Shown here piece after piece: positions 1 through 64,000 of a stretch of DNA of 64,000 nt (position 1 is the first letter of the stretch; each line of letters starts with the position of its first letter). The position numbers and the translations under genes are program-made. Source of the DNA: Porticoccaceae bacterium (GTDB lineage: Bacteria > Pseudomonadota > Gammaproteobacteria > Pseudomonadales > Porticoccaceae). The DNA is taken from the NCBI GenBank assembly GCA_028822155.1, contig JAPKEJ010000007.1, forward strand, positions 1-64,000. The letters run 5' to 3'. Under the pieces are notes generated by a model. It saw only the letters and a list, made by a program, of their open reading frames with translations. It did no database searches and was not told where the DNA came from.

Positions 1-52
1 CTACTGGATCTACTGGATCTACTGGATCTACTGGATCTACTGGCGCTACTGG
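1..52 (-). repeat. 9-bp microsatellite coding Pro-Val-Asp linker
   Basis: Four perfect copies of ctactggat at 1-36, followed by two imperfect copies up to about 52. In the frame of the lipoprotein this reads (Pro-Val-Asp)n, a flexible acidic linker of the kind found between surface-protein domains. The array may continue past base 1. Confidence 0.9.
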
Positions 53-2518
53 AGCTGCCCCTTTAACCAGATTAAAGGTCCACCAAACGCCACTACCAGT
101 CTCTAGAGAAACAGTCAGGTAGTTGCCGTCGGCAGTCGCAGTAAGAACGTTGTATGTAATAGAATCTGGCGCGGCGCTAGCATCAGACAGTTCCTGACCA
201 TTAACCGCCTTAGGTAGACCTAAGTGAGCGCCTTTACCGTTGATTGTAATGGTACCAGCACCTTCATCGTAACTATAGGTAGCAACTGCGCTTCCATCAT
301 GAGGCGCAACTGGAGCTCCACAGCTTTCAGCAGCGGCACCCTGCCAGGTTTCCAACCAAGTCTCAGAGCCCATCACATTAGAGAACGAGCCGTCATCGCC
401 AAACACAAAGCTATCATCAAACCAGCAAGCACGCGCTTCAACAGCAGCTGCATCGGCAGACCACCACTCCATGCTACCCTCAGTCGGACCAACACCAGCT
501 GCACCAGCGCCGTCTAATGACCAGCTTCCAGCGAGAGCTGAAACAGGAACTCTAACTAATTTGAATGTCCACCAAACACCGGCGCCTGTTTCAACAGTAA
601 CCGTCAAGTTATTACCATCAGCAGTCAGCGTCAAAATCTGATAGGTAATTGAATCTGGAGCAGCACCAGGATCAGATAGTTCCTGACCGTTAACTGCCTT
701 AGCAAGGCCTAGATGAGCACCTTTGCCATTGATCGTTAAAGTCCCTGCAGCCTCATCATGGTTAAAGGTCGCTACAGCATTGCCATCATGAGGTGCGACT
801 GGCGTCCCACAGCCTTCAGCAGCGGCACCCTGCCAGGTTTCCAGCCAAGTCTCAGAGCCCATCACATTACTAAAGGAGCCATCTGCGCCAAACGTAAATC
901 GATCATCAAACCAACAAGCACGCGCTTCAACAGCAGCTGCATCGGCAGACCACCACTCCATGCTTCCCGCTGTTGGGCCGACGCCTGCAGAACCTGCACC
1001 GTCTAACCGCCAATTACCGGCAAGTACCGATGGTGGTACTTTTGCCAAGTTAAATGTCCACCAAACACCGGCGCCGGTCTCAACAGTAACTGTTAAGTTC
1101 ATGCCATCAGCGGTGAGTGTTAAAATTTGATAGGTAATTGAATCTGGAGCAGCACCAGGATCAGATAGTTCCTGACCGTTAACTGCCTTAGCAAGGCCTA
1201 GATGAGCACCTTTGCCATTGATCGTTAAAGTCCCTGCAGCCTCATCATGGTTAAAGGTCGCTACAGCATTGCCATCATGAGGTGCGACTGGCGTCCCACA
1301 GCCTTCAGCAGCGGCACCCTGCCAGGTTTCCAGCCAAGTTTCTGAACCCATCATATTGGAGAAAGATCCGTCAGCCCCAAATACAAAGCTATCATCAAAC
1401 CAACAAGCGCGCGCAGTAACAGCTGCTTCATCAGCAGACCACCACTCCATGCTTCCCGCTGTTGGCCCAACCCCTGCGGCGCCTGCACCGTCAAGTTTCC
1501 AACTTCCTACAAACGGCGAAACTGGCTTTTTAGCCAAGTTAAACGTCCACCAGACCCCAGCACCGGTCTCAACGGTGACGGTCAAGTTCATGCCATCCGC
1601 AGTAAGTGTTAAAATTTGATAGGTAATAGAGTCTGGAGCAGCACCCGGGTCAGATAACTCTTGGCCATTGACTGCCTTGGCTAGACCCAAGTGAGCACCC
1701 TTACCATTAATTGTTAGCGTTCCTGCCGCTTCGTCCCATACCCAAGTTGCATCTGCACTGCCATCATGAGGCGCAACTGGCGCTCCACAACCTTCGGCAG
1801 CGGCTCCCTGCCATGTTTCCAGCCACGTTTCTGAACCCTGAACATTAGAGAAGGATCCCGCTTTGGTAAAGGAAAATACGTCATCAAACCAGCATGCGCG
1901 AGCTACCACAGCTGCCGCATCGGCTGACCACCACTCCATGCTTCCTGGGGTTGGTCCAACACCGGCTGCACCGGCTCCGTCAAGCATCCAATCACCTACT
2001 AGAGGATCTTCAACTGGGGCAACGCAGCCCTCGGCACAATACTGTACTCGACTACCATCGGTTGTTTCAGAGACATCTACTCCGACCTCACCAGTGGTAT
2101 CACTGAATGAAATATTAAACGTTAGATAACCATCCACATCGGACTCAGTCATTTCACGAGAAGCTGACCAATCTCCAATTTTCCCTGCTAGGGATGCTGA
2201 TACACCATTGATCGTAACCACTGGGGTCATCAATGCTTCAGAAGCTGTAAAATCAACCTTCACCGATTGGCCCAATTTAGCCACGCCATCGGGACTCGAA
2301 TTCTTTTCTTGTTGCTGGAGGATAGAAACGCTGACCAGCACGGGGGCTATTCCATCGGAGCCTGGATCAACTAAGTCATTTTCTGTGACACTATTTCCGC
2401 CACCGCCACACGCTGACAAGATTAAGGAAAATGACAGTGCAAGAATTGCACTGAAATGTTTGGCTTGGAAAAAAGATTGGAACCAACCCAGATTGCTAAC
2501 TATTGCTTGCGGATGCAT
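1..2518 (-). CDS. Repeat-domain lipoprotein, 3' end outside window
   Basis: The ATG at 2518 follows a strong ribosome site (AGGGGGAG). The frame stays open to base 1, so the C-terminus is missing. Residues 1-37 form an extended lipoprotein signal with lipobox LSAC (Cys37), followed by a Gly/Asn-rich stretch. Residues about 55-160 look like an Ig-like beta domain. From Gly175 there are four tandem 163-residue units, each starting G-x-W-x-LDGAGAAGVGP, and each carrying a conserved WW pair and two Cys (in ARACWFDD and near AAEGCG). The last unit runs into an Ala-Pro-Val/Pro-Val-Asp linker at the window edge. From memory, similar single units occur in secreted lipoproteins of marine Bacteroidetes and gammaproteobacteria, sometimes beside GH16-type glycanase domains. 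A glycan-related surface role is therefore possible but is inference. The last domain may lie beyond base 1. Confidence 0.85.
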   Translation of the reverse strand, partial: MHPQAIVSNLGWFQSFFQAKHFSAILALSFSLILSACGGGGNSVTENDLVDPGSDGIAPVLVSVSILQQQEKNSSPDGVAKLGQSVKVDFTASEALMTPVVTINGVSASLAGKIGDWSASREMTESDVDGYLTFNISFSDTTGEVGVDVSETTDGSRVQYCAEGCVAPVEDPLVGDWMLDGAGAAGVGPTPGSMEWWSADAAAVVARACWFDDVFSFTKAGSFSNVQGSETWLETWQGAAAEGCGAPVAPHDGSADATWVWDEAAGTLTINGKGAHLGLAKAVNGQELSDPGAAPDSITYQILTLTADGMNLTVTVETGAGVWWTFNLAKKPVSPFVGSWKLDGAGAAGVGPTAGSMEWWSADEAAVTARACWFDDSFVFGADGSFSNMMGSETWLETWQGAAAEGCGTPVAPHDGNAVATFNHDEAAGTLTINGKGAHLGLAKAVNGQELSDPGAAPDSITYQILTLTADGMNLTVTVETGAGVWWTFNLAKVPPSVLAGNWRLDGAGSAGVGPTAGSMEWWSADAAAVEARACWFDDRFTFGADGSFSNVMGSETWLETWQGAAAEGCGTPVAPHDGNAVATFNHDEAAGTLTINGKGAHLGLAKAVNGQELSDPGAAPDSITYQILTLTADGNNLTVTVETGAGVWWTFKLVRVPVSALAGSWSLDGAGAAGVGPTEGSMEWWSADAAAVEARACWFDDSFVFGDDGSFSNVMGSETWLETWQGAAAESCGAPVAPHDGSAVATYSYDEGAGTITINGKGAHLGLPKAVNGQELSDASAAPDSITYNVLTATADGNYLTVSLETGSGVWWTFNLVKGAAPVAPVDPVDPVDPVDPV
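41..529 (-). repeat. Tandem protein repeat unit 4 (489 bp)
   Basis: Fourth copy, starting GSWSLDGAG. Homology to the other units ends near base 62, where the Ala-Pro-Val linker begins. The second conserved Cys is kept (AAESCGAP). Confidence 0.9.
530..1018 (-). repeat. Tandem protein repeat unit 3 (489 bp)
   Basis: Third in-frame copy, starting GNWRLDGAG. It shares the 212-bp identical tract with unit 2, while its flanks (for example 851-905) resemble unit 4 more closely. Confidence 0.95.
1019..1507 (-). repeat. Tandem protein repeat unit 2 (489 bp)
   Basis: Second in-frame copy, starting GSWKLDGAG. Bases 1128-1339 are identical to 639-850 in unit 3, a 212-bp perfect match. Confidence 0.95.
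1508..1996 (-). repeat. Tandem protein repeat unit 1 (489 bp)
   Basis: First of four in-frame direct copies of 489 bp. The landmark ccaccactcc occurs at 461, 950, 1439 and 1928, exactly 489 bp apart each time. This copy is the most diverged; it starts GDWMLDGAG and has Thr-Lys-Ala in the middle. Confidence 0.95.
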
Positions 2519-2738
2519 AACTCCCCCTAACGAAGATTTTAATTATTCTTCCAGCACGAGCCGAAAGGTATTTACCGTTCGATTCTCTTCCCCCACGCCG
2601 GCAACCTCCAGAGCAATTCGGTGAATAGGCATTTATATGCGATGAACTGCCGGCAGAAACAGTAAACCGCAAAAATTAATGAAAAGATAAATTGGCTTGA
2701 AGCGAAAACTGCCGTTCTCCAGCACTTAAATTGGCTAG

Positions 2739-3047
2739 TTATCCCCCATGACATTTAGGTGATTCAGGGGCGCTTCGCTCCTTAGCCTGCCACTCTTCCG
2801 AGGTATAAGTGTGTATTGCTAGGGCATGGACTGGACCCGCAAGCTCATCTCGTAGCACGGCATAAACCATCTGATGACGTTGCACCAGCCTTTTGCCCTC
2901 AAATTTACGACAGACTACGACAATTTTGAAATGGCTTTCCGATCCTTTGGGAACAGAGTGCATGAAACTCTCATTGCTCACATCAAGCGTGCCAGGATCA
3001 AACTCTGCGACGAGTTTATTAACGATAATTTCCTCAACAGGTCCCAT
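2739..3047 (-). CDS. bolA: BolA family protein
   Basis: Small BolA-fold protein of about 102 residues. Family features seen are SEFxMHSVPxGSESHFK-like spacing, the invariant FEGKRLVQRHQMVY helix-turn region with a conserved His, and the C-terminal ELAGPVHALAIHTYT. BolA proteins act with monothiol glutaredoxins in Fe-S trafficking and can bind DNA. An upstream TTG at 3065 keeps the frame open, but it would overlap oadB. The ATG at 3047 starts 5 bases after the oadB stop and gives the normal BolA N-terminus (MGPVEEIIVNKL), so it is preferred. It is last in the oad operon. The C-terminus has a short extra tail (SAPESPKCHGG). Confidence 0.88.
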   Translation of the reverse strand: MGPVEEIIVNKLVAEFDPGTLDVSNESFMHSVPKGSESHFKIVVVCRKFEGKRLVQRHQMVYAVLRDELAGPVHALAIHTYTSEEWQAKERSAPESPKCHGG

Positions 3048-3051
3048 CAGA

Positions 3052-4224
3052 TTACATATTCCCAACTAAGTTGATCATCACGCCGGCAGCAACTGCCGAA
3101 CCAATGACACCCGCAACATTGGGGCCCATGGCATGCATCAACAGAAAGTTTTGTGGGTTAGCCTCAAGACCAACCTTGTTAGCCACTCTCGCAGCCATGG
3201 GAACTGCGGAAACACCAGCAGCGCCAATCAATGGATTTACCTTATGAGTCGAGACAGTATTCATAAGCTTAGCCATCAACACTCCAGATGCGGTGCCAAT
3301 GCAAAATGCGATAGCGCCGAGGCCTAAAATACCCATTGTCTCTGGATTCAGAAATTTTTCAGCGCTCATTTTTGAACCCACACCCAAGCCTAAAAAGATC
3401 GTTACAATGTTTATTAAGGCGTTTTGTGTCGTATCACTGAGACGATTAACCACACCACATTCGCGCATGAGATTACCAAAGCAAAACATACCCAAAAGGG
3501 GCGCTGCATCGGGTAACAACAAAGCAACCAACACTAACAGCGTTAAGGGAAACACTATCCGCTCTGATTTAGTAACCGGCCTTAATTGCACCATCTTAAT
3601 CTGCCGTTCTGCTGGCGTTGTGAGGGCCCTCATAATCGGTGGCTGGATTATCGGCACCAAGGCCATATAAGAATAAGCCGCTACCGCGACGGCACCCAAC
3701 AAGTCTGGTGATAACTTGCTAGTGACGAAAATAGCGGTTGGCCCATCCGCGCCCCCAATGATGCCTATTGAGGCTGCATCACGAATACTAAAATCTAAGA
3801 TACCAAAATGGCTCAACCCAACAGCACCAATTACCGTAGTAAAGATACCTACCTGGGCCGCAGCGCCAAGTAATAAGGTTTTGGGATTGGCCAATAGTGG
3901 TCCAAAGTCCGTCATAGCCCCCACCCCCATGAAGATAACCAACGGAAAAAGGCCGGTTTCAATACCAACATGATAAATATAGTAAAGCAGCCCGCCCGGA
4001 CTCTGCATATGACCTAAGGCATCGTAAACAGGGGCCGCATCAAATCCGGCGCCAGGAATATTAGCTAAAATAGTACCAAACCCAATGGGAACCAAAAGAA
4101 GCGGTTCGAAACCCTTGCTAATGGCCAAAAACAATAATGACAAGCCCACCGCCATCATCACTAACTGACCCAGCTGAATTTGCGCAAGGCCAGAACTCGC
4201 CCACAAACTATATAGGTTTTCCAT
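3052..4224 (-). CDS. oadB: Oxaloacetate decarboxylase Na+ pump, beta subunit
   Basis: Integral membrane subunit of 390 residues that decarboxylates carboxybiotin and exports Na+. The family signature [10 protein letters not shown] lies at residues 157-166 and includes the Asp needed for Na+ coupling. It is followed by the conserved [13 protein letters not shown] segment and a C-terminal half with [14 protein letters not shown] and [14 protein letters not shown]. Multiple hydrophobic helices are visible. The ATG follows AGAGGG with 6-base spacing and lies 12 bp after oadA. The protein should form a membrane complex with OadA and OadG, converting oxaloacetate to pyruvate and CO2 while building a sodium gradient. 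Confidence 0.95.
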
Positions 4225-4236
4225 AATAGGCCCTCT

Positions 4237-6018
4237 TTAAGCCAAGGTCACGAGAAGGTCACCCACGGCACAGCTATCACCACCCTGCACTTTTATAGCG
4301 ACAATTGTGCCTGCATTAGGCGCACTGATAGAGGTCTCCATTTTCATAGCCTCTAAGATAATAATCGCCTCACCTTCCGCGACGACTTGGCCTGGCTGCA
4401 CTAGCACTTTGATAACAGTTCCCGACAAGGGGGCATTAACAGGGGCAGCATTGACTATAGGTTCTGCCTGGGCAACCGATAACGGCTCGGCACCCAACTC
4501 TGCTATGAATGACACATCTCCACCAGAGGCAACAGTAACATGATAGGATTTCCCTTCCACCTCGACGGTGTAGACCTCTTGGCCAGCCTCATTAAGCTGA
4601 GCGGCGGGTCTGCCCGTGGGAATAGGTTCAAACATTTTGGGATTATTTCTGTGCTGTAAAAATTTTAAGCCTACTTGAGGGAAAAGCGCATAAGTGAGCA
4701 CATCATCTATCTCACCCTCACCAGGGGTCAGGCTGAAATCATTTTGTTGAGCTAGGTCTAAGACCTCTGCTCTTAAGCTATCCAGCTCAGGCTTAATATT
4801 ATCTGCAGGGCGACAGGTGATCGCCTGTTCTCCCTCATCAAGCACTCGTGCCTGTAGCTCAGCATTTACCGCAGCCGGTGCAGCGCCGTATTCACCGCGC
4901 AAAACCCCCGCAGTCTCTTTCGTAATGGTCTTATATCTCTCGCCCGTCAATACGTTTAGTACCGCCTGAGTTCCTACTATCTGAGACGTCGGGGTAACAA
5001 GCGGTATAAACCCTAAATCTTCACGGACCTTAGGTATTTCAGCAAGCACATCATCTAATTTATCCTCGGCGCCTTGCTGTCGTAACTGGCTCTCCATATT
5101 GGTTAGCATCCCACCAGGAACCTGAGCCACTAAAATACGTGAATCGACACCTCTTAGCGAACCTTCAAACTCAGCGTACTTTTTACGCACTGGTCTAAAG
5201 TAAGCTGCTATCTCTTCTAATTTTTCAATATCAAGACCCGTATCTCGAGCAGTGCCTTTGAAAATGGATACTACTGACTCAGTAGCAGAGTGGCCATAAG
5301 TCATCGACATCGATGAAATAGCGCTATCAACATTATCTATACCAGCCTCAACACATTTCATAATAGTACTTGTTGACAGGCCTGTAGTGGCATGGGCATG
5401 AAGCTGAATGGGTATGGCTACCGCTTTCTTTAAGCGGGTGACCAAATCAAAACCAACATAAGGCGTTAGCAATCCCGCCATATCCTTAATACAAATTGAA
5501 TCAGCCCCGGCATCTTCTATCTGCCTAGCCTGATCCACCCACAATTCAAGGGTATGCACAGGGCTCACTGTATAGGAAATTGTTCCCTGAGCATGCTTGC
5601 CGACTTTTTTTACCGCGCTCAGTGCTGTCTCTAGGTTACGCATATCGTTCATTGCGTCAAACACCCTAAATACGTCAATCCCATTGACCGCTGCCCGCTC
5701 AACAAATTTCATTACAACGTCGTCTGCATAGTGCCTGTAACCGAGAATATTCTGACCTCGGAATAACATCTGCTGGGGAGTATTGGGCATAACCTTTTTA
5801 ATTTCGCGGATACGGTCCCAGGGATCTTCACCTAAGAATCTAATACAAGAATCAAAGGTTGCCCCGCCCCATGACTCCATTGACCAATAACCGATTTGAT
5901 CTAGCTTGTCCGCGATAGGTAACATGTCATCGATCCGCATACGCGTCGCAAATAACGATTGATGGGCGTCACGTAATACAACTTCGGTTATCCCTAATAC
6001 AGTCTTTTTCGAGGGCAT
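4237..6018 (-). CDS. oadA: Oxaloacetate decarboxylase alpha subunit
   Basis: Biotin-dependent carboxyltransferase subunit of 593 residues, full length for the family. The N-terminal TIM barrel begins with the metal/catalytic motif LRDAHQS (residues 15-21) and has the [10 protein letters not shown] histidine pair near 210. A conserved carboxylase domain follows. The C-terminal biotinyl domain carries EAMKMET with the biotin-accepting Lys559. A Pro/Ala-rich stretch before the biotinyl domain acts as the swinging linker. The start ATG at 6018 has GGA about 9 bases upstream. It is the middle gene of oadG-oadA-oadB. Confidence 0.96.
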
Positions 6019-6086
6019 AAATATGTCCAGCTAATTAAAAAGTTTATCTTACTGAGTTTTGTATTCGATTATTTTCTAGTTCCCAT

Positions 6087-6329
6087 CTAACGCGTTCGAT
6101 GCTGATCTATAGCAGCCTGAATTACTTTTTTAATATTAGGTTTGACGGCACTTGGTGCAGCATTATGCGGCTGCGCACCAGCCAATGCCTCTGACTCTTC
6201 CGGCGCAATTTTTTTAACAGCCATCGACATTAAGTGGGTGACGCCCACCAATAAAGTAAGAAAAGCAAAGACGGTCCCCATACCAAACAGCATGAGGTCG
6301 AGACCCTGAGAAATTAATGTTACTTCCAT
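6087..6329 (-). CDS. oadG: Oxaloacetate decarboxylase gamma subunit
   Basis: 80-residue membrane anchor subunit. One N-terminal transmembrane helix (about residues 12-36, with MLFGMGTVFAFLTLLVG) is followed by a charged, Ala/Pro-rich cytoplasmic tail, as expected for OadG, which holds the alpha and beta subunits together. AAGG lies before the ATG. It is the first gene of the operon, 68 bp ahead of oadA and divergent from argS. Sequence conservation in this family is weak, so the call rests on topology and gene order. Confidence 0.9.
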   Translation of the reverse strand: MEVTLISQGLDLMLFGMGTVFAFLTLLVGVTHLMSMAVKKIAPEESEALAGAQPHNAAPSAVKPNIKKVIQAAIDQHRTR

Positions 6330-6578
6330 ACTGACACCTTAAAGAGCTAATGTTGCCGCCATCAAATCCGTCTTCCGACCAGTTGCGCATAAACCCAACT
6401 TAGGGCTTGCCATTATATCCCATGTCCAGTTCTCTTACAGCCAGGACAATCTTTCGGACACAACAAAGGCCAAAACTATAGCAATTAGCAGAGTTATTGC
6501 AAGTTGCCCTTTGCTTTCTGCGACAGGAAACCTACAATCCGTGTTCAGTTACACAGCAGAAAATAGGAATCATCGAAA

Positions 6579-8306
6579 ATGCGACTAAAAGCGCTCCTCA
6601 CCCAGCGATTCAACGCGGCTATGCGTTCTGCCGGTATTCCCGAGGATTGTTCACCAATGGTCGCTTTGAGCGGGAAACCTCAGTTTGGTGATTATCAAGC
6701 TAACGGCGTTATGGGTGCGGCAAAAAGAATGAAAACCAGCCCCAGAGATCTAGCGGCGAAAATACTTGAGCATATCGATCTTGAAGGGGTCGCGGAAAAA
6801 CTGGAAATTGCAGGTCCAGGATTTATCAACATTCATCTGAGCAAGCCTTTCTTAGCAGAAAGTCTTAATCAAGCGAAACCTAGAGCACTTGCATCTGATG
6901 ATCAACAAACTGTAGTCATTGATTACTCCTCGCCGAACCTTGCCAAGGAAATGCATGTTGGGCATTTGCGTTCTACCATAATCGGAGATTCGTTAGCCCG
7001 AGTTCTTGAATATCAAGGCCATAGCGTTAAGCGCCAAAATCATATGGGCGACTGGGGGACTCAGTTTGGCATGCTGATTGCCGAGCTAGAAATGCACTTA
7101 GGTGAAGGCGAACAAGCAGCGCTAGCTTTAAATGACTTGGAACTTTTTTATCAGCAGTCAAAAAAGCATTTTGATGTAGATCCCGACTTTGCCGACAAGG
7201 CACGTGAGTACGTCGTAAAACTGCAGTCCGGCGACGCACATTGCCGCAAACTTTGGCACAAGTTTATTAAGGTGTCAGTCGCACATAGTCTAGATATCTA
7301 CCAACGGCTCAATGTCGGGCTTCTTGAATCGCACATTCAGCCTGAAAGTGCCTATAACGATGCCCTAGAAACAGTCGTGGACGACCTAAGCGATCAAGGC
7401 ATAGCCGTAGACTCTGATGGTGCAAAGGTGGTTTTTCTGCCTGAGTTGGCGGACAAAAATGGCAACCCTTCCCCGATGCTAGTAAAAAAATCTGGCGGCG
7501 GGTTTCTCTACTCAACCAGCGACTTGGCTGCTCTGCGTTATAGGGTCAATGAACTGCATGCCGATCGTATTCTATATTTTATTGACGCCCGTCAATCTCT
7601 GCATATGAAACAAGTGTTTATTACGGGTCGTAAGGCCGGCTATGTACCCAAAAGAGTCAGCATGGAGCATCACCCATTCGGAACTATGATGGGCGAAGAT
7701 GGACGACCATTTAAAACTCGCAGTGGCGGCACCGTAAAACTAGCCGACTTGCTAGCAGAGGCTGTACAGCGTGCTGAAAAATTGGTGCGCGAAAAGAACA
7801 ACAACCTTAGCGAAGAGCAAGTTAAAGACATTGCCAACAAGGTTGGTATTGGCGCGGTTAAATATGCAGACTTGAGTATCACTCGCACCAATGATTATAT
7901 TTTTAACTGGGACTCAATGTTGTCTTTTGAAGGTAACACTGCGCCTTATTTACAGTACGCCTACACCCGAATTTCAAGTATTTTCCGCAAAGCCGGCAAA
8001 ACCCCAGAAACGATTCCAGAAACGATCGATATCATTGAGAGCCAGGAGAAAGCTTTAGCACTCAAGCTAATCCAATTTGAGGAAGTCATCGACCAAGTTG
8101 CCATAGATTGCTACCCCCACACTCTTTGCACCTATCTGTACGAGCTAGCCAGTGCCTTTATGGCCTTCTATGAATTCTGTCCGATATTAAAGAAGGATGT
8201 GCCAGAGGCTATACAAAACAGCCGCCTAAAACTTTCCGCACTTAGCGCAGCCACCTTAGTTCAAGGTCTTGACCTACTTGGCATCGAAGTTATGGAACAA
8301 ATGTAA
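6579..8306 (+). CDS. argS: Arginine-tRNA ligase
   Basis: Class I arginyl-tRNA synthetase of 575 residues, normal length. The N-terminal Arg-tRNA synthetase domain includes FGDYQANG. The HIGH-type ATP motif is HVGH at residues 126-129, preceded by SSPNLAKEM. The ArgRS version of the second signature is [14 protein letters not shown]. The C-terminal DALR anticodon-binding domain ends at EVMEQM. It is transcribed divergently from the oad operon, with a 249-bp shared upstream region. The stop codon lies inside a hairpin that separates it from convergent putP. Confidence 0.97.
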
Positions 8307-8326
8307 CACCTGGTAGGGTGTTACAT
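8301..8326. terminator. Hairpin between convergent argS and putP
   Basis: Perfect 10-bp stem (8301-8310 with 8317-8326) and a 6-base loop, overlapping the argS stop codon and ending 6 bases before the putP stop. There is no clear T-tract on either side, so termination activity is inferred from position. Confidence 0.55.
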
Positions 8327-8331
8327 CGTCA

Positions 8332-9825
8332 TTACCTAAGCTTTGATAACTGTTCAGTCATCTTATCAAAGCCTTCATAGACTGAAGTATGGCGTTCACT
8401 GTTATCCATCAAAGAACCAACAACTATTGCTAAAACTGAAATCCCAAAGCCAGGCACCAGTGAATAGAGTTCAAAAATTCCGCCCTCAAGTTGTGACCAA
8501 ATGATCACGGTTACTCCACCGGAAAAAACACCGGCAAGCGCGCCACGGGCAGTCATTTTTCGCCAATATAGACTGATCAGTATAGCCGGACCTAATGAGG
8601 CCCCCAAACCGGCCCATGCGTAAGACACCACATCAAGAACTTTACTATCAGGCTCCATCGCAAGCATTGTCGCCATCAAAGCAAGTACCACTACCGCCAC
8701 CCGACCTCCCTGGAGTCGTTGCTCTGGACTGAGCTGTTTCTTAATGACTAGCGGATAGAGGTCCTCGGCTAGAGAGGAAGAACAGACCAGCAGTTGAGAG
8801 TCTACGGTGCTCATAATTGCCGCCAAGATAGCCGCCAACAGAATACCTGCAACCAATGGATGAAAAATTAGACCGGTTAAGGCAATGAATACTTTTTCAG
8901 AATCGGGAATCACGTCGGGTAAGTAAGCGACCCCGCTTAGACCCACTAGGATCGCTAGTAAATAGCACAAGAACGCCCATGTCACTCCAATAGCAGCAGC
9001 TTGGCCCGTCTCTGAAGCAGAGCGAATAGCCATGAATCGCGCCAATATATGGGGTTGACCAAAATACCCCAACCCCCAACCCATAGCGCTAATAATCGTC
9101 AGCCACCCTAATGCATCCCCGTTAACATCAGTAAAGACATCTAATAGATGGGGATTTTTAAGATTAATTTGCGCGGTAAACTCATCAATTCCACCGGCCT
9201 GGGAAATCACTAGGACCGGCACACAGACTAACGCGAGCAACATCAAAAGCCCCTGAAAGACATCCGTCCAAGAGACTGCTAAGAATCCACCGAATAGCGT
9301 GTAGAACAAAATCAAAGCAACACTCACAAATACTGCAATATGGTAATCAAAGCCAAATACTTCGTTAAATAGTTTACCGCCAGCAATCAAACCAGAGCCG
9401 ACATAGAACAAGAAAAACAATAAAATACTAAGACTGGCAATCGACTTTAACCAAGGTGTTTTGTCGGCAAAACGACGCTGCAAATAGGTCGGCAGAGTGA
9501 CGGCATCATCCAGTTGTTCGCTGTAAAGTCGTAAACGCTTCGCCATTAAACCCCAATTAGCCGCTACGCCGACGACTAATCCAAGCGATATCCAAGCAGC
9601 CTCCAGACCCGCAAGGTAGGCATACCCCGGCAACCCTAGCAACACCCAACCACTCATATCCGAAGCGCCGGCGCTAATAGCCGATACAGCTGGAGATAAT
9701 TCACGACCACCCAAAAAATAATCTGTGGCATTCTTGGTTTTTAAGTAAGCATAAAAACCAATACTTAGTACGATCGCCACATAGGCCAAAAAAGCTACAA
9801 TGGTAGACATAGACAACTCAGACAT
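8332..9825 (-). CDS. putP: Sodium/proline symporter
   Basis: Solute:sodium symporter family protein of 497 residues with about 13 hydrophobic helices. PutP features seen are YFLGGRELSPAVSAISAGAS near the N-terminus, DMSGWVLLGLPG, GYFGQPHILARFMA, and the Na+-site helix with MSTVDSQLLV followed by SSSLAEDLYP. The frame opens with ATGAACATG. AAGGA touches the first ATG but sits 6 bases before the second, so 9825 is the likelier start. PutP imports proline, usable as an osmolyte or carbon source, with Na+. The oad sodium pump in the same window could feed the gradient. No putA is adjacent. Confidence 0.93.
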   Translation of the reverse strand: MSELSMSTIVAFLAYVAIVLSIGFYAYLKTKNATDYFLGGRELSPAVSAISAGASDMSGWVLLGLPGYAYLAGLEAAWISLGLVVGVAANWGLMAKRLRLYSEQLDDAVTLPTYLQRRFADKTPWLKSIASLSILLFFLFYVGSGLIAGGKLFNEVFGFDYHIAVFVSVALILFYTLFGGFLAVSWTDVFQGLLMLLALVCVPVLVISQAGGIDEFTAQINLKNPHLLDVFTDVNGDALGWLTIISAMGWGLGYFGQPHILARFMAIRSASETGQAAAIGVTWAFLCYLLAILVGLSGVAYLPDVIPDSEKVFIALTGLIFHPLVAGILLAAILAAIMSTVDSQLLVCSSSLAEDLYPLVIKKQLSPEQRLQGGRVAVVVLALMATMLAMEPDSKVLDVVSYAWAGLGASLGPAILISLYWRKMTARGALAGVFSGGVTVIIWSQLEGGIFELYSLVPGFGISVLAIVVGSLMDNSERHTSVYEGFDKMTEQLSKLR

Positions 9826-9948
9826 GTTCATTCCTTATTAAAAGCTGGTAGTAAGTAGATCAAAGCTAAAGATAAATTGCCCTGCAAGGCTCTGACATAG
9901 TGCTGGCCACGAAAACTGTCTGGCGTTGCTATAAAAGAGGCTAACCTC

Positions 9949-10341
9949 TTATTTCTCAGCGCCCTCTTGTCCCATATTTATTGCAGCCAAGAGTAATAGA
10001 CCCGCAAATATCCCCATATTTTTAAAGAAGTTCTGGGTTTCATGTTGAGTATCAACACCCTCATAAATATTCCAGAAATCATGCAAATTTAGATTAATGA
10101 GTAAGACCATAGCCGCTAAACCCAGCGCACAAATAACAACTTGTTTGTTGAGAAAAAGACAAATGCTCGCTCCAATTTGAGTGACTCCGGCAAGCGCCAG
10201 TAAGGCCGGCACCATGACCATGCCATGGGTTTCCATAAGTGCTATATGCATGTCCCATTGTGCAAATTTCATAATCCCGGGCAAAAGAAAATAGAGCGCC
10301 AGCAAGCCTCGACCAACGTGTATTAATGCAGATTTCATCAT
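9949..10341 (-). CDS. DoxX family membrane protein
   Basis: 130 residues with four hydrophobic helices, starting in the usual DoxX way (GRGLLALYFLLPGIMKF) and with the GASICLFLNK turn in the middle. DoxX-like proteins are small inner-membrane proteins with poorly defined redox or transport roles. AGGAG precedes a double ATG; the second (10338) has the better spacing. It lies downstream of ttcA on the same strand, but a strong hairpin (10437-10501) separates the two, so it is probably expressed on its own. Confidence 0.75.
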   Translation of the reverse strand: MMKSALIHVGRGLLALYFLLPGIMKFAQWDMHIALMETHGMVMVPALLALAGVTQIGASICLFLNKQVVICALGLAAMVLLINLNLHDFWNIYEGVDTQHETQNFFKNMGIFAGLLLLAAINMGQEGAEK

Positions 10342-10436
10342 GGACTCCTGTTATTTTTATTTTAGAATTTTTTAGAGCTATGCTTTCGATTGCGATCGAG
10401 AAGTGTGCCCCATCATTACCCCTACATGCTACCAAT

Positions 10437-10501
10437 AAAACTCAGATTGCGGCCCTTAATAGTCCTGAATTAGGGCTTTTACAGGCCGCAATCTGAGTTT
10501 T
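10437..10501 (-). terminator. Long inverted repeat / terminator after ttcA
   Basis: An 18-bp perfect inverted repeat (10437-10454 with 10484-10501), extendable by 5 bp (ctacc/ggtag) past a 3-base bulge. The loop contains a second imperfect hairpin (cccttaat with attaggg). On the minus strand it starts 16 bases after the ttcA stop, and the outer stem ends in TTTTATT, consistent with an intrinsic terminator. It is much longer than usual and may derive from a palindromic repeat element. Confidence 0.75.
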
Positions 10502-10517
10502 GGTAGAATTTACAATT

Positions 10518-11372
10518 CTAGACATTAATCGCCTGAATCAGTTGTTCAATTTCAACATGCCCACTCGGGTCTATGTCTAACACTCCCCGAGTTAAACCAG
10601 TGAAATCGAACAACTCCGTATCCGCAAGCTGTGATGGAGCTACATTCTTAATCGCACCAAAAATTGCATCAATACGACCAGGAAATTGTCGCTCCCACTG
10701 CTTCAACATATCCTTCACCGCATTTCGCTGAAGGCCCGCTTGAGAGCCACAGAGATTACAGGGAATGATTGGAAATTGCTTTAACTCAGCCAACTCAATG
10801 AGGTCAGATTCTCTACAGTAAGCGAGCGGTCGAATGAGAATATTTTTCTTATCATCTGATAACAACTTAGGCGGCATTGCCTTGAGCTTTCCCTGATAAA
10901 ACATATTCAGAAATAATGTTTCTACAATATCATCCCTATGATGTCCCAGAGCCACTTTAGTGGCGCCGATCTGCTCGGCAAATCCATATAGCGTACCTCT
11001 ACGCAACCTTGAACATAGACTGCAGTAAGTCTTACCCTCGGGGATTTTACTAGTCACTATACTATAGGTATCTTTTTCCAAGATGTGGTATTCGATACCC
11101 AAACCATCCAAATAAGTCGGTAACACCTGCTCTGGAAACCCAGGTTGTTTTTGATCTAAGTTAACAGCAATTAATTCAAAGTCGACCGGTGCGTTTTTTT
11201 GAAGATTCATTAAGATGTCAAGCATGGCATAGGAATCTTTGCCACCAGAAAGGCATACCATAATTCGATCGCCATCTTCGATCATTGCGTAATCTGCTAC
11301 CGCCTTACCGACATTGCGGCGCAAGCGTTTTTGTAGCTTATTCGCTTCTAATTGATTTTTACGACCAGACAT
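10518..11372 (-). CDS. ttcA: tRNA 2-thiocytidine(32) synthetase
   Basis: Adenylates and thiolates C32 of certain tRNAs. With the ATG at 11372 the product is 284 residues. The PP-loop SGGKDS is at 42-47. Two CxxC pairs (CSLC and CNLC) that hold the Fe-S cluster are present, along with the [14 protein letters not shown] motif and the C-terminal ELFDF. A longer frame to 11429 exists, but its extra 19 residues (hydrophobic) are not typical of Ttc[15 protein letters not shown] matches the family start, and AAGG lies upstream. Confidence 0.95.
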
Positions 11373-11482
11373 TACCAGCACCCTTAATATAAGGTGTGCA
11401 GTATAATTGCTAGGCTGGGGAATCAGCAAACATGATGACTTAATTTAGGCAAATATTCTTTAGTTAGCTGAGATCTTCAAGA

Positions 11483-12004
11483 TTATTTGTGGGGTGCTTT
11501 TCGTAACAAGTCCGGTTGATAGCCAAGCTCAGCAACCACATCAACCAAAGCAGAATAGTCAGCATCAGATATTTTCGGGGTTCGCGCCATAACCCAAACA
11601 TAGTCACGACTTTTTCGGCCGATGATAGTTTGCTGGTAGCTGTCATCTAGATAAACAATTCTATAGTCAGCTTTGATAGGCCAAACAAATTGCATCCCCC
11701 AAATAGCATTATTACTATTATCGACAACGAAGCCCCGCGGCTGATAGATTTTTTGCTCTCCATCAAAGCCTCCATCATTAAAGGTAAAGGTGGTTGCAAT
11801 AGTTCCGTCGGCATCCATTTGATAAGACTCCACTGGATTGTATGCATCTTTTTCAAGAAAAGTGGGAATGTTAGCAATCACATACCAATCTCCCATAAAG
11901 CGATCTAAATCTACATAATCTACGGCAGGCATTGGCTTATGAGTGCTACAAGCAGCAACAGATAAAAGCATAATGATTATTAAGGTATGTTTAAAAGTTC
12001 GCAT
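11483..12004 (-). CDS. blc: Outer-membrane lipocalin (Blc-like)
   Basis: 173-residue lipoprotein lipocalin. The signal peptide ends with lipobox VAAC. Lipocalin signature 1 is FMGDWYVIANIPT, and the C-terminal strands contain YVWVMARTPKISDADY, as in bacterial Blc. It is predicted to sit in the outer membrane and bind fatty acids or lysophospholipids. The ATG follows GGGAGA and begins one base after the stop of the upstream gene, so the two are co-transcribed and probably translationally coupled. Confidence 0.92.
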   Translation of the reverse strand: MRTFKHTLIIIMLLSVAACSTHKPMPAVDYVDLDRFMGDWYVIANIPTFLEKDAYNPVESYQMDADGTIATTFTFNDGGFDGEQKIYQPRGFVVDNSNNAIWGMQFVWPIKADYRIVYLDDSYQQTIIGRKSRDYVWVMARTPKISDADYSALVDVVAELGYQPDLLRKAPHK

Positions 12005-12005
12005 T

Positions 12006-12626
12006 TCATTCTCCCGATGTGTCGTAGACTCTCTGGTATCTTAACGTTCCCACAATTTTTAGATCCGACTCAAGTGATTGCCACTCGCTAGATTTATCGT
12101 ATTTAAGTCGGATCTCAGTTTTGGGTAACCCAAGGGTTTTACGGGTCATTAAAGTATTTGGGTCAAATTCTGACTCAAGAGTAACCGGGGTATATTTGCC
12201 CGTCTCCACATTAAGTAAACTTTCATCTTCAAGCCATTCAGGACGCCAATAGGCAAAGCTCTTCGTGCACTCTTTTAGGCTCTCCTCGACGCCGGAATTA
12301 GTCACGACGAACCTGCCTGCCAATAGCTTACCGCTAATCTCAATATTTTTATTGTTACGTTGAGTGGTGCTTTCTACACTTTTTAAACAACCATCTTTCC
12401 AGATTTCTTTTGCGGAGTGTCTGTATTTAATCTTTTTAATCAGTAGTACATTAAAGTCCATTGAGGCTTCTGAAGTGACTTCCAAATCACCCCCATGTTC
12501 TCTCATTGTGAAGTGATGCTGTCCAACTTCATTATTATCTAAAAAAATTTTAAATCTAATAGCTTCGGGCTCAGCGATACAAAGCTCCATCGGAAGCAAG
12601 AATACTAAAAACATTAGACGGTACAT
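12006..12626 (-). CDS. DUF6134-like exported protein
   Basis: 206 residues with an N-terminal signal peptide (MYRLMFLVFLLPMELCIAE). The rest is a beta-rich, soluble domain. The opening RFKIFLDNNEVGQHHFTM, a mid-protein YRHSAKEIWKDGCL segment and the C-terminal GTLRYQRVY resemble DUF6134 proteins, recalled from memory. Such proteins are found next to lipocalins in gammaproteobacterial clusters. No enzymatic motif is visible. It is first in a two-gene operon with the lipocalin, suggesting a joint envelope-lipid role (inference). Confidence 0.6.
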   Translation of the reverse strand: MYRLMFLVFLLPMELCIAEPEAIRFKIFLDNNEVGQHHFTMREHGGDLEVTSEASMDFNVLLIKKIKYRHSAKEIWKDGCLKSVESTTQRNNKNIEISGKLLAGRFVVTNSGVEESLKECTKSFAYWRPEWLEDESLLNVETGKYTPVTLESEFDPNTLMTRKTLGLPKTEIRLKYDKSSEWQSLESDLKIVGTLRYQRVYDTSGE

Positions 12627-12763
12627 GACAACTTCCTTTTTCTATCAACCTTTAAACTACAGGAGTAGAGTGGCGCGACCCTCCAGATCGGGCCATTTAT
12701 AACACAAAGTCTTGTGCTAAACCTTGACATTCATTACCCCCCAAAAAGTCAACTTTAATTGAC

Positions 12764-12789
12764 TATAAGTAAAGTATACTTTACTTATA
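12764..12789. promoter_or_regulatory. 26-bp perfect palindrome, candidate operator
   Basis: Every base from 12764 to 12789 pairs about the centre 12776/12777; the half-site is TATAAGTAAAGTA. It is 76 bp upstream of the membrane-protein/HTH operon. A TTGACT at 12759-12764 could be a -35 box, which would put the right arm over the -10 region. This is a classic layout for autorepression by the XRE-type regulator encoded downstream (inference). Confidence 0.7.
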
Positions 12790-12865
12790 AGTGCTGTTTC
12801 TGTATGCTTTTTGGCTATAACAGACCTCATGTTAACGATATTTAATAATAAAGGAATATAGACTA

Positions 12866-13297
12866 ATGAAAAAGTTAATTGCCGCCGCTCTCAAATTAGA
12901 TTTACCAATGCGAGATATAAAAAATGCAAACACTGTTAACCTGTGGATGCTGTTATGGGCAGCCACCTTTGTGGGAGCTGACCTGATGATCGAATTTACT
13001 AACGACTGGTATTATTTTATAGAAATAATGTTACTTGCCATCGCACTTCATTTGGGTGCAACGATAGTGATGATATTAAAATTCAAACGTCTCCTGAAGC
13101 AACTGGACGAAATGGAGAAAAAAATACAGTTGGATGCCATAGCTTTAGCCGCAGGAGCTGCGCTGGCTGGATGCTCAGTGGGCTCGATATTGGATAACTC
13201 CAATCTAATAGCAAGTGTCGATACGAACAGCATAATTATAATACTCTGCTTCACCTATATGTGTGCACTGATTGTTGGCAGGATCCGTCTTCGATGA
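12866..13297 (+). CDS. Four-helix membrane protein paired with HTH gene
   Basis: 143 residues. Hydrophobic segments are at about 26-43, 50-72, 92-112 and 118-138. A charged segment rich in Lys/Glu (KFKRLLKQLDEMEKKIQLD) lies between helices 2 and 3 on the likely cytoplasmic side. I do not recognise the family. The stop overlaps the start of the downstream XRE regulator by ATGA, so the two are translated as a pair. Pairs of a small multi-spanning protein and a COG1476-type regulator are common, and the membrane protein may sense something or sequester the regulator, but no function can be read from the sequence. Confidence 0.75.
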   Translation: MKKLIAAALKLDLPMRDIKNANTVNLWMLLWAATFVGADLMIEFTNDWYYFIEIMLLAIALHLGATIVMILKFKRLLKQLDEMEKKIQLDAIALAAGAALAGCSVGSILDNSNLIASVDTNSIIIILCFTYMCALIVGRIRLR

Positions 13298-13494
13298 AAA
13301 ATCGCATGAAAGTTTTACGTGCAGAGCGCGACTGGACCCAGGCAGATCTAGCAGGGAAATTGGAAGTCTCGCGACAGACAATAAATGCGATCGAAAAAGG
13401 CAAGTTTGACCCCAGTCTTCCACTGGCATTCAAGGCGGCACGCTTATTTAAGTTACAGATTGAAGAAATCTTTCAGGACAATAATGAAGCATAA
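13294..13494 (+). CDS. XRE-family regulator (COG1476 type)
   Basis: 66-residue single-domain helix-turn-helix protein. The typical start MKNRMKVLRAERDWTQADLA is followed by recognition helix residues SRQTINAIEKG and DPSLPLAFKAARLF. The ATG at 13294 overlaps the stop of the membrane-protein gene (ATGA). A longer frame from GTG at 13261 would add 11 residues not found in the family. It probably dimerises on the 26-bp palindrome at 12764 and controls its own operon (inference). Confidence 0.9.
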   Translation: MKNRMKVLRAERDWTQADLAGKLEVSRQTINAIEKGKFDPSLPLAFKAARLFKLQIEEIFQDNNEA

Positions 13495-13560
13495 ATCATT
13501 TTAATTTGTTGCTTAGAGCACAAGCGCGGCAATAGAGATCGCAAAGCCGTATTAATGATT

Positions 13561-14190
13561 TCACCCTTTGGTACGTCGTGCTTGGTCAATTTTACCTGCA
13601 GTCTCTCTGCGTGCGGAGCTATCTTTTTTAACGAGAACATAAGTAGCACCTACGCCTCCGTGAGTTTTTTGAGCACTATGGAAAGCCAACACCTGATCAA
13701 ATTGTTGTAACCAATGATTAACACAACTTTTAAGGCGAGCAGGTTGCTCTCTCCCCTCACCTTTGCCGTGAGTAACTAAGGCGCACCTAACGCCATGTCT
13801 TTGGCAATCATCGACGAAATGCCACAAGGCATTGCGAGCCTGTTCGACCGTATGTCGATGTAAATCAAGCTGTGATTGAATTTCATATTTTCCAAGGCGC
13901 AAGTTTTTGTACACTCCATGCTGAACACCTGGTCTTACAAATTCCAAATAGGCCAAAGGGTCAACCTGTTCGATAATACTTGCTGGATCAAGCGTGTTGG
14001 ATTCAACAACAATCTCCTCCTGTGCTGCCTTGCGCCTCTCTATAACACCTGGTGTTATCTGTGCCGGCTTGGCAATATGAGAAGAACCTTTTCCGCTCAG
14101 GGGTCGGATGTCATCGCCGACCATATCAACAAAGTCCTTATCGCTGAGTTCTTCCGATTCTCCTTTTTCTGAACTACCTATCGATGACAT
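13561..14190 (-). CDS. Smr-domain protein (SmrA/YdaL-like)
   Basis: 209 residues from the ATG at 14190, which has AGGA with 8-base spacing; a frame start at 14214 lacks a ribosome site. An N-terminal low-complexity region precedes a C-terminal Smr domain with the hallmark LDLHRHTVEQAR and the loop THGKGEG, then KTHGGVGATYVLVKK. Stand-alone Smr proteins are nucleases or RNA/DNA-binding proteins, and related ones are known in ribosome rescue. The region before the domain (PLAYLEFVRPGVQHGVYKNLRLGKY) is the conserved lead-in of gammaproteobacterial Smr proteins. Confidence 0.88.
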   Translation of the reverse strand: MSSIGSSEKGESEELSDKDFVDMVGDDIRPLSGKGSSHIAKPAQITPGVIERRKAAQEEIVVESNTLDPASIIEQVDPLAYLEFVRPGVQHGVYKNLRLGKYEIQSQLDLHRHTVEQARNALWHFVDDCQRHGVRCALVTHGKGEGREQPARLKSCVNHWLQQFDQVLAFHSAQKTHGGVGATYVLVKKDSSARRETAGKIDQARRTKG

Positions 14191-14290
14191 GTTGTGTTTC
14201 CTGCAATTGATCAACTGAATTTAAAACTAGGGTAGTCGTTGTAAGACTGCTGCTTGATGTATTATACCTGCCCCCTCAATGGAGCCAACC

Positions 14291-14776
14291 ATGCACGTTT
14301 CTGCCCACCATGTTATTAGTGTTCACTATACCCTCAGCGATGACGATAATGCATTGATTGACTCAACTTACGACGATAATAAGCCAATGGTTTACCTCCA
14401 TGGTCGAGGACAGATGATTATTGGTTTTGAGCAGTCAATCGCGAAGGCTAAAGTGGGTGAAAAGCGTAATTTTACCGTGGCTCCAAGTGAGGGTTATGGA
14501 CTGAGAAATGTCAATAACACACAAAGAATCCCCATAAAGTACCTGAAACATGAGGGGAAATTAACTATCGGTAAAGCCATACATATAAATACCGACACTG
14601 GTGTCAAGCCAGGCACGGTTATTAAAGTTGGAAAGTTTAATGTCGATGTCGATATGAACCATCCGCTAGCAGGAAAGAATCTTAGCTTTGATGTCGAGAT
14701 CGTAGATATTAGAAAAGCGACCGACGAAGAGACTGCCCATGGTCATGTTCACGGTGACCAAGGTTGCCATCAGTAA
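14291..14776 (+). CDS. slyD: FKBP-type prolyl isomerase, SlyD-like
   Basis: 161 residues from the ATG at 14291, which has GGAG 7 bases upstream; the ATG at 14279 lacks a site. The FKBP domain is split by an IF chaperone insert as in SlyD: MVYLHGRGQMIIGFEQSI, then FTVAPSEGYG, the insert, and MNHPLAGKNLSFDVEIVDI. The C-terminal tail HGHVHGDQGCH is a short metal-binding segment, much shorter than the E. coli one. Residues in the FKBP active site differ somewhat from the consensus. The stop overlaps the next gene by one base (TAATG). Confidence 0.9.
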   Translation: MHVSAHHVISVHYTLSDDDNALIDSTYDDNKPMVYLHGRGQMIIGFEQSIAKAKVGEKRNFTVAPSEGYGLRNVNNTQRIPIKYLKHEGKLTIGKAIHINTDTGVKPGTVIKVGKFNVDVDMNHPLAGKNLSFDVEIVDIRKATDEETAHGHVHGDQGCHQ

Positions 14777-15555
14777 TGGAGTTGTACTGGTACCAATACA
14801 CCCTGATTGCTATAGTTTTCATATGGAGTGGCTTTGTGCGTTCTGGGCTAGGGTTTGGTGGAGCATTATTTACCATACCCTTCCTGCTGCTGATTCATGA
14901 TGATCCGTTATTTTTCCTACCTATCATTTCCATTCATTTACTATTTTTCGCCCCTTTGACACTTTTTTTCGGTAATCGCAAAGTGACTGACGGTCAAGAC
15001 CAACCTATTGCTGATGCAAACACTGTTAACTGGCGCTTTGTCCGTTTTTCACTGGCGATTATGTTCATACCGAAATTAGCCGGTGTTATTGGTCTTATCG
15101 TGCTACCGACAGAGCTAATGAATAGTATTATTTTCTTGTTGATTGCTGGCTACTCAATGACCTATATCTTGGGTCGTCCACTGCAAAGTAGCAGCCAAAC
15201 CCTGGACATCGTATTTTTGGTCATTGGTGCCTATATTAGTGGGACATCGCTAGTTGGTGGACCAATGGTTATCGCGGTCGCACTGCGTCATATCAAACCT
15301 TTTCAGTTCAGAGACACCTTATTCGTTATTTGGACGGTTCTGGTCAGTATAAAACTGGCCGCGTTCGCATGGGCAGGTATCAGTCTGAACTTTGTCGCTG
15401 CACTATATTTACTCCCATTTGCTGGGATAGGTCATTTTGTTGGTTTGGGCGCGCATGAGCGATTACTGCGCCAGGATAGTAAAAAGTTCTATCGAATTCT
15501 GGGATCGATATTATTCTGCGCCTCTGGCGCTGGTTTGTACCAGGTGCTGTCCTAA
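14776..15555 (+). CDS. TauE/SafE family anion exporter
   Basis: 259-residue membrane protein with about eight helices. The family's N-terminal motif SGFVRSGLGFGGALFTIPFLLL and the mirrored second-half motif GAYISGTSLVGGPMVIAVAL are present. TauE/SafE proteins export sulfite, sulfoacetate or related organic anions. The ATG overlaps the slyD stop by one base; the TTG-initiated longer frame (14764) is less likely. No taurine or sulfonate genes are adjacent, so the substrate is unknown. Confidence 0.85.
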   Translation: MELYWYQYTLIAIVFIWSGFVRSGLGFGGALFTIPFLLLIHDDPLFFLPIISIHLLFFAPLTLFFGNRKVTDGQDQPIADANTVNWRFVRFSLAIMFIPKLAGVIGLIVLPTELMNSIIFLLIAGYSMTYILGRPLQSSSQTLDIVFLVIGAYISGTSLVGGPMVIAVALRHIKPFQFRDTLFVIWTVLVSIKLAAFAWAGISLNFVAALYLLPFAGIGHFVGLGAHERLLRQDSKKFYRILGSILFCASGAGLYQVLS

Positions 15556-15592
15556 AAAAAGAGCGCTACGAACATTCTCATAGCGCCCTTTT
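15556..15592. terminator. Bidirectional terminator
   Basis: The stem gcgcta/tagcgc is flanked by an A-run on the left (aaaaaaa after the TauE stop) and ccctttt on the right. It therefore works as a T-tract hairpin in both directions between the convergent TauE-like and acyl-CoA dehydrogenase genes. Confidence 0.85.
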
Positions 15593-15621
15593 CCGGGGGT
15601 AAAACTGTTTAAAGCAGCCTT

Positions 15622-17439
15622 TTAGGTGGCATCAAAATACTCTGTTGGCATAGCCATAACACTGCTGGTATTGGCCTTCATAGTTTTAGCATGAGTATCT
15701 GCCCGAGGGAGAATCCGTTGGAAGAAAAATTCTGCCGTGTGAAGCTTATCAGTTAGAAATTGGGTATCACCCTCTCCCGCCTTTAACTTCGCAGCTGCAA
15801 CTGAACTCATACGGGCAAACATGTAAGCCATATAGGCATAACCTGAAAACATCAAAAAATCTACCGACCCTGCGCCAACAGAATCTGGGTTTTTCTTAGC
15901 CCCAGCACCCAGTCTATAAGCCAACAATCGCCACCTAATAGCGAGTTTGGCAACTTGCCAAGCTTGGTGACGAACAACTTTATTCTTGCCTGCCGCGGTC
16001 CACGGCATAAAGCCTTTGGCAAAGGACAGCATTTCACCGGTAAATATATTGAGTTGTCTTAATTTATCCATAAGGACTTTCCGTCCTACTAGATCTAAAG
16101 CCTGAATACCTGTCGTACCTTCATAGAGCGTAGCAATGCGACTATCTCTTAAAATCTGTTCCATGCCCCACTCTTTGATGTAGCCGTGGCCGCCAAATAC
16201 CTGGACGCCATGATTAGCCGCCTCAACGCCTAATTCAGTAATAAACCCTTTAAGTATTGGAGTACAAAACCCTAGTCGATTTTCCGCTGTCTTTTTTGAC
16301 GCTTCTGTCTTACCTGCACGATAAATATCGGCAAACTGAGAAGCATAGGTCACCATGGCACGGCCACCCTCGGCGATCGCTCGCTGAGTTAACAACATAC
16401 GTCGCACATCAGGATGTTCGATAATGGCGTCTGCTGGACCCTCTGGGTTTTTAACACCTGAAATCGAGCGCATTGCCAACCGATCTCGAGCATAAGCCGA
16501 CGCGCCTTGATAAGACCGTTCAGCCGCAGACACGCCTTGGCTAGCAGTGCCAATACGCGCCACATTCATATAGGTGAACATAGCGTTCAAACCATCATGA
16601 GGTTTACCGATCAGAAAGCTCTTGGCACCATCGAAATTTAGCACCGCTGTACCATTACCATGAATGCCCATTTTGTGTTCAATAGAGCCACACCTGACCC
16701 CATTCCTTTCTCCTAAAGAACCATCTGCGGCCGGTAAAAACTTAGGAATAATAAAGAGTGACAACCCTTTAGTACCTTTGGGAGCATCGGGTAGCTTGGC
16801 TAATACTATATGAACAATATTTTCGGTGAGGTCATGCTCACCTGCACTGATGAAAATTTTAGTCCCATCGACACTGAAACTCCCATCTTCATTGGGTACA
16901 GCTTTGGTCTTCATCTGCCCCAAATCAGTCCCACAATGTGGCTCAGTCAAACACATTGTGCCACTCCAAACGCCACTGATTAGTTTAGTCAGGTAATCGC
17001 TCTTCTGCTGATCAGTACCATGATCTTCAAGAGTGGCTATAGCCCCCTCGCTTAAACCTGGGTACATTGCCCAAGCCCAATTAGCCGTGGTTATCATTTC
17101 AGTGACCGCCAGTCCCACCGATGATGGAAGTTGCTGACCGCCAGCATCCTCGCTGCCAGTCAGAGAGGTCCAACCTGCTTCTATATAGGTCTTGTAGGCT
17201 TCTTTGAATCCAGCAGGTGTAGTCACTACGCCATCATTCCAGACACAACCTTCATCACCAGATTGGTAGAGCGGTGCTAACTCATTCTCGCTAAACTTTG
17301 CTCCCTCGGTAAAAATAGCTTCAAGCATATCGGGGGTTGCTTGATCGCCACCCACAACTTTCTGATACTGAGTTTGCATGTCAAAGACGTCATTAAACAA
17401 AAATAACACGTCTTTCATCGGAACTTTATAATTAGGCAT
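15622..17439 (-). CDS. Acyl-CoA dehydrogenase (long, DmdC/FadE5-like)
   Basis: FAD enzyme of 605 residues, in the long subgroup with a C-terminal extension. The FAD/substrate motifs MCLTEPHCGTDLG, KIFISAGEH and the helix with GGHGYIKEWGMEQILRD are seen. The C-terminal DUF-type extension runs from about 470. This subgroup includes MMPA-CoA dehydrogenase DmdC and several PA0508-like enzymes; the exact acyl substrate cannot be read. AGGA precedes the ATG. It overlaps the end of the MaoC-type gene by 8 bp, giving a two-gene beta-oxidation unit divergent from an AraC regulator. Confidence 0.9.
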   Translation of the reverse strand: MPNYKVPMKDVLFLFNDVFDMQTQYQKVVGGDQATPDMLEAIFTEGAKFSENELAPLYQSGDEGCVWNDGVVTTPAGFKEAYKTYIEAGWTSLTGSEDAGGQQLPSSVGLAVTEMITTANWAWAMYPGLSEGAIATLEDHGTDQQKSDYLTKLISGVWSGTMCLTEPHCGTDLGQMKTKAVPNEDGSFSVDGTKIFISAGEHDLTENIVHIVLAKLPDAPKGTKGLSLFIIPKFLPAADGSLGERNGVRCGSIEHKMGIHGNGTAVLNFDGAKSFLIGKPHDGLNAMFTYMNVARIGTASQGVSAAERSYQGASAYARDRLAMRSISGVKNPEGPADAIIEHPDVRRMLLTQRAIAEGGRAMVTYASQFADIYRAGKTEASKKTAENRLGFCTPILKGFITELGVEAANHGVQVFGGHGYIKEWGMEQILRDSRIATLYEGTTGIQALDLVGRKVLMDKLRQLNIFTGEMLSFAKGFMPWTAAGKNKVVRHQAWQVAKLAIRWRLLAYRLGAGAKKNPDSVGAGSVDFLMFSGYAYMAYMFARMSSVAAAKLKAGEGDTQFLTDKLHTAEFFFQRILPRADTHAKTMKANTSSVMAMPTEYFDAT

Positions 17440-18337
17440 TGGTGAAATCCTGTGAAATAGAACCTTCTAAGTGGGCGTACTCACCCGTTTGGTTGAAAAG
17501 TGAAAACTGGGTCTGCCGCGGACATTCTTTAGTGTAAAACAAGACCTTTGACGGCAAAAATAATGGGCGATGAAACCTGACATCAACAGTGTATCCAGCA
17601 TCAGGTAACTGCTCAGAGAGCATGGCGAGGCAACGTGCTTTGCTCCACATACCATGAGCTATAGCTTTTTTGAAACCAAATAATTTGGCCGTGATATTGG
17701 CCATATGAATAGGATTATAATCGCCAGAAACCTTGGCATAGCGTCTTCCCATATTGCTATCCACCTGCCATTCCTGAGGGCTACCTTCCTGTATCACTGG
17801 GGTTTTTAACTCTCGGTCTATGTTAGTTTTGGAGCGGTATAACATTGTAGAAAGACATGACCAGACGATTTCATTGTCAACTTTTACCGACCCTTCAACC
17901 GTCCATTCGAGACCTCTGGAGGTTAGCTGACTATTACCTATCGTCGTAGACAGACTCATTGGCTGCTTAATATCGAAATTATGATGAACAGCTATTTTGT
18001 TCGCCAAATGCACCTGTCCCATCGCGTTCATAGGAAAGTCTCGATGCGTCATAATATTTAAGACCATGGGAAACGTCAGCATATTTAAATAGGTTGCGGG
18101 TAACTTTTCACCCACCTGAAAGCCGCACAAAGTCTGATAGGCTCGCAGATGGTTCTGATCAACATAAACATCATCAACGGAATTGCCCAGACAAGGTATC
18201 GAATGACCCAGCTGATATCTATCTGTTTTAAATACCGACTTCCCAAACAGACCAGTCATGCTAGGCAATCGATCTAATTTCTCGATCAGCAACTGATCGT
18301 AAGCATCGGTGACAGAGGAGTTTTTCAATTTATCCAT
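17432..18337 (-). CDS. MaoC-type acyl-CoA hydratase/dehydratase
   Basis: 301 residues with the hot-dog hydratase 2 signature SGDYNPIHMANITAKLFGFKKAIAHGMW in the C-terminal half, including the Asp/His catalytic pair. The N-terminal half is a second, diverged hot-dog region (LPATYLNMLTFPMVLNIM), so the protein looks like a double hot-dog. It probably hydrates the enoyl-CoA made by the adjacent dehydrogenase. It is first in the operon and divergent from the AraC regulator at 18444. Confidence 0.85.
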   Translation of the reverse strand: MDKLKNSSVTDAYDQLLIEKLDRLPSMTGLFGKSVFKTDRYQLGHSIPCLGNSVDDVYVDQNHLRAYQTLCGFQVGEKLPATYLNMLTFPMVLNIMTHRDFPMNAMGQVHLANKIAVHHNFDIKQPMSLSTTIGNSQLTSRGLEWTVEGSVKVDNEIVWSCLSTMLYRSKTNIDRELKTPVIQEGSPQEWQVDSNMGRRYAKVSGDYNPIHMANITAKLFGFKKAIAHGMWSKARCLAMLSEQLPDAGYTVDVRFHRPLFLPSKVLFYTKECPRQTQFSLFNQTGEYAHLEGSISQDFTNA

Positions 18338-18443
18338 GACATAACATTAAACATCTCATTAGCGTAAGTCAGTAGCTATAAAACTCACAGTTTTGTCATT
18401 TGGGTCAATTGTGTATGATGCTACCCTATCTTGGGGGTTTTTT

Positions 18444-19460
18444 ATGGCAGGCTTAACCGATTCGGGAACCTTAGTGCGTCTTGCCTATCAGGGCTTGCGA
18501 TCTCTAGACGTCGACGCCGACGAAGTATTACGTCGATCAGGTTTTGATCCGAAAAAGCTATACCAAGAAAATCTACGCACTCAATTTTCCGCACAGCCTC
18601 ATTTTTGGCGAGCTGCAGTAGCCCTCTCCGGAGATTCTTGCATTGGTCTGCATTTGGGCGAGCAAATGCCTGCCTACAAGGGCCAGATTCTCGAATATCT
18701 ACTGCTCAGCAGTCAAACTTTTGGCGATGGTCTAAAGCGAGTGCTCAACTACCAAAGGCTAATCAGTGACGCACTGCATGGACAGTTAAGCCAATCACCT
18801 CATCCCTGCTTAACGAGTTATTTTTCCAGCCATCAATACGCCACATCGCATCTGGCCGAAGCCATGGTGATGGGCCTAATAAAAGTCTTTCAGTCGGTCA
18901 CTGACGGTGCGTTCAAGGCAGATAGAGTTGTCTTTAATCATGCCCCAAATACAGATATTGCTGAATATGAACGCATATTTAAATGTCCCGTCGAATTTAA
19001 CGCTGAATCGTTCCAACTGTTCTTTCCAGAATCAGTCTTAAATTATCGATCGCTGTATGCGGAGCCGCAACTACTAACACTTAACGTCAAAGCAGCAGAT
19101 CAACATATAGCTATGCTTGAACAGCGAGACTTTATTGACAAAGTTCGAGGTCAAATGGCCGGACTTTTGGAAGCCCAAGATGTCACTTTGGAAAGAGTCT
19201 CAGCCAATATGGGTATCAGCGCACGAGGTTTACGCCATCAATTAACGATCGCGAATACCAGCTTTCAGAAAATACTCAATGATCTCAGACACCGGCTTTC
19301 ATTAAGATTACTATCACAAACCAACGAGGGAATAAGTGAAATAATCTACCTCACAGGATTTTGTGAGCCCAGCACTTTCTACCGCGCATTTAAAAGATGG
19401 GAGGGAATAACGCCCATCGAGTACCGTCGAAAACAGCAAAATAAAACCCATAAAGGCTGA
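18444..19460 (+). CDS. AraC-family regulator (arabinose-bd-like domain)
   Basis: 338 residues from the ATG at 18444, which has a G-rich site just upstream; the frame opens at 18393 but without a convincing site. The N-terminal sensory domain (ADEVLRRSGFDPKKL, then ALSGDSCIGLHLGEQMP) is of the PF12625 type typical of OruR-like regulators. The C-terminal AraC HTH has GISEIIYLTGFCEPSTFYRAFKRW and TPIEYRRK. It is divergent from the MaoC/acyl-CoA dehydrogenase pair and probably activates it in response to its acyl substrate (inference). Confidence 0.9.
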   Translation: MAGLTDSGTLVRLAYQGLRSLDVDADEVLRRSGFDPKKLYQENLRTQFSAQPHFWRAAVALSGDSCIGLHLGEQMPAYKGQILEYLLLSSQTFGDGLKRVLNYQRLISDALHGQLSQSPHPCLTSYFSSHQYATSHLAEAMVMGLIKVFQSVTDGAFKADRVVFNHAPNTDIAEYERIFKCPVEFNAESFQLFFPESVLNYRSLYAEPQLLTLNVKAADQHIAMLEQRDFIDKVRGQMAGLLEAQDVTLERVSANMGISARGLRHQLTIANTSFQKILNDLRHRLSLRLLSQTNEGISEIIYLTGFCEPSTFYRAFKRWEGITPIEYRRKQQNKTHKG

Positions 19461-19564
19461 TCGCACGTTTTAGGCTTCTCATGCACCGATATTCAAGTAG
19501 AATGAGCGCCCGCTAATCAGGAATACAAGTCAGTTGATGACTTTGCTTTGGAGCAAAAAACAGT

Positions 19565-22480
19565 ATGACCGCTAATGCACACCCCGCCTTTGAACTACTG
19601 CGTGAACAAGAGATTCCCTCCCTAAAGTTACATTATCAGGAGTATCGGCACAAAGTGACCGGTGCACAACATATTCATCTTGGCGCGGACAATAAAGAAA
19701 ATGTGTTTTTAGTCGCGCTAAGAACTGTGCCTGATGACTCTACAGGGGTGGCGCATATTCTTGAGCATACCGCTCTGTGCGGCAGCGAAAAGTATCCGGT
19801 ACGCGATCCGTTTTTTATGATGATTAGACGTTCATTGAATACATTTATGAATGCTTTCACCAGCTCTGACTGGACTGCTTATCCCTTTGCTAGCCAGAAC
19901 AAAAAAGACTTCAATAATCTTTTAAGCGTCTATTTAGACTCTGTTTTCTTCGCACGGCTTGATCCTCTTGATTTCGCTCAAGAGGGGCATCGATTGGAGT
20001 ATGCGGATGCATCTGATGCGACTTCCGAATTAACCTTCAAGGGTGTCGTCTATAACGAAATGAAAGGCGCCATGAGTTCGATCAATTCGACACTCTGGCA
20101 AACCATGACAAAGCATCTCTATCCGACCAACACCTATCACTATAATAGTGGTGGCGAGCCGGCAGATATTCCAAACTTAACCTATCAACAATTCAAAGAT
20201 TTTTATCAGGTTCACTACCACCCTAGCAATGCTATTTTTCTTACTTTTGGTGATATTACTGCCGTAAAACATCAGACGCAATTCGAAGAGTCTGCATTAA
20301 GTCGCTTTGAAAAACTGGATTGCCATATCGCCGTAGAAAATGAGCAGCGCTATAGCAGCCCCCAATATTTCGAGGAGACTTATGCCTTTAATGAAGAGGG
20401 TTCAACTGATAACCAAACCCACATTGTTCTGTCTTGGCTACTTGGCGAGTCCACCGACCTAGAATCCACCATGCAAGCTAGATTACTTTCTAGCGTGTTA
20501 TTGGATAACAGCGGTTCACCATTGCAGCAAGCGCTTGAAACAACAGACTTAGGGTCCTCCCCTTCACCTATGTGTGGTCTTGAAGACTCACAAAAAGAAC
20601 TCTGCTTTGCTTGTGGTATCGAAGGCTCTAAACCAGAACATGCCGATGCAGTTGAAGCGCTTATTTTAGACGTTTTGGAAGACGTTGCTGCCAATGGATT
20701 ACCTGAAGATCAGGTAGCGGCAAGTCTGCATCAACTTGAATTATCACAGCGTGAACTGTCAGGAGGTGGCTATCCTTATGGGCTACAGTTGATTCTGACC
20801 TCACTGACTAGTGCTACCCACAGAGGAAACCCAGTTGACCTGCTCAACCTGGACCCAGTTCTTGAAAAATTACAGCAGCAAATCAAAGATCCTAATTTCA
20901 TTAAATCACTTGCCAGAGATCTACTGCTCGACAACCAACATCGTGTCCGCTTAGTCATGAAACCTGACACAGAATTGAGTCACCTAAAAGAGCAGCAAGA
21001 AAAAGATCGATTAGCCAGCATTGCAGCTTCTTTAAGCGACGATGAAAAACAGCACATTATTGACTCTGCGCTCGCTCTTAAAGAGCGTCAAGAGATGGAA
21101 GAGAATCTCGACATATTACCCAAGGTAGGGATAGAGGACGTTCCGTCTGAAATCGTTTATCCAGAAAAAAATCAGGTGAGCAAACACCCTCTCCCATTAA
21201 CTAGCTACAACGCCGGCACCAACGGATTGGTCTACCAGCAAATCATTATGCCAATGCCTGCAATGACTGACCAACAGATGGACCTACTTCCTCTGTACAG
21301 TACCTGTGTTACTGAAATGGGTGTTGGCAAACGCGACTATCTAGAGACCCAACTTTGGCATTCTAGTGTTGTCGGCGCTTATTCTGCATCTGTTAGTGTG
21401 CGTACTGACAAAGAAAATCTGGATAAGCTGTATGGCAATATCAGTTTTTCAGCCAAAGGGTTAGCATCCAATCAATCTGCGATGACAGATCTTATGCAAG
21501 AATCTTTGCAGCAGGCTCGCTTCGATGAGTTACCTCGATTGCGCGAGCTAGTAGCTCAAATACGCAGCTATCGTGAGTCATCAGTCGTCAGTAACGGCCA
21601 TGTTATGGCAATGACCGCCGCGGCTAGCGGCCTTTCAACTAACGCCCATTTAAGCCAGCGCTGGGGAGGTCTGACCGGCCTTTCGTTGCTTAAGGCGCTA
21701 GATAATGGCTTAGACTCTGATGGAGGCCTATCCAATCTAGCAAGACAGCTTGAATCGATTCATAAGCTGGTTCTAAAACAACCACGTCAATACTTACTAG
21801 TGGCTGAAAACGATCGTTTAAATACATTTAGAGGCCAGATGGAAAAGGCGTTTGTAGGTTCTCCTATCGGCGCTTATGAAGATAATTTAATTAGCTACCA
21901 GCCCAATCTAGAGTCTGTTAATCATTGCTGGACGGCCAATACACAAGTGAGTTTTTGCGCAAAGGCATATCCTACGGTACCAGCCTCTCATCCAGATGCC
22001 GCAGCTCTAACCGTTCTGGGAGGCGTTTTGCGTAACGGCTTTTTACACCGCGTTGTTCGCGAACAAGGTGGTGCCTATGGCGGTGGTGCATCTCAAGATA
22101 ATCAATCGGGCGCTTTCCGCTTTTACTCTTATCGTGACCCCCGCATAGCAGGTACTCTGACTGATTTTGATCAATCTATTGAATGGCTGCTTAAAGAGCC
22201 TATAGGTTTTGATAAAATTGAAGAGTCTATCCTGGGCGTAGTGGGCAGTCTTGATAAACCAGGCTCTCCTTTCGGTGAGGCAATGCAAGCGTTTCACTCT
22301 GAGCTCAACGGTCGCAGTAAAGCCTCAGCTATAGACTTTCGTCAACGAATTTTAAGCGTGACCTCTAGTGACTTAAAACGCGTCACCGAGAATTACTTAC
22401 GTCAAGACTTAGGTCAAACTGCAGTGATTACCAATGTCGACTTAGCTGCTAACACTGGGCTTGAAATAATGGCGGTCTAA
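19565..22480 (+). CDS. M16C insulinase-family zinc protease (PreP-like)
   Basis: 971 residues. The inverted zinc motif is HILEH (64-68), followed by TALCGSEKYPVRDPFF and the downstream ligand region YNEMKGAMSS. Four homologous halves typical of M16C are spanned, and the C-terminal half contains RVVREQGGAYGGGAS, the Arg/Tyr substrate-binding segment. The length and motifs match presequence-protease-like bacterial peptidases that degrade short peptides. No signal peptide is apparent, so it is probably cytosolic. It lies 5 bp upstream of cmoA. Confidence 0.93.
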   Translation: MTANAHPAFELLREQEIPSLKLHYQEYRHKVTGAQHIHLGADNKENVFLVALRTVPDDSTGVAHILEHTALCGSEKYPVRDPFFMMIRRSLNTFMNAFTSSDWTAYPFASQNKKDFNNLLSVYLDSVFFARLDPLDFAQEGHRLEYADASDATSELTFKGVVYNEMKGAMSSINSTLWQTMTKHLYPTNTYHYNSGGEPADIPNLTYQQFKDFYQVHYHPSNAIFLTFGDITAVKHQTQFEESALSRFEKLDCHIAVENEQRYSSPQYFEETYAFNEEGSTDNQTHIVLSWLLGESTDLESTMQARLLSSVLLDNSGSPLQQALETTDLGSSPSPMCGLEDSQKELCFACGIEGSKPEHADAVEALILDVLEDVAANGLPEDQVAASLHQLELSQRELSGGGYPYGLQLILTSLTSATHRGNPVDLLNLDPVLEKLQQQIKDPNFIKSLARDLLLDNQHRVRLVMKPDTELSHLKEQQEKDRLASIAASLSDDEKQHIIDSALALKERQEMEENLDILPKVGIEDVPSEIVYPEKNQVSKHPLPLTSYNAGTNGLVYQQIIMPMPAMTDQQMDLLPLYSTCVTEMGVGKRDYLETQLWHSSVVGAYSASVSVRTDKENLDKLYGNISFSAKGLASNQSAMTDLMQESLQQARFDELPRLRELVAQIRSYRESSVVSNGHVMAMTAAASGLSTNAHLSQRWGGLTGLSLLKALDNGLDSDGGLSNLARQLESIHKLVLKQPRQYLLVAENDRLNTFRGQMEKAFVGSPIGAYEDNLISYQPNLESVNHCWTANTQVSFCAKAYPTVPASHPDAAALTVLGGVLRNGFLHRVVREQGGAYGGGASQDNQSGAFRFYSYRDPRIAGTLTDFDQSIEWLLKEPIGFDKIEESILGVVGSLDKPGSPFGEAMQAFHSELNGRSKASAIDFRQRILSVTSSDLKRVTENYLRQDLGQTAVITNVDLAANTGLEIMAV

Positions 22481-22485
22481 GCACC

Positions 22486-23220
22486 ATGTCCGAACCGAAA
22501 CTGGATAACTTATTTGCTAACCCACTGGGAAATGTGCCCGGCTTTGTGTTCGACCAAGCCGTGGTTGACGTATTTCCAGACATGATTAAACGCTCAGTAC
22601 CCGGTTACCAAACTATATTATCTCACTGCGCAGAGTTGGCCTCTCGCTATGTAAAACCAAAGACCCATTGCTATGATTTGGGCTGCTCTCTGGGTGCTTC
22701 AACACTCGCCATACGCGCCAATATTGAAGGCCGTGATGCAACCATGGTTGCCGTTGATAACTCGGCTGCCATGTTAGATCGCTGCAAAACTATTCTTGAA
22801 TCAGCACCCTCCAAGGTTAATACACAGCTAATCAATGCAGACATCTGCGATGTAGACATCAGCAACGCCTCCTTAGTCGTCATGAACTTCACTCTACAAT
22901 TTGTTTCCTTGGATAAGCGATTAGCACTGTTAGAAAAGATTTATCAGGGGTTAAACTCTGGCGGTTGCCTGATCATTTCTGAGAAATTGTGTTTTGAACC
23001 GGAGTCACTGAATTCCCTGCTTATCGACCTTCATCACCAATTTAAACGCACGCAGGGTTACAGTGATCTAGAAATCAGCCAAAAACGTGATTCTATTGAG
23101 AATGTTTTAGTGCCAGAAACCTTAGAGGCACATATACAACGATTAAGGGCTTGTGGATTTCATTCCGCAAGCCCTTGGTTTCAATGCTTCAATTTTTGTT
23201 CGTTGGTCGCCTTTAAATAA
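22486..23220 (+). CDS. cmoA: Carboxy-S-adenosyl-L-methionine synthase
   Basis: 244 residues. CmoA converts SAM plus prephenate to Cx-SAM, the carboxymethyl donor for tRNA wobble U34. Seen are the typical start with FVFDQAVVDVFPDMIKRSVP, the SAM-binding YDLGCSLGASTLAI, VAVDNSAAMLDRC and the VMNFTLQFV segment. It starts 5 bp after the M16 protease stop. cmoB, usually adjacent, is here about 4.8 kb downstream, separated by four genes. Confidence 0.96.
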   Translation: MSEPKLDNLFANPLGNVPGFVFDQAVVDVFPDMIKRSVPGYQTILSHCAELASRYVKPKTHCYDLGCSLGASTLAIRANIEGRDATMVAVDNSAAMLDRCKTILESAPSKVNTQLINADICDVDISNASLVVMNFTLQFVSLDKRLALLEKIYQGLNSGGCLIISEKLCFEPESLNSLLIDLHHQFKRTQGYSDLEISQKRDSIENVLVPETLEAHIQRLRACGFHSASPWFQCFNFCSLVAFK

Positions 23221-23242
23221 ACTAACCAATATTTCAGACTGA

Positions 23243-24667
23243 TTAGGACGTCATCTTAATCGCCATTTTGATCAACTTTCTGACCTTAGGCGTGTAAGGC
23301 GGATGCATCATTGATGCAGAACTAAATTTGTCAGTTAGCACACTTCGCTCATGGGTAAAGGCGTTAAAGCCCCACACACCACCTGACTTACCAATGCCGC
23401 TGTTGTTAACCCCACCGAACGGCAGGTTAGGGTGTAAGAAATGCATCATCGCTTGATTGACGCAGGTATCACCAGCACTGGTTTCAGTAAGTATTTTTTC
23501 AATATTGCGACTATCTTTGCCATAAATGTAGAGGGCTAAGGGTTTAGGTTTACTGTTTACATATGAGATCACTTCATCAAGATCAGTAAAGGTAATAACC
23601 GGCAATAAAGGACCAAATATCTCCTCATGCATGATCGCTGAATCCCCCGACATTCCTTCAATCAACGTTGGCGCTATAAATCGTCCCGCATCATCCGTTT
23701 GGCCACCCGTAATCAGCTTACCACCCTGCGCCTGCGCATCGCTCAGTAGACGACTAATACGCTGATAGTGTCCATCATTGACGACCTGACAATAATCGCC
23801 ATTGTCCTTAGCATCATTGCCCAGACCATACTGCTTATCAACACAGGCCACCATTTCTTTAACGAATTCGTCTTTAATAGACTCGTGAACATAGAGGTAA
23901 TCCGGTGCAATACAGGTTTGTCCGTTATTAATAAACTTGCCCCAAGCAATCGACTGCACAGCCTTTTTAATATCCACTGATTTGTCGACAATTACCGGGC
24001 TTTTACCACCCAATTCTAAAGTCACCGACGTTAGATTTCTCGCGGCCGCCGCCATCACATGTTTACCAACCGCAGGGCTACCTGTAAAGAAAATATGATC
24101 GAAAGGTAAGCTAGTCAAATAACTAGCCACATCCGCTTCTCCTTGAAACAAGCAAACTTCCTCAGGGGTAAACGCTTTTTCGACAATTTCACTGATCACA
24201 GCCGACATGTTAGGTGTCATTTCCGAAGGCTTAATGATGACTGTATTGCCTGCCGCAATAGACCAAATCATAGGGCCAAAAGTCAGATTAAAGGGATAAT
24301 TCCAAGGTGAAACCACCAAGGTGACTCCCTTTGGTTCCTTGACAATTTTCGATGAAGTACCAAATAGCGCCATGGTTGCTTTAACTGGCACTGGCTTCAT
24401 CCATTTTTTTAGGTTTTTACGAACATGTTTAAGCTCCGCCAGTACTGCCATGATCTCTGACATGTCCACCTCAGCTTGAGGTTTTCCAAAATCATCGGCG
24501 GCAGACTTATATATTTTTTCTTCTGAATCGCGAAAGGCTTGCTCAAACCGATCGAGTACCGCAACTCTTTTTTTGTAATCTGATTTGCGCAGCTCTATGG
24601 CATAGCGCTGTTGGCGCGCAAAAGCATTATCAATATCTTGCTTAACTTGCTCATTTAAATCTGACAT
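23243..24667 (-). CDS. Class 3 aldehyde dehydrogenase
   Basis: 474 residues, similar to fatty/coniferyl aldehyde dehydrogenases. The NAD-binding and catalytic regions include VVSPWNYPFNLTFGPMIWSIAAGN, VTLELGGKSPVIVD and NNGQTCIAPDYLYV, with the nucleophile Cys in GQTC. The C-terminal PFGGVNNSGIGKSGG and a terminal basic amphipathic stretch suggest membrane association, as in fatty aldehyde dehydrogenases. It is convergent with cmoA and upstream-adjacent to slyX. The substrate is not determined. Confidence 0.9.
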   Translation of the reverse strand: MSDLNEQVKQDIDNAFARQQRYAIELRKSDYKKRVAVLDRFEQAFRDSEEKIYKSAADDFGKPQAEVDMSEIMAVLAELKHVRKNLKKWMKPVPVKATMALFGTSSKIVKEPKGVTLVVSPWNYPFNLTFGPMIWSIAAGNTVIIKPSEMTPNMSAVISEIVEKAFTPEEVCLFQGEADVASYLTSLPFDHIFFTGSPAVGKHVMAAAARNLTSVTLELGGKSPVIVDKSVDIKKAVQSIAWGKFINNGQTCIAPDYLYVHESIKDEFVKEMVACVDKQYGLGNDAKDNGDYCQVVNDGHYQRISRLLSDAQAQGGKLITGGQTDDAGRFIAPTLIEGMSGDSAIMHEEIFGPLLPVITFTDLDEVISYVNSKPKPLALYIYGKDSRNIEKILTETSAGDTCVNQAMMHFLHPNLPFGGVNNSGIGKSGGVWGFNAFTHERSVLTDKFSSASMMHPPYTPKVRKLIKMAIKMTS

Positions 24668-24717
24668 TTTAGACCTCTATTCTCTAATTTAATTCGAATG
24701 ACAGCACATGTCTCTGG

Positions 24718-24927
24718 TTAATAGTGGGGTGGCCTCTCGCCATCTTCCTGACCACCCGTATCAACCGTATCTTGCAAGGACTCAACACGCTGCAATAACT
24801 TTTGGTGAGCCTTGGTCAATGTATCAATTTCTTTTTTCTGACGAAAAATCTCATCACCTAATTCAGCATTGGTCATCTCAAAAAAAGCCAACTTTTCCTC
24901 AAGCTCCTGAAATCTTTCTTCACTCAT
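24718..24927 (-). CDS. slyX: SlyX family coiled-coil protein
   Basis: 69 residues. A single long coiled coil (ELEEKLAFFEMTNAELGDEI, heptads throughout) ends in the conserved ERPPHY tail that defines SlyX. Its function is unknown. It often lies near slyD in other gammaproteobacteria; here slyD is 10 kb away. Confidence 0.93.
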   Translation of the reverse strand: MSEERFQELEEKLAFFEMTNAELGDEIFRQKKEIDTLTKAHQKLLQRVESLQDTVDTGGQEDGERPPHY

Positions 24928-25153
24928 TGTATTTCCGCCCCAGTGGCTTATTCAGTGCGGCTTTGGCGCTAAAGATACAGCACTGAGCCTGTTTTGGCAG
25001 TCTATATGGCATATTAATTTTAATCAACGATACTCAATTAAAGATTCGTATGTTCGATATTAATCTAAAGGCTTGGATGAATAAACCAACTCGTCAGGTT
25101 ACACTCAGTTTTAGAGCCAAGAGTAACCATTATTTTGATTAAGGAAGAGGTCA

Positions 25154-26710
25154 ATGACAAGTCTGCCTAAAACAAGAGACTCAACATTATGTTCCGGTAA
25201 AGAGACAAGAAAAGGATTAAGCAGCAACCGATTCTGGTTAATCCTATGCCTTGCCACTCTAATCATCTCTTGCACTGACCAGCAACATATCGCATCGGAT
25301 ACCACAAATCAGCTTTATGCTATCGGGTCATCAACACGTTTTATACACGATGAATCTCGACCCTTTGACGCAGTCGCCGGAGTGAACAGCGGGGTTCGTA
25401 CGCTAATTACCGAACTTTGGTATCCGGTTAACCGATCAACCATTGTCGAGCAGCCCGATAAATTCCGTCAGGCCACCTATGGTGACTACGTTTTTGGTGA
25501 TTTCAGTATGCACCAAAGGATGATGACTGAGACCACATTCTTCCACTTGACTCCCGAGACAGTTAACGATGGTGTCACTCAAAATGATATAAATCTTGCT
25601 ATTGAAGAATTATTTTATCGTCCACGACAGAGCTATATTGGTGCGCCACTGACCTCAATACCAAACAAATTACCCGTCATTGTAATGACCCATGGCGATG
25701 CGGGTAGTCGGTATAACATGGAAACTGTTTGCGAGTATTTGGCCGCTAATGGCTATGTAGTTATCGCGCCTGAGCATACTGGCAATTCACCCTACTCCAT
25801 GACCGGCAGGGACCCAGCACTAGCCCTCACAGGAGGAGATCAAGCTTTTAGGCAAGCAATGGTCGACATATTCCCTCTCCTTGACGATCAGGGTGCCTAC
25901 GGCAGTAGGGATAACTACGGCCAGAGTTTTACTCCACTATCTGATTCTCCCGAGCCATTGCAGGCACTAGTAGATCTAGATAGGTCGTTAATACAGCGCT
26001 TAAATGACTTACGAGCAGCCCTTGACGAATTAGAACAGATGAATACAACGGGACCATTTGCCGGACGCCTTGATTTAGATCGAATTGGACTAATGGGTAG
26101 ATCCTTTGGTGGGTCTTCGACCTTAGTTGGTCTGGCCATGGAAGACCGTTTCACCTCTGGCTTTGCGGTGGTACCACCTGGCTGGATAGACCAACGCAGC
26201 TTTATGCCACCAGAGATACTTATTCCTACCAACAAAGAATCTGTCCTGCTCAGTGTCGAGGGAAATCATCCATTTGCCTATTTTAGAAAACCAACATTTT
26301 TACTCAGCGGCAGTGAAGATTCACTAATCATAGGACTTGGGATGCAGCAGGCGACAATGGCGGGCACTACTAAACCCAGCGTAACCAACCCACATCCTTC
26401 ATTACGGGATGCTTTTGAGAAAGCCACTGTGCCTGTCGTTTGGGGTCTCTTAGAAAACTCTAATCACTCTACATTCGGAGTTTCTGGGGGCTATTGGTGG
26501 CCGCAACTAAAACCTGATACGCAAAAACGCACCTTCAATCCCGATGTGGAGTTCAAGCTTGTTCTGCCTAGTGTGGGTCACAAGATGCAAAAAGAGAAAG
26601 CATTGGCGTTCTTTGACCTGACCATTCGACAAGACTCATCGGCGCGGACTGAACTTCTTAGCCAAGACAACCAATCTCAAGGCCTTATTTTAGAAGCTCG
26701 AAACCTTTAG
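25154..26710 (+). CDS. Alpha/beta-hydrolase lipoprotein (PAF-AH/DLH-like)
   Basis: 518 residues. A charged N-terminal stretch precedes a hydrophobic helix and the lipobox-like LIISCTD, giving a lipoprotein start (Cys about 38). The alpha/beta-hydrolase core has VIVMTHGDAGSR (oxyanion strand), the nucleophile elbow GRSFGGSS and a late ENSNHSTF for the catalytic His. Similar proteins are annotated as platelet-activating-factor acetylhydrolase-like or dienelactone hydrolase-like; the substrate is unknown. AGAGG precedes the ATG. It is followed 54 bp later by a BCCT-like gene. Confidence 0.8.
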   Translation: MTSLPKTRDSTLCSGKETRKGLSSNRFWLILCLATLIISCTDQQHIASDTTNQLYAIGSSTRFIHDESRPFDAVAGVNSGVRTLITELWYPVNRSTIVEQPDKFRQATYGDYVFGDFSMHQRMMTETTFFHLTPETVNDGVTQNDINLAIEELFYRPRQSYIGAPLTSIPNKLPVIVMTHGDAGSRYNMETVCEYLAANGYVVIAPEHTGNSPYSMTGRDPALALTGGDQAFRQAMVDIFPLLDDQGAYGSRDNYGQSFTPLSDSPEPLQALVDLDRSLIQRLNDLRAALDELEQMNTTGPFAGRLDLDRIGLMGRSFGGSSTLVGLAMEDRFTSGFAVVPPGWIDQRSFMPPEILIPTNKESVLLSVEGNHPFAYFRKPTFLLSGSEDSLIIGLGMQQATMAGTTKPSVTNPHPSLRDAFEKATVPVVWGLLENSNHSTFGVSGGYWWPQLKPDTQKRTFNPDVEFKLVLPSVGHKMQKEKALAFFDLTIRQDSSARTELLSQDNQSQGLILEARNL

Positions 26711-26764
26711 ACCCACCGATGGCATAGACCTAGGAATTTTCACTCAACCAGATAAGGTAACCAA

Positions 26765-27904
26765 ATGATGGCACTTATTCTCACTATCGCAATGTGCGCC
26801 ACTCTACTAACAGCGCTTTTTATCGCTGTTTATTGGCGCAACGTAGAGTGCATCGGAGAAACGCCTACATCTTTTTTTACCTTTATGGCGATTCTGTTCA
26901 CTTCAGGTTTGGATGTTGGACTGATAATGTTTCCGCTATCTGATTTTCAGGTCTACGCAAGCGAGGCGTCCTATGCATTTACCAACCCATTGGCGCTAGA
27001 ATTTGGTTTCTGGGGATTTTTAGTCTGGGGATTTTATTTCACCACTATCTTTTACTTTTGTATTGTCGAGCCCAAATTAAAATTATTTGAAATACCTCTG
27101 ATTAAATGGGCAAACAACATTGTCATTATTGGAACCTGCGCCTTTACTGCCTATTTGTTTTTAGTCTATATACCCGATTACATTGATGGGATTAGTGATC
27201 CATTAAAGTACGGATTGGTTGCCGCCGTCGTGCTAATTGCGGCAGCGTCTAGCACCCACATCCGTTATGTGAAAATATTAAGCATAGGGTCAACTTGGTT
27301 GTTTTTCGCGCTAATTTTTGGCATGTGGTGGTCAGGTGATATGGGAGTTGAGGGACTCACAAGTTCAATGACGAATATCGGCGACTACTTTTATAACATC
27401 AACCAGTACCTCGCGCCGATCACTGATTACCATCAGTTTTACCTCTACTGGTGGTTTGCTTGGAGCATCATGATAGGGCAATTCATATCTCGGTTTGCCA
27501 GCGGATTAAAAGCATGGCAACTTTTATTAGCCCTTTTAGTGGTGCCTTCCATTCCTATTGCAATCTGGTTCTCTGTGCTCTATTTTTACTTTGACAATGG
27601 AATAGATATTGCCGGTATTTGGCGGATTGCGATGGTGGGCGTTGGTGTAATATTCGTGATTAACTCACTTGATTCACTAATACGGTTGTATACACGCAAC
27701 ATAGGTATGACCGTAGAACGAGTCGGTAGACTCAAGTATATTGCGATCAATTGGTTAATTATGGTGTCCTTAGTACTGCTCTATCAGTTCACACCATTGC
27801 AAATTGAATGGGTGGGGCTCGTTGTTATCGGCATCTATGCAGCTTGTTATTGCCTATTGGCTCAACGCAGGCGCCTTCTTGTCACCGGCGAGCACATATC
27901 TTAG
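26765..27904 (+). CDS. Short divergent BCCT-family transporter-like protein
   Basis: 379 residues with about nine hydrophobic helices. Two stretches line up with BCCT carriers. FMAILFTSGLDVGLIMFPLS matches the N-terminal MLFSAGMGIGLLFWG-type segment. FYLYWWFAWSIMIGQFISRFASG matches the signature [21 protein letters not shown]. It is about 120-200 residues shorter than usual, and several aromatic residues of the choline/betaine site are altered. It could be a reduced carrier or a sensor derived from one. AAGG precedes ATGATG. It lies between the lipoprotein hydrolase and cmoB. Confidence 0.65.
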   Translation: MMALILTIAMCATLLTALFIAVYWRNVECIGETPTSFFTFMAILFTSGLDVGLIMFPLSDFQVYASEASYAFTNPLALEFGFWGFLVWGFYFTTIFYFCIVEPKLKLFEIPLIKWANNIVIIGTCAFTAYLFLVYIPDYIDGISDPLKYGLVAAVVLIAAASSTHIRYVKILSIGSTWLFFALIFGMWWSGDMGVEGLTSSMTNIGDYFYNINQYLAPITDYHQFYLYWWFAWSIMIGQFISRFASGLKAWQLLLALLVVPSIPIAIWFSVLYFYFDNGIDIAGIWRIAMVGVGVIFVINSLDSLIRLYTRNIGMTVERVGRLKYIAINWLIMVSLVLLYQFTPLQIEWVGLVVIGIYAACYCLLAQRRRLLVTGEHIS

Positions 27905-28029
27905 TCGTATTATTAAAAAGTCGGCCTCGCGCTTGGTGATGTATTGCTATTGATAATTAAAGTATTACACCTAGACGATTAGACCTAAGAAATACTTTAT
28001 AATTGCTGTTCAACGTGACAGGTAAAACA

Positions 28030-29019
28030 ATGTTTCCCTCAGCAATAGACTATCAACCATTTTTCAACTGGCTCAAAAACTCTGACTTAGATACTTGGCA
28101 TAAAGGCCTACCTGAACTGATCAAGGAGCGTCTGGATGGCAGTCGCTGGGGCGACATGCCAGGCTGGCTGCAATCACTTGAAGGCCTCCCTGACATTAGT
28201 CCGCAACATTATGATTTCAGCACTGGGGTGACCATTGGCCATACTGCAGATATTACCGCAGAGGTGCTTGGTCAGCTGCAGCATAGCCTCATGGGGCTGC
28301 ACCCTTGGCGCAAAGGACCCTATCAATTATTCGGCCTTGCTATTGATACTGAGTGGCGGTCAGATTGGAAGTGGGACCGTGTCCTACCTCACTTACAGCC
28401 ATTAAGTAACCGTCTGATCTTGGATGTTGGTTGTGGCAATGGCTACCACTGCTGGCGTATGCTTGGCGCAGGTGCTAAGCGAGTGATCGGCATTGACCCT
28501 TCGGCGAAATTTGTTTTTCAGTTTAACGCGATCAAAAAATATGCGGGGACTCAATTACCGATCGATGTTCTTCCTATAGGCATTGAGCACATGCCCGAAA
28601 AACTAGCCGCATTTGATACGGTATTTTCAATGGGTATTCTCTACCACAGACGCTCACCCATGGATCATTTACGTGAGTTGCGCGAGCTGCTGCGTCCCGG
28701 TGGCCAATTGGTACTTGAGACTCTTGTGATAGACGGCCCTGAGGGGCAGATTTTAGTGCCTGAGGGGCGTTATGCCAAAATGCCGAACGTCTGGTTCCTG
28801 CCTTCGCCAGATACCCTGACGAGCTGGATGAGAAAGCAAGGCTTTGTTAATCCTCGAGTCGTTGACATAAGTACAACCAGTACCGATGAGCAACGCAGCA
28901 CAGACTGGATGACCTACGATTCACTGGGTGACTTTTTAGACCCCAATGATATGACTAAAACAGCAGAAGGACACCCAGCACCGCTGCGTGCAGTAGTGGT
29001 TGCAGAGACACCCTTCTAA
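28030..29019 (+). CDS. cmoB: tRNA U34 carboxymethyltransferase
   Basis: 329 residues from the ATG at 28030, which has AGG upstream; an earlier TTG at 28003 is unlikely. CmoB transfers the carboxymethyl group from Cx-SAM to 5-hydroxyuridine-34, giving cmo5U. Typical CmoB features are SRWGDMPGW, GLHPWRKGPYQLFGLAIDTEWRSDWKWDR, the SAM motif ILDVGCGNGYHCWRMLG and VFSMGILYHRRSPMDHL. It works together with CmoA at 22486. Confidence 0.96.
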   Translation: MFPSAIDYQPFFNWLKNSDLDTWHKGLPELIKERLDGSRWGDMPGWLQSLEGLPDISPQHYDFSTGVTIGHTADITAEVLGQLQHSLMGLHPWRKGPYQLFGLAIDTEWRSDWKWDRVLPHLQPLSNRLILDVGCGNGYHCWRMLGAGAKRVIGIDPSAKFVFQFNAIKKYAGTQLPIDVLPIGIEHMPEKLAAFDTVFSMGILYHRRSPMDHLRELRELLRPGGQLVLETLVIDGPEGQILVPEGRYAKMPNVWFLPSPDTLTSWMRKQGFVNPRVVDISTTSTDEQRSTDWMTYDSLGDFLDPNDMTKTAEGHPAPLRAVVVAETPF

Positions 29020-29036
29020 GATTCCTCAACTTGTTA

Positions 29037-30170
29037 TCAATAAGCTTTTAGAGCCTCATCAGCTGGCACATAGTCATAACCCAAAGCGTCGGCAACCGCC
29101 TTATAGGTAACTGAGCCCCTGTGAACGTTCAAACCATTTTGCAAATTAGCATCTGTAAACAAGGCACTAATAGGGTCATCAGCTAGCTTAATGGCATAGG
29201 GTAGCGTGGCATTATTGAGTGCCATAGTGGCAGTACGAGCCACACCACCTGGCATATTGGCCACACAGTAGTGCACTACTTCATCAACAATATAAGTGGG
29301 GGTCTGGTGGGTTGTTGCCTTTGATGTTTCAAAACAACCACCTTGGTCGATAGCCACATCCACTACCACCGCACCTTTTTTCATTCGACTAATCAAATCT
29401 CTACTAAGTAACTTAGGTGCTGCTGCGCCAGGGATGAGTACTGCGCCAATAACGAGGTCAGCTTCCAGCGTATATTCTTCAATCGCTGCATCAGTCGAGT
29501 AAACGCATTTTGCTCTGCCTTCATACTCGTTATCTAATTGGCGTAATCGTGGAATTGAGCGATCTAAAATAGTCACATCAGCGCCCATACCCACAGCCAT
29601 AGATGCTGCATTATCACCAACCACACCTCCACCAATCACCAACACCTTGGCAGGTGCAACACCTGGCACACCCGCTAATAAAACACCTCTCCCACCCTGT
29701 GCTTTCTCCAAATGGTGTGCGCCGGCCTGAACAGACATCCGTCCTGCCACTTCTGACATCGGCGCCAACAAGGGTAAGCCACCCTGAGCGTCGGTCACCG
29801 TTTCATAAGCCACACAGGTCGCCCCTGATTCTACTAACAACCGAGTTTGCTCTGGGTCTGGTGCTAAATGAAGGTAGGTATAGAGAATCTGTCCCTCGCG
29901 CAGCATTTTACATTCGTGAGCTTGTGGCTCCTTTACTTTAACGACCATCTCTGCCCTGGCAAATATATCTTCAACAGAGCTACTTATTTCAGCACCCGCC
30001 GCAACATATTGATCATCAGTAAAGTCGATAGCAGCACCAGCATCCTGCTCAACCAACACTTCATGGCCACGCTTAACTAACTCAAGCACTGACGCAGGTG
30101 TTAAACCGACGCGATATTCATGATTTTTAACTTCTTTGGGAACTCCGATTAACAAAGCTTTATCCTCCAT
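29037..30170 (-). CDS. ald: Alanine dehydrogenase
   Basis: 377 residues. NAD-dependent interconversion of L-alanine with pyruvate and ammonia. Family features are IGVPKEVKNHEYRVGLTP at the N-terminus, the catalytic Lys in VVKVKEPQ, a His in YTYLHLAPD, the Rossmann VLVIGGGVVGDNAA and MPGGVARTATMALNNATLPY. It is divergent from an Lrp-family gene with 147 bp between the starts, the usual arrangement for alanine-responsive control of ald. Confidence 0.96.
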   Translation of the reverse strand: MEDKALLIGVPKEVKNHEYRVGLTPASVLELVKRGHEVLVEQDAGAAIDFTDDQYVAAGAEISSSVEDIFARAEMVVKVKEPQAHECKMLREGQILYTYLHLAPDPEQTRLLVESGATCVAYETVTDAQGGLPLLAPMSEVAGRMSVQAGAHHLEKAQGGRGVLLAGVPGVAPAKVLVIGGGVVGDNAASMAVGMGADVTILDRSIPRLRQLDNEYEGRAKCVYSTDAAIEEYTLEADLVIGAVLIPGAAAPKLLSRDLISRMKKGAVVVDVAIDQGGCFETSKATTHQTPTYIVDEVVHYCVANMPGGVARTATMALNNATLPYAIKLADDPISALFTDANLQNGLNVHRGSVTYKAVADALGYDYVPADEALKAY

Positions 30171-30317
30171 TTCAACAACAGTAAATAGACATTAATTATC
30201 CCGTAATTTAAACGATACATAGAATTATTTATTGCTTATTGACAGCTAAAACTAGATTATTTTTCTAAAATAAGTAATATAACCATATATTTCTCTGTTT
30301 ATAGATGGTTTTTCAAA

Positions 30318-30818
30318 ATGACGCCAAAATCTGACTTTGAAACAGTCGACAAACTCGGCAAAATTGACCGTAATATATTGCGCATCCTGCAAAAAGACGG
30401 TCGCATCAGCTATACCGACCTGGCTAAGCAAGTAGGTCTCTCCGTCACCCCCTGTATCGAGCGAGTAAAGAGACTGGAGCGTAACGGATATATTTTGGGC
30501 TACAGCGCCCAAGTGTGCCCAGAAAAACTAAATGCTGGATTGGTTGTCTTTGTCCAAATACGTCTCAATCACACCTCACAAGAGAACTTCGAGGAGTTTC
30601 ATCGCTCAGTCATTGACTTAGAAAATATTCAAAGCTGCTTTTTAGTCTCAGGTAACTATGACTATTTGTTAAAAGCGCGTGTTGCCGACATGGCTGCCTA
30701 TCGTGAACTTCTTGGCCATAGAATTTTAAAGCTCCCAGCCGTGCAAGAATCCACAAGCTATGTGGTTATGGAAGAACTCAAAGAGAGCATGTTAGTACCT
30801 ATAAGCTACAAGCGCTAA
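30318..30818 (+). CDS. Lrp/AsnC-family regulator
   Basis: 166 residues. The N-terminal HTH (LGKIDRNILRILQKDGRISYTDLAKQVGLS then CIERVKRLERNGYI) is followed by a RAM ligand-binding domain (VFVQIRLNH and the CFLVSGNYDYLLKARV segment). It is closer to Lrp than to AsnC by the VTPCIERV helix. It probably controls ald, which is divergently transcribed. The AT-rich intergenic region contains an imperfect inverted sequence around 30193-30211 that could be a binding site, but this is weak. Confidence 0.92.
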   Translation: MTPKSDFETVDKLGKIDRNILRILQKDGRISYTDLAKQVGLSVTPCIERVKRLERNGYILGYSAQVCPEKLNAGLVVFVQIRLNHTSQENFEEFHRSVIDLENIQSCFLVSGNYDYLLKARVADMAAYRELLGHRILKLPAVQESTSYVVMEELKESMLVPISYKR

Positions 30819-30967
30819 CGCACACTTTATTGCAGAGTGAGCAAAAGCTAACTATGGAGCTTAGGCCCACGAATTAAATATCAAAAACCCCTTTCCTGAA
30901 GCACGCAATTGTTGACTCAACAACGCCCCTAACCTATAGTACGCGACCTCAGAAATGAGACAAAAAT

Positions 30968-31044
30968 GCACTCGTAGCTCAGCTGGATAGAGTACTCGGC
31001 TACGAACCGAGCGGTCGGAGGTTCGAATCCTCCCGAGTGCACCA
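30968..31044 (+). tRNA. tRNA-Arg (anticodon ACG)
   Basis: 77-nt cloverleaf with encoded CCA. The acceptor stem GCACTCG/CGAGTGC, the D-arm with AGCTCAGCTGGATAGAG, the anticodon stem CTCGG/CCGAG with loop CTACGAA (anticodon ACG, read as ICG) and the T-arm GGAGG-TTCGAAT-CCTCC are all visible. Confidence 0.98.
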
Positions 31045-31053
31045 TATACCTAA

Positions 31054-31083
31054 AACCTCACCCCCAACGGGTGGGGTTTTTTA
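31054..31083 (+). terminator. Intrinsic terminator of tRNA-Arg
   Basis: A GC-rich stem (acctcaccc / gggtggggt) with a short ccaac loop is followed by TTTTTT, ten bases after the tRNA CCA end. Confidence 0.9.
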
Positions 31084-31237
31084 CTCTATGACGTTGACAT
31101 TTTTAGCTATCTTTGACAGCGGGACTTGAAATAAAAGAGCCTGATACTTAGAGTCATCTACTGTGAATTATTTGGCGTTACGGAACAGTGAATTGTGATA
31201 GCATCGTTGGCATTTATCCTGAATCTAAAGGTGGTTT

Positions 31238-32617
31238 ATGCGTTATCTCTTTTTGTTTGTCTGTGCTGTTCTGATGACTTCATGCGGTGGAGGTTCGTCC
31301 TCCAGCCAACCGCCTGAACCGCCTGTCGGACCAACCGACCCTTGCGCACAATCTGACTGCAACCTGTGGGAAGAGGCCACACCAGAATCTGTAGGCCTTG
31401 ACTCCACCAAGCTCAACGACGCATTCAATTACGCATTTCAAGATGGCACCTTTACCCAAGCCGCTGTGGTTATTAAAGATAACAAGTTAATTGAAGAGCG
31501 CTACCGCGGAATTCTTGACGGGGAGTTAGCTACTGTCACCAATGATCTTGGGCTCGATGCAACAACAATTAACAACCTCTTTGCCACTAAGGATAAAGAG
31601 AGTCTTGCCTCGTCTTGGTCCACTGCTAAATCATTCACTAGCGTCTTAGTCGGTATCGCTATGGAACAGGGGCTAATAGCCTCTTTAAGTGACAGTGCAT
31701 CTGTGTATATTACTGAGTGGGCGGACGATGAAAGATCCGCTATTACTATTCGTCAGCTACTTGATATGCGTTCCGGCATGCCTACCGTCTGCTTTAACCA
31801 AACAACCGGAAGTCTTGGTACCTGTGAGACATCTGGGGGTTCTGGCGGTGATCTGGTCTTTTCTAGCAACCAGATGAATGCCTGCTTGGCCCGCGAAATG
31901 GCAGAAACCGGCGTAATACAACCTTGGTATAGCAGCTCTGCGGTCTATCAGGCAGGTGCTTGGCTATATTCCAACTGTGACACTATGGTCGTTGGTGAAA
32001 TTTTATACCGCGCTACCGGTAAAGACCTTGAGACCTATGCCGATATTAATTTGTTTTCCAAGTTGGGTATTACCGCCCAGTGGTGGCAGGATAATGATTC
32101 AACTGATCAGGTTGATGGCAATTATTTAGCTTACTGTTGTCTAGATATGACGCCGCGAGATTTTGCTAAATTTGGCCAACTACTTCTAAACAATGGTGTT
32201 TGGAATGAAGAGCAGGTATTACCCACCTCATATGTCGACAAGATCAAAAACATAACCACTGATTCGCTGGTAGATGAATACTCTGGTTCCTTTAGTTACG
32301 GTCTAAAATTTTGGACTATCGGGTCTATCACACAGAGTGATGGGGTAGTGTTTCCTGCCCCCAATACTATTTATTCAACTATTGGTTTTGATGGGCAGTA
32401 CATCATGATCGACTTTGAAAATAATATGGTTGTCGCCCGCAACAGCCTATATCATCCGGTTTTAAGCGGCAGTGGTGAGCGTAAAATGGACATTACCCCA
32501 GAGGGTATTGCTCAATCTGACTTTGTTGCTACTCTGCCACAGGGCACTGGCGTTTCAGCCGACTCAAGCTTTAGCCCAGCTAATTTTCTCTATCGGGTAA
32601 ATCAAGCAATACAGTAA
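31238..32617 (+). CDS. Beta-lactamase-fold serine hydrolase lipoprotein
   Basis: 459 residues with lipobox MTSC (Cys16) and a Gly/Ser/Pro linker. The Ser-x-x-Lys motif is S128-T-A-K131, and a Tyr-Ser-Asn follows in YSNCDTMVVGE, the layout of class C/EstB-like hydrolases. LLDMRSGMP is also typical. Several Cys pairs (for example VCFNQ..GTCET, YCCLD) suggest disulfides. It is likely a periplasm-facing esterase or peptidase rather than a true lactamase. It follows tRNA-Arg but has its own ribosome site (AAAGGTGG). Confidence 0.87.
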   Translation: MRYLFLFVCAVLMTSCGGGSSSSQPPEPPVGPTDPCAQSDCNLWEEATPESVGLDSTKLNDAFNYAFQDGTFTQAAVVIKDNKLIEERYRGILDGELATVTNDLGLDATTINNLFATKDKESLASSWSTAKSFTSVLVGIAMEQGLIASLSDSASVYITEWADDERSAITIRQLLDMRSGMPTVCFNQTTGSLGTCETSGGSGGDLVFSSNQMNACLAREMAETGVIQPWYSSSAVYQAGAWLYSNCDTMVVGEILYRATGKDLETYADINLFSKLGITAQWWQDNDSTDQVDGNYLAYCCLDMTPRDFAKFGQLLLNNGVWNEEQVLPTSYVDKIKNITTDSLVDEYSGSFSYGLKFWTIGSITQSDGVVFPAPNTIYSTIGFDGQYIMIDFENNMVVARNSLYHPVLSGSGERKMDITPEGIAQSDFVATLPQGTGVSADSSFSPANFLYRVNQAIQ

Positions 32618-32637
32618 AACCAGCTCAAAGATGATAC

Positions 32638-33234
32638 TCAAGTAGTGATCTTAGGGTCTATTTTGTGTCGGGCAAGTAAGGTCGCAGCGCGCAATAAAAC
32701 CGCATAAGCCACTAGTTCAAATACCTCTTCAAAGAACACGTGATGAGTAAACTCAACTTTCTCGCATATGTCACCAGCAATTAGTAAGACTCCTGATTTC
32801 AGAGCCATAACTCCCGGTGCACTAACAAGAAACTGTTTGGCCAAATCAAGATAAAATCTTAGCCTCATCAACGCCATTACAGACATGACTGCCAAAGCTA
32901 AAGCCAACAAGAGATTACGGCCAGACCCGGCCCCCCATTTCACAAAGAAGTCATGAACGTTGAGCTCGTCCACATCGATTTCGCGAAGAAGAAACCCTAT
33001 CGTCAGCCAGACAAAAAACATACACAGCAACTTATCGGTTCTATGTGCCTGAAAAATCGGCACTAAGTACACTGCTAAAACTGTTAAAAGAGTCACGGCC
33101 TGAAGATTTTCTAACAAATGGTTCTCGCCAAAAACGCCAAAATCTTGAAGAACAAATACAGAATAACCGGACCAAACAATAGCTAAGGCGATTACGCTCT
33201 CGGTAAATATTGCTAGTGGTGTTAATAATTTCAA
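32638..33234 (-). CDS. Hypothetical membrane protein, five to six helices
   Basis: 198 residues with hydrophobic segments at about 10-30, 43-60, 70-84, 108-123, 138-155 and 172-190. The start is TTG at 33234, eight bases after AAGGGGG. Charged residues kept near membranes (LLREIDVDELNVHDFFVKWG, and HHVFFEEVFELVAYAVLLRAA near the C-terminus) are notable. I do not recognise the family and see no enzymatic motif. It is convergent with the serine-hydrolase gene. Confidence 0.7.
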   Translation of the reverse strand: MKLLTPLAIFTESVIALAIVWSGYSVFVLQDFGVFGENHLLENLQAVTLLTVLAVYLVPIFQAHRTDKLLCMFFVWLTIGFLLREIDVDELNVHDFFVKWGAGSGRNLLLALALAVMSVMALMRLRFYLDLAKQFLVSAPGVMALKSGVLLIAGDICEKVEFTHHVFFEEVFELVAYAVLLRAATLLARHKIDPKITT

Positions 33235-33459
33235 CTTAGAACCCCCTTATTGCAGTTTTGATCGACTGCAACCGCTCTTGCGGCGGCCATTGTTTTTATT
33301 TTTTCAACTCAAGAACTTCATCTGGCGCGACTAGTTGGTCACTATGAGCCCACAGTTTAGATATGCTAAGTACGCTTAGGTTGATAAAATTACAGCAAAG
33401 TTACGTCATTTAAGCATAACAAAAAACTATTTTGCATATTAAGTTAACAGGATTCAACC

Positions 33460-34425
33460 ATGGCTTTACCCGAGATACTTTCACAACGCTTAAGATTACC
33501 TGTCGTTGCAGCACCCCTATTCATTATATCTAACCCAGATCTTGTCATTGCTCAATGCAAGGCAGGCGTTGTAGGTTCTTTCCCTGCGCTTAACGCACGG
33601 CCGGCAGCGGAATTGGACCGCTGGCTCGAAAGAATCACCACTGAACTAGCAGAGTATGATGCGGCCAATCCTGACAATCCATCGGCCCCCTTTGCGGTCA
33701 ATCAGATTGTTCATGGATCAAATGATCGATTACAGCATGACGTTGAGATGTGCGTGAAATGGAAGGTGCCTATTGTTATTACTTCTCTTGGCGCGAAAGA
33801 ATTTGTCAATGAGGCTGTACACTCCTACGGCGGCATCGTATTACATGACATTATCAATAATCGCTTCGCCAAAAAAGCAATAGCGAAAGGCGCTGATGGT
33901 TTAATTGCTGTGGCTGCGGGAGCTGGCGGTCATGCTGGCGCCTTGTCTCCTTTTGCGTTAGTCCAAGAGTTACGAGAATGGTTCGATGGTCCGCTTCTGC
34001 TGTCTGGGTCAATAGCCAATGGTGAAGCAGTCTTGGCATCACAAGCTATGGGCGCTGATCTAGCCTACATAGGATCGGCCTTTATCGCCACGGAGGAAGC
34101 CAATGCTGAACCACCCTACAAGCAGTCTATCGTCGATCATAATGCGGATGATATTGTCTTAAGCACCCTATTTACTGGTGTCAGCGGTAATTATCTAAAA
34201 CCTTCCATAATTTCTGCGGGCATGGATCCTGACAATCTACCGGAGAGTGATCCCTCTAAAATGAGCTTTGGCTCTGGAGGTGACTCTGATGCAAAGGCAT
34301 GGAAAGACATTTGGGGTTGCGGTCAGGGTATCGGCGCAGTAAAAGCAGTTCTCACGGCTGGACAGCTAGTCGACCAAATAGAAAAACAATACAATGCAGC
34401 CAAATCTAGGTTAGCTAATATCTAG
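33460..34425 (+). CDS. Nitronate monooxygenase family protein
   Basis: 321-residue FMN TIM barrel. VVAAPLFIISNPDLVIAQCKAGVVGSFP, the FMN phosphate-binding AAGAGGHAG loop, LLLSGSIANGEAVLASQAMGADLAYIGSAF and the C-terminal WGCGQGIGAVK are hallmark segments of nitronate monooxygenase/2-nitropropane dioxygenase proteins. It oxidises alkyl nitronates or propionate-3-nitronate. It is convergent with the Baeyer-Villiger monooxygenase gene across a hairpin. Confidence 0.9.
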   Translation: MALPEILSQRLRLPVVAAPLFIISNPDLVIAQCKAGVVGSFPALNARPAAELDRWLERITTELAEYDAANPDNPSAPFAVNQIVHGSNDRLQHDVEMCVKWKVPIVITSLGAKEFVNEAVHSYGGIVLHDIINNRFAKKAIAKGADGLIAVAAGAGGHAGALSPFALVQELREWFDGPLLLSGSIANGEAVLASQAMGADLAYIGSAFIATEEANAEPPYKQSIVDHNADDIVLSTLFTGVSGNYLKPSIISAGMDPDNLPESDPSKMSFGSGGDSDAKAWKDIWGCGQGIGAVKAVLTAGQLVDQIEKQYNAAKSRLANI

Positions 34426-34432
34426 GTATTCT

Positions 34433-34460
34433 GAATCGGGGTGGCACGCTACCCCGATTC
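34433..34460. terminator. Bidirectional hairpin between convergent genes
   Basis: A perfect 10-bp stem (gaatcggggt/accccgattc) with an 8-base loop lies between the nitronate monooxygenase stop and the monooxygenase stop. The T-tract is weak. Confidence 0.7.
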
Positions 34461-34465
34461 GACGT

Positions 34466-35950
34466 TTAATCCTTGGCGTTACTATTAGCAAATTGGCTTG
34501 GTTGGCTGAATTCCATATTTCTTTCTTTGACCGAACCAAAACGCAAGCCCAGTAGATCCAGAAGGTAATTCTGATGCAGACGCCATGGCGCGGCTAATCC
34601 CTCTTTTGGAAACTTATCAATCGACCGATTAATATAGCCCGAGTCTAAACCTATAGATGGCACTCGCTTCATTTCTTTATCGCTATTTCGCGGAACGCAA
34701 ATCGCTAGGTTTTGTTTATCTAGATACTTGAGTAGCCGACAAACGTATTGACTACTAAGGTCACACTTTAAGGTCCAAGACGCGTTTGTATATCCTGTTG
34801 CAAAGGCAAAATTAGGCACATCAGTCAACATCATCCCCTTGTACTGTAAAGCCTCTGAAATATCGATGGCCTTTCCATCCACACTGATCTGCATGCCCCC
34901 CATTGCAAGTAGCTCAAGGCCAGTGGCACTAACAATAATATCAGCATCTAGAGCTTTACCTGATTCAAGTTCGATGCCATCAGTGGTAAAACGGCTAATG
35001 TGGTCAGTAACCACCGAAGATGTACCCTTGCGTAATGAGCGAAATAAATCACCGTTTGGTACCAAGCATAGTCTTTGATCCCAAGGGTTATAGCGGGGAG
35101 AGAAATGCGTGGCGACATCAAAGTCTTTACCCAACCAAACCTGAGTCCATTGAATTAATTTATTTTTTATATAGTCAGGTCGCTTTTTACTCATCTTGTA
35201 CAAAATCATCTGCGACAACACATTTTTCCAGCGTGTGGCCCAATAAGCCACGTGATCCGGCAAATAGCGTTCTAATATTTTTGCAGTAGAGTCTATGTCA
35301 GGACGCGAGACAACATAGGTAGGAGACCGCTGAAGCATTGTGACATGAGCCGCACTTTTAGCCATCGATGGCACCAAGGTTATCGCCGTAGCGCCACTGC
35401 CGATAACAACGACTTTTTTGCCACTATAGTCTAGATCTTTAGGCCATTTTTGGGGATGAATTATCTGCCCTTTAAAGGTATCAGCTCCGGGAAATTCAGG
35501 CATGTAACCTTGATCATATCGATAATATCCAGTGCAGATATAGACAAAATTACAGGTCATGGTCATCGTATCTTGGCCATTAACTTTTAACACTAGAGTC
35601 CAGGTTGCAGTAGCACTGTCCCAGGTAAGACTCTCGACTACCCGGTTATAACGAATGTGTTGTTCGATATCATATTCACGCGCAGTTTCACGAATATATT
35701 CAAGAATTGCCGGCCCATCGGCAATCGCTTTTTCATGCTTCCAGGGTTTAAAGCTATACCCCAATGTGTGCATATCAGAATCTGATCGTATTCCAGGATA
35801 ACGAAAAAGGTCCCACGTCCCGCCCATCGCCGCGCGACTTTCGATAACAGCGAAGCTCTTGGTGGGGGTATCTTTGGTTAAATGGCAGGCTGCACCGATA
35901 CCTGAGAGGCCGGCCCCTACAATAATTACATCGACATGTTCAACTGACAT
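34466..35950 (-). CDS. Flavin monooxygenase (Baeyer-Villiger type)
   Basis: 494 residues from the ATG at 35950; a GTG 9 bases earlier is possible. The FAD Rossmann motif is GAGLSGIGAACHL near the N-terminus. A BVMO-like fingerprint FKGQIIHPQKWPKD precedes the NADP Rossmann GSGATAITLVP. It is likely to oxygenate ketones or hydrophobic substrates with NADPH. It stands alone between the nitronate monooxygenase and the transglycosylase genes. Confidence 0.9.
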   Translation of the reverse strand: MSVEHVDVIIVGAGLSGIGAACHLTKDTPTKSFAVIESRAAMGGTWDLFRYPGIRSDSDMHTLGYSFKPWKHEKAIADGPAILEYIRETAREYDIEQHIRYNRVVESLTWDSATATWTLVLKVNGQDTMTMTCNFVYICTGYYRYDQGYMPEFPGADTFKGQIIHPQKWPKDLDYSGKKVVVIGSGATAITLVPSMAKSAAHVTMLQRSPTYVVSRPDIDSTAKILERYLPDHVAYWATRWKNVLSQMILYKMSKKRPDYIKNKLIQWTQVWLGKDFDVATHFSPRYNPWDQRLCLVPNGDLFRSLRKGTSSVVTDHISRFTTDGIELESGKALDADIIVSATGLELLAMGGMQISVDGKAIDISEALQYKGMMLTDVPNFAFATGYTNASWTLKCDLSSQYVCRLLKYLDKQNLAICVPRNSDKEMKRVPSIGLDSGYINRSIDKFPKEGLAAPWRLHQNYLLDLLGLRFGSVKERNMEFSQPSQFANSNAKD

Positions 35951-36058
35951 AGACTTCACTTATAAAATATTTTAATGGCAGGAGTCTACCCTAGCCGCCC
36001 CTTTCCAGATGTCCCCTGTGTGACAAAAAACGATTGGCTATATCCGTGGAAATAAGCC

Positions 36059-36664
36059 CTAAAACCAACCTTTCACTGCCTTATCTAGACCTGCAGTGCA
36101 CCTCACCAGTTGGGCGTTATAGATCTCTGCCTGACCTTTCACCTTAGCGGCAATATTTAATAACTGTGGTTTCTTGTTAAAACTACCACGCGAATAGCCA
36201 CCCCAACCCTCATGATAGGCAAGATACTGACGGAAAGGGTCCGATTTAGAAATACCCAGTCTTCGGTGACTTTTATCGGTATACCAGCCAATAAAATTGA
36301 TAGCATCACTAAAATCGTCTCGGTCGTGACCTCGATTGCCCGTCGCCTTCTTATAGTCATCCCAAGCTGGGTCTTGCGCCTGAGCGTAACCATAAGCAGA
36401 AGACTTTCTTGGCAATGGAATAAATAAGAACTTAGGTCTATCAGGTCTTACATCGGCCCTAAAACTAGATTCTTGCTTCATAATCGCCATCATCACCGTA
36501 ATTGGTGTGCCCCAGCGGTTTCGTGATGCACGAGCATCTTCGTACCAGTCCGTTTCGCCCCAAAATATTTGACAAATGTTATCTATCTTTGTGGGCTTGT
36601 AGTTTGCACAACTGCTCAGTATCAACGCAGTAAAAACAAATACCAAAGTAAATTTATAAGTCAT
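36059..36664 (-). CDS. Lytic transglycosylase-like lipoprotein
   Basis: 201 residues with lipobox LSSC (Cys19). An SLT-like goose-lysozyme fold is suggested by MMAIMKQESSF with the catalytic Glu65, then SSAYGYAQA and the aromatic YLAYHEGWGGY near the end. Proteins of this shape cleave peptidoglycan at the outer membrane's inner face. It is smaller than MltC/EmtA, and the DDFSDAINFIGWY segment is typical of the subgroup. Confidence 0.85.
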   Translation of the reverse strand: MTYKFTLVFVFTALILSSCANYKPTKIDNICQIFWGETDWYEDARASRNRWGTPITVMMAIMKQESSFRADVRPDRPKFLFIPLPRKSSAYGYAQAQDPAWDDYKKATGNRGHDRDDFSDAINFIGWYTDKSHRRLGISKSDPFRQYLAYHEGWGGYSRGSFNKKPQLLNIAAKVKGQAEIYNAQLVRCTAGLDKAVKGWF

Positions 36665-36681
36665 CTAAGTTTACCTATCAA

Positions 36682-37272
36682 TTAACCGTCATTCGGCCAA
36701 GCGTTAAAGAAATCGTCCGCAATTAAAGGCCTAATATGTCTATCTCGGTTAGTGGGCGTACCCAAATATAAAAATCCTATTATCTCTTCATTTTCAATAA
36801 TGCCCAACCCTTGCTTAATAATCTGAGAAACAGCGTAAGGGCCGGTGCGCCAAACTGAACCAAATCCATGGGCGTAAGCTGCCAAGCCAATATTATTTAT
36901 TACGCCGCCTGTCGCGATAGCCTGCTCTAGATCTGGGACCTTAGGGTGGCTTTTATAACACGCAATACCCACAACGATGAGAGGCGCCCGAAAGGCCTTT
37001 GCGTAGGCACCATCGATCTCCTTTAGCTCAGCACTTGGGTTGCTATCTTTGCAGTGATCCACAAAAAGCTCTCCAAGCTGCTTGCGATCGTCCCCTGATA
37101 TAGTCAAAAACCGCCAGGGCCTCAGATGCATGTGATCTGGCGCCCGCAACGCTGCTGAAAATATAGAATCTAAAACCTCAAACGCTGGAGCCGGCTCTTC
37201 AAGACGCGGGTGCGACCTTCTCTCACCAATTAGTTGCGTGACTTGCTTGCCCATTTCAGTATCAAGAATCAT
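36682..37272 (-). CDS. Nitroreductase family protein (YdjA-like)
   Basis: 196 residues. FMN-binding elements ERRSHPR near the N-terminus, SAALRAPDHMHLRPWRFLT and the C-terminal GFLYLGTP match the short YdjA/TdsD-like nitroreductase group. It uses NAD(P)H to reduce nitro compounds or quinones; the native substrate is unknown. It is transcribed toward the transglycosylase gene with an 17-bp gap, so the two may be one unit. Confidence 0.9.
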   Translation of the reverse strand: MILDTEMGKQVTQLIGERRSHPRLEEPAPAFEVLDSIFSAALRAPDHMHLRPWRFLTISGDDRKQLGELFVDHCKDSNPSAELKEIDGAYAKAFRAPLIVVGIACYKSHPKVPDLEQAIATGGVINNIGLAAYAHGFGSVWRTGPYAVSQIIKQGLGIIENEEIIGFLYLGTPTNRDRHIRPLIADDFFNAWPNDG

Positions 37273-37598
37273 TCCAAGCGCCTTTTAGTAATAGGTAAAT
37301 ATAAAACAAGATCAGACCACAATTCAAGCGCTTATACCCTACTAAAGACAGTCGGTATCACGCTTTAAATAAGACTATAAGCTGACTAGCCAAAGAGAAA
37401 TTGTAGCATAGGGCGTTGGCTAAAAAATCGTAATCAACCGCAACACTCATCATTAGTAGTTCCGGATATGCGTAGTAATGTTACTTATTCTAGAGTTACA
37501 GTCTTGACGATTTCGTGTGCGCCCATGCATGATGCGTGTACCAAAAATCATTTAAAATGAGTCCGGCAGTTAACCTTTTCACCTAAAGAGATCAGCCT
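37273..37598. other. Intergenic region upstream of sox operon
   Basis: 326 bp without a gene, between the divergent nitroreductase gene and soxB. A TTGACG at 37504-37509 with CATGAT at 37528-37533 (18-base spacing) is a weak promoter candidate. I see no clear riboswitch or strong palindrome. Confidence 0.4.
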
Positions 37599-38840
37599 AT
37601 GCCTTTTGGCCTTTTAAAATATGGATTGAGCAGGAACTACCCTGCGAAACACCACTTTACGCCATCTAAAGACCTTAAAAGGCATTATGACGTTGTGATT
37701 ATTGGTGGAGGCGGTCACGGTGCTGCCATTGCCTATAACCTCGCCAAATATCACGGTATTACCAACGTTGCTATCCTCGAAAAAGGCTACCTTGGCGGCG
37801 GAAACACCGCGCGAAACACTGCCGTCATTCGCTCTAACTATTTAACCGAGGCAGGCGTTAAGTTTTACAGCGAATCAGTGAAACTCTTTAACAACCTCAG
37901 TAACGAATTTAACTACAACGTAATGATGGAAAATCGCGGTCAGCTGACGCTGGCCCACAGTGATGCCACTATTCGTAGTTTTCGCTGGCGGGCTGAGGTA
38001 AACCAACATATGGGCGTTCGTTCAGAGCTGGTCGATCGCCAAACAATCGCTGAATTAGTGCCTAACCTTAATATGTCAGAAGACAGTCGATTCCCTATTT
38101 TAGCTGGGCTTTGGCATGCCGACGGCGCTACCGCTCGTCATGATGCTGTCGCATGGGGTTACGCTAAAGGCGCATGTGATCGGGGTGTCGAATTACACCA
38201 ACTAACGGAAGTAGAAGATATCGACATTACCAGCGGTCGGGTTACTGCGGTAAAAACGAATCGAGGTAGAGTCGAGTGCGGCTGTGTTGTTCAAGCTGTC
38301 GCTGGGGCTAGTTCAATAGTCGCTAAAAAAGCTGGCATTCCCCTCCCCATCCATTGTTATCCCCTACAGGCGATGGTCACTCAGCCCTACAAACCGATAC
38401 TGACCCCTCATGTCAGCTCTCCACAGGTACACGTTTATGTGCACCAGACATCTCGCGGAGAATTTGTTGTTGGTGGCGGTTCAGATCCTTACCCCCTCTA
38501 CAACACTAGAGCCACTTTAGACCAGCGCGAGACTCTATCAGCTGCAGCAATGGAACTATTTCCATTTTTAGCCCAAGCAAGACTGTTACGCCAATGGGCT
38601 GGCACCACTGACATGACACCAGATTACAGCCCGATTATGGGTTTAAGCCCTGTAGAAAATTATTATTTGGATGCCGGTTGGGGTACTTGGGGATTCAAAG
38701 CTACGCCAATTTGCGGTGTCACTATGGCCGAACTGGTAGCAACCAAAAAAGTCCCTGACATTATTAAGCCCTTTGAGCTCGAGCGATTTTATCGCTTTGA
38801 ACAAATTAATGAAGCCGGCGCTACCGCCGCGAGCCACTAG
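37599..38840 (+). CDS. soxB: Sarcosine oxidase beta subunit
   Basis: 413 residues, full length for heterotetrameric sarcosine oxidase beta. The FAD-binding VVIIGGGGHGAAIAYNLA, LEKGYLGGGNTARNT (flavin attachment region), the ARHDAVAWGYAKGA segment and a C-terminal GTTDMTPDYSPIMG are family features. It oxidatively demethylates sarcosine (N-methylglycine) to glycine with O2 and THF. It is first in the soxBDAG operon. Confidence 0.95.
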   Translation: MPFGLLKYGLSRNYPAKHHFTPSKDLKRHYDVVIIGGGGHGAAIAYNLAKYHGITNVAILEKGYLGGGNTARNTAVIRSNYLTEAGVKFYSESVKLFNNLSNEFNYNVMMENRGQLTLAHSDATIRSFRWRAEVNQHMGVRSELVDRQTIAELVPNLNMSEDSRFPILAGLWHADGATARHDAVAWGYAKGACDRGVELHQLTEVEDIDITSGRVTAVKTNRGRVECGCVVQAVAGASSIVAKKAGIPLPIHCYPLQAMVTQPYKPILTPHVSSPQVHVYVHQTSRGEFVVGGGSDPYPLYNTRATLDQRETLSAAAMELFPFLAQARLLRQWAGTTDMTPDYSPIMGLSPVENYYLDAGWGTWGFKATPICGVTMAELVATKKVPDIIKPFELERFYRFEQINEAGATAASH

Positions 38841-38850
38841 GGGAAGGTCG

Positions 38851-39153
38851 TTGAAACTACTAACATGCCCGCTCAATGGCTCTCGCAACATCAGTGAATT
38901 CACTTATGGTGGCGAATATCACGCAACACCGAATCATCTAACGACGTCAGCGCGAGATTGGGCAGAGCATGTCTTCTTTCATGACAATGCTGCGGGCGTG
39001 GTTACTGAGTGGTGGTGTCATACTGCAAGCTCATTTTGGTTCCTCGCCGAGCGTAACACCATCACCGACGAAATCATTCGTACCTTTAAAGCAGAAGAAA
39101 TCTACACTCAAAGAGTCGACTTTAGCACTATTAATCCGGAGAGCCGATCATGA
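38851..39153 (+). CDS. soxD: Sarcosine oxidase delta subunit
   Basis: 100 residues. The start is TTG at 38851, preceded by GGGGAAGG; no in-frame ATG gives the family N-terminus. MKLLTCPLNGSRNISEFTYGGEYH matches SoxD, as do the WAEHVFFHDNAAGVVTEWW and TASSFWF segments. Only one Cys of the zinc-binding set is obvious at the N-terminus (CPLNG instead of CPYCG). It starts 10 bp after soxB and overlaps soxA by ATGA. Confidence 0.88.
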   Translation: MKLLTCPLNGSRNISEFTYGGEYHATPNHLTTSARDWAEHVFFHDNAAGVVTEWWCHTASSFWFLAERNTITDEIIRTFKAEEIYTQRVDFSTINPESRS

Positions 39154-42056
39154 AGAATCGACTACCTCCACCCTATGGCTCATTGATTAATCGAGAAAAG
39201 ATGGTTCAATTTGAATTTGAATCAAAGGCCTATCAGGGTTTTCACGGCGACAGTGTTGCTAGTGCGTTAACCGCAAACAACCAAACATTGCTCAGTCGCT
39301 CATTTAAGTATCACCGCCCTAGGGGCGTCTTAACCATGGCGGGGCAAGATGCTAATACGATGGTACAACTGCCATCTAACCCAAATGCATTGGCCGATCG
39401 AGAGCTTATCAGTGACGGACTAAAGGTCACTGGTCAAAACTATTCTGGGACCCTAGAGAAAGACCGAGGTCAATGGCTTGGCCTTTTTTCACGATTTTTG
39501 CCAGTAGGGTTTTATTACAAAGCATTCTTTAAACCTCGCGGTATTTGGGAGAAATGGGCTCCATTGATTCGTAAAAAAGCTGGACTTGGTGTTATTAACC
39601 AGCAATTAGTGCCAGATTATTACGACAAACAATATAAATTTTTTGATGTGGTTGTTATTGGCGGCGGTCCTGCGGGTATGCAAGCCGCGTTAGAGTCTGC
39701 AGTACCTAGTTGTGAGGTTCTATTAGTCGACGAGAACCAAAGCCTCGGAGGCTCCCTCAATTACAGTCGCTTTGATGTCGAAGGCGCTCGCGGTAAAAAT
39801 CAGCTTGATAAATTACTTAATGCCATTAACGATAAGCCAAATATCTCAGTAATGACTAACGCTGTTTGTAATGGCTGGTTTGCCGACAACTGGTTGCCCA
39901 TTATCACAAAGAAGCGACTGTATAAGGTTCGTGCCAAGCAAACTATTATGTGTACTGGCTCTTTAGAGCAACCGGCTATTTTTCATAATAATGATCTGCC
40001 TGGCATCATGATGAGCAGTGCCGCACAGCGACTAGTCCACCTTTACGGTGTACGTCCAGGATCCCAAGCAGTGATTGTCACCGGCAATAATGATGGCTAT
40101 GGTACGGCCCTAGATCTTGATGATGCTGGTGTTAAGATTAACGCTATCGTCGACCTACGCGAAGACCCAAATTATGACGATATCGCAAAGGCCGCGGTCG
40201 ATAGAGGCATTAGGGTTGAAACCGGGACAACCGTCTATGCCGCTAAACATAAGGGCGCCAATCGGGTTAGCTCGGTGGATATACGCAAAATCGTCAGCCA
40301 AGGTATCTGTGCCGAGCAAGGTGAGACAATTACCTGTGATCTACTGTGTATGTCAGTGGGATACACTCCCACCTACCAACTTGCCTGTCAGGCCGGCGGA
40401 CAGCTTACCTACGACGATCAGTCAGCTATGTTTAGCCTACGCAACTGTCCCGAATCACTCCAATTAGCCGGTTCAGTGAATAGCTTATGGTCACTTGATG
40501 CCGTTCTAATGGAAGCCAAAAGGGCCGCCACCATAGCCACTAATGCGCTAGGACTTACTCAGGTCCAGGTGGCTGATAGGGTGACTGAAGATACTGTTAG
40601 TCCAAATCATCCTTGGCCTATATTTGCCCACCCAAAGGGTAAAGAATTTATCGATTTCGACGAAGATCTAACCATCGCCGACATTATTAACGCAACGGCT
40701 GATGGCTATGAACATATTCAGCTGGTCAAGCGCTATTCGACCTGCGGTATGGGTCCCTCGCAGGGTCGTCATTCAGCACTTGCCGCTGCTCGATTAGTGG
40801 CCGCAGCGACTAATCGCACTGTGGCGGAAACAGGTGTTACCACCGCGCGACCCCCTTTTTCCGCTGAGCAGTTAGGTCATAGTGCCGGGCGCAGTTTTTA
40901 TCCTGCCCGGCGCAGTAATATGCATTACAGGCATATCGAAGCCGGCGCCGAAATGCTCCAAGCAGGTGCTTGGTATCGTCCCGCCTTTTACCGCTCTAAA
41001 GGTAAGGATTCAACCGCCTGTATAGACGCAGAAGTTAGCAATGTTCGCAACAACGTTGGCCTAGTCGATGTCTCTACACTGGGTGGCATAGAAGTCCGCG
41101 GGGCAGATGCCAGTGAGTTTTTAAATCGATTCTATACCTTTGGATTCCTCAAACAACCCGTCGGCAAGGCCCGTTATGCTCTGCTCACTAATGAAGCAGG
41201 TGTGGTCATTGACGACGGTGTGGCCTGCCGCTTTGGCAACAACCATTATTACGTGACCGCGACCACCGGCGGGGTCGACCGAGTCTATCAGAACATGCTC
41301 AAATGGAACGCTCAATGGCGGTTAGACGTTGATCTTGCTAACGTCACCTCAGCTTATTGTGGTGTTAATATTGCCGGACCTAATGCTCGCGCAGTGCTGC
41401 AAAAAGTCTGCTCTGGTGTTGATTTATCCTCAGAGGCCTTTCCCTATATGGGCGTCCGCGTGGGCAATATCGGGGACATTCCTGCAAGACTAATTAGAGT
41501 CGGTTTTGTTGGCGAGCTAGGCTATGAAATCCATGTCCCTCAGCAATATGGCGAAGCGCTCTGGGACGCATTAATGGTTGCAGGCAACGATTATCACATT
41601 CAACCCTTCGGCATAGAAGCCCAGAGGATACTACGACTGGAAAAAGGCCATATTATTATCGGCCAAGATACCGATGCAATGTCAAATCCCAATGAAGTTC
41701 AGATGGGCTGGGCAGTATCCCAAAATAAACCGTTCTTCGTTGGCGGGCGAACCATTGCTGAATTAGAGAAAAAACCTGGCTTGCGCGGCTTAGTCGGTTT
41801 TGTCATCGATGACACCAAGGCACCACTACCCCGAGAAAGCCATCTAGTTGTCGAAGACCAAAGGATGACAGGACGGGTAACCTCCTGTAACTTTTCTCCC
41901 ACCCTAGGTAAAGCCATAGGCTTAGCCTATGTGCCACCCGAAAAAACTACTGTTGGAACTATGATAGAAATAAAATCAACGGGCGGTGTGAGAGTGTTAG
42001 CTAAGGTCGTAGAACTGCCCTTCTACGACCCCGAAAATTTGCGGCAGGAGCTATAG
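39150..42056 (+). CDS. soxA: Sarcosine oxidase alpha subunit
   Basis: 968 residues, normal length. It begins with a ferredoxin-like region (FHGDSVASALTANNQ, then FKYHRPRGVLTMAGQD). A NAD-binding Rossmann domain follows with VVIGGGPAGMQAALES. The C-terminal third is a GcvT/aminomethyltransferase fold that passes the methyl group to tetrahydrofolate (PARRSNMHYRHIEAGAEM, GQDTDAMSNPNE). The ATG overlaps the soxD stop. The name refers to sarcosine oxidase, not thiosulfate oxidation. Confidence 0.95.
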   Translation: MKNRLPPPYGSLINREKMVQFEFESKAYQGFHGDSVASALTANNQTLLSRSFKYHRPRGVLTMAGQDANTMVQLPSNPNALADRELISDGLKVTGQNYSGTLEKDRGQWLGLFSRFLPVGFYYKAFFKPRGIWEKWAPLIRKKAGLGVINQQLVPDYYDKQYKFFDVVVIGGGPAGMQAALESAVPSCEVLLVDENQSLGGSLNYSRFDVEGARGKNQLDKLLNAINDKPNISVMTNAVCNGWFADNWLPIITKKRLYKVRAKQTIMCTGSLEQPAIFHNNDLPGIMMSSAAQRLVHLYGVRPGSQAVIVTGNNDGYGTALDLDDAGVKINAIVDLREDPNYDDIAKAAVDRGIRVETGTTVYAAKHKGANRVSSVDIRKIVSQGICAEQGETITCDLLCMSVGYTPTYQLACQAGGQLTYDDQSAMFSLRNCPESLQLAGSVNSLWSLDAVLMEAKRAATIATNALGLTQVQVADRVTEDTVSPNHPWPIFAHPKGKEFIDFDEDLTIADIINATADGYEHIQLVKRYSTCGMGPSQGRHSALAAARLVAAATNRTVAETGVTTARPPFSAEQLGHSAGRSFYPARRSNMHYRHIEAGAEMLQAGAWYRPAFYRSKGKDSTACIDAEVSNVRNNVGLVDVSTLGGIEVRGADASEFLNRFYTFGFLKQPVGKARYALLTNEAGVVIDDGVACRFGNNHYYVTATTGGVDRVYQNMLKWNAQWRLDVDLANVTSAYCGVNIAGPNARAVLQKVCSGVDLSSEAFPYMGVRVGNIGDIPARLIRVGFVGELGYEIHVPQQYGEALWDALMVAGNDYHIQPFGIEAQRILRLEKGHIIIGQDTDAMSNPNEVQMGWAVSQNKPFFVGGRTIAELEKKPGLRGLVGFVIDDTKAPLPRESHLVVEDQRMTGRVTSCNFSPTLGKAIGLAYVPPEKTTVGTMIEIKSTGGVRVLAKVVELPFYDPENLRQEL

Positions 42057-42058
42057 CT

Positions 42059-42784
42059 ATGGCAAGTCTAGACCCTACTACAGGTATGCGGCGCAGTCAG
42101 CTATATCGTCGCCATATCAACAATAAGGCTGTGTTTAAAAACACCGGTTACGATTTCGTTGTTAGCCACTACGACAATGGCAATGACCAACACACAGAGC
42201 TAGACCAAGCACGCTCCATGGCTATATGCGATCTATCAACACTGCCAAGGACTGGCTTTAAAGGCGCAGGGGCTCGTAGTTGGGCAGAGAATCAAGGCAT
42301 AAAAATACCCGATAGCGCCAACAGGTCTATCGTTCAACCCGACGGCTGTCTAGTGGCTACCTTATCTGACCAAGAATTACTGATTCTCAGTGATATTTTG
42401 GCTAAAAGCCATCAAGTGACTGCCCTTGGAGAACAATCCACTAACGATCATTTAGAAAATGACACTCAGACGTACTTGCTACCTCGAGGTGACAGCCATT
42501 GCTGGCTCGCAGTGACCGGTAACCAGGCTGCTGAGATGTTCTCAAAAGTTTGTGGCGTAGATTTACGCCCCCATAAATTTGCACTGGGCGATATAGCGCA
42601 GACATCAGTTGCCAAGACCAACGCAGTGGTTATTCGCCAAGATCTAGGCCAAATACTCAGTTATTACATTCTGTGCGATATAAGCGCCGCAGAGTTTCTC
42701 TGGGATTGTCTACTTGATGCAATGCAAGAGTATGCCGGTAGTCCAGTTGGCATTAGTGCACTAGAAGCCTTAGTCTCCGCCTAA
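42059..42784 (+). CDS. soxG: Sarcosine oxidase gamma subunit
   Basis: 241 residues, last of soxBDAG, starting 2 bp after soxA. It is the divergent GcvT-like structural subunit. DLSTLPRTGFKGAGARSWAENQGIKIPD and a C-terminal LWDCLLDAM segment fit SoxG, but conservation is low and the protein is somewhat longer than usual. Its assignment rests partly on gene order. Confidence 0.88.
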   Translation: MASLDPTTGMRRSQLYRRHINNKAVFKNTGYDFVVSHYDNGNDQHTELDQARSMAICDLSTLPRTGFKGAGARSWAENQGIKIPDSANRSIVQPDGCLVATLSDQELLILSDILAKSHQVTALGEQSTNDHLENDTQTYLLPRGDSHCWLAVTGNQAAEMFSKVCGVDLRPHKFALGDIAQTSVAKTNAVVIRQDLGQILSYYILCDISAAEFLWDCLLDAMQEYAGSPVGISALEALVSA

Positions 42785-42859
42785 CATCCAAGTATTTGGT
42801 AACATTGAACAATGTATTGCGCTTAGTTTTTAACCCAGGATTTAGGCTACACTAGCCTC

Positions 42860-43837
42860 ATGAAAAATAACAAAAATATTGAAATAAGCGCACTGCGTGT
42901 CTTTTCCGCTGTCGCTGAAGCCGAAAGCTTAACTCAAGCCGCAGAAAGATTAGGTATCACCCAATCGGCTGTATCCCAAACGATAAAGCAGTTAGAGCTA
43001 CAGGCCGAATCTCAGCTTGTAGTCACTCGTTCCAGACCCATAAAGCTAACCCCAAGCGGCCAAGTGTTAAAGGGCTATGCCGAAAGCATAATCAATGATA
43101 CCCGGCGCATGCTGGTCGATATGCACAAGGTATCTAAAGGGGGAAGCCTGCCGTTAAGCGTTGGTATGGTCGATTCTTTTTGTGATGTTGCTGGCCTTAA
43201 GTTTATGCAAAAAGTGAAGCCTTTTACCTCCAAGCTAGCTCTGCGAACCGGTTTGGTATCGCCTCTAACTCAGGCTTTATTAAATCGTGATCTTGACATG
43301 CTGATCACCAGCGACCCCATTGATGAACATCCAGAATTACAACGCTACCCCATCCTTAGAGATCCCTTTGTAATGATTGTGCCGGAGCAGTTTGCCCAGT
43401 CAGGTAAGGTTAGCTGCAAGTGGCTCGCGGACAACCTGCCCTTTGTGCATTACAACCGTCAGTCTCGTCTTGGCGCACTTAGTGATCTAATTGCCAGGCG
43501 TCTAAATATCGACCTTAATGTCAATTGTGAACTAGATAGCACCCAGACACTTTTACGTTTTGTCCAATCTGGCCAAGGGTGGGGGTTTGCCACAGGGCTT
43601 TGCCTGGTGCCTTACCCAGAGTTACTGCAAGGTATTAATGTGATGCCACTGGCCAAAGGTGCCAATGCTCGACATTTGACGTTAGTCTGCCGTCAGGATG
43701 AATTAGGCGATTGGCCTGAACAGATTGCCAGCATATGCCGCTCTATCTGCGATGAAGAGATTGTGCCTAAAATGACTCATATAGCATCTTGGCTGAACCA
43801 ACAGGCTTACTCAATCACCCAAATGCCGGCCATTTAA
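42860..43837 (+). CDS. LysR-family regulator downstream of soxG
   Basis: 325 residues. The HTH is in ALRVFSAVAEAESLTQAAERLGITQSAVSQTIKQLE. The C-terminal half has the periplasmic-binding-like ligand domain (SLPLSVGMVDSF and later FVQSGQGWGFATGLCLVP). It lies 75 bp after soxG on the same strand, so it may regulate the sox operon, and it could also act on the ddd cluster. It is followed 3 bp later by the zinc-finger gene, so the two are probably co-transcribed. Confidence 0.9.
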   Translation: MKNNKNIEISALRVFSAVAEAESLTQAAERLGITQSAVSQTIKQLELQAESQLVVTRSRPIKLTPSGQVLKGYAESIINDTRRMLVDMHKVSKGGSLPLSVGMVDSFCDVAGLKFMQKVKPFTSKLALRTGLVSPLTQALLNRDLDMLITSDPIDEHPELQRYPILRDPFVMIVPEQFAQSGKVSCKWLADNLPFVHYNRQSRLGALSDLIARRLNIDLNVNCELDSTQTLLRFVQSGQGWGFATGLCLVPYPELLQGINVMPLAKGANARHLTLVCRQDELGDWPEQIASICRSICDEEIVPKMTHIASWLNQQAYSITQMPAI

Positions 43838-43840
43838 GTA

Positions 43841-44185
43841 GTGGATAATTTAGATAGTGAAACTTTTCGTCATGCCCTTCTTGCTCTGATGACCGAGTTA
43901 ACTGAGCTAGAACGTATCTCCAGCGACGCGACTAAGCCTGTGCAATTAGATCAATCTATGGTTGGGCGTCTTTCTCGCATGGATGCTATGCAAGGTGTCG
44001 AAATGGCCAAAGAGGCATCGCGCCGCCGTAAACAAAAGCTAGCGCGGATACCCTCCGCGCTAGAGCGCATAGCATCAGGAGACTACGGCCGCTGTGCCCT
44101 ATGTGATGAAGATATCGTCATCGGCAGGCTCCATATCGACCCAACCTATACCTGTTGTATCAACTGTGCGGACCAACCCGTCTAA
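43841..44185 (+). CDS. DksA/TraR-type zinc-finger protein
   Basis: 114 residues, GTG start at 43841 directly after the LysR stop. A helical N-terminal half is followed by the helical hairpin KLARIPSALERIASGDYGRC and a four-Cys zinc finger CALC-16-CINC. Small DksA/TraR relatives bind RNA polymerase through its secondary channel. The last 87 bp overlap, tail to tail, the 3' end of dddD on the other strand. Confidence 0.9.
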   Translation: MDNLDSETFRHALLALMTELTELERISSDATKPVQLDQSMVGRLSRMDAMQGVEMAKEASRRRKQKLARIPSALERIASGDYGRCALCDEDIVIGRLHIDPTYTCCINCADQPV

Positions 44186-46711
44186 CTGCGGCATTGGTTC
44201 ACCCAGGTTATCCCCAGGCAAATACGTTAAACCCCAACCTAGAGCCGCCACGCCACTCTCCAGCATTGAATCTATTTGTTGCTCGCTATACCCCACCCCA
44301 GCAAGTACCTCGCGGGTTGAATGACCATGAGCCTCGGCAGGACTAACTGAGTAAATACGGGACACAGTGGGTCGAATAGCATAGTGGTCAATTTGAGTAA
44401 CACAGTGGCCACTAGGATGGTCAGGATAGATTGAAAAGGCAAAACTTCCACGGTCTATACCAACCTTACCATCAGCCGTGCGACTGTACTGTTCTCTAAG
44501 AGTCTCAATTGAATGAGGCACTGCTGCTGCGACGTCGGCAGCATGTAGTTTTTGTATCCAGTTTGCAGAAGACGATTGCTGGAAAGCAACCGTGAGAAAG
44601 ACCTGAATATCAGCAGTATCATTGATCCCCTGTAGGCCTGTTATCTTATCTAAACTACACAGATCTCCAACGCTAGCATCAAGAAAGATCCAATCATCTG
44701 CGGTAGCATAAAAGTGCGACAACGCATTATTGCCCATGGCTTCACGGCCTGAAGGCTCATTGAATTCTTCAAGACCTGCGTAATCAAAACAAAATGGCAA
44801 CTGAGCCAAATTAGTTACCGCCGCCAATGAGGTACGAGCGCGACTCGCCTCGCCGGTTCTCGCCTTATGATAAATCGCCAATGCCATACCTAGGCCACCA
44901 GCAAAACCACAGTTCACATCTAGCGTACCAAGATGAGCATGCTCTTCGGGAGTCTCACGACCACCAAAGCGACTCATAATCCCACTGTTGGCCTGCACAA
45001 TATCGTCATAGCCAATGTAATTGCTTTTATGGCCTAGCGACGGACCTCCCAGACAATCAAGACGACAGAACAATACCCCGGGGTTAATCCCCTGCAAGGT
45101 ATCGTGATCGAGCCCAAGCGATTTCATTTGGCGATCGGGAGCATTAATGACAACCAAGTCCACCGAACGCACTAAACGCTTAAAAGCCTCACGTCCGTCT
45201 TTAGAATTAATATCCACTAGAGCACTGCGCTTACCCATGTCTGACTGAAAGGTAAAAAATGTGCCTATGAGCGGATCATACATCGGATCAACTGGCTCTA
45301 GCTTGGTAATCTGTGCCCCAAAGCGTCCTAAAAATGCGGTTGAATGAGGGCCGGCAATGACATTAGTCAAGTCTAATATACGCAAACCATCTAACCAACC
45401 CGACTGCTCGTGTATCACCTGCTCCGTTGGGACTAATCTGGGCCTGTAAGCACAAGACAATGTAGCAAACGCTGTTTCAAAATCGACAAACTGTCGCGGT
45501 CTTGGGGCTAACATTTGGCTAGCTGACTCATCTAACCACGCTATCGGTCCTGGTTGTTTCATTAGGCCAAACTCTGCGTCATCAACCTCTACAATAATAC
45601 CGGCTTCATTACAGTGCTTACTATTAACCCATTCTTTAGTCGTTCTATGAGGCGCTCCCGGGATCTGCTGTTCACCAAAGATGGCGCCCCATTCACTTGA
45701 TGTTTTAGTCAAAAAGATCAGCTTCATCTTCGTCGAGATAATGTCAGCCCATTTCTTAGGGAGAGGATAAACACCAATCGCGGTCTCAGCATCCCATTCG
45801 CTAACAGGTAAGTGCAGGTTGCCAACATCGGGCAAACCCTCTGCTAACAATTCTTCATAAAGACCCATAGCGTCTAAACAGCGTCGGGCATGCTTTCGAT
45901 GGGATGGACAAACCACATAGAACATTCGGCCATCGGCACACTCGTAAGTTCGGTAAAAGGGATCCAGGTACTCCTGCAGTTGGTCGTAGCTCAAATCAAA
46001 GGCTATATTGTTAGCCCGTCGATACTCAATTTCTTTTTCACGCATGGTTTTATAGCGCTCGGGCAGCCCTTCAATCTGATACGAGTTATAAGACAAACCT
46101 TCCATCATCGATGCAATCACGGGCACCTCAATATGGTCGCCAAACCCAGATCTTTCTCTAGCACCTAAGGCCAACACAACGGAGCTTGCAGCCAAGGTTG
46201 TCGTGTAAGACGAAGCCAAAGGCAATGGTGAAAAGCATGGGTTTAGACCCATAAGTACTCGATTAAAACCCATGTCCGTGAAGGCTCCAGCGGTGGCCGC
46301 CACTACCGCTTCTGTGGCTTTCCAATCACTGCGCAGCTCATCATTACTGGCAAACCCAGGGATCGACAACGTAATAAGTTCTGGACGTGCCAGACGAACG
46401 GCTTGAAAATCAATACCCAGCTTTTGCATTACACCAGGACGAAAAGACTCAATGACCACATCAGCCTTAGCGATCAATTCCATCGCCTGTTTTTGTCCCA
46501 TCGAGCTTTTCAAATCAATAGTCAGACACTGTTTGTTGCGATTTAAGATTGCATTTGCCTGGTGCTTCCACTGCGGTCCAGTAGGCGGGTCAACGTGTAC
46601 AACCGTAGCTCCCAAGTCAGCCATAATCATGGCGACAGCTGGTCCTGCTATCTGCTGACCGAAGTCCACCACGGTGACGCCATCGAGTGGCAGTCGCACT
46701 TCATTACTCAT
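44099..46711 (-). CDS. dddD: DMSP CoA-transferase/lyase
   Basis: 870 residues with two fused CaiB/BaiF class III CoA-transferase domains, about 8-400 and 441-830, a layout characteristic of DddD. The N-terminus LDGVTVVDFGQQIAGPAVAM and LNRNKQCLTIDLKSS, and the middle RMFYVVCPSHRKHARRCLDAMG, match DddD as I recall it. The second domain has Asp598 in GTLDVNCG, close to the reported catalytic Asp of DddD. DddD moves CoA from acetyl-CoA to dimethylsulfoniopropionate and cleaves it to DMS and 3-hydroxypropionyl-CoA. Divergent Fe-alcohol dehydrogenase and semialdehyde dehydrogenase genes fit the 3-hydroxypropionate route. AGGAAG precedes the ATG. Another tandem CaiB enzyme (carnitine- or acid-specific) is the alternative. 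Confidence 0.87.
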   Translation of the reverse strand: MSNEVRLPLDGVTVVDFGQQIAGPAVAMIMADLGATVVHVDPPTGPQWKHQANAILNRNKQCLTIDLKSSMGQKQAMELIAKADVVIESFRPGVMQKLGIDFQAVRLARPELITLSIPGFASNDELRSDWKATEAVVAATAGAFTDMGFNRVLMGLNPCFSPLPLASSYTTTLAASSVVLALGARERSGFGDHIEVPVIASMMEGLSYNSYQIEGLPERYKTMREKEIEYRRANNIAFDLSYDQLQEYLDPFYRTYECADGRMFYVVCPSHRKHARRCLDAMGLYEELLAEGLPDVGNLHLPVSEWDAETAIGVYPLPKKWADIISTKMKLIFLTKTSSEWGAIFGEQQIPGAPHRTTKEWVNSKHCNEAGIIVEVDDAEFGLMKQPGPIAWLDESASQMLAPRPRQFVDFETAFATLSCAYRPRLVPTEQVIHEQSGWLDGLRILDLTNVIAGPHSTAFLGRFGAQITKLEPVDPMYDPLIGTFFTFQSDMGKRSALVDINSKDGREAFKRLVRSVDLVVINAPDRQMKSLGLDHDTLQGINPGVLFCRLDCLGGPSLGHKSNYIGYDDIVQANSGIMSRFGGRETPEEHAHLGTLDVNCGFAGGLGMALAIYHKARTGEASRARTSLAAVTNLAQLPFCFDYAGLEEFNEPSGREAMGNNALSHFYATADDWIFLDASVGDLCSLDKITGLQGINDTADIQVFLTVAFQQSSSANWIQKLHAADVAAAVPHSIETLREQYSRTADGKVGIDRGSFAFSIYPDHPSGHCVTQIDHYAIRPTVSRIYSVSPAEAHGHSTREVLAGVGYSEQQIDSMLESGVAALGWGLTYLPGDNLGEPMPQLDGLVRTVDTTGIGWVDMEPADDDIFIT

Positions 46712-47150
46712 ATTTTCTTCCTATTACAGCAAAATCATTCATACCGAAGATTTACATTCAGGTGTCTGTTTACAGGCTATTTAGTGCCCTATTCAATGGG
46801 CGCGATTTTAAGAACCAAGAACATCGGACGCCAGCAACAAATAACGCCCCTAAGGCATCATTTTTTTTATCACTGGGAACAAAAAAAATGCTTCGTAGGC
46901 CCCGCCATTACTGAATTTATGCAAAGGCATAGTTTTTCTTATGGCGCGCAAACAAGTCTCGTAAAAAAGGAAGGATAATCAGAATTTATTAAGCCAAATT
47001 AGCTAAAAACAATATGATTCGTATCATTTTTAGATTACAGTAACGCCTTTGATAAATTAAGACATCACAAGCTATCGAGATTGAAAAAAGCCATAAGATG
47101 ACCAAATAAGTCACTTATGACTTCAAAAAATAAATATTATCGGAGTAACC
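46712..47150. promoter_or_regulatory. Divergent dddD/dddB control region
   Basis: 439 bp without a gene between dddD (minus) and dddB (plus); an open frame across 46562-46978 is a shadow of dddD. It contains an inverted repeat AAGTCA-CTTA-TGACTT at 47108-47123, 27 bp before the dddB start, a plausible site for the IclR or LysR regulator encoded downstream. Confidence 0.6.
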
Positions 47151-48308
47151 ATGTCAGTAAAAATAATTCTGCCGCAGGTGTTGCAAGTAGGCGGTGGCGC
47201 CAGTAAAGAAATCGGCAACATACTAAAAGGTATGGACTTACATCGGCCACTAATTGTGACTGATAAAATAATGGTTCACCTCGGTTACACCAACAGTATT
47301 AAAGAATGTTTAAGTGAAGTTGAAATAAGTGCTGACCTGTTTGACGACACTGTCCCCGAGCCCACTGTGAGTTCCATTCAAGCGGGAGTTGATAAGGTTC
47401 GCAGTGGTAACTACGATTCAATTATTGCCTTGGGCGGCGGCAGTCCCATCGACAGCGCCAAAGCCATTGCCATACTTGGTACCTACGGCGGTGAAATGCG
47501 CGACTATAAATTTCCTCGAATTGTGAATGAGCCCGGCTTACCTATTTTTGCCATTCCTACTACTGCAGGAACCGGTTCTGAGGTGACTAAGTTCACCATT
47601 ATTACTGATGAGACCACCGACGAGAAAATGCTCTGTCTAGGCACAGGGTTTATGCCCACCGCCGCTTTAGTCGATTTCGAGCTTTCTTTAAGTGTACCCG
47701 CGCGCACCACCGCGGACACTGGCATTGATGCTTTGACCCATGCCATGGAATCCTATGTAAGTAAAAAAGCCAGCGCTTACACTGATACTCAGGCCATTGC
47801 CGCTATGAAATTGATTGGTCCTAATCTGCGTCGTGCCTTCCACGACGGCAGTGATAGAGAGGCAAGAGAACAGATGATGCTGGGGTCTACCTTAGCTGGC
47901 GTCGCTTTTTCTAATGCCTCTGTAGCCTTAGTGCATGGTATGAGTAGACCCATAGGCGCGTTCTATCATGTGCCCCATGGCCTATCCAATGCTATGTTAT
48001 TGCCGACGGTAACTGAGTACTCTATTCCCTCTGCAGCGGAACGCTATGCTGACTGTGCCCGTGCGATAGGCGCAGCTGATTATAGTGATAACACCGAACA
48101 GGCGAACCAAAAGCTGATGAGCGAATTATATGCACTTAATGATGAATTACAGGTGCCCACATTAAAAGCATTTGGTGTTGATCGTGAACACTTTTTTGAC
48201 AATCTTGAAACTATGGCATCTCAAGCGCTAGCCTCAGGTTCCCCAGGAAATAACCCAAGGATTCCCGACATTGCTGAGATGATCGAACTGTACAAAAAAC
48301 TTTGGTAA
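47151..48308 (+). CDS. dddB: Fe-dependent alcohol dehydrogenase, DddB-like
   Basis: 385 residues, group III iron-type alcohol dehydrogenase. The NAD motif GGGSPIDSAK, the IPTTAGTGSEVT segment, and the metal-binding histidines in HAMES, HGMSRPIGAFYHVPHG are seen. In ddd clusters this enzyme oxidises 3-hydroxypropionate to malonate semialdehyde. CGGAG lies before the ATG. It is divergent from dddD and 43 bp upstream of the semialdehyde dehydrogenase, in the order seen in known dddD-dddB-dddC sets. Confidence 0.82.
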   Translation: MSVKIILPQVLQVGGGASKEIGNILKGMDLHRPLIVTDKIMVHLGYTNSIKECLSEVEISADLFDDTVPEPTVSSIQAGVDKVRSGNYDSIIALGGGSPIDSAKAIAILGTYGGEMRDYKFPRIVNEPGLPIFAIPTTAGTGSEVTKFTIITDETTDEKMLCLGTGFMPTAALVDFELSLSVPARTTADTGIDALTHAMESYVSKKASAYTDTQAIAAMKLIGPNLRRAFHDGSDREAREQMMLGSTLAGVAFSNASVALVHGMSRPIGAFYHVPHGLSNAMLLPTVTEYSIPSAAERYADCARAIGAADYSDNTEQANQKLMSELYALNDELQVPTLKAFGVDREHFFDNLETMASQALASGSPGNNPRIPDIAEMIELYKKLW

Positions 48309-48351
48309 TTAAATTAACGAATTCAATATTAATATAGCGAGGAAATACAAA

Positions 48352-49848
48352 ATGGCCACTGTCGGACATCTAATTAACGGTCAATTAATTGACGCAAATG
48401 AGCGCACTCAGGATGTATTCAACCCATCCAATGGTGAAGTCAGCAAACAGGTCGGCTTGGCATCGAAAGCCACCGTCGAGGAAGCGATTACCGCTGCTCA
48501 AAGCGCTTATCCCGCTTGGCGTAATACACCTGCTATAAAACGCGCTAGAGTCATGTTTAAGTTTAAGGATTTACTCGAGCAAAATGCCGACAAAATCTGC
48601 CAATTGATCGGCGAAGAGCATGGTAAAATTTCTCATGATGCAGCTGGTGAATTACAGCGAGGTATTGAAAACGTAGAATATGCGTGCTGCGCACCAGAAC
48701 TACTAAAGGGTGAGCACAGTAAAAATGTCGCACCTAACATCGACTCTTGGAGCGAATTCCAGCCTCTGGGCGTCGTTGCTGGTATTACGCCATTTAACTT
48801 TCCCGCCATGGTGCCGCTATGGATGTATCCGATGGCCATCGTTTGCGGTAACTGTTTTATTCTCAAACCCTCAGAACGTGACCCAAGCTCGACACTTTTT
48901 ATCGCTTCCCTTTTGAAAGAGGCAGGCCTGCCCGACGGTGTTATGAATGTAGTTAATGGCGACAAAGAGGCCGTAGATACTCTACTCAATGACGATCGCA
49001 TTAAAGCAGTGAGCTTTGTTGGCTCAACTCCTATCGCTGAATATATTTATACCACAGCTAATGCTAATGGTAAGCGCTGCCAGGCTCTGGGTGGTGCTAA
49101 AAATCACGCTATTGTCATGCCAGACGCTGACATGGATAACGCTGTTGCGCAACTTCTTGGCGCTGCCTTTGGATCTTCTGGTGAACGCTGTATGGCACTG
49201 TCAGTCGCGGTAGCTGTTGGCGACGTCGCGGCAGATCAATTGGTTAGCAAAATGAAAGAGGCGATGAAGACCCTGAAAATTGGGCCTTGCCACGATGCTG
49301 ACAATGATTTTGGACCCGTGATTACAAAACAACATCAGCAAAAGGTGTTTGGATACATCGACAGCGCCGAAGAACAGGGCGCAGACATCGTGGTTGATGG
49401 ACGACTTTTAAATGTTGATGGTTATGAAAATGGCTTCTATGTTGGCGGAACACTGATCGACCGAGTTACCACTGATATGGACAGCTACGACGCAGAAATT
49501 TTTGGTCCGGTACTACAGGTCGTTCGTGTCGACTCAATGCAGCAAGCAATGGACCTCATTGATGCGCATGAATATGGTAATGGCACCTGCATCTTTACCC
49601 GCGATGGTGAAGCAGCAAGATACTTCTCCGACCATATCCAGGTGGGCATGGTAGGCATTAACATCCCGCTGCCTGTCCCTGTGGCCTATCACAGCTTTGG
49701 TGGTTGGAAACGATCACTGTTTGGTGATTTGCATGCCTATGGCCCCGATGGTGTTCGCTTTTACACCAAACGCAAGACCATCACTCAGCGCTGGCCATCT
49801 GCCGGCGTTAGAGAAGGTGCTCAATTCTCGATGCCAACACTAAGCTAA
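48352..49848 (+). CDS. dddC: Methylmalonate-semialdehyde-type dehydrogenase, DddC-like
   Basis: 498 residues, CoA-acylating ALDH (MmsA family). GVVAGITPFNFPAMVPLWMYP, FILKPSERDPSS and GSSGERCMALSVAV with the nucleophile Cys280 are hallmark segments, and the C-terminal HSFGGWKRSLFGDLHAYG is typical for MmsA. In DMSP use it turns malonate semialdehyde into acetyl-CoA. Outside ddd clusters the same family degrades valine and inositol, so context decides the call. GAGGAAA precedes the ATG. Confidence 0.85.
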   Translation: MATVGHLINGQLIDANERTQDVFNPSNGEVSKQVGLASKATVEEAITAAQSAYPAWRNTPAIKRARVMFKFKDLLEQNADKICQLIGEEHGKISHDAAGELQRGIENVEYACCAPELLKGEHSKNVAPNIDSWSEFQPLGVVAGITPFNFPAMVPLWMYPMAIVCGNCFILKPSERDPSSTLFIASLLKEAGLPDGVMNVVNGDKEAVDTLLNDDRIKAVSFVGSTPIAEYIYTTANANGKRCQALGGAKNHAIVMPDADMDNAVAQLLGAAFGSSGERCMALSVAVAVGDVAADQLVSKMKEAMKTLKIGPCHDADNDFGPVITKQHQQKVFGYIDSAEEQGADIVVDGRLLNVDGYENGFYVGGTLIDRVTTDMDSYDAEIFGPVLQVVRVDSMQQAMDLIDAHEYGNGTCIFTRDGEAARYFSDHIQVGMVGINIPLPVPVAYHSFGGWKRSLFGDLHAYGPDGVRFYTKRKTITQRWPSAGVREGAQFSMPTLS

Positions 49849-49861
49849 GACTAGGGTACTC

Positions 49862-50644
49862 ATGACTGCTAATGGGAGAGAAAAAGGGTCCGCTATCGCC
49901 AGAGTAATGGTGATTATTGAAGCTGTGGCCAAAGCCGAGCGGCCCCTGTCGCCAGCTGATCTGGCCATTCTATTGGATATCCCAAAACCAAGTATCCACC
50001 GGCTTCTCAATCAACTGGAAGATGATGGGTTTTTGCAAACCAACATGCGAGGTTTAATTATTCCTGGTGAGCGAATGCACGGTGTCGCCTGGGGTGTCTT
50101 ACACAGCGAACGATTTAGTGCGGTGCGTAGGGCAATTCTTGAGCAGTTAACCGAGCAAATTGGCGAAACATGCGGTATTGCCATCCCTAATGGCAGCGAA
50201 ATGGTTTATTACGATAGAGTGCAATCAGACTGGCCGCTGCAGCTTAATCTGCAAGTGGGTAGTCATACACCCGTTTGGTGCACTGCTAGCGGCAAGCTGT
50301 ACCTGAGCTCACTACCTAAGCAGCGCCGTCAGAAAATTATTAGCCATTTACCTTTAAATCAGTATGCCCGTAATACTATTATTGATCCCGTCTATCTCGA
50401 AAAAAGCCTTTTAACAATAAAGGCCAGTAATATTAGTACAGATAATGAAGAATTTGTAGACGGTATGGTCGGCTGTGCGGTCCCAGTTTTGGACAGCGAA
50501 CAAAGACTTTGTGCTTGCCTGTTTATTCATGCGCCGGTGGTTAGAAAAAGTCTAGATGAATTAATAAGCTATAGTGATATTCTGCACACAGCGGCTATTA
50601 AGCTAGGATCGTTGATTGACGGCGCCGACAGCATGTCGAGTTAA
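49862..50644 (+). CDS. IclR-family regulator of the ddd cluster
   Basis: 260 residues. The winged HTH (IARVMVIIEAVAKAERPLSPADLAILLDIPKPSIHRLLNQLEDDG) is followed by an IclR effector domain with the TASGKLYLSSLPKQRR and GCAVPVLDSEQRLCACLFIHAP segments. It starts 13 bp after dddC, so it is in the same unit. A likely effector is DMSP, 3-hydroxypropionate or acrylate (inference). Confidence 0.9.
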   Translation: MTANGREKGSAIARVMVIIEAVAKAERPLSPADLAILLDIPKPSIHRLLNQLEDDGFLQTNMRGLIIPGERMHGVAWGVLHSERFSAVRRAILEQLTEQIGETCGIAIPNGSEMVYYDRVQSDWPLQLNLQVGSHTPVWCTASGKLYLSSLPKQRRQKIISHLPLNQYARNTIIDPVYLEKSLLTIKASNISTDNEEFVDGMVGCAVPVLDSEQRLCACLFIHAPVVRKSLDELISYSDILHTAAIKLGSLIDGADSMSS

Positions 50645-50662
50645 GATTAAGAGATAATTGTA

Positions 50663-51577
50663 ATGAAAAAAAGACTTCCTCCATTAAATTGGTTGCGCGC
50701 ATTCGAAGCCTCCGCTCGGCACCTTAACTTTACTCAGGCTGCCGCGGAACTGCATATGACTCAAGCCGCTATAAGCCAACAAATTAAGGGTCTCGAGGCT
50801 CAACTCGGCACCTCACTATTCAAGCGATTACCTAGAGGATTAAAGCTTACCGACGCGGGTCAGTCCTACATTCCAGGAGTGCGTGAATCAATTGAACGCC
50901 TAGCGATGATCACCGACGAAGTTTTTGGTAAAGAGCGTAGCCGGACGCTTACGGTTAAAGTTAATTTGGTGTTTTTTAACACATGGTTAGCCCCTAGATT
51001 ATCAAGTTTTCGAGAGCAACATCCAGAAATAGGATTGCGTTTTACCAGTAATATTTGGATTGGTGATGCAGACAAAGATGCCGATGTAGAAATTCGCTAT
51101 GGCAAAGGAATTTGGCCAGGTTATACCAGTAATCAACTCACCTGGGATGAACTATTTCCCGTATGCAGCCCCGAACTGGTCGGTGGTGAAGTGTCGCCAG
51201 AAGATCCGCCCACAAAGCCCAGACAATTATCTGATCATACTCTCTTACATGTTATGGGCTACGAAGAAGGCTGGGCTTTCTGGCTAAACCAATTTGGTTA
51301 TTACAGTGTTGACCCCTCTCAGGGAATTCACTTTGACTCATCGATAACTACCATGGAAATGGCCGCACTGGGCCATGGCATCATGCTAGGACGTACCTCT
51401 CTGGTAACCAATATGGTAGATAGTGAAAGGTTAGTTGCGCCTTTTGATGAATCTATTGCCTCATCGGAAAATTTTTTCCTAGCCACACCAGTTAATCAGC
51501 ATATTCATCCTCATGTTGAGGCTTTTCGCTATTGGTTAATCAGCCAAGCAGAGAGTGAGACAGTCACGGCGGACTAA
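50663..51577 (+). CDS. LysR-family regulator, GcvA-like
   Basis: 304 residues. HTH in PLNWLRAFEASARHLNFTQAAAELHMTQAAISQQIKGLEAQLG, the GcvA-subgroup start, and a typical effector domain with an aromatic-rich SSITTMEMAALGHGIMLG. It is 18 bp after the IclR gene and 20 bp before the end of the convergent DUF3726-like gene. It may act with IclR on dddBC, or on the next cluster. Confidence 0.9.
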   Translation: MKKRLPPLNWLRAFEASARHLNFTQAAAELHMTQAAISQQIKGLEAQLGTSLFKRLPRGLKLTDAGQSYIPGVRESIERLAMITDEVFGKERSRTLTVKVNLVFFNTWLAPRLSSFREQHPEIGLRFTSNIWIGDADKDADVEIRYGKGIWPGYTSNQLTWDELFPVCSPELVGGEVSPEDPPTKPRQLSDHTLLHVMGYEEGWAFWLNQFGYYSVDPSQGIHFDSSITTMEMAALGHGIMLGRTSLVTNMVDSERLVAPFDESIASSENFFLATPVNQHIHPHVEAFRYWLISQAESETVTAD

Positions 51578-51597
51578 GGCATTAATATTGGGCTAAC

Positions 51598-52329
51598 TTA
51601 ATCTCCCGCACCCGCTCTGGAGTCTGCGGTGGATTCAACCAGTATTTTGGCGACCAAGTCATCGAGAGTTTTCCAAAGCGCCTGGTCTATCTCTATACCC
51701 TGCTCTACTGAATTTCTGTAACAGTCGGCCATTTTTGCCTTAGGGTAATTTTCAACTAAGGTGCCGAACTCTAGCTGCTCACCATATTGCTTTTCAATAG
51801 CCTCTAAATCCGGGCCACAAAAGATTCTTAACGATTGCCGATCAAAGACGTCAATCATTTTAAAGGTCTGATACTCGGGAAGCTCGGAAACCGCTGTAAT
51901 AGACACTTTTACGCAGTAATCAAGCTGCCGCCAATAGGCAATGAACGCGAAATTACGGCGCGCTGCTTTGACCAGCCGCTCTATGATAAATGTCCGGTTA
52001 TAACAATTAATAATTTCTAATCCTGCGCTAGAACCCTGTATTACCTGGGATCTAATCAGGTCGACCGCTTCACTGCCGCACAACAAAACAGAAGTACCTC
52101 TGCCATCCAGCACAGAATTATGCGCATCTTCTTGCACTAGGTCGGCATGGATAGGCGCGGTGGTATTTAAGTAAGCCAAGGCCGCCAGTAACCGGTCAAA
52201 GCCATCAAAACCATGGGTCTCTAGCCACACTACCATGTCCGCAGCATCATAATAGTCTCCGGGTTGGAATCCCAACGCTTCAAATGCCTTCTTTAAGGAA
52301 GCCGTTAATTCATTCTTGGATACTTTCAT
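51598..52329 (-). CDS. DUF3726-like protein
   Basis: 243 residues from the ATG at 52329, which follows GGA and begins 5 bp after the upstream stop; a frame start at 52374 would overlap. MKVSKNELTASLKKAFEALGFQPGDYYDAADMVVWLETHG resembles the opening of DUF3726 proteins (recalled from memory). The middle has SSAGLEIINCYNRTFIIERLV. No catalytic motif is obvious. It is last in the operon and therefore likely acts in the same pathway. Confidence 0.6.
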   Translation of the reverse strand: MKVSKNELTASLKKAFEALGFQPGDYYDAADMVVWLETHGFDGFDRLLAALAYLNTTAPIHADLVQEDAHNSVLDGRGTSVLLCGSEAVDLIRSQVIQGSSAGLEIINCYNRTFIIERLVKAARRNFAFIAYWRQLDYCVKVSITAVSELPEYQTFKMIDVFDRQSLRIFCGPDLEAIEKQYGEQLEFGTLVENYPKAKMADCYRNSVEQGIEIDQALWKTLDDLVAKILVESTADSRAGAGD

Positions 52330-52334
52330 ACTGC

Positions 52335-54080
52335 TTATCCAGACTTCAATGCAGGTTTGACAGGAAACTGCCAATCATCGGAAAGTAGTTTGCCAAAATC
52401 ACTGATCAGCGGAGCACCCTGGAACATCGTGTTGCGCACCCAAAGGCGTGAGCGGGGATCAAATTTACTGACCCCAAAAAATGACAATTTGCAGCGCAGT
52501 AGATGAATTGGCATCACATCTGTGTGCACCAAATTTTCACGGATATCGCCGTAACGACTCTGGGCCATGGTTTGAATACGGGCAACAATGCCACTATAGG
52601 TCGGGTTGTGCATTATAAAATGCGCTACATTCTGCTTCGGGCGATCCTGATTATAGTCATAGATTCGGTCGTAACACTCACGTACCCGGCGACCAATACC
52701 GAGAGGCATCTCTTTTTCTATACCCATATCAATATTGGTTTGGCCCAGACGTGGCTCCATTTTCTCTTCAGAGCGATACCAAAATGCCCCCATAGACTCG
52801 CACTTGCTGAAATCTATAGCTAAGGCCCAATCATATTTATCTTCAATAACCTCTAACAGCTCAGCGACTTCCATTTCAGGGGTTACTTCATGTGATTCGT
52901 CCACCCACATATGCTCTTCCAAGCCGTCAACCAACGCTGGGTATAGTTCAATTAGCAGTGTATTGATCACTTCTTGAGTTTCTATACACCAATGCTGCTC
53001 AGCATACTGAATGAGAGACGCCCACACGTGATGGCTACTCGCTAGCACTGCGCCCTGTTCTTGTAGCCATAGGTGAAGCAACTGTAATTCTTCTCGCAGC
53101 AGCACATTGGCGTTACTTTGTCGCTCATCTGCGGTGACAATCTCACTTAGATGCTGAATAACACGCTGCGTTGCTGTGTCCAAACGCGCCAGTGTGGCTT
53201 CATCAACACCGGCCGCACTGGCGTCAACAACTGTGGCTAATGCAGTTTCACGCATTTCAATCCACTGATTGATTAATAGCGGATGATTAATTAAAAATGG
53301 CGCCATACCCAGACCGGTGGAATTGCCAATACCTATATAGCGTTTGATATCTTCATGGAGAACCACCGCGCTTTTTGGCGCCCGCTGCGAGGCTAAATAG
53401 TCCGCCTGCTGCATACTGAAATGGCGCAGCATGTAACAGGTGAACATCTCTGCGGCAAAGGGTCGGGCGAAGTCGCGGTGCTTGGTCCAAACTTTTTCCC
53501 AATCCGCCATACCCAACTTACCACTACCGTAGGCTGCAGTAGTTCGGTATAGATAACCCACTTCGGCAATCAAATCGACATTCGGTTGATGGCCATGAGC
53601 CAACTCATTAACCACATACTCAAAGGTGCGCGCACTGCGGTTAGCACGCGATAAAACTAGCACCCTAGAGTCGACTCGGCCCGCCTCCTGTTTGGGTACA
53701 TTGTTGCGTAAAAAATCGAGTTGTTCAGTATCCACCGTCCCTTCGCAGAGTGCCATGGTCAAATCCCACTGATCGGCTATAACCCGATCATTTCGATTTT
53801 CTGGATCCAGATGATGAGAGAACAGAACATAGCTAAAAGTGCCGTATTTGGCCTCGACCTGATAGACCACGGTGCCATAACCATGCTCGTCGAGATCAAA
53901 TACCGAGCTACTGATCTGCCAGTTCTCAGCTACCATGCGGCGCACTAATGTGCGCATAAAGCTGAGGCGCGATTGATGAAAGCTACCCAGACGCTCTAGC
54001 TGCATAACCTGACTGGCAGGCCGCATCTGCAAAACAGTCAAGTCATCAGAATTGTGCGTCTGGTAAGAGCCTTTGCGCAT
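52335..54080 (-). CDS. Unrecognised 581-residue protein
   Basis: Large soluble protein with no signal peptide or transmembrane helix. The N-terminal third is mixed, with FGxSHHLDPENRN and VVYQVEAKYGTFSYVLFS. Notable later residues are ANRSARTFEYVVNELAHGHQPN, IGIGNSTGLGMAPFLINHP and a C-terminal MHNPTYSGIVARIQTMAQSRYG. A Cys is kept in SKCESMGAFWYRS. I do not recognise the family or any nucleotide-binding motif. It lies between the M19-like protein and the DUF3726-like gene, all on one strand. The start site is uncertain because there is no good ribosome site. Confidence 0.75.
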   Translation of the reverse strand: MRKGSYQTHNSDDLTVLQMRPASQVMQLERLGSFHQSRLSFMRTLVRRMVAENWQISSSVFDLDEHGYGTVVYQVEAKYGTFSYVLFSHHLDPENRNDRVIADQWDLTMALCEGTVDTEQLDFLRNNVPKQEAGRVDSRVLVLSRANRSARTFEYVVNELAHGHQPNVDLIAEVGYLYRTTAAYGSGKLGMADWEKVWTKHRDFARPFAAEMFTCYMLRHFSMQQADYLASQRAPKSAVVLHEDIKRYIGIGNSTGLGMAPFLINHPLLINQWIEMRETALATVVDASAAGVDEATLARLDTATQRVIQHLSEIVTADERQSNANVLLREELQLLHLWLQEQGAVLASSHHVWASLIQYAEQHWCIETQEVINTLLIELYPALVDGLEEHMWVDESHEVTPEMEVAELLEVIEDKYDWALAIDFSKCESMGAFWYRSEEKMEPRLGQTNIDMGIEKEMPLGIGRRVRECYDRIYDYNQDRPKQNVAHFIMHNPTYSGIVARIQTMAQSRYGDIRENLVHTDVMPIHLLRCKLSFFGVSKFDPRSRLWVRNTMFQGAPLISDFGKLLSDDWQFPVKPALKSG

Positions 54081-54202
54081 GAATTTTTCGCCAATTAATT
54101 GAGTTAGCCCGGTTACAATTTAAGTGTGGAAAACATAAGTTTATCAGAAGATTACGTTTTCTCTATTAGTCTGGTTCAGTACAGACCTTACTTATTAGTA
54201 AG

Positions 54203-55210
54203 TCAATTTTCGACGAGGATAGCAGACTTACTCGAGAATGATTTTTCAAAAAACGACAGCCAGTTTTCACCCATAACCTTAGCGATGTCATCATCGTTAA
54301 AACCTTGATCGGACAAACCTTGAGCTACTACGTAAAGGTCTTTAGTACCGCTAAACCAGCTGGGTTGATCGGGCCAAGCAGGTCGCTCTGCAGAACCTTC
54401 ACCATGATCAACACTGGTCGTCCAGCGCCCACTGCGCATCCATTCCAGTACTTTATAGTCCCAGTTAAGGCACAGGTCAGAACCAATCCCGACACGGTCA
54501 ATACCGATCATTCCAACTGTTTGACCAATCATTTGGCAAAATTCTTTAAGGGTACAGTCAGGCCCATTTTTTAGATGAAACGGATACATGCTAAAGCCAA
54601 GTATTCCCTCTGACTCGCCAATGGCGCGAATCACCGCATCAGACTTGTTGCGCAATGCTGCATGGAAAAAGCTTGGATTGGCGTGAGTAATGGCGATGGG
54701 GCGCTCTGACAACTCAATCGTCTCTAGAGTTGATTTTTCTGCACTGTGAGACATATCAATGACCATACCCACCCGGTTCATCTCTTTAATAACCTGCTTG
54801 CCAAACCGTGTGACGCCACCGTCTTTCTCTTCGTAGCACCCTGTCGCCAACAAACTCTGGTTGTTGTAAGTCAACTGCATAATGCGCACGCCTAACTGAT
54901 GGAGAATTTCAACCATCTTGACGTCGTCTTCAATAGGCGAGCAATTTTGGAAACCGAAAACAATACCAACTTTACCTAGGCGCTTAGCATCGAGAATATC
55001 TCGCGCTTGGTGGACCGGCATAATGAGATCACTGTGGTTAATGAAATGACGATTCCAAGTTCCTATATTTTCTAGGGTCTCACGAATATTTTCCCAATAG
55101 GCAATAGTCACATGAATACAATGCACACCACTCTGCTGAGCATCTTCAAACAGTTGACGATTCCAGTTAACGTACTGCAAACCATCGATCATGAGCATAT
55201 CTTTACGCAT
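54203..55210 (-). CDS. M19 renal-dipeptidase-fold protein, altered metal site
   Basis: 335 residues, aligning with the M19 group found beside betaine-degradation genes (as PA5396 of Pseudomonas). The canonical N-terminal HxD zinc ligands are absent: MIDGLQYVNWNRQLF replaces DGHND, and the middle Glu region reads IVFGFQNCSPIEDD. Two later histidine motifs, VIDMSHSAEKST and ITHANPSF, remain. It may be a hydrolase of a cyclic or N-acyl compound rather than a dipeptidase. AAAGGGGG precedes the ATG. It is the second gene of the operon that starts with the ALDH at 56689. Confidence 0.8.
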   Translation of the reverse strand: MRKDMLMIDGLQYVNWNRQLFEDAQQSGVHCIHVTIAYWENIRETLENIGTWNRHFINHSDLIMPVHQARDILDAKRLGKVGIVFGFQNCSPIEDDVKMVEILHQLGVRIMQLTYNNQSLLATGCYEEKDGGVTRFGKQVIKEMNRVGMVIDMSHSAEKSTLETIELSERPIAITHANPSFFHAALRNKSDAVIRAIGESEGILGFSMYPFHLKNGPDCTLKEFCQMIGQTVGMIGIDRVGIGSDLCLNWDYKVLEWMRSGRWTTSVDHGEGSAERPAWPDQPSWFSGTKDLYVVAQGLSDQGFNDDDIAKVMGENWLSFFEKSFSSKSAILVEN

Positions 55211-55243
55211 TGAATCCCCCTTTAACGCCCAACTAACATTAGC

Positions 55244-56689
55244 CTAGTACGGCTTGCTGTAATTGGTTTTGATAATGGTATAAAAGTCCCTCGCATACTG
55301 ACCTTGCTCCCTTGGACCATAGCTAGACGACTTTCGTCCACCAAATGGCACATGGTAATCAGTCCCTGCAGTCGGCAAATTAACCATCACACATCCTGAT
55401 TTGGAGTGACGCTTAAAGTGACTCGCATACTTAAGAGAAGTCGTCATGATTCCTGAGGTTAAGCCAAAATCAGAATCATTGGAAACCTCTAAGGCCTCTT
55501 CATAGCTGTCAACTTTGATCACACAGGCAACGGGGCCAAACACTTCATCTCGATTAATTTGCATTTCGTTACTGGTATTGATGAACAACGCCGGCGACAT
55601 AAAGTAGCCGTCGGTTTCAAGGTGCAATCTCTCTCCGCCCTGGACTAATTCGGCGCCTTCTTCTTTGGCTAATTCGACATACTTAAGGTTTTGAAGGAGT
55701 TGTCGCTCGTCAACTACCGCGCCTATATGAACCCCTGGGGTCATCGAGTTGCCTACCACCAGTTTACCCATCGCCTCAGTCATTTTGCTGACAAACTCAT
55801 CATGTATTCCTGATTCAACAATAATCCGTGACGACGCGGTACACTTTTGTCCTGTACCAAAATAAGCTCCCGCAACAGCACAGTCTACAGCGGACTGCAG
55901 GTCGGCGTCGTTGAGAACAACCAGCGCATTTTTGCTGCCCATTTCAAGTTGTATTCGAGACATATTTTCAATGCAATTGCGCGCAATGTGACGGCCAACA
56001 TCAACTGAACCAGTAAAGGTAATGGCATCGACTCCAGCAGAGCTAGTCAATTTTTCACCGACCTCACGACCCGAGCCCATGACCAAATTAAATGCACCAT
56101 CCGGTAAGCCACTACGGCTAATAATCTCAGCCAAAATCCAAGCGCTGGCTGGCACAAGCTCAGCAGGCTTAAGTACAACGCAGTTACCATAAGCAAGAGC
56201 TGGTGCAACTTTCCATGCGGCAACCGCCATAGGAAAGTTCCATGGTGTAATGATCCCAACCACCCCGAGCGGCTCACGGTGCACCTCCACGTCTATCCCA
56301 GGACGAACCGACGCGGTATTCTCTCCCATTAAACGCAAGACCTCAGCAGCGTAATACTGGAAAAACTGCCCTGATCTGCCCACCTCGCCAATGCCTTCGG
56401 CTAAGGTTTTACCTTCTTCTCGGGCCAAAATGGCACCAATCTCTTCTTTGCGCTCAATCAGCTCATCACCGATCATGTCGAGTATAGCTTTGCGAGCTTC
56501 CAAAGCACTTTGAGACCAGCTATCAAAGGCCTTGTTAGCGGAAGCAATGGCAGCAACACAATCATCTGCGTCGGCTTTTGCATATTGGCCCACAACATCA
56601 CTGGTATCCGATGGATTTAGATTTGTAGTTATCTTCTGGCCTTCCAGCCATTGGCCATTAATGTAGTTACGATAAACGTCACCGCTCAT
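55244..56689 (-). CDS. NAD(P)-dependent aldehyde dehydrogenase, KGSADH-like
   Basis: 481 residues. IITPWNFPMAVAAWKVAPALAYG, ELVPASAWILAEI and a TGQKCTASSRIIVE segment with the catalytic Cys are family features. The C-terminal VPFGGRKSSSYGPREQGQYARDFYTIIKT is close to 2-oxoglutarate semialdehyde dehydrogenases of sugar-acid and hydroxyproline degradation. AGGGGAAAG precedes the ATG. It is first in a four-gene operon with the M19-like protein and two unknown genes, divergent from a LysR regulator. Confidence 0.88.
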   Translation of the reverse strand: MSGDVYRNYINGQWLEGQKITTNLNPSDTSDVVGQYAKADADDCVAAIASANKAFDSWSQSALEARKAILDMIGDELIERKEEIGAILAREEGKTLAEGIGEVGRSGQFFQYYAAEVLRLMGENTASVRPGIDVEVHREPLGVVGIITPWNFPMAVAAWKVAPALAYGNCVVLKPAELVPASAWILAEIISRSGLPDGAFNLVMGSGREVGEKLTSSAGVDAITFTGSVDVGRHIARNCIENMSRIQLEMGSKNALVVLNDADLQSAVDCAVAGAYFGTGQKCTASSRIIVESGIHDEFVSKMTEAMGKLVVGNSMTPGVHIGAVVDERQLLQNLKYVELAKEEGAELVQGGERLHLETDGYFMSPALFINTSNEMQINRDEVFGPVACVIKVDSYEEALEVSNDSDFGLTSGIMTTSLKYASHFKRHSKSGCVMVNLPTAGTDYHVPFGGRKSSSYGPREQGQYARDFYTIIKTNYSKPY

Positions 56690-56781
56690 GTCTTTCCCCT
56701 TGCAAAAATATTAACTGAGTATCCAGTGATAGTTATTTGAAGACTATATTAACGCGCCCAAATAATAAATCTATTTACAAA

Positions 56782-56799
56782 TTTATATAGATATATAAA
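56782..56799. promoter_or_regulatory. AT-rich palindrome in divergent ALDH/LysR promoter
   Basis: TTTATATA-GA-TATATAAA, an 18-bp palindrome with a 2-base centre, lies 92 bp before the ALDH start and 68 bp before the LysR start. It is compatible with a LysR T-N11-A binding site (inference). Confidence 0.55.
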
Positions 56800-56867
56800 C
56801 TTGACTAATATATAGCCATCCAGTGCCGCGCTTCATTCTTATACTAAGACAATCAAAAGGTGCCGTA

Positions 56868-57788
56868 ATGAAATACCTTAATATCACCCTAAAACATCTC
56901 AGAACGTTCGTTATTGTTGCCCGCTATGGCAGTTTTAACAAAGCGGCAGAGGAACTCTCTAGAACGCAGCCTGCAATCACCTTAGCCGTGAAGCAGTTGG
57001 AGAACTTCATCGGTTTGAGACTTCTGGACAGAACCACGCGAAGAGTCACTCCAACGGCAGAAGGAGAGAATTTTATTCCTATTGCAGAACGCTTAGTGCG
57101 GGACTTTGATACGGCCATATCAGACTTAAAAGCTACTGCAGAGAGGAGAGTTGGAAACATCAGCATGGCGATCGTTCCCTCGGTAGCAACAAACTTACTT
57201 CCACCGATTATCAAGACATTTTCTACCAATTTCCCGGGAATAAATTTACTTTTAAACGACGACACCTCTAGAGGCGTACAACAAAAGGTCGAACGTAACG
57301 AAGTAGACTTTGGTATTGGTAGTATCTGGCAACAAAATAAACTTCTGAACTTTCGGCCATTGTTCGCTGATAATTTGGAACTAGCCTGCCACCGTGATCA
57401 CTATTTGGCTGCTAGCACTGGCCCAATTCACTGGAATGAACTTGCTAACGAGACCTTCCTAGACACTGGCATCACTAAAACAATGCACTCCCGACAATCC
57501 TTGGGACCATCGAAGTTTGATTTTCCAAATATTACAACCTTAATAGCCATGCTTAAATCTAACCTAGGCGTAAGTATCCTGCCCTCTCTCGCCATTCCTA
57601 GAGAAACGGGTGAACTTGTATCTAGACTGTTAATGCCAGCCGAAAAACGCGACATATGCTTGATTACCCGCAACGAGTGGACCCTCTCGCCGGCCGCAGA
57701 GGCTATGATTGAAACAGTTATTGCCGAATTGCCCAGTCAAATAAGCCGTCTGGGACTATCTACGCCTAATGATGCGGACTCAGACTAA
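56868..57788 (+). CDS. LysR-family regulator, divergent from ALDH operon
   Basis: 306 residues from the ATG at 56868, with AAGG at 9-base spacing; an open frame begins at 56823 but its first 15 residues are not LysR-like. The HTH is LKHLRTFVIVARYGSFNKAAEELSRTQPAITLAVKQLE. It is divergent from the ALDH operon and convergent with the DpkA-like gene, so it probably controls one or both. Confidence 0.9.
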   Translation: MKYLNITLKHLRTFVIVARYGSFNKAAEELSRTQPAITLAVKQLENFIGLRLLDRTTRRVTPTAEGENFIPIAERLVRDFDTAISDLKATAERRVGNISMAIVPSVATNLLPPIIKTFSTNFPGINLLLNDDTSRGVQQKVERNEVDFGIGSIWQQNKLLNFRPLFADNLELACHRDHYLAASTGPIHWNELANETFLDTGITKTMHSRQSLGPSKFDFPNITTLIAMLKSNLGVSILPSLAIPRETGELVSRLLMPAEKRDICLITRNEWTLSPAAEAMIETVIAELPSQISRLGLSTPNDADSD

Positions 57789-57809
57789 CGGCCAATTTAT
57801 AGCACAGGC

Positions 57810-58829
57810 CTACTCTGTAGCCTGAGTGAATTCCAAGCACTTAGCGTGGACTGCTTCTTTAACCGAAATACCCTCAACTGCATGCCTCTCTCGATTGGCA
57901 TACCGTCGATTACCCGGTATATGAGCACCCTCCATTCCACCCAGTAGTTGCAAGAAGGATTCTGAATGTTTCAACCAATTATCAGCATCACCAAATCGAT
58001 TAGGATCAATGGCCAGCATAAACTCGCCACCGTTGGGTGGGCCGCCATCATTGTTATCATTTTTCTGAGCTTCAAAGCTAAAATCTTGGCCCGTTAAACC
58101 TGCGACCAAAAGCTCTATCATCATCGCAATGGTTGAACCTTTATGACCTCCAAATGGCAGTAAAGCACCTCCATTAATAATTTTATCAGCGTCAGTAGTT
58201 GGTACTCCATCGGCATCAACTCCGGTCCCTAGAGGGACAGGATGACCATCACGAGCAGCGATCATCACTTCACCACGGGCCATTGACGCTGAGGCCTGAT
58301 CAAAGACAAGTGGCACCTGCTCACCGCGAGGCCAGCCAAAGCACATTGGATTTGTACCAAATAGTGGCTCCTTAGCCCCAGCGGGAACTACTGCTGGCTT
58401 ATAAGTTGTAAAAGCCATCGCTGCCAACCCTGCTTCGGCAATGGGCTCTACTTCCACCCATAGCGCTGCAAAGTGATGCACATTAACCAGTGCCATGGCC
58501 GCTATACCGTTCTCTCGAGCCGCATCAATAAGCGTCTGTCGACCCATCTCTAGCGCTAGTGGCGCATAGCCATGATCGCCATCCACTTTAACCACTCCTG
58601 GTGATATTCGCGAGACTGTTGGTTGAGCATTGCCATTAACCTTGCCACTCCGTAGAGACGCGACATAACCTGGCATACGGAAAAGACCATGAGCAGCACA
58701 GCCATCAAGCTCGGCTGCAGAAATAGTTCTAGCCACAGCAGCTGCATTTTCTTTATTACAGCCGTTGGCTTCGAGTCCTTGCTCAACTATCACCTGTATT
58801 TCTTGTCGTGTCATTATCACGTCAGCCAT
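57810..58829 (-). CDS. Ldh-family oxidoreductase (DpkA/YlbC-like)
   Basis: 339 residues of the malate/L-lactate dehydrogenase-2 superfamily. AAELDGCAAHGLFRMPGYVASL near the N-terminus, HHFAALWVEVEPIAEAGL (NAD(P) site region), AKEPLFGTNPMCFGWPR and PFGGHKGSTIAMMIELL are features of Pip2C/Pyr2C reductases (DpkA), which reduce cyclic imino acids. CAGGAG precedes the ATG. Its position beside the KGSADH-like operon suggests a cyclic amino acid substrate (proline or lysine derivative), but this is inference. Confidence 0.85.
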   Translation of the reverse strand: MADVIMTRQEIQVIVEQGLEANGCNKENAAAVARTISAAELDGCAAHGLFRMPGYVASLRSGKVNGNAQPTVSRISPGVVKVDGDHGYAPLALEMGRQTLIDAARENGIAAMALVNVHHFAALWVEVEPIAEAGLAAMAFTTYKPAVVPAGAKEPLFGTNPMCFGWPRGEQVPLVFDQASASMARGEVMIAARDGHPVPLGTGVDADGVPTTDADKIINGGALLPFGGHKGSTIAMMIELLVAGLTGQDFSFEAQKNDNNDGGPPNGGEFMLAIDPNRFGDADNWLKHSESFLQLLGGMEGAHIPGNRRYANRERHAVEGISVKEAVHAKCLEFTQATE

Positions 58830-58869
58830 CTTACGTCTCCTGGTCTTGCCAATTCTTTAGGGTTGTTGA

Positions 58870-60879
58870 TTAAATGGGGTATCGATCTAACACTGGGCCT
58901 AGGGCCTCTTTAAGTGGATCTAAAAATTCGTCAAAATTCTTCCATTGCTCCACGCCATCTTGATAAATGGGCTGGCGTACCTGCTCTGAACTTGGTGTTC
59001 GCACTGAGCGCTCATTTTCATAGAAACTAATACAGCTCTCTTCAAAGTCAAGTCCACAGTAGTCGAGTATGCGTCTCACCTGAGTATCAAGATCAGCGAC
59101 AACGTCTTCATATTGAACGCGTAACACTTTGCCAGGTAACACCTTATCCCAGTGATCCATAAGATCAACATAGTCTTTGTAGTAGGTCCCAACCTCATCA
59201 AGGCCATAGGTAAACTCTTGGCCTTCAGCAAAAAGCTGTTTAAATCCACTGAAACAACATCCCATTGGATGTCTGCGAGCATCGATAATCTTAGCATTGG
59301 GAAGCATCAAATTTATCAATCCGATGTGCCTGAAATTATTTGGCATTTTATCGATGAAAAATGGCGCTGAGCCTCTATGGACCCGTGTTTCTTTGATAAA
59401 TGTCTCACCAAATTCTTCAAACTTTTCAGACTCTAAGGTTTTTAGCACCGCTGGGTAATGGTTTGTCGCACTCATTCGTTCGCCACGGCGTAATTTTTGA
59501 GCTAAAGAAAGCATATTAGGTAATTCCATGGTCCCATCAACTTGACTATGTGACGCTAGGATTTGCTCCAACAAGGTAGATCCTGACCTTGGCAGACCGA
59601 CGATAAAGATAGGATCTGGCGCGTCACATCCAGCACCGACGTTAACAGCAACAAAGCTCTCATCAAATACCTCAACTTGGGCATGGAACTCATCGGTTAA
59701 TTCTTTAGATTTGTAACGACTTTGAGCCTTTTTGAAGGCATTCCCTCGCTCATAGTGCTCAAAAGATTTTTCAAAAAGACCCTTGTCTTCATAGGCCTTA
59801 CCCAAGGCAAAGTTGAGATAAACACGACTCATGTGCGAGATACCAAGATTAATTTGTTGGACCTCCATCGTCGCTAACTCTTCGTCACTAAAGCTAAAAA
59901 GTTTTAGATTAGCTAATGAATAATATGCTTCTCCGTGGCCCGGATACTTTTTGATCGCACGGCGGTAAGAGTCAATTGCCTCATCAGTTTGCCCTCTCGT
60001 TTTTAATGCATGACCTCGAGATGTGAGGGTTACAGGGTCTTCAGGTATGATCGCTAAAACAGAATCGAAGGCTTCTAAGGCAGTGTCATAGTCGCCAGAC
60101 TGCATAGACTCAATAGCAAAAACCGATTGAAACTGTGGGTTTTTTGGATCTTTCTCCAGTAGAATTTTGGCCTGCATAAGGGCTTCTTCATGTTTTTGCC
60201 GTTTTCTAAGCACCTGAATATAGTCAATTCGCACCTGTGTACTTTCTGGTGAAAATTCGAGAGCACTCTCTAGTAAGAACTCTGCATCTTCTAGAACTCC
60301 CAGTCGATTTCCAATATCAGCCAACAGGCGCATACCTTCAATATGACGAGGTACTTTTTGCATAAACTCTTTACACAACTGCTCAGCTTTGACCAACTTG
60401 CCATGAGCAATGAGATCCATGACAACAACCAGTACTTTTGGTAGAGACTCTAGCGACGCCAACTGCTGTTTTAACGGTCCGGTAAACGAATCTCTGCCGG
60501 TAGCTGAAAGAATCTCGATTTGCGCTCTAAAGCTAGCGAACAGGGCCGGATTTATTTGTGTAGCCCGACTATAGGCGTTAAGTGCCGCGTCTGCTTTGTT
60601 CATTGCTCTAAAAACATGGCCCGTTTCTTGATGGCCGCGACTGTGGTCAGCGACTAGGCCCTTTAACCGATCAAGATTACTTAGAGCAGCCGAATATTTT
60701 TTCAAGTAGCGCTGGCATACTGCCAGCATGTATAGCCCTTCTTCGTGGTCTGGTTCTACTGCCACGACATCCAACAGCTGTTGTTCAGCCTTGGCAAAAC
60801 TACCAGACTGTAAAAGACCTTTAATCCCCTCCAGCAACTCATCACCGACACTGCCGCCTGGTACCAATTTATCGACCAA
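58870..60879 (-). CDS. TPR-domain sulfotransferase
   Basis: 669 residues from the TTG at 60879. The N-terminal 400 residues hold several TPR repeats (for example VTLTSRGHALKTRGQTDEAI). The C-terminal domain is a sulfotransferase with the PAPS loop PIFIVGLPRSGSTLLEQILASH and KMPNNFRHIGLINLMLPNAKIIDARRHPMG. The frame is open to ATG 60921, but that ATG lies inside the stem of the TonB-receptor terminator. TTG at 60879 has GGAG 7 bases upstream and is the better start. Proteins of this type are frequent neighbours of TonB receptors in marine gammaproteobacteria. Confidence 0.9.
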   Translation of the reverse strand: MVDKLVPGGSVGDELLEGIKGLLQSGSFAKAEQQLLDVVAVEPDHEEGLYMLAVCQRYLKKYSAALSNLDRLKGLVADHSRGHQETGHVFRAMNKADAALNAYSRATQINPALFASFRAQIEILSATGRDSFTGPLKQQLASLESLPKVLVVVMDLIAHGKLVKAEQLCKEFMQKVPRHIEGMRLLADIGNRLGVLEDAEFLLESALEFSPESTQVRIDYIQVLRKRQKHEEALMQAKILLEKDPKNPQFQSVFAIESMQSGDYDTALEAFDSVLAIIPEDPVTLTSRGHALKTRGQTDEAIDSYRRAIKKYPGHGEAYYSLANLKLFSFSDEELATMEVQQINLGISHMSRVYLNFALGKAYEDKGLFEKSFEHYERGNAFKKAQSRYKSKELTDEFHAQVEVFDESFVAVNVGAGCDAPDPIFIVGLPRSGSTLLEQILASHSQVDGTMELPNMLSLAQKLRRGERMSATNHYPAVLKTLESEKFEEFGETFIKETRVHRGSAPFFIDKMPNNFRHIGLINLMLPNAKIIDARRHPMGCCFSGFKQLFAEGQEFTYGLDEVGTYYKDYVDLMDHWDKVLPGKVLRVQYEDVVADLDTQVRRILDYCGLDFEESCISFYENERSVRTPSSEQVRQPIYQDGVEQWKNFDEFLDPLKEALGPVLDRYPI

Positions 60880-60893
60880 TTTATTTCTCCGTA

Positions 60894-60922
60894 TAAAAAT
60901 AATGCCCCTCGAAAGGGGCATT
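60894..60922 (-). terminator. Intrinsic terminator after the TonB receptor gene
   Basis: A perfect 9-bp stem (aatgcccct 60901-60909 with aggggcatt 60914-60922) and a 4-base loop are followed on the minus strand by ATTTTTAT. It lies between the TonB receptor stop and the sulfotransferase start. Confidence 0.9.
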
Positions 60923-60954
60923 ATGATCTAGCTTTTTAAACTACTTTACAATGT

Positions 60955-63510
60955 TTAGAAGTTATAGGTCATACGCACACCCATAGTACGGGGTCTTGCA
61001 TATGAAACACGCTCTCTATCATTAATGTAGTTACGCGCTAATTCAGCACGCTCATCGGTGAGGTTGTCAATAAATAGCTCTGCTCCCCAAGTATCAGTCG
61101 TTACACCCGCTGTCAGACCCAACATGGTCCAACCCGACATACGGTCACGGTTGATTCGGATGATATCACTATAAGCAGAAGCTGAGTGAGCAAGATGCGG
61201 CATAATATGAGCTGTCATACCAGAGTCGGTCTGCCACTCATAACGCGCTTGAATATTCGCTTGACGCTCAGGAGCGAAAGCCAAGGAATCACCAGCAACA
61301 ACATCTTTAGACGTCGTTAGCGTTTTAGTTATCTCAGTATCAAGAATTGACAAACCAGCGCTGATTGTTAAACCTTCAACACTCTCAGGTGCCCAAATTA
61401 AGTCAGCCTCTAGGCCAGTAACTTCGGCATCTGCGGCGTTATCAGAGAAGAACAAGTTAGCAATACTTGGATCAAAGATAGTTGTTTGTAGTCCATCAAT
61501 CTGAGCCATAAACACACTACCATTGAAACGCATCCGCCCGTCCATCATATCAGCTTTCCAACCGGCCTCGAAGTTCATCATGTCATCAGTGTCAAACGCA
61601 TAAGGAACTGTGTAGAGACCATCTTTACTAGTATAACCACCGGGGCGGTTTAAGAATCCAGCTCGGAAACCTTCAGAAACTGTTGCATAAAGCAGCATGT
61701 CTTCAGTTGGTGTGTAAGAGGCTGTGAACTTAAAGATAGTTCCATCGGCTGTGGATTTATCGATCCCCGAGGTAGGGTTTTCGCCACCGTAGAGAGTCGC
61801 AATGTTAGTACCAAACACCTGTGCATCTACACAAGCTGGGTTCGTGCTACCACAGAAGTTGTAGAACGAGCCTGCAGCACTACCATCAAAGTCAATCTCG
61901 ATATCATAGTAACGAGCCCCTACTGTCACAGAAAGTTGGTCGCTAATGTCATAGCTCAACTCGCCGAACACACCCATTTGTTCATCAGTCCGCTCAATAT
62001 CGTTACGGAATATCTCGCCTGGGGCATAAGGGTCATTGGATGACAGGTATCCGTCACTGTATGAGTAGTTAGGACTTGCGAAACCAGGACCAGAACCTGC
62101 TCCAGCCCAACCCTGAGCCTTAATGCTGCCAGGATAAGTGAAGCTAACGCGCTCTTGCAGAGTAGTCTCACTAAAGAAGGCACCAGCAGTCAGACGAGTA
62201 CGCTTGTCTTGATCTGTTGTTATACGAATCTCATGAGTCGACACTTCAGTTTCTGAGTGGCTAGGCGCTGACATATTTGGCTCATAACAGGTACCTGTTC
62301 CATCGCCATAAGTCACTGAGTAATCACATATGTAGTAAGGCAGATACTGTCCTACAAACATATAATCTGAATAGCCAATATTCTGATCAGCAGTTCGCTC
62401 AGTATAAGCACCGGTATAAACAACATCTAAACCAGCAACTCGGCCGGTTAGAGTCCAGCTTGTGTTATCAAACTCATCTTTCAATGAATCATCAATATAG
62501 CTTTGGATCTCAAGGTCACCTAGATTAGGGTCGGCGAAGAAAACACCGTCTGCTTCAAGCTCTTGAGTAGTGTGTGAAAGCAAAAGATCCCAATCATCGC
62601 TCAAGCTAATCAAAGCACTCAGTCGAGCACCGGTATATTTAGATTGGTTAAAATCTTCTTCTAAAAGAGCCGTATTATCCGCAGCAATAAAAGTAACACC
62701 TGGCATGTCAACATAGCCATTACCATCCGCATCAACTCCAGTACCTTGGAAACCCGTACGAGCGGCGCTAACAGGAACACCATTAGTACGCACAAATCCT
62801 TCCATACGGAAACGAGCACTTTCTTCTACCGTACGCGATCCATGAACGTTATCGATATAACCACCCTTGTCATCGCTATAAACAACACCACGCAAGGTTA
62901 CTTTGTCGCTAACGGGCAAGTTGTACATTGCCTCGAAGTTATTATTAGTGCCACCATTATTGATGGTTGAAAAACCCATCTTCAACTTACCATAAGCTTC
63001 AGAAGGATCAGGCTTGTTGGTAATTAAACGAACAGTACCAGCTTGAGAGCTTGAACCAAATAAAGTGCCCTGGGGTCCAGCTAGAACCTCAACACGACTT
63101 AAATCAGCTGCATAAACGTCAAGGTTACGGCCAGGCTGTGCCAATGGCTGCTCATCAAGATAAAAAGCAACGTTAGGCGCCAAACCTGCGACACCAGCAA
63201 TAGAAATAGCCGGAGTGGTAGATGCTACACCACGAATGTAAATTGTATTTTGACCTGGACCGCTACCACCAGCTGTTACGCCAGGTAGTTGGATAAGGTA
63301 ATCTTCAAAATTTGAAATACCCATTTGATCCAGTTTTTCTGAGGTTATAGCAGAAACGGCAATTGGAATATCCTGAGTACTTGCTGAAGTTTTTGTGGCA
63401 GTTACGATGACTTCTTCGATCTGAGCCGCCGCCAAACTTGCGCCAGTAGCTGCAAAACCTGCCGCGATAACTGAAACTACTGCTCGGTTTACTTTTGTCT
63501 TACGAAACAT
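60955..63510 (-). CDS. TonB-dependent outer-membrane receptor
   Basis: 851 residues with a signal peptide cleaved near AAA-QIEE. The TonB box EEVIVTATK is followed by a plug domain (SAITSEKLDQMGI, the PGVTAGGSG-type loop, RVEVLAGPQGTLFGSSSQAGTVRLIT). The rest is a 22-strand barrel ending in an aromatic C-terminus YNF. The plug lacks clear siderophore markers; the subgroup takes up varied substrates. GGGGAG precedes the ATG. It is paired with the TPR-sulfotransferase downstream. Confidence 0.95.
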   Translation of the reverse strand: MFRKTKVNRAVVSVIAAGFAATGASLAAAQIEEVIVTATKTSASTQDIPIAVSAITSEKLDQMGISNFEDYLIQLPGVTAGGSGPGQNTIYIRGVASTTPAISIAGVAGLAPNVAFYLDEQPLAQPGRNLDVYAADLSRVEVLAGPQGTLFGSSSQAGTVRLITNKPDPSEAYGKLKMGFSTINNGGTNNNFEAMYNLPVSDKVTLRGVVYSDDKGGYIDNVHGSRTVEESARFRMEGFVRTNGVPVSAARTGFQGTGVDADGNGYVDMPGVTFIAADNTALLEEDFNQSKYTGARLSALISLSDDWDLLLSHTTQELEADGVFFADPNLGDLEIQSYIDDSLKDEFDNTSWTLTGRVAGLDVVYTGAYTERTADQNIGYSDYMFVGQYLPYYICDYSVTYGDGTGTCYEPNMSAPSHSETEVSTHEIRITTDQDKRTRLTAGAFFSETTLQERVSFTYPGSIKAQGWAGAGSGPGFASPNYSYSDGYLSSNDPYAPGEIFRNDIERTDEQMGVFGELSYDISDQLSVTVGARYYDIEIDFDGSAAGSFYNFCGSTNPACVDAQVFGTNIATLYGGENPTSGIDKSTADGTIFKFTASYTPTEDMLLYATVSEGFRAGFLNRPGGYTSKDGLYTVPYAFDTDDMMNFEAGWKADMMDGRMRFNGSVFMAQIDGLQTTIFDPSIANLFFSDNAADAEVTGLEADLIWAPESVEGLTISAGLSILDTEITKTLTTSKDVVAGDSLAFAPERQANIQARYEWQTDSGMTAHIMPHLAHSASAYSDIIRINRDRMSGWTMLGLTAGVTTDTWGAELFIDNLTDERAELARNYINDRERVSYARPRTMGVRMTYNF

Positions 63511-63857
63511 ATGTTTCTCCCCTAATAAAATTAAAATTCAACGTCACATGTGATGCATAGCGCACAATGATCGTTAACCATATCACTAATACCACCAGTT
63601 TTATATTTTTTATGCCTAATCTGGCCTTCAAATTTACATCTACTACAGATAGATGGTGTCTTAGTCAGAGCCCTCATACAAATTAAAAAAGCAAATGCAT
63701 TAATAACTATTTATTATGAGTTGTTTATTGCACTTACTCTCAGGCTAATATATCTGTGAGAGACTGGCTGACTTGATATAGGAGTAGGGGCTTATTCAAG
63801 AAATGACAATCCATAAAAAAAAATTATAAAATAGCGCGCGGCGTAGGTTTTCTGTGA
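63511..63857. other. Intergenic region upstream of the TonB receptor
   Basis: 347 bp without a gene. A 10-bp palindrome tcacatgtga is at 63544-63553, and the region is AT-rich. It probably contains the TonB receptor promoter, but no box stands out. Confidence 0.4.
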
Positions 63858-64000
63858 CTAAGCGAGCTCAATTTTGTCTGTAGAGATTACAATTCTTTTA
63901 CTTTTATACAGGGTACCTAAGGCTTGCTTATATTTTTTCTTAGAAACCTTAAATGCACGATGAATAGCCTCAGGGTCACTTTTGTCCGTTAATGCAGATT
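63858..64000 (-). CDS. CvfB/YitL-like S1 RNA-binding protein, C-terminus
   Basis: The last 47 codons of a gene running off the right edge. DKSDPEAIHRAFKVSKKKYK, then QALGTLYKSKRIVI, is the winged-helix end of CvfB/YitL proteins, which bind RNA through S1 domains. The stop is TAG at 63858-63860. Confidence 0.75.
   Translation of the reverse strand, partial: SALTDKSDPEAIHRAFKVSKKKYKQALGTLYKSKRIVISTDKIELA

Follow-up and report, generated by a model that had tools for sequence, protein, structure and literature searches.

What does a compact set of four co-directional genes do in a Porticoccaceae-like marine bacterium, when one of its products, a protein of 581 residues, matches no recognised family? 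The genes lie in the window, which is the whole stretch of 64,000 nucleotides that was analysed. From sequence comparison the answer proposed here, with a probability of about 0.78, is that they form a homarine (N-methylpicolinate) catabolic operon. The features on which the argument draws are the following.

51598..52329, - strand, DUF3726 protein, 243 aa from ATG (Pfam PF12525, 2e-12)
52335..54080, - strand, 581-aa protein, no family found, proposed to open the N-methylpyridinium ring
54203..55210, - strand, M19-family amidohydrolase (PF01244, 4.9e-76), proposed N-deformylase
55244..56689, - strand, aldehyde dehydrogenase, 2-oxoglutarate-semialdehyde-dehydrogenase-like (Pfam Aldedh, 9.6e-159)
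56868..57788, + strand, divergent LysR regulator (listed open reading frame begins at GTG 56823)
57810..58829, - strand, Ldh_2/DpkA-like dehydrogenase (Ldh_2, 6.2e-99), proposed N-methylimino-acid reductase
58870..60921, - strand, TPR-sulfotransferase, linked to the locus in related species
60955..63510, - strand, TonB-dependent receptor, linked to the locus, NCBIfam scores below cut-offs
37599..38840, + strand, mgdA (soxB-like) subunit of N-methylglutamate dehydrogenase, assigned by identity and tree
38851..39153, + strand, mgdB (soxD-like) subunit, TTG start (PF04267, 5.4e-26)
39150..42056, + strand, mgdC (soxA-like) subunit with a folate-binding GCV_T domain
42059..42784, + strand, mgdD (soxG-like) subunit

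The initial annotation described four co-directional genes behind a divergent LysR gene with a DpkA-like reductase gene adjoining, and the open reading frames bear this out. It read the set as catabolic and named a cyclic betaine among the likely substrates; both views appear right, homarine being the betaine proposed here from gene content. The DUF3726 frame is listed as 51598-52374(-) from a TTG codon, and its likely start is ATG 52329, 5 bp after the stop codon of the 581 gene. The true start of the LysR gene is probably ATG 56868, which is preceded by AAAGGTG. The locus extends beyond 51598-58829: in related species the TonB receptor, TPR-sulfotransferase and mgdABCD genes are found in the same island.

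Restriction to this one genome would have spoken against a pathway, and the survey of co-occurrence that had been suggested gives a strong result to the contrary, as the gene set is widespread. A gene of the DUF3726 family adjoins the 581 gene in 94/94 named loci among the matches listed; 47 of these supplied rows to the profile used and so match by construction, and the remaining 47 (again among the matches listed) match it at 7e-10 or better. The gap between the two genes was measured on open reading frames extended to the first start codon. An M19 gene is near in 63/63 loci with long flanks, and a BCCT gene in 48/63, among the matches listed; counts on this basis leave out the 31 of 94 loci with short flanks. 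The window species is without the BCCT gene of the operon. The core of 581, DUF3726 and M19 genes is linked across Proteobacteria and Bacillota and is near-inseparable. Phaeobacter carries the gene set, as do Ruegeria among those looked at, R. pomeroyi being outside that set. The loci from genomes, being the best 80 among 576, are biased towards close relatives. Genes were labelled by single-query blastp searches, in which the ABC-transporter matches are loose.

The 581-aa protein had been called unrecognised, and it matches no family in Pfam, where only a chance-level hit is found (DUF3243, 0.094, below cut-off). Structure prediction, also recommended earlier, gives a confident model (pLDDT 91.9, pTM 0.91), for which Foldseek and VIA searches with the whole chain list no relative and no PDB fold match. 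A profile of the 581 family does not match the Ldh alignment. One of 14 family members matches a Borrelia family (7e-4), which was taken as chance, and a phage origin was set aside, neither the 581 nor the DUF3726 protein having a match in PHROGs. The AlphaFold model of the DUF3726 protein (pLDDT 93.9) matches YiaK/Ldh_2 dehydrogenases in Foldseek and VIA, and its predicted structure is a shortened Ldh_2/YiaK fold. At the sequence level the match to Pfam Ldh_2 is below cut-off (0.002, 17.7 vs 38.8 bits). A literature search for DUF3726 found no publication. In one locus (L027) DUF3726 is fused to the 581 family, and the protein is a probable partner of the 581-aa protein. Together they are proposed to be a pyridinium ring-opening pair, the 581-aa protein matching no known enzyme family or solved fold in the searches made.

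The M19 protein has an altered metal site, as first noticed, and the alteration is common to the operon copies. The binuclear site of classical M19 dipeptidases is HxD...E...H...H. In 87 rows, which are the window and 86 named loci among the matches listed, no H or D is found at the HxD positions (3 gaps), the Glu is Q in 84, L in 1 and a gap in 2, the two His are kept in 85 and 86, and the Asp in 86. A wider alignment of 98 rows also has 11 same-genus or own copies and contains the window gene more than once. The classical binuclear site is not present in the operon copies, and the view of a repurposed M19 protein holds, the HxD pair and the Glu being replaced across those aligned. The closest solved relative by sequence is 2i5g. 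The loss of dipeptidase ligands from this site counts against the homarine reading.

The label of the aldehyde dehydrogenase as KGSADH-like holds for its nearest families. It is closest to the 2,5-dioxovalerate/KGSA dehydrogenases of NCBIfam, yet stays under their cut-offs (495 vs 750 and 489 vs 770 bits), so that the alpha-ketoglutaric semialdehyde dehydrogenase equivalog level is not reached; hydroxymuconic-semialdehyde dehydrogenase is also matched, at 334 bits. A PDB search at 1e-100, too strict a threshold, gave no match. The reductase is well over the Pfam Ldh_2 cut-off (331.7 vs 38.8 bits), phmmer puts DpkA (1wtj/2cwf, 6.9e-85) first among its solved relatives, and its gene holds a conserved place within the genus. 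For the LysR protein the top NCBIfam model is PsrA, an L-proline-binding factor, below cut-off at 150 vs 540 bits. The product of 58870..60921, which we take to be a sulfotransferase, has TPR-type matches only in NCBIfam, below cut-off, and the TonB receptor has a possible role in outer-membrane uptake.

The mgdABCD genes at 37599-42784 encode four sox-like subunits with a folate-binding alpha subunit, and they group with the mgd of a cluster that also has glnT/GmaS-type and glutamate-synthase-type (Mgs-like) genes, not with SoxB. The window mgdA is 72.9% identical to its counterpart on an Acinetobacter plasmid that also carries dmm, glnT and glxC-type genes. In a tree of 12 rows it groups with the mgd of an N-methylglutamate-pathway plasmid and apart from the soxB paralog of this genome, and the soxB/soxA NCBIfam scores of the window genes are below cut-off. 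Across 94 related genomes, 34 have both 581 and mgd, 5 have 581 alone, 2 mgd alone and 53 neither (Fisher p 7e-18, kinship ignored). Within the genus the corresponding numbers are 34, 2 (G001, G046), 1 (G049) and 13 (p 4e-9, kinship ignored); outside it, G076, G091 and G093 have 581 without this mgd. The two are on one contig in 21/34 genomes, with starts 11-19 kb apart, and five species selected from these 21 share one island. A mgd-like gene directly follows 581-DUF3726 in three loci (L042, L070, L092) and follows one BCCT gene in another (L072). Sox-like neighbours in alphaproteobacteria are just 35-45% identical to the window mgd and may be true sarcosine oxidase genes. GmaS over cut-off was found in 0/50 genus members, and searches for MgsC in 35 gave GltB-like matches only, or none. 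Therefore it seems that the Mgd of the genus must be supplied with N-methylglutamate from some other source, and the methylamine pathway was set aside.

Homarine, an abundant algal and marine nitrogen metabolite, could be that source. The 581 and DUF3726 proteins would cleave the C5-C6 bond of the pyridinium ring, formally consuming O2 and two electrons, and so form an N-formyl-N-methyl compound that bears an aldehyde at C5; as no cofactor motif was recognised in the 581-aa protein, oxygen-dependent opening is a guess. The aldehyde dehydrogenase, which has relatives that oxidise a similar compound, 2-oxoglutarate semialdehyde, would turn the C5 aldehyde into the acid, and the M19 protein would take off the N-formyl group. 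The DpkA-like enzyme would then reduce the N-methyl-imine to N-methylglutamate, which Mgd would demethylate to glutamate and methylene-tetrahydrofolate. The LysR protein would regulate the operon. Homarine is a likely substrate; for the exact step order and chemistry the odds fall slightly short of even.

In carriers without Ldh, RidA may instead accelerate the hydrolytic breakdown of the imine, with 2-oxoglutarate and methylamine as products. Among the matches listed, Ldh is found in 11/63 loci, RidA in 32/63 (E below 1e-5 within 9 kb), both in 0/63 and neither nearby in 20/63. A single rule for both genes has the same outcome in these matches (Ldh 11, RidA 32, or 33 within 10.5 kb, both 0), and a >70-bit rule finds RidA in only 2/63 because RidA is short. 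The RidA count includes two second-branch loci, and is 30/59 without that branch, among the matches listed. In 37/94 of the loci listed, RidA and a core gene are less than 1 kb apart, and in 34 of these RidA shares the strand of the core gene closest to it. Six spacings are negative, five for RidA and one for Ldh (the fused L027). The mutual exclusion suggests two alternative pathway exits, of Ldh type and RidA type. From the exchange one would predict in which bacteria the nitrogen is retained in glutamate and in which it leaves as methylamine.

The second branch of the 581 family includes a cluster on Sinorhizobium pSymA, which may serve trigonelline. To see how this cluster type lies with respect to the symbiotic region, the Sinorhizobium record was searched for nifH, without a match. 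It is tempting, although the balance lies somewhat against so full a picture, to regard the 581 and DUF3726 proteins as a new kind of pyridinium-ring-opening enzyme, made of a new fold and a dehydrogenase fold about 100 residues short. Two branches would make up its family. The homarine branch would end either in Ldh followed by Mgd or in RidA, with methylamine set free; the pSymA branch would serve trigonelline or another N-methylpyridinium betaine.

Homarine might also be degraded by other chemistry. The enzyme 2-aminomuconate deaminase is of the RidA family, and the closeness of RidA to core genes, together with the hydroxymuconic-semialdehyde match of the aldehyde dehydrogenase, would suit hydration and N-C6 opening to N-methyl-2-aminomuconate semialdehyde, oxidation by that enzyme and deamination by RidA. 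This is rather unlikely: the M19 protein would have no role despite its presence near the core in all 63 loci with long flanks, the aldehyde dehydrogenase scores higher for the KGSADH type (489-495 bits), and N-methylglutamate is not expected because six carbons are kept.

That the substrate is a different N-methylated cyclic betaine, such as trigonelline, N-methylproline/stachydrine or an N-methylpiperidine carboxylate, is unlikely. The KGSADH-like and DpkA-like enzymes do suit ring-opened imino acids, the best family of the LysR protein is proline-binding, if below cut-off, and Rieske, MttB or DMSP genes are near some 581 loci among the matches listed. N-methylproline, opened and oxidised, would also yield N-methylglutamate for Mgd, but it has no need for the M19 or 581/DUF3726 step. 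In trigonelline the carboxylate sits on C3, and N-methylglutamate would not result. Moreover, the link to Mgd has been reported for homarine, in the portion of PMC13390433 consulted. A stachydrine or hydroxyproline-betaine operon was set aside, the core having no Rieske demethylase or epimerase. Very improbable is a loose assembly of genes in which mgd linkage reflects ancestry within one genus. Intervening CaiB-like, Fe-ADH, MMSDH-like and IclR genes, which have no role in the route, are indeed syntenic too, but the core linkage spans Proteobacteria and Bacillota, and a mgd-like gene is adjacent to the core also in Halieaceae and HTCC2148.

The homarine operon proposed here probably corresponds to a published one, on the grounds of its fit and of the operon name. 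Ferrer-Gonzalez et al. reportedly described a homarine catabolic pathway in Nat Microbiol in 2026, with an operon said to be named homABCDER. A literature search for homABCDER found no publication, and searches for titles on homarine genes gave none beyond PMC13390433, which cites the 2026 work. As far as the text consulted goes, that paper gives Mgd a role in the breakdown of homarine and refers to a conserved pathway for this breakdown in environmental bacteria. The pathway was thus probably wrongly termed undescribed in the initial annotation. In the sections consulted, Ruegeria pomeroyi draws down homarine quickly (PMC12817926), and homarine is among its compounds without a confirmed transporter (PMC9723723); the homarine passages of PMC9723723, PMC12093977 and PMC9038784 do not name catabolic genes. 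Tying these unnamed genes to homarine would give a genetic marker for homarine use. The 581 and DUF3726 families, now without function, would gain a probable one, and the 581-aa protein is a probable enzyme with no structural relative found in the searches above.

Several known systems share parts of the proposed route. The operon M19 protein matches its family over nearly the whole length, but differs from the dipeptidases in lacking the HxD pair and in the replaced Glu, differences that it shares with 2i5g, an amidohydrolase of the P. aeruginosa type. The reductase belongs, with DpkA, to the Ldh_2 family; the DUF3726 protein has the same predicted fold but is ~90-115 residues shorter, and its sequence-profile alignment covers the N-terminal half only. 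The N-methylglutamate pathway for methylamine (GmaS, MgsABC, MgdABCD) has an orthologous Mgd, whereas its GmaS (50 genus members) and MgsC (35) were not found here. In the Acinetobacter trigonelline (Tgn) pathway a two-component flavin oxygenase acts and the pyridinium is opened to an N-formyl compound, followed by an aldehyde dehydrogenase and a hydrolase; this logic is common to the proposed route, but no such oxygenase is seen in this operon. Compared with the published homarine pathway, the window species is without the BCCT gene of most surveyed loci, and its island includes a TonB receptor. Five enzymes and a regulator would fit, and in both cases, going by the portion of PMC13390433 consulted, environmental bacteria would use an N-methylpyridinium carboxylate by way of Mgd.

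Four minus-strand genes, for ALDH, M19, a 581-residue protein (581) and DUF3726, are arranged in that order behind a divergent LysR gene, with 33, 122 and 5 bp between them. On the far side of the LysR gene lie an Ldh_2 gene, a TPR-sulfotransferase gene and a TonB receptor gene. The genome is 2.44 Mb in size.

37599-42784, four-subunit sox-like enzyme, mgdABCD (N-methylglutamate dehydrogenase, Mgd); delta gene start TTG at 38851
51598-52329, minus strand, DUF3726 protein
52335-54080, minus strand, 581
54203-55210, minus strand, M19
55244-56689, minus strand, ALDH
56868-57788, plus strand, LysR
57810-58829, minus strand, Ldh_2 (DpkA-like, Ldh)
58870-60921, minus strand, presumed TPR-sulfotransferase
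60955-63510, minus strand, TonB receptor

The compact, co-directional four genes behind a divergent LysR, and the DpkA-like reductase next door, are thus as the initial annotation described them. Its unrecognised protein also stands: Pfam names all other operon proteins, and it gives no credible match for any of the 14 sequences aligned from the 581 family. The window protein is 82-83% identical to its counterpart in one Porticoccaceae MAG. The gene set is a real finding.

Of the 72,556 plasmid records, 168 carry a relative of 581; so do 39 of the 94 related genomes and, in a sample of the phylum, 29 of 398. The co-occurrence survey proposed initially reveals a strong association with DUF3726 outside the source genome. 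In match listings, DUF3726 is present in 37 of the 94 related genomes, at 39 places, all adjoining a 581 gene; in the two genomes with 581 and no DUF3726 match (G001 and G048), 581 is truncated by a contig end. A DUF3726-family gene is nearby in 94/94 named loci (14 from plasmids and the best 80 of 576 from genomes), of which 47 contributed rows to the profile and match by construction, and the other 47 match at 7e-10 or better. In 80 of these 94, again with the best 80 of 576 genome loci, the DUF3726 ORF start overlaps the 581 stop or is at most 50 bp away. The two are fused in one Mesorhizobium plasmid, which points to a physical pair. Among the 63 of these loci with at least 8.5 kb per side (genome part from the best 80 of 576), M19 is found in 63, ALDH in 56 and a BCCT transporter in 48. 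Three loci (L047, L051, L054) have the pair and LysR, with M19 missing from the available flank, which in L051 extends only 1 kb downstream. Bacillota loci L101 and L104 display a different order (581, M19, DUF3726-like, ALDH, IclR-like, BCCT), and L093, also Bacillota, is likewise rearranged, suggesting transfer between phyla.

With mgd scored at E below 1e-140, 581 and mgd are both present in 34 of the 94 related genomes and both absent from 53; five have 581 only (G001, G046, G076, G091, G093) and two mgd only (G049, G067). The two genes share a contig in 21 of the 34, where 11-19 kb separates their starts; the remaining 13 are split assemblies that have them on separate contigs. The island is syntenic in all five species compared, which were chosen for having both genes on one contig, and all four whose contig reaches that far also have the sulfotransferase and a TonB receptor of 41-56% identity.

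The beta subunit of the window mgd shares 72.9% identity with its counterpart from an Acinetobacter plasmid cluster, versus 45% with the genome's own second sox-like beta copy, and a 12-row tree agrees with the plasmid grouping (support 97/95). That cluster includes a dimethylamine-monooxygenase gene, purU and folD; ∼4.5 kb beyond are genes annotated glnT, glutamine amidotransferase, glxC and FMN-binding glutamate synthase, which are GmaS- and MgsABC-type, i.e. of the methylamine route to N-methylglutamate. In the genus, GmaS exceeds the cut-off in none of 50 members (among the 94 genomes, only in G086). An MgsC search of 35 members gives no match, or one limited to residues 93-340 within open reading frames of 1,172-1,534 aa, a pattern that glutamate synthase GltB would give. 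Thus, the known methylamine route is apparently not what supplies Mgd in this genus. Sox-like genes beside the operon in L024, L026 and L031 are only 35-45% identical to the window mgd and may encode true sarcosine oxidase.

Most likely, the operon is the recently reported homarine (N-methylpicolinate) operon, and the initial view of the pathway as undescribed is probably wrong. PMC13390433 gives Mgd a part in homarine breakdown and refers to a conserved homarine pathway of environmental bacteria. We take the name of the homarine operon to be homABCDER, implying one regulator with five enzymes, a set that would fit ALDH, M19, 581, DUF3726, Ldh and LysR. PMC12817926 describes fast homarine drawdown by R. 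pomeroyi; the gene set is present in Phaeobacter and in other Ruegeria. Points of interest are the putative ring-opening pair, the M19 with its altered site, the exchange of Ldh and RidA, and a second 581 branch.

Conversion of homarine to N-methylglutamate would cost ring carbon 6. Cleavage between C5 and C6 would yield a compound bearing N-formyl and N-methyl groups and an aldehyde at C5, and would account for three proteins: the ALDH, a relative of 2-oxoglutarate-semialdehyde dehydrogenases, might oxidize the aldehyde, the hydrolase M19 remove the N-formyl group, and the DpkA-like reductase reduce the N-methyl-imine. Ring opening, which by formula would need O2 and two electrons or an equivalent, would be the step remaining for 581 and DUF3726.

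Among the 63 long-flank loci (genome part from the best 80 of 576), 11 have Ldh, 32 RidA, 20 neither and none both (hypergeometric p 1.4e-4, kinship ignored). On the 581 tree each label requires five or more changes, counting labelled rows only, and RidA occupies three distinct sites (beside BCCT, DUF3726 or ALDH); the exchange therefore looks repeated. With RidA in place of Ldh, imine hydrolysis would be favoured, giving 2-oxoglutarate and methylamine.

In the related species G022, G025 and G041, M19 and 581 are separated by a BCCT gene; the window interval (54081-54202) is just 122 bp and has none. Two full BCCT genes elsewhere in the window species are ∼30-36% identical to most surveyed-locus BCCT genes; with three copies from L086 and L042, none adjoining 581, identity is 48-55%. 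A 379-aa protein at 26765-27904 has a weak partial BCCT match (PF02028, 1.5e-8, positions 218-354). The TonB receptor and TPR-sulfotransferase (58870-63510), possibly for outer-membrane betaine uptake, accompany the operon in four genus species and in L049, L057 and L058. Between mgd and the operon (44099-51577) are genes for a double-length CoA-transferase, presumably CaiB-like, an Fe-ADH, an MMSDH-like ALDH, IclR and a GcvA-like protein; they are syntenic within the genus, and the proposed route gives them no role.

Four plasmid loci (Sinorhizobium meliloti pSymA, Ensifer, Variovorax and Neorhizobium) make up a single, long-branched clade of the 581 tree. Trigonelline does not support growth of S. 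meliloti lacking pSymA (PMC4207669), and trigonelline genes are assigned to pSym in the title of a 1991 paper cited in PMC12489286 and PMC6297676; hence our guess that trigonelline is the substrate of this branch. Its loci carry IclR, 581, DUF3726-like and M19 genes, and two of the four an aminotransferase and an SSADH-like gene, but they differ from the window operon in having neither its ALDH nor its Ldh.
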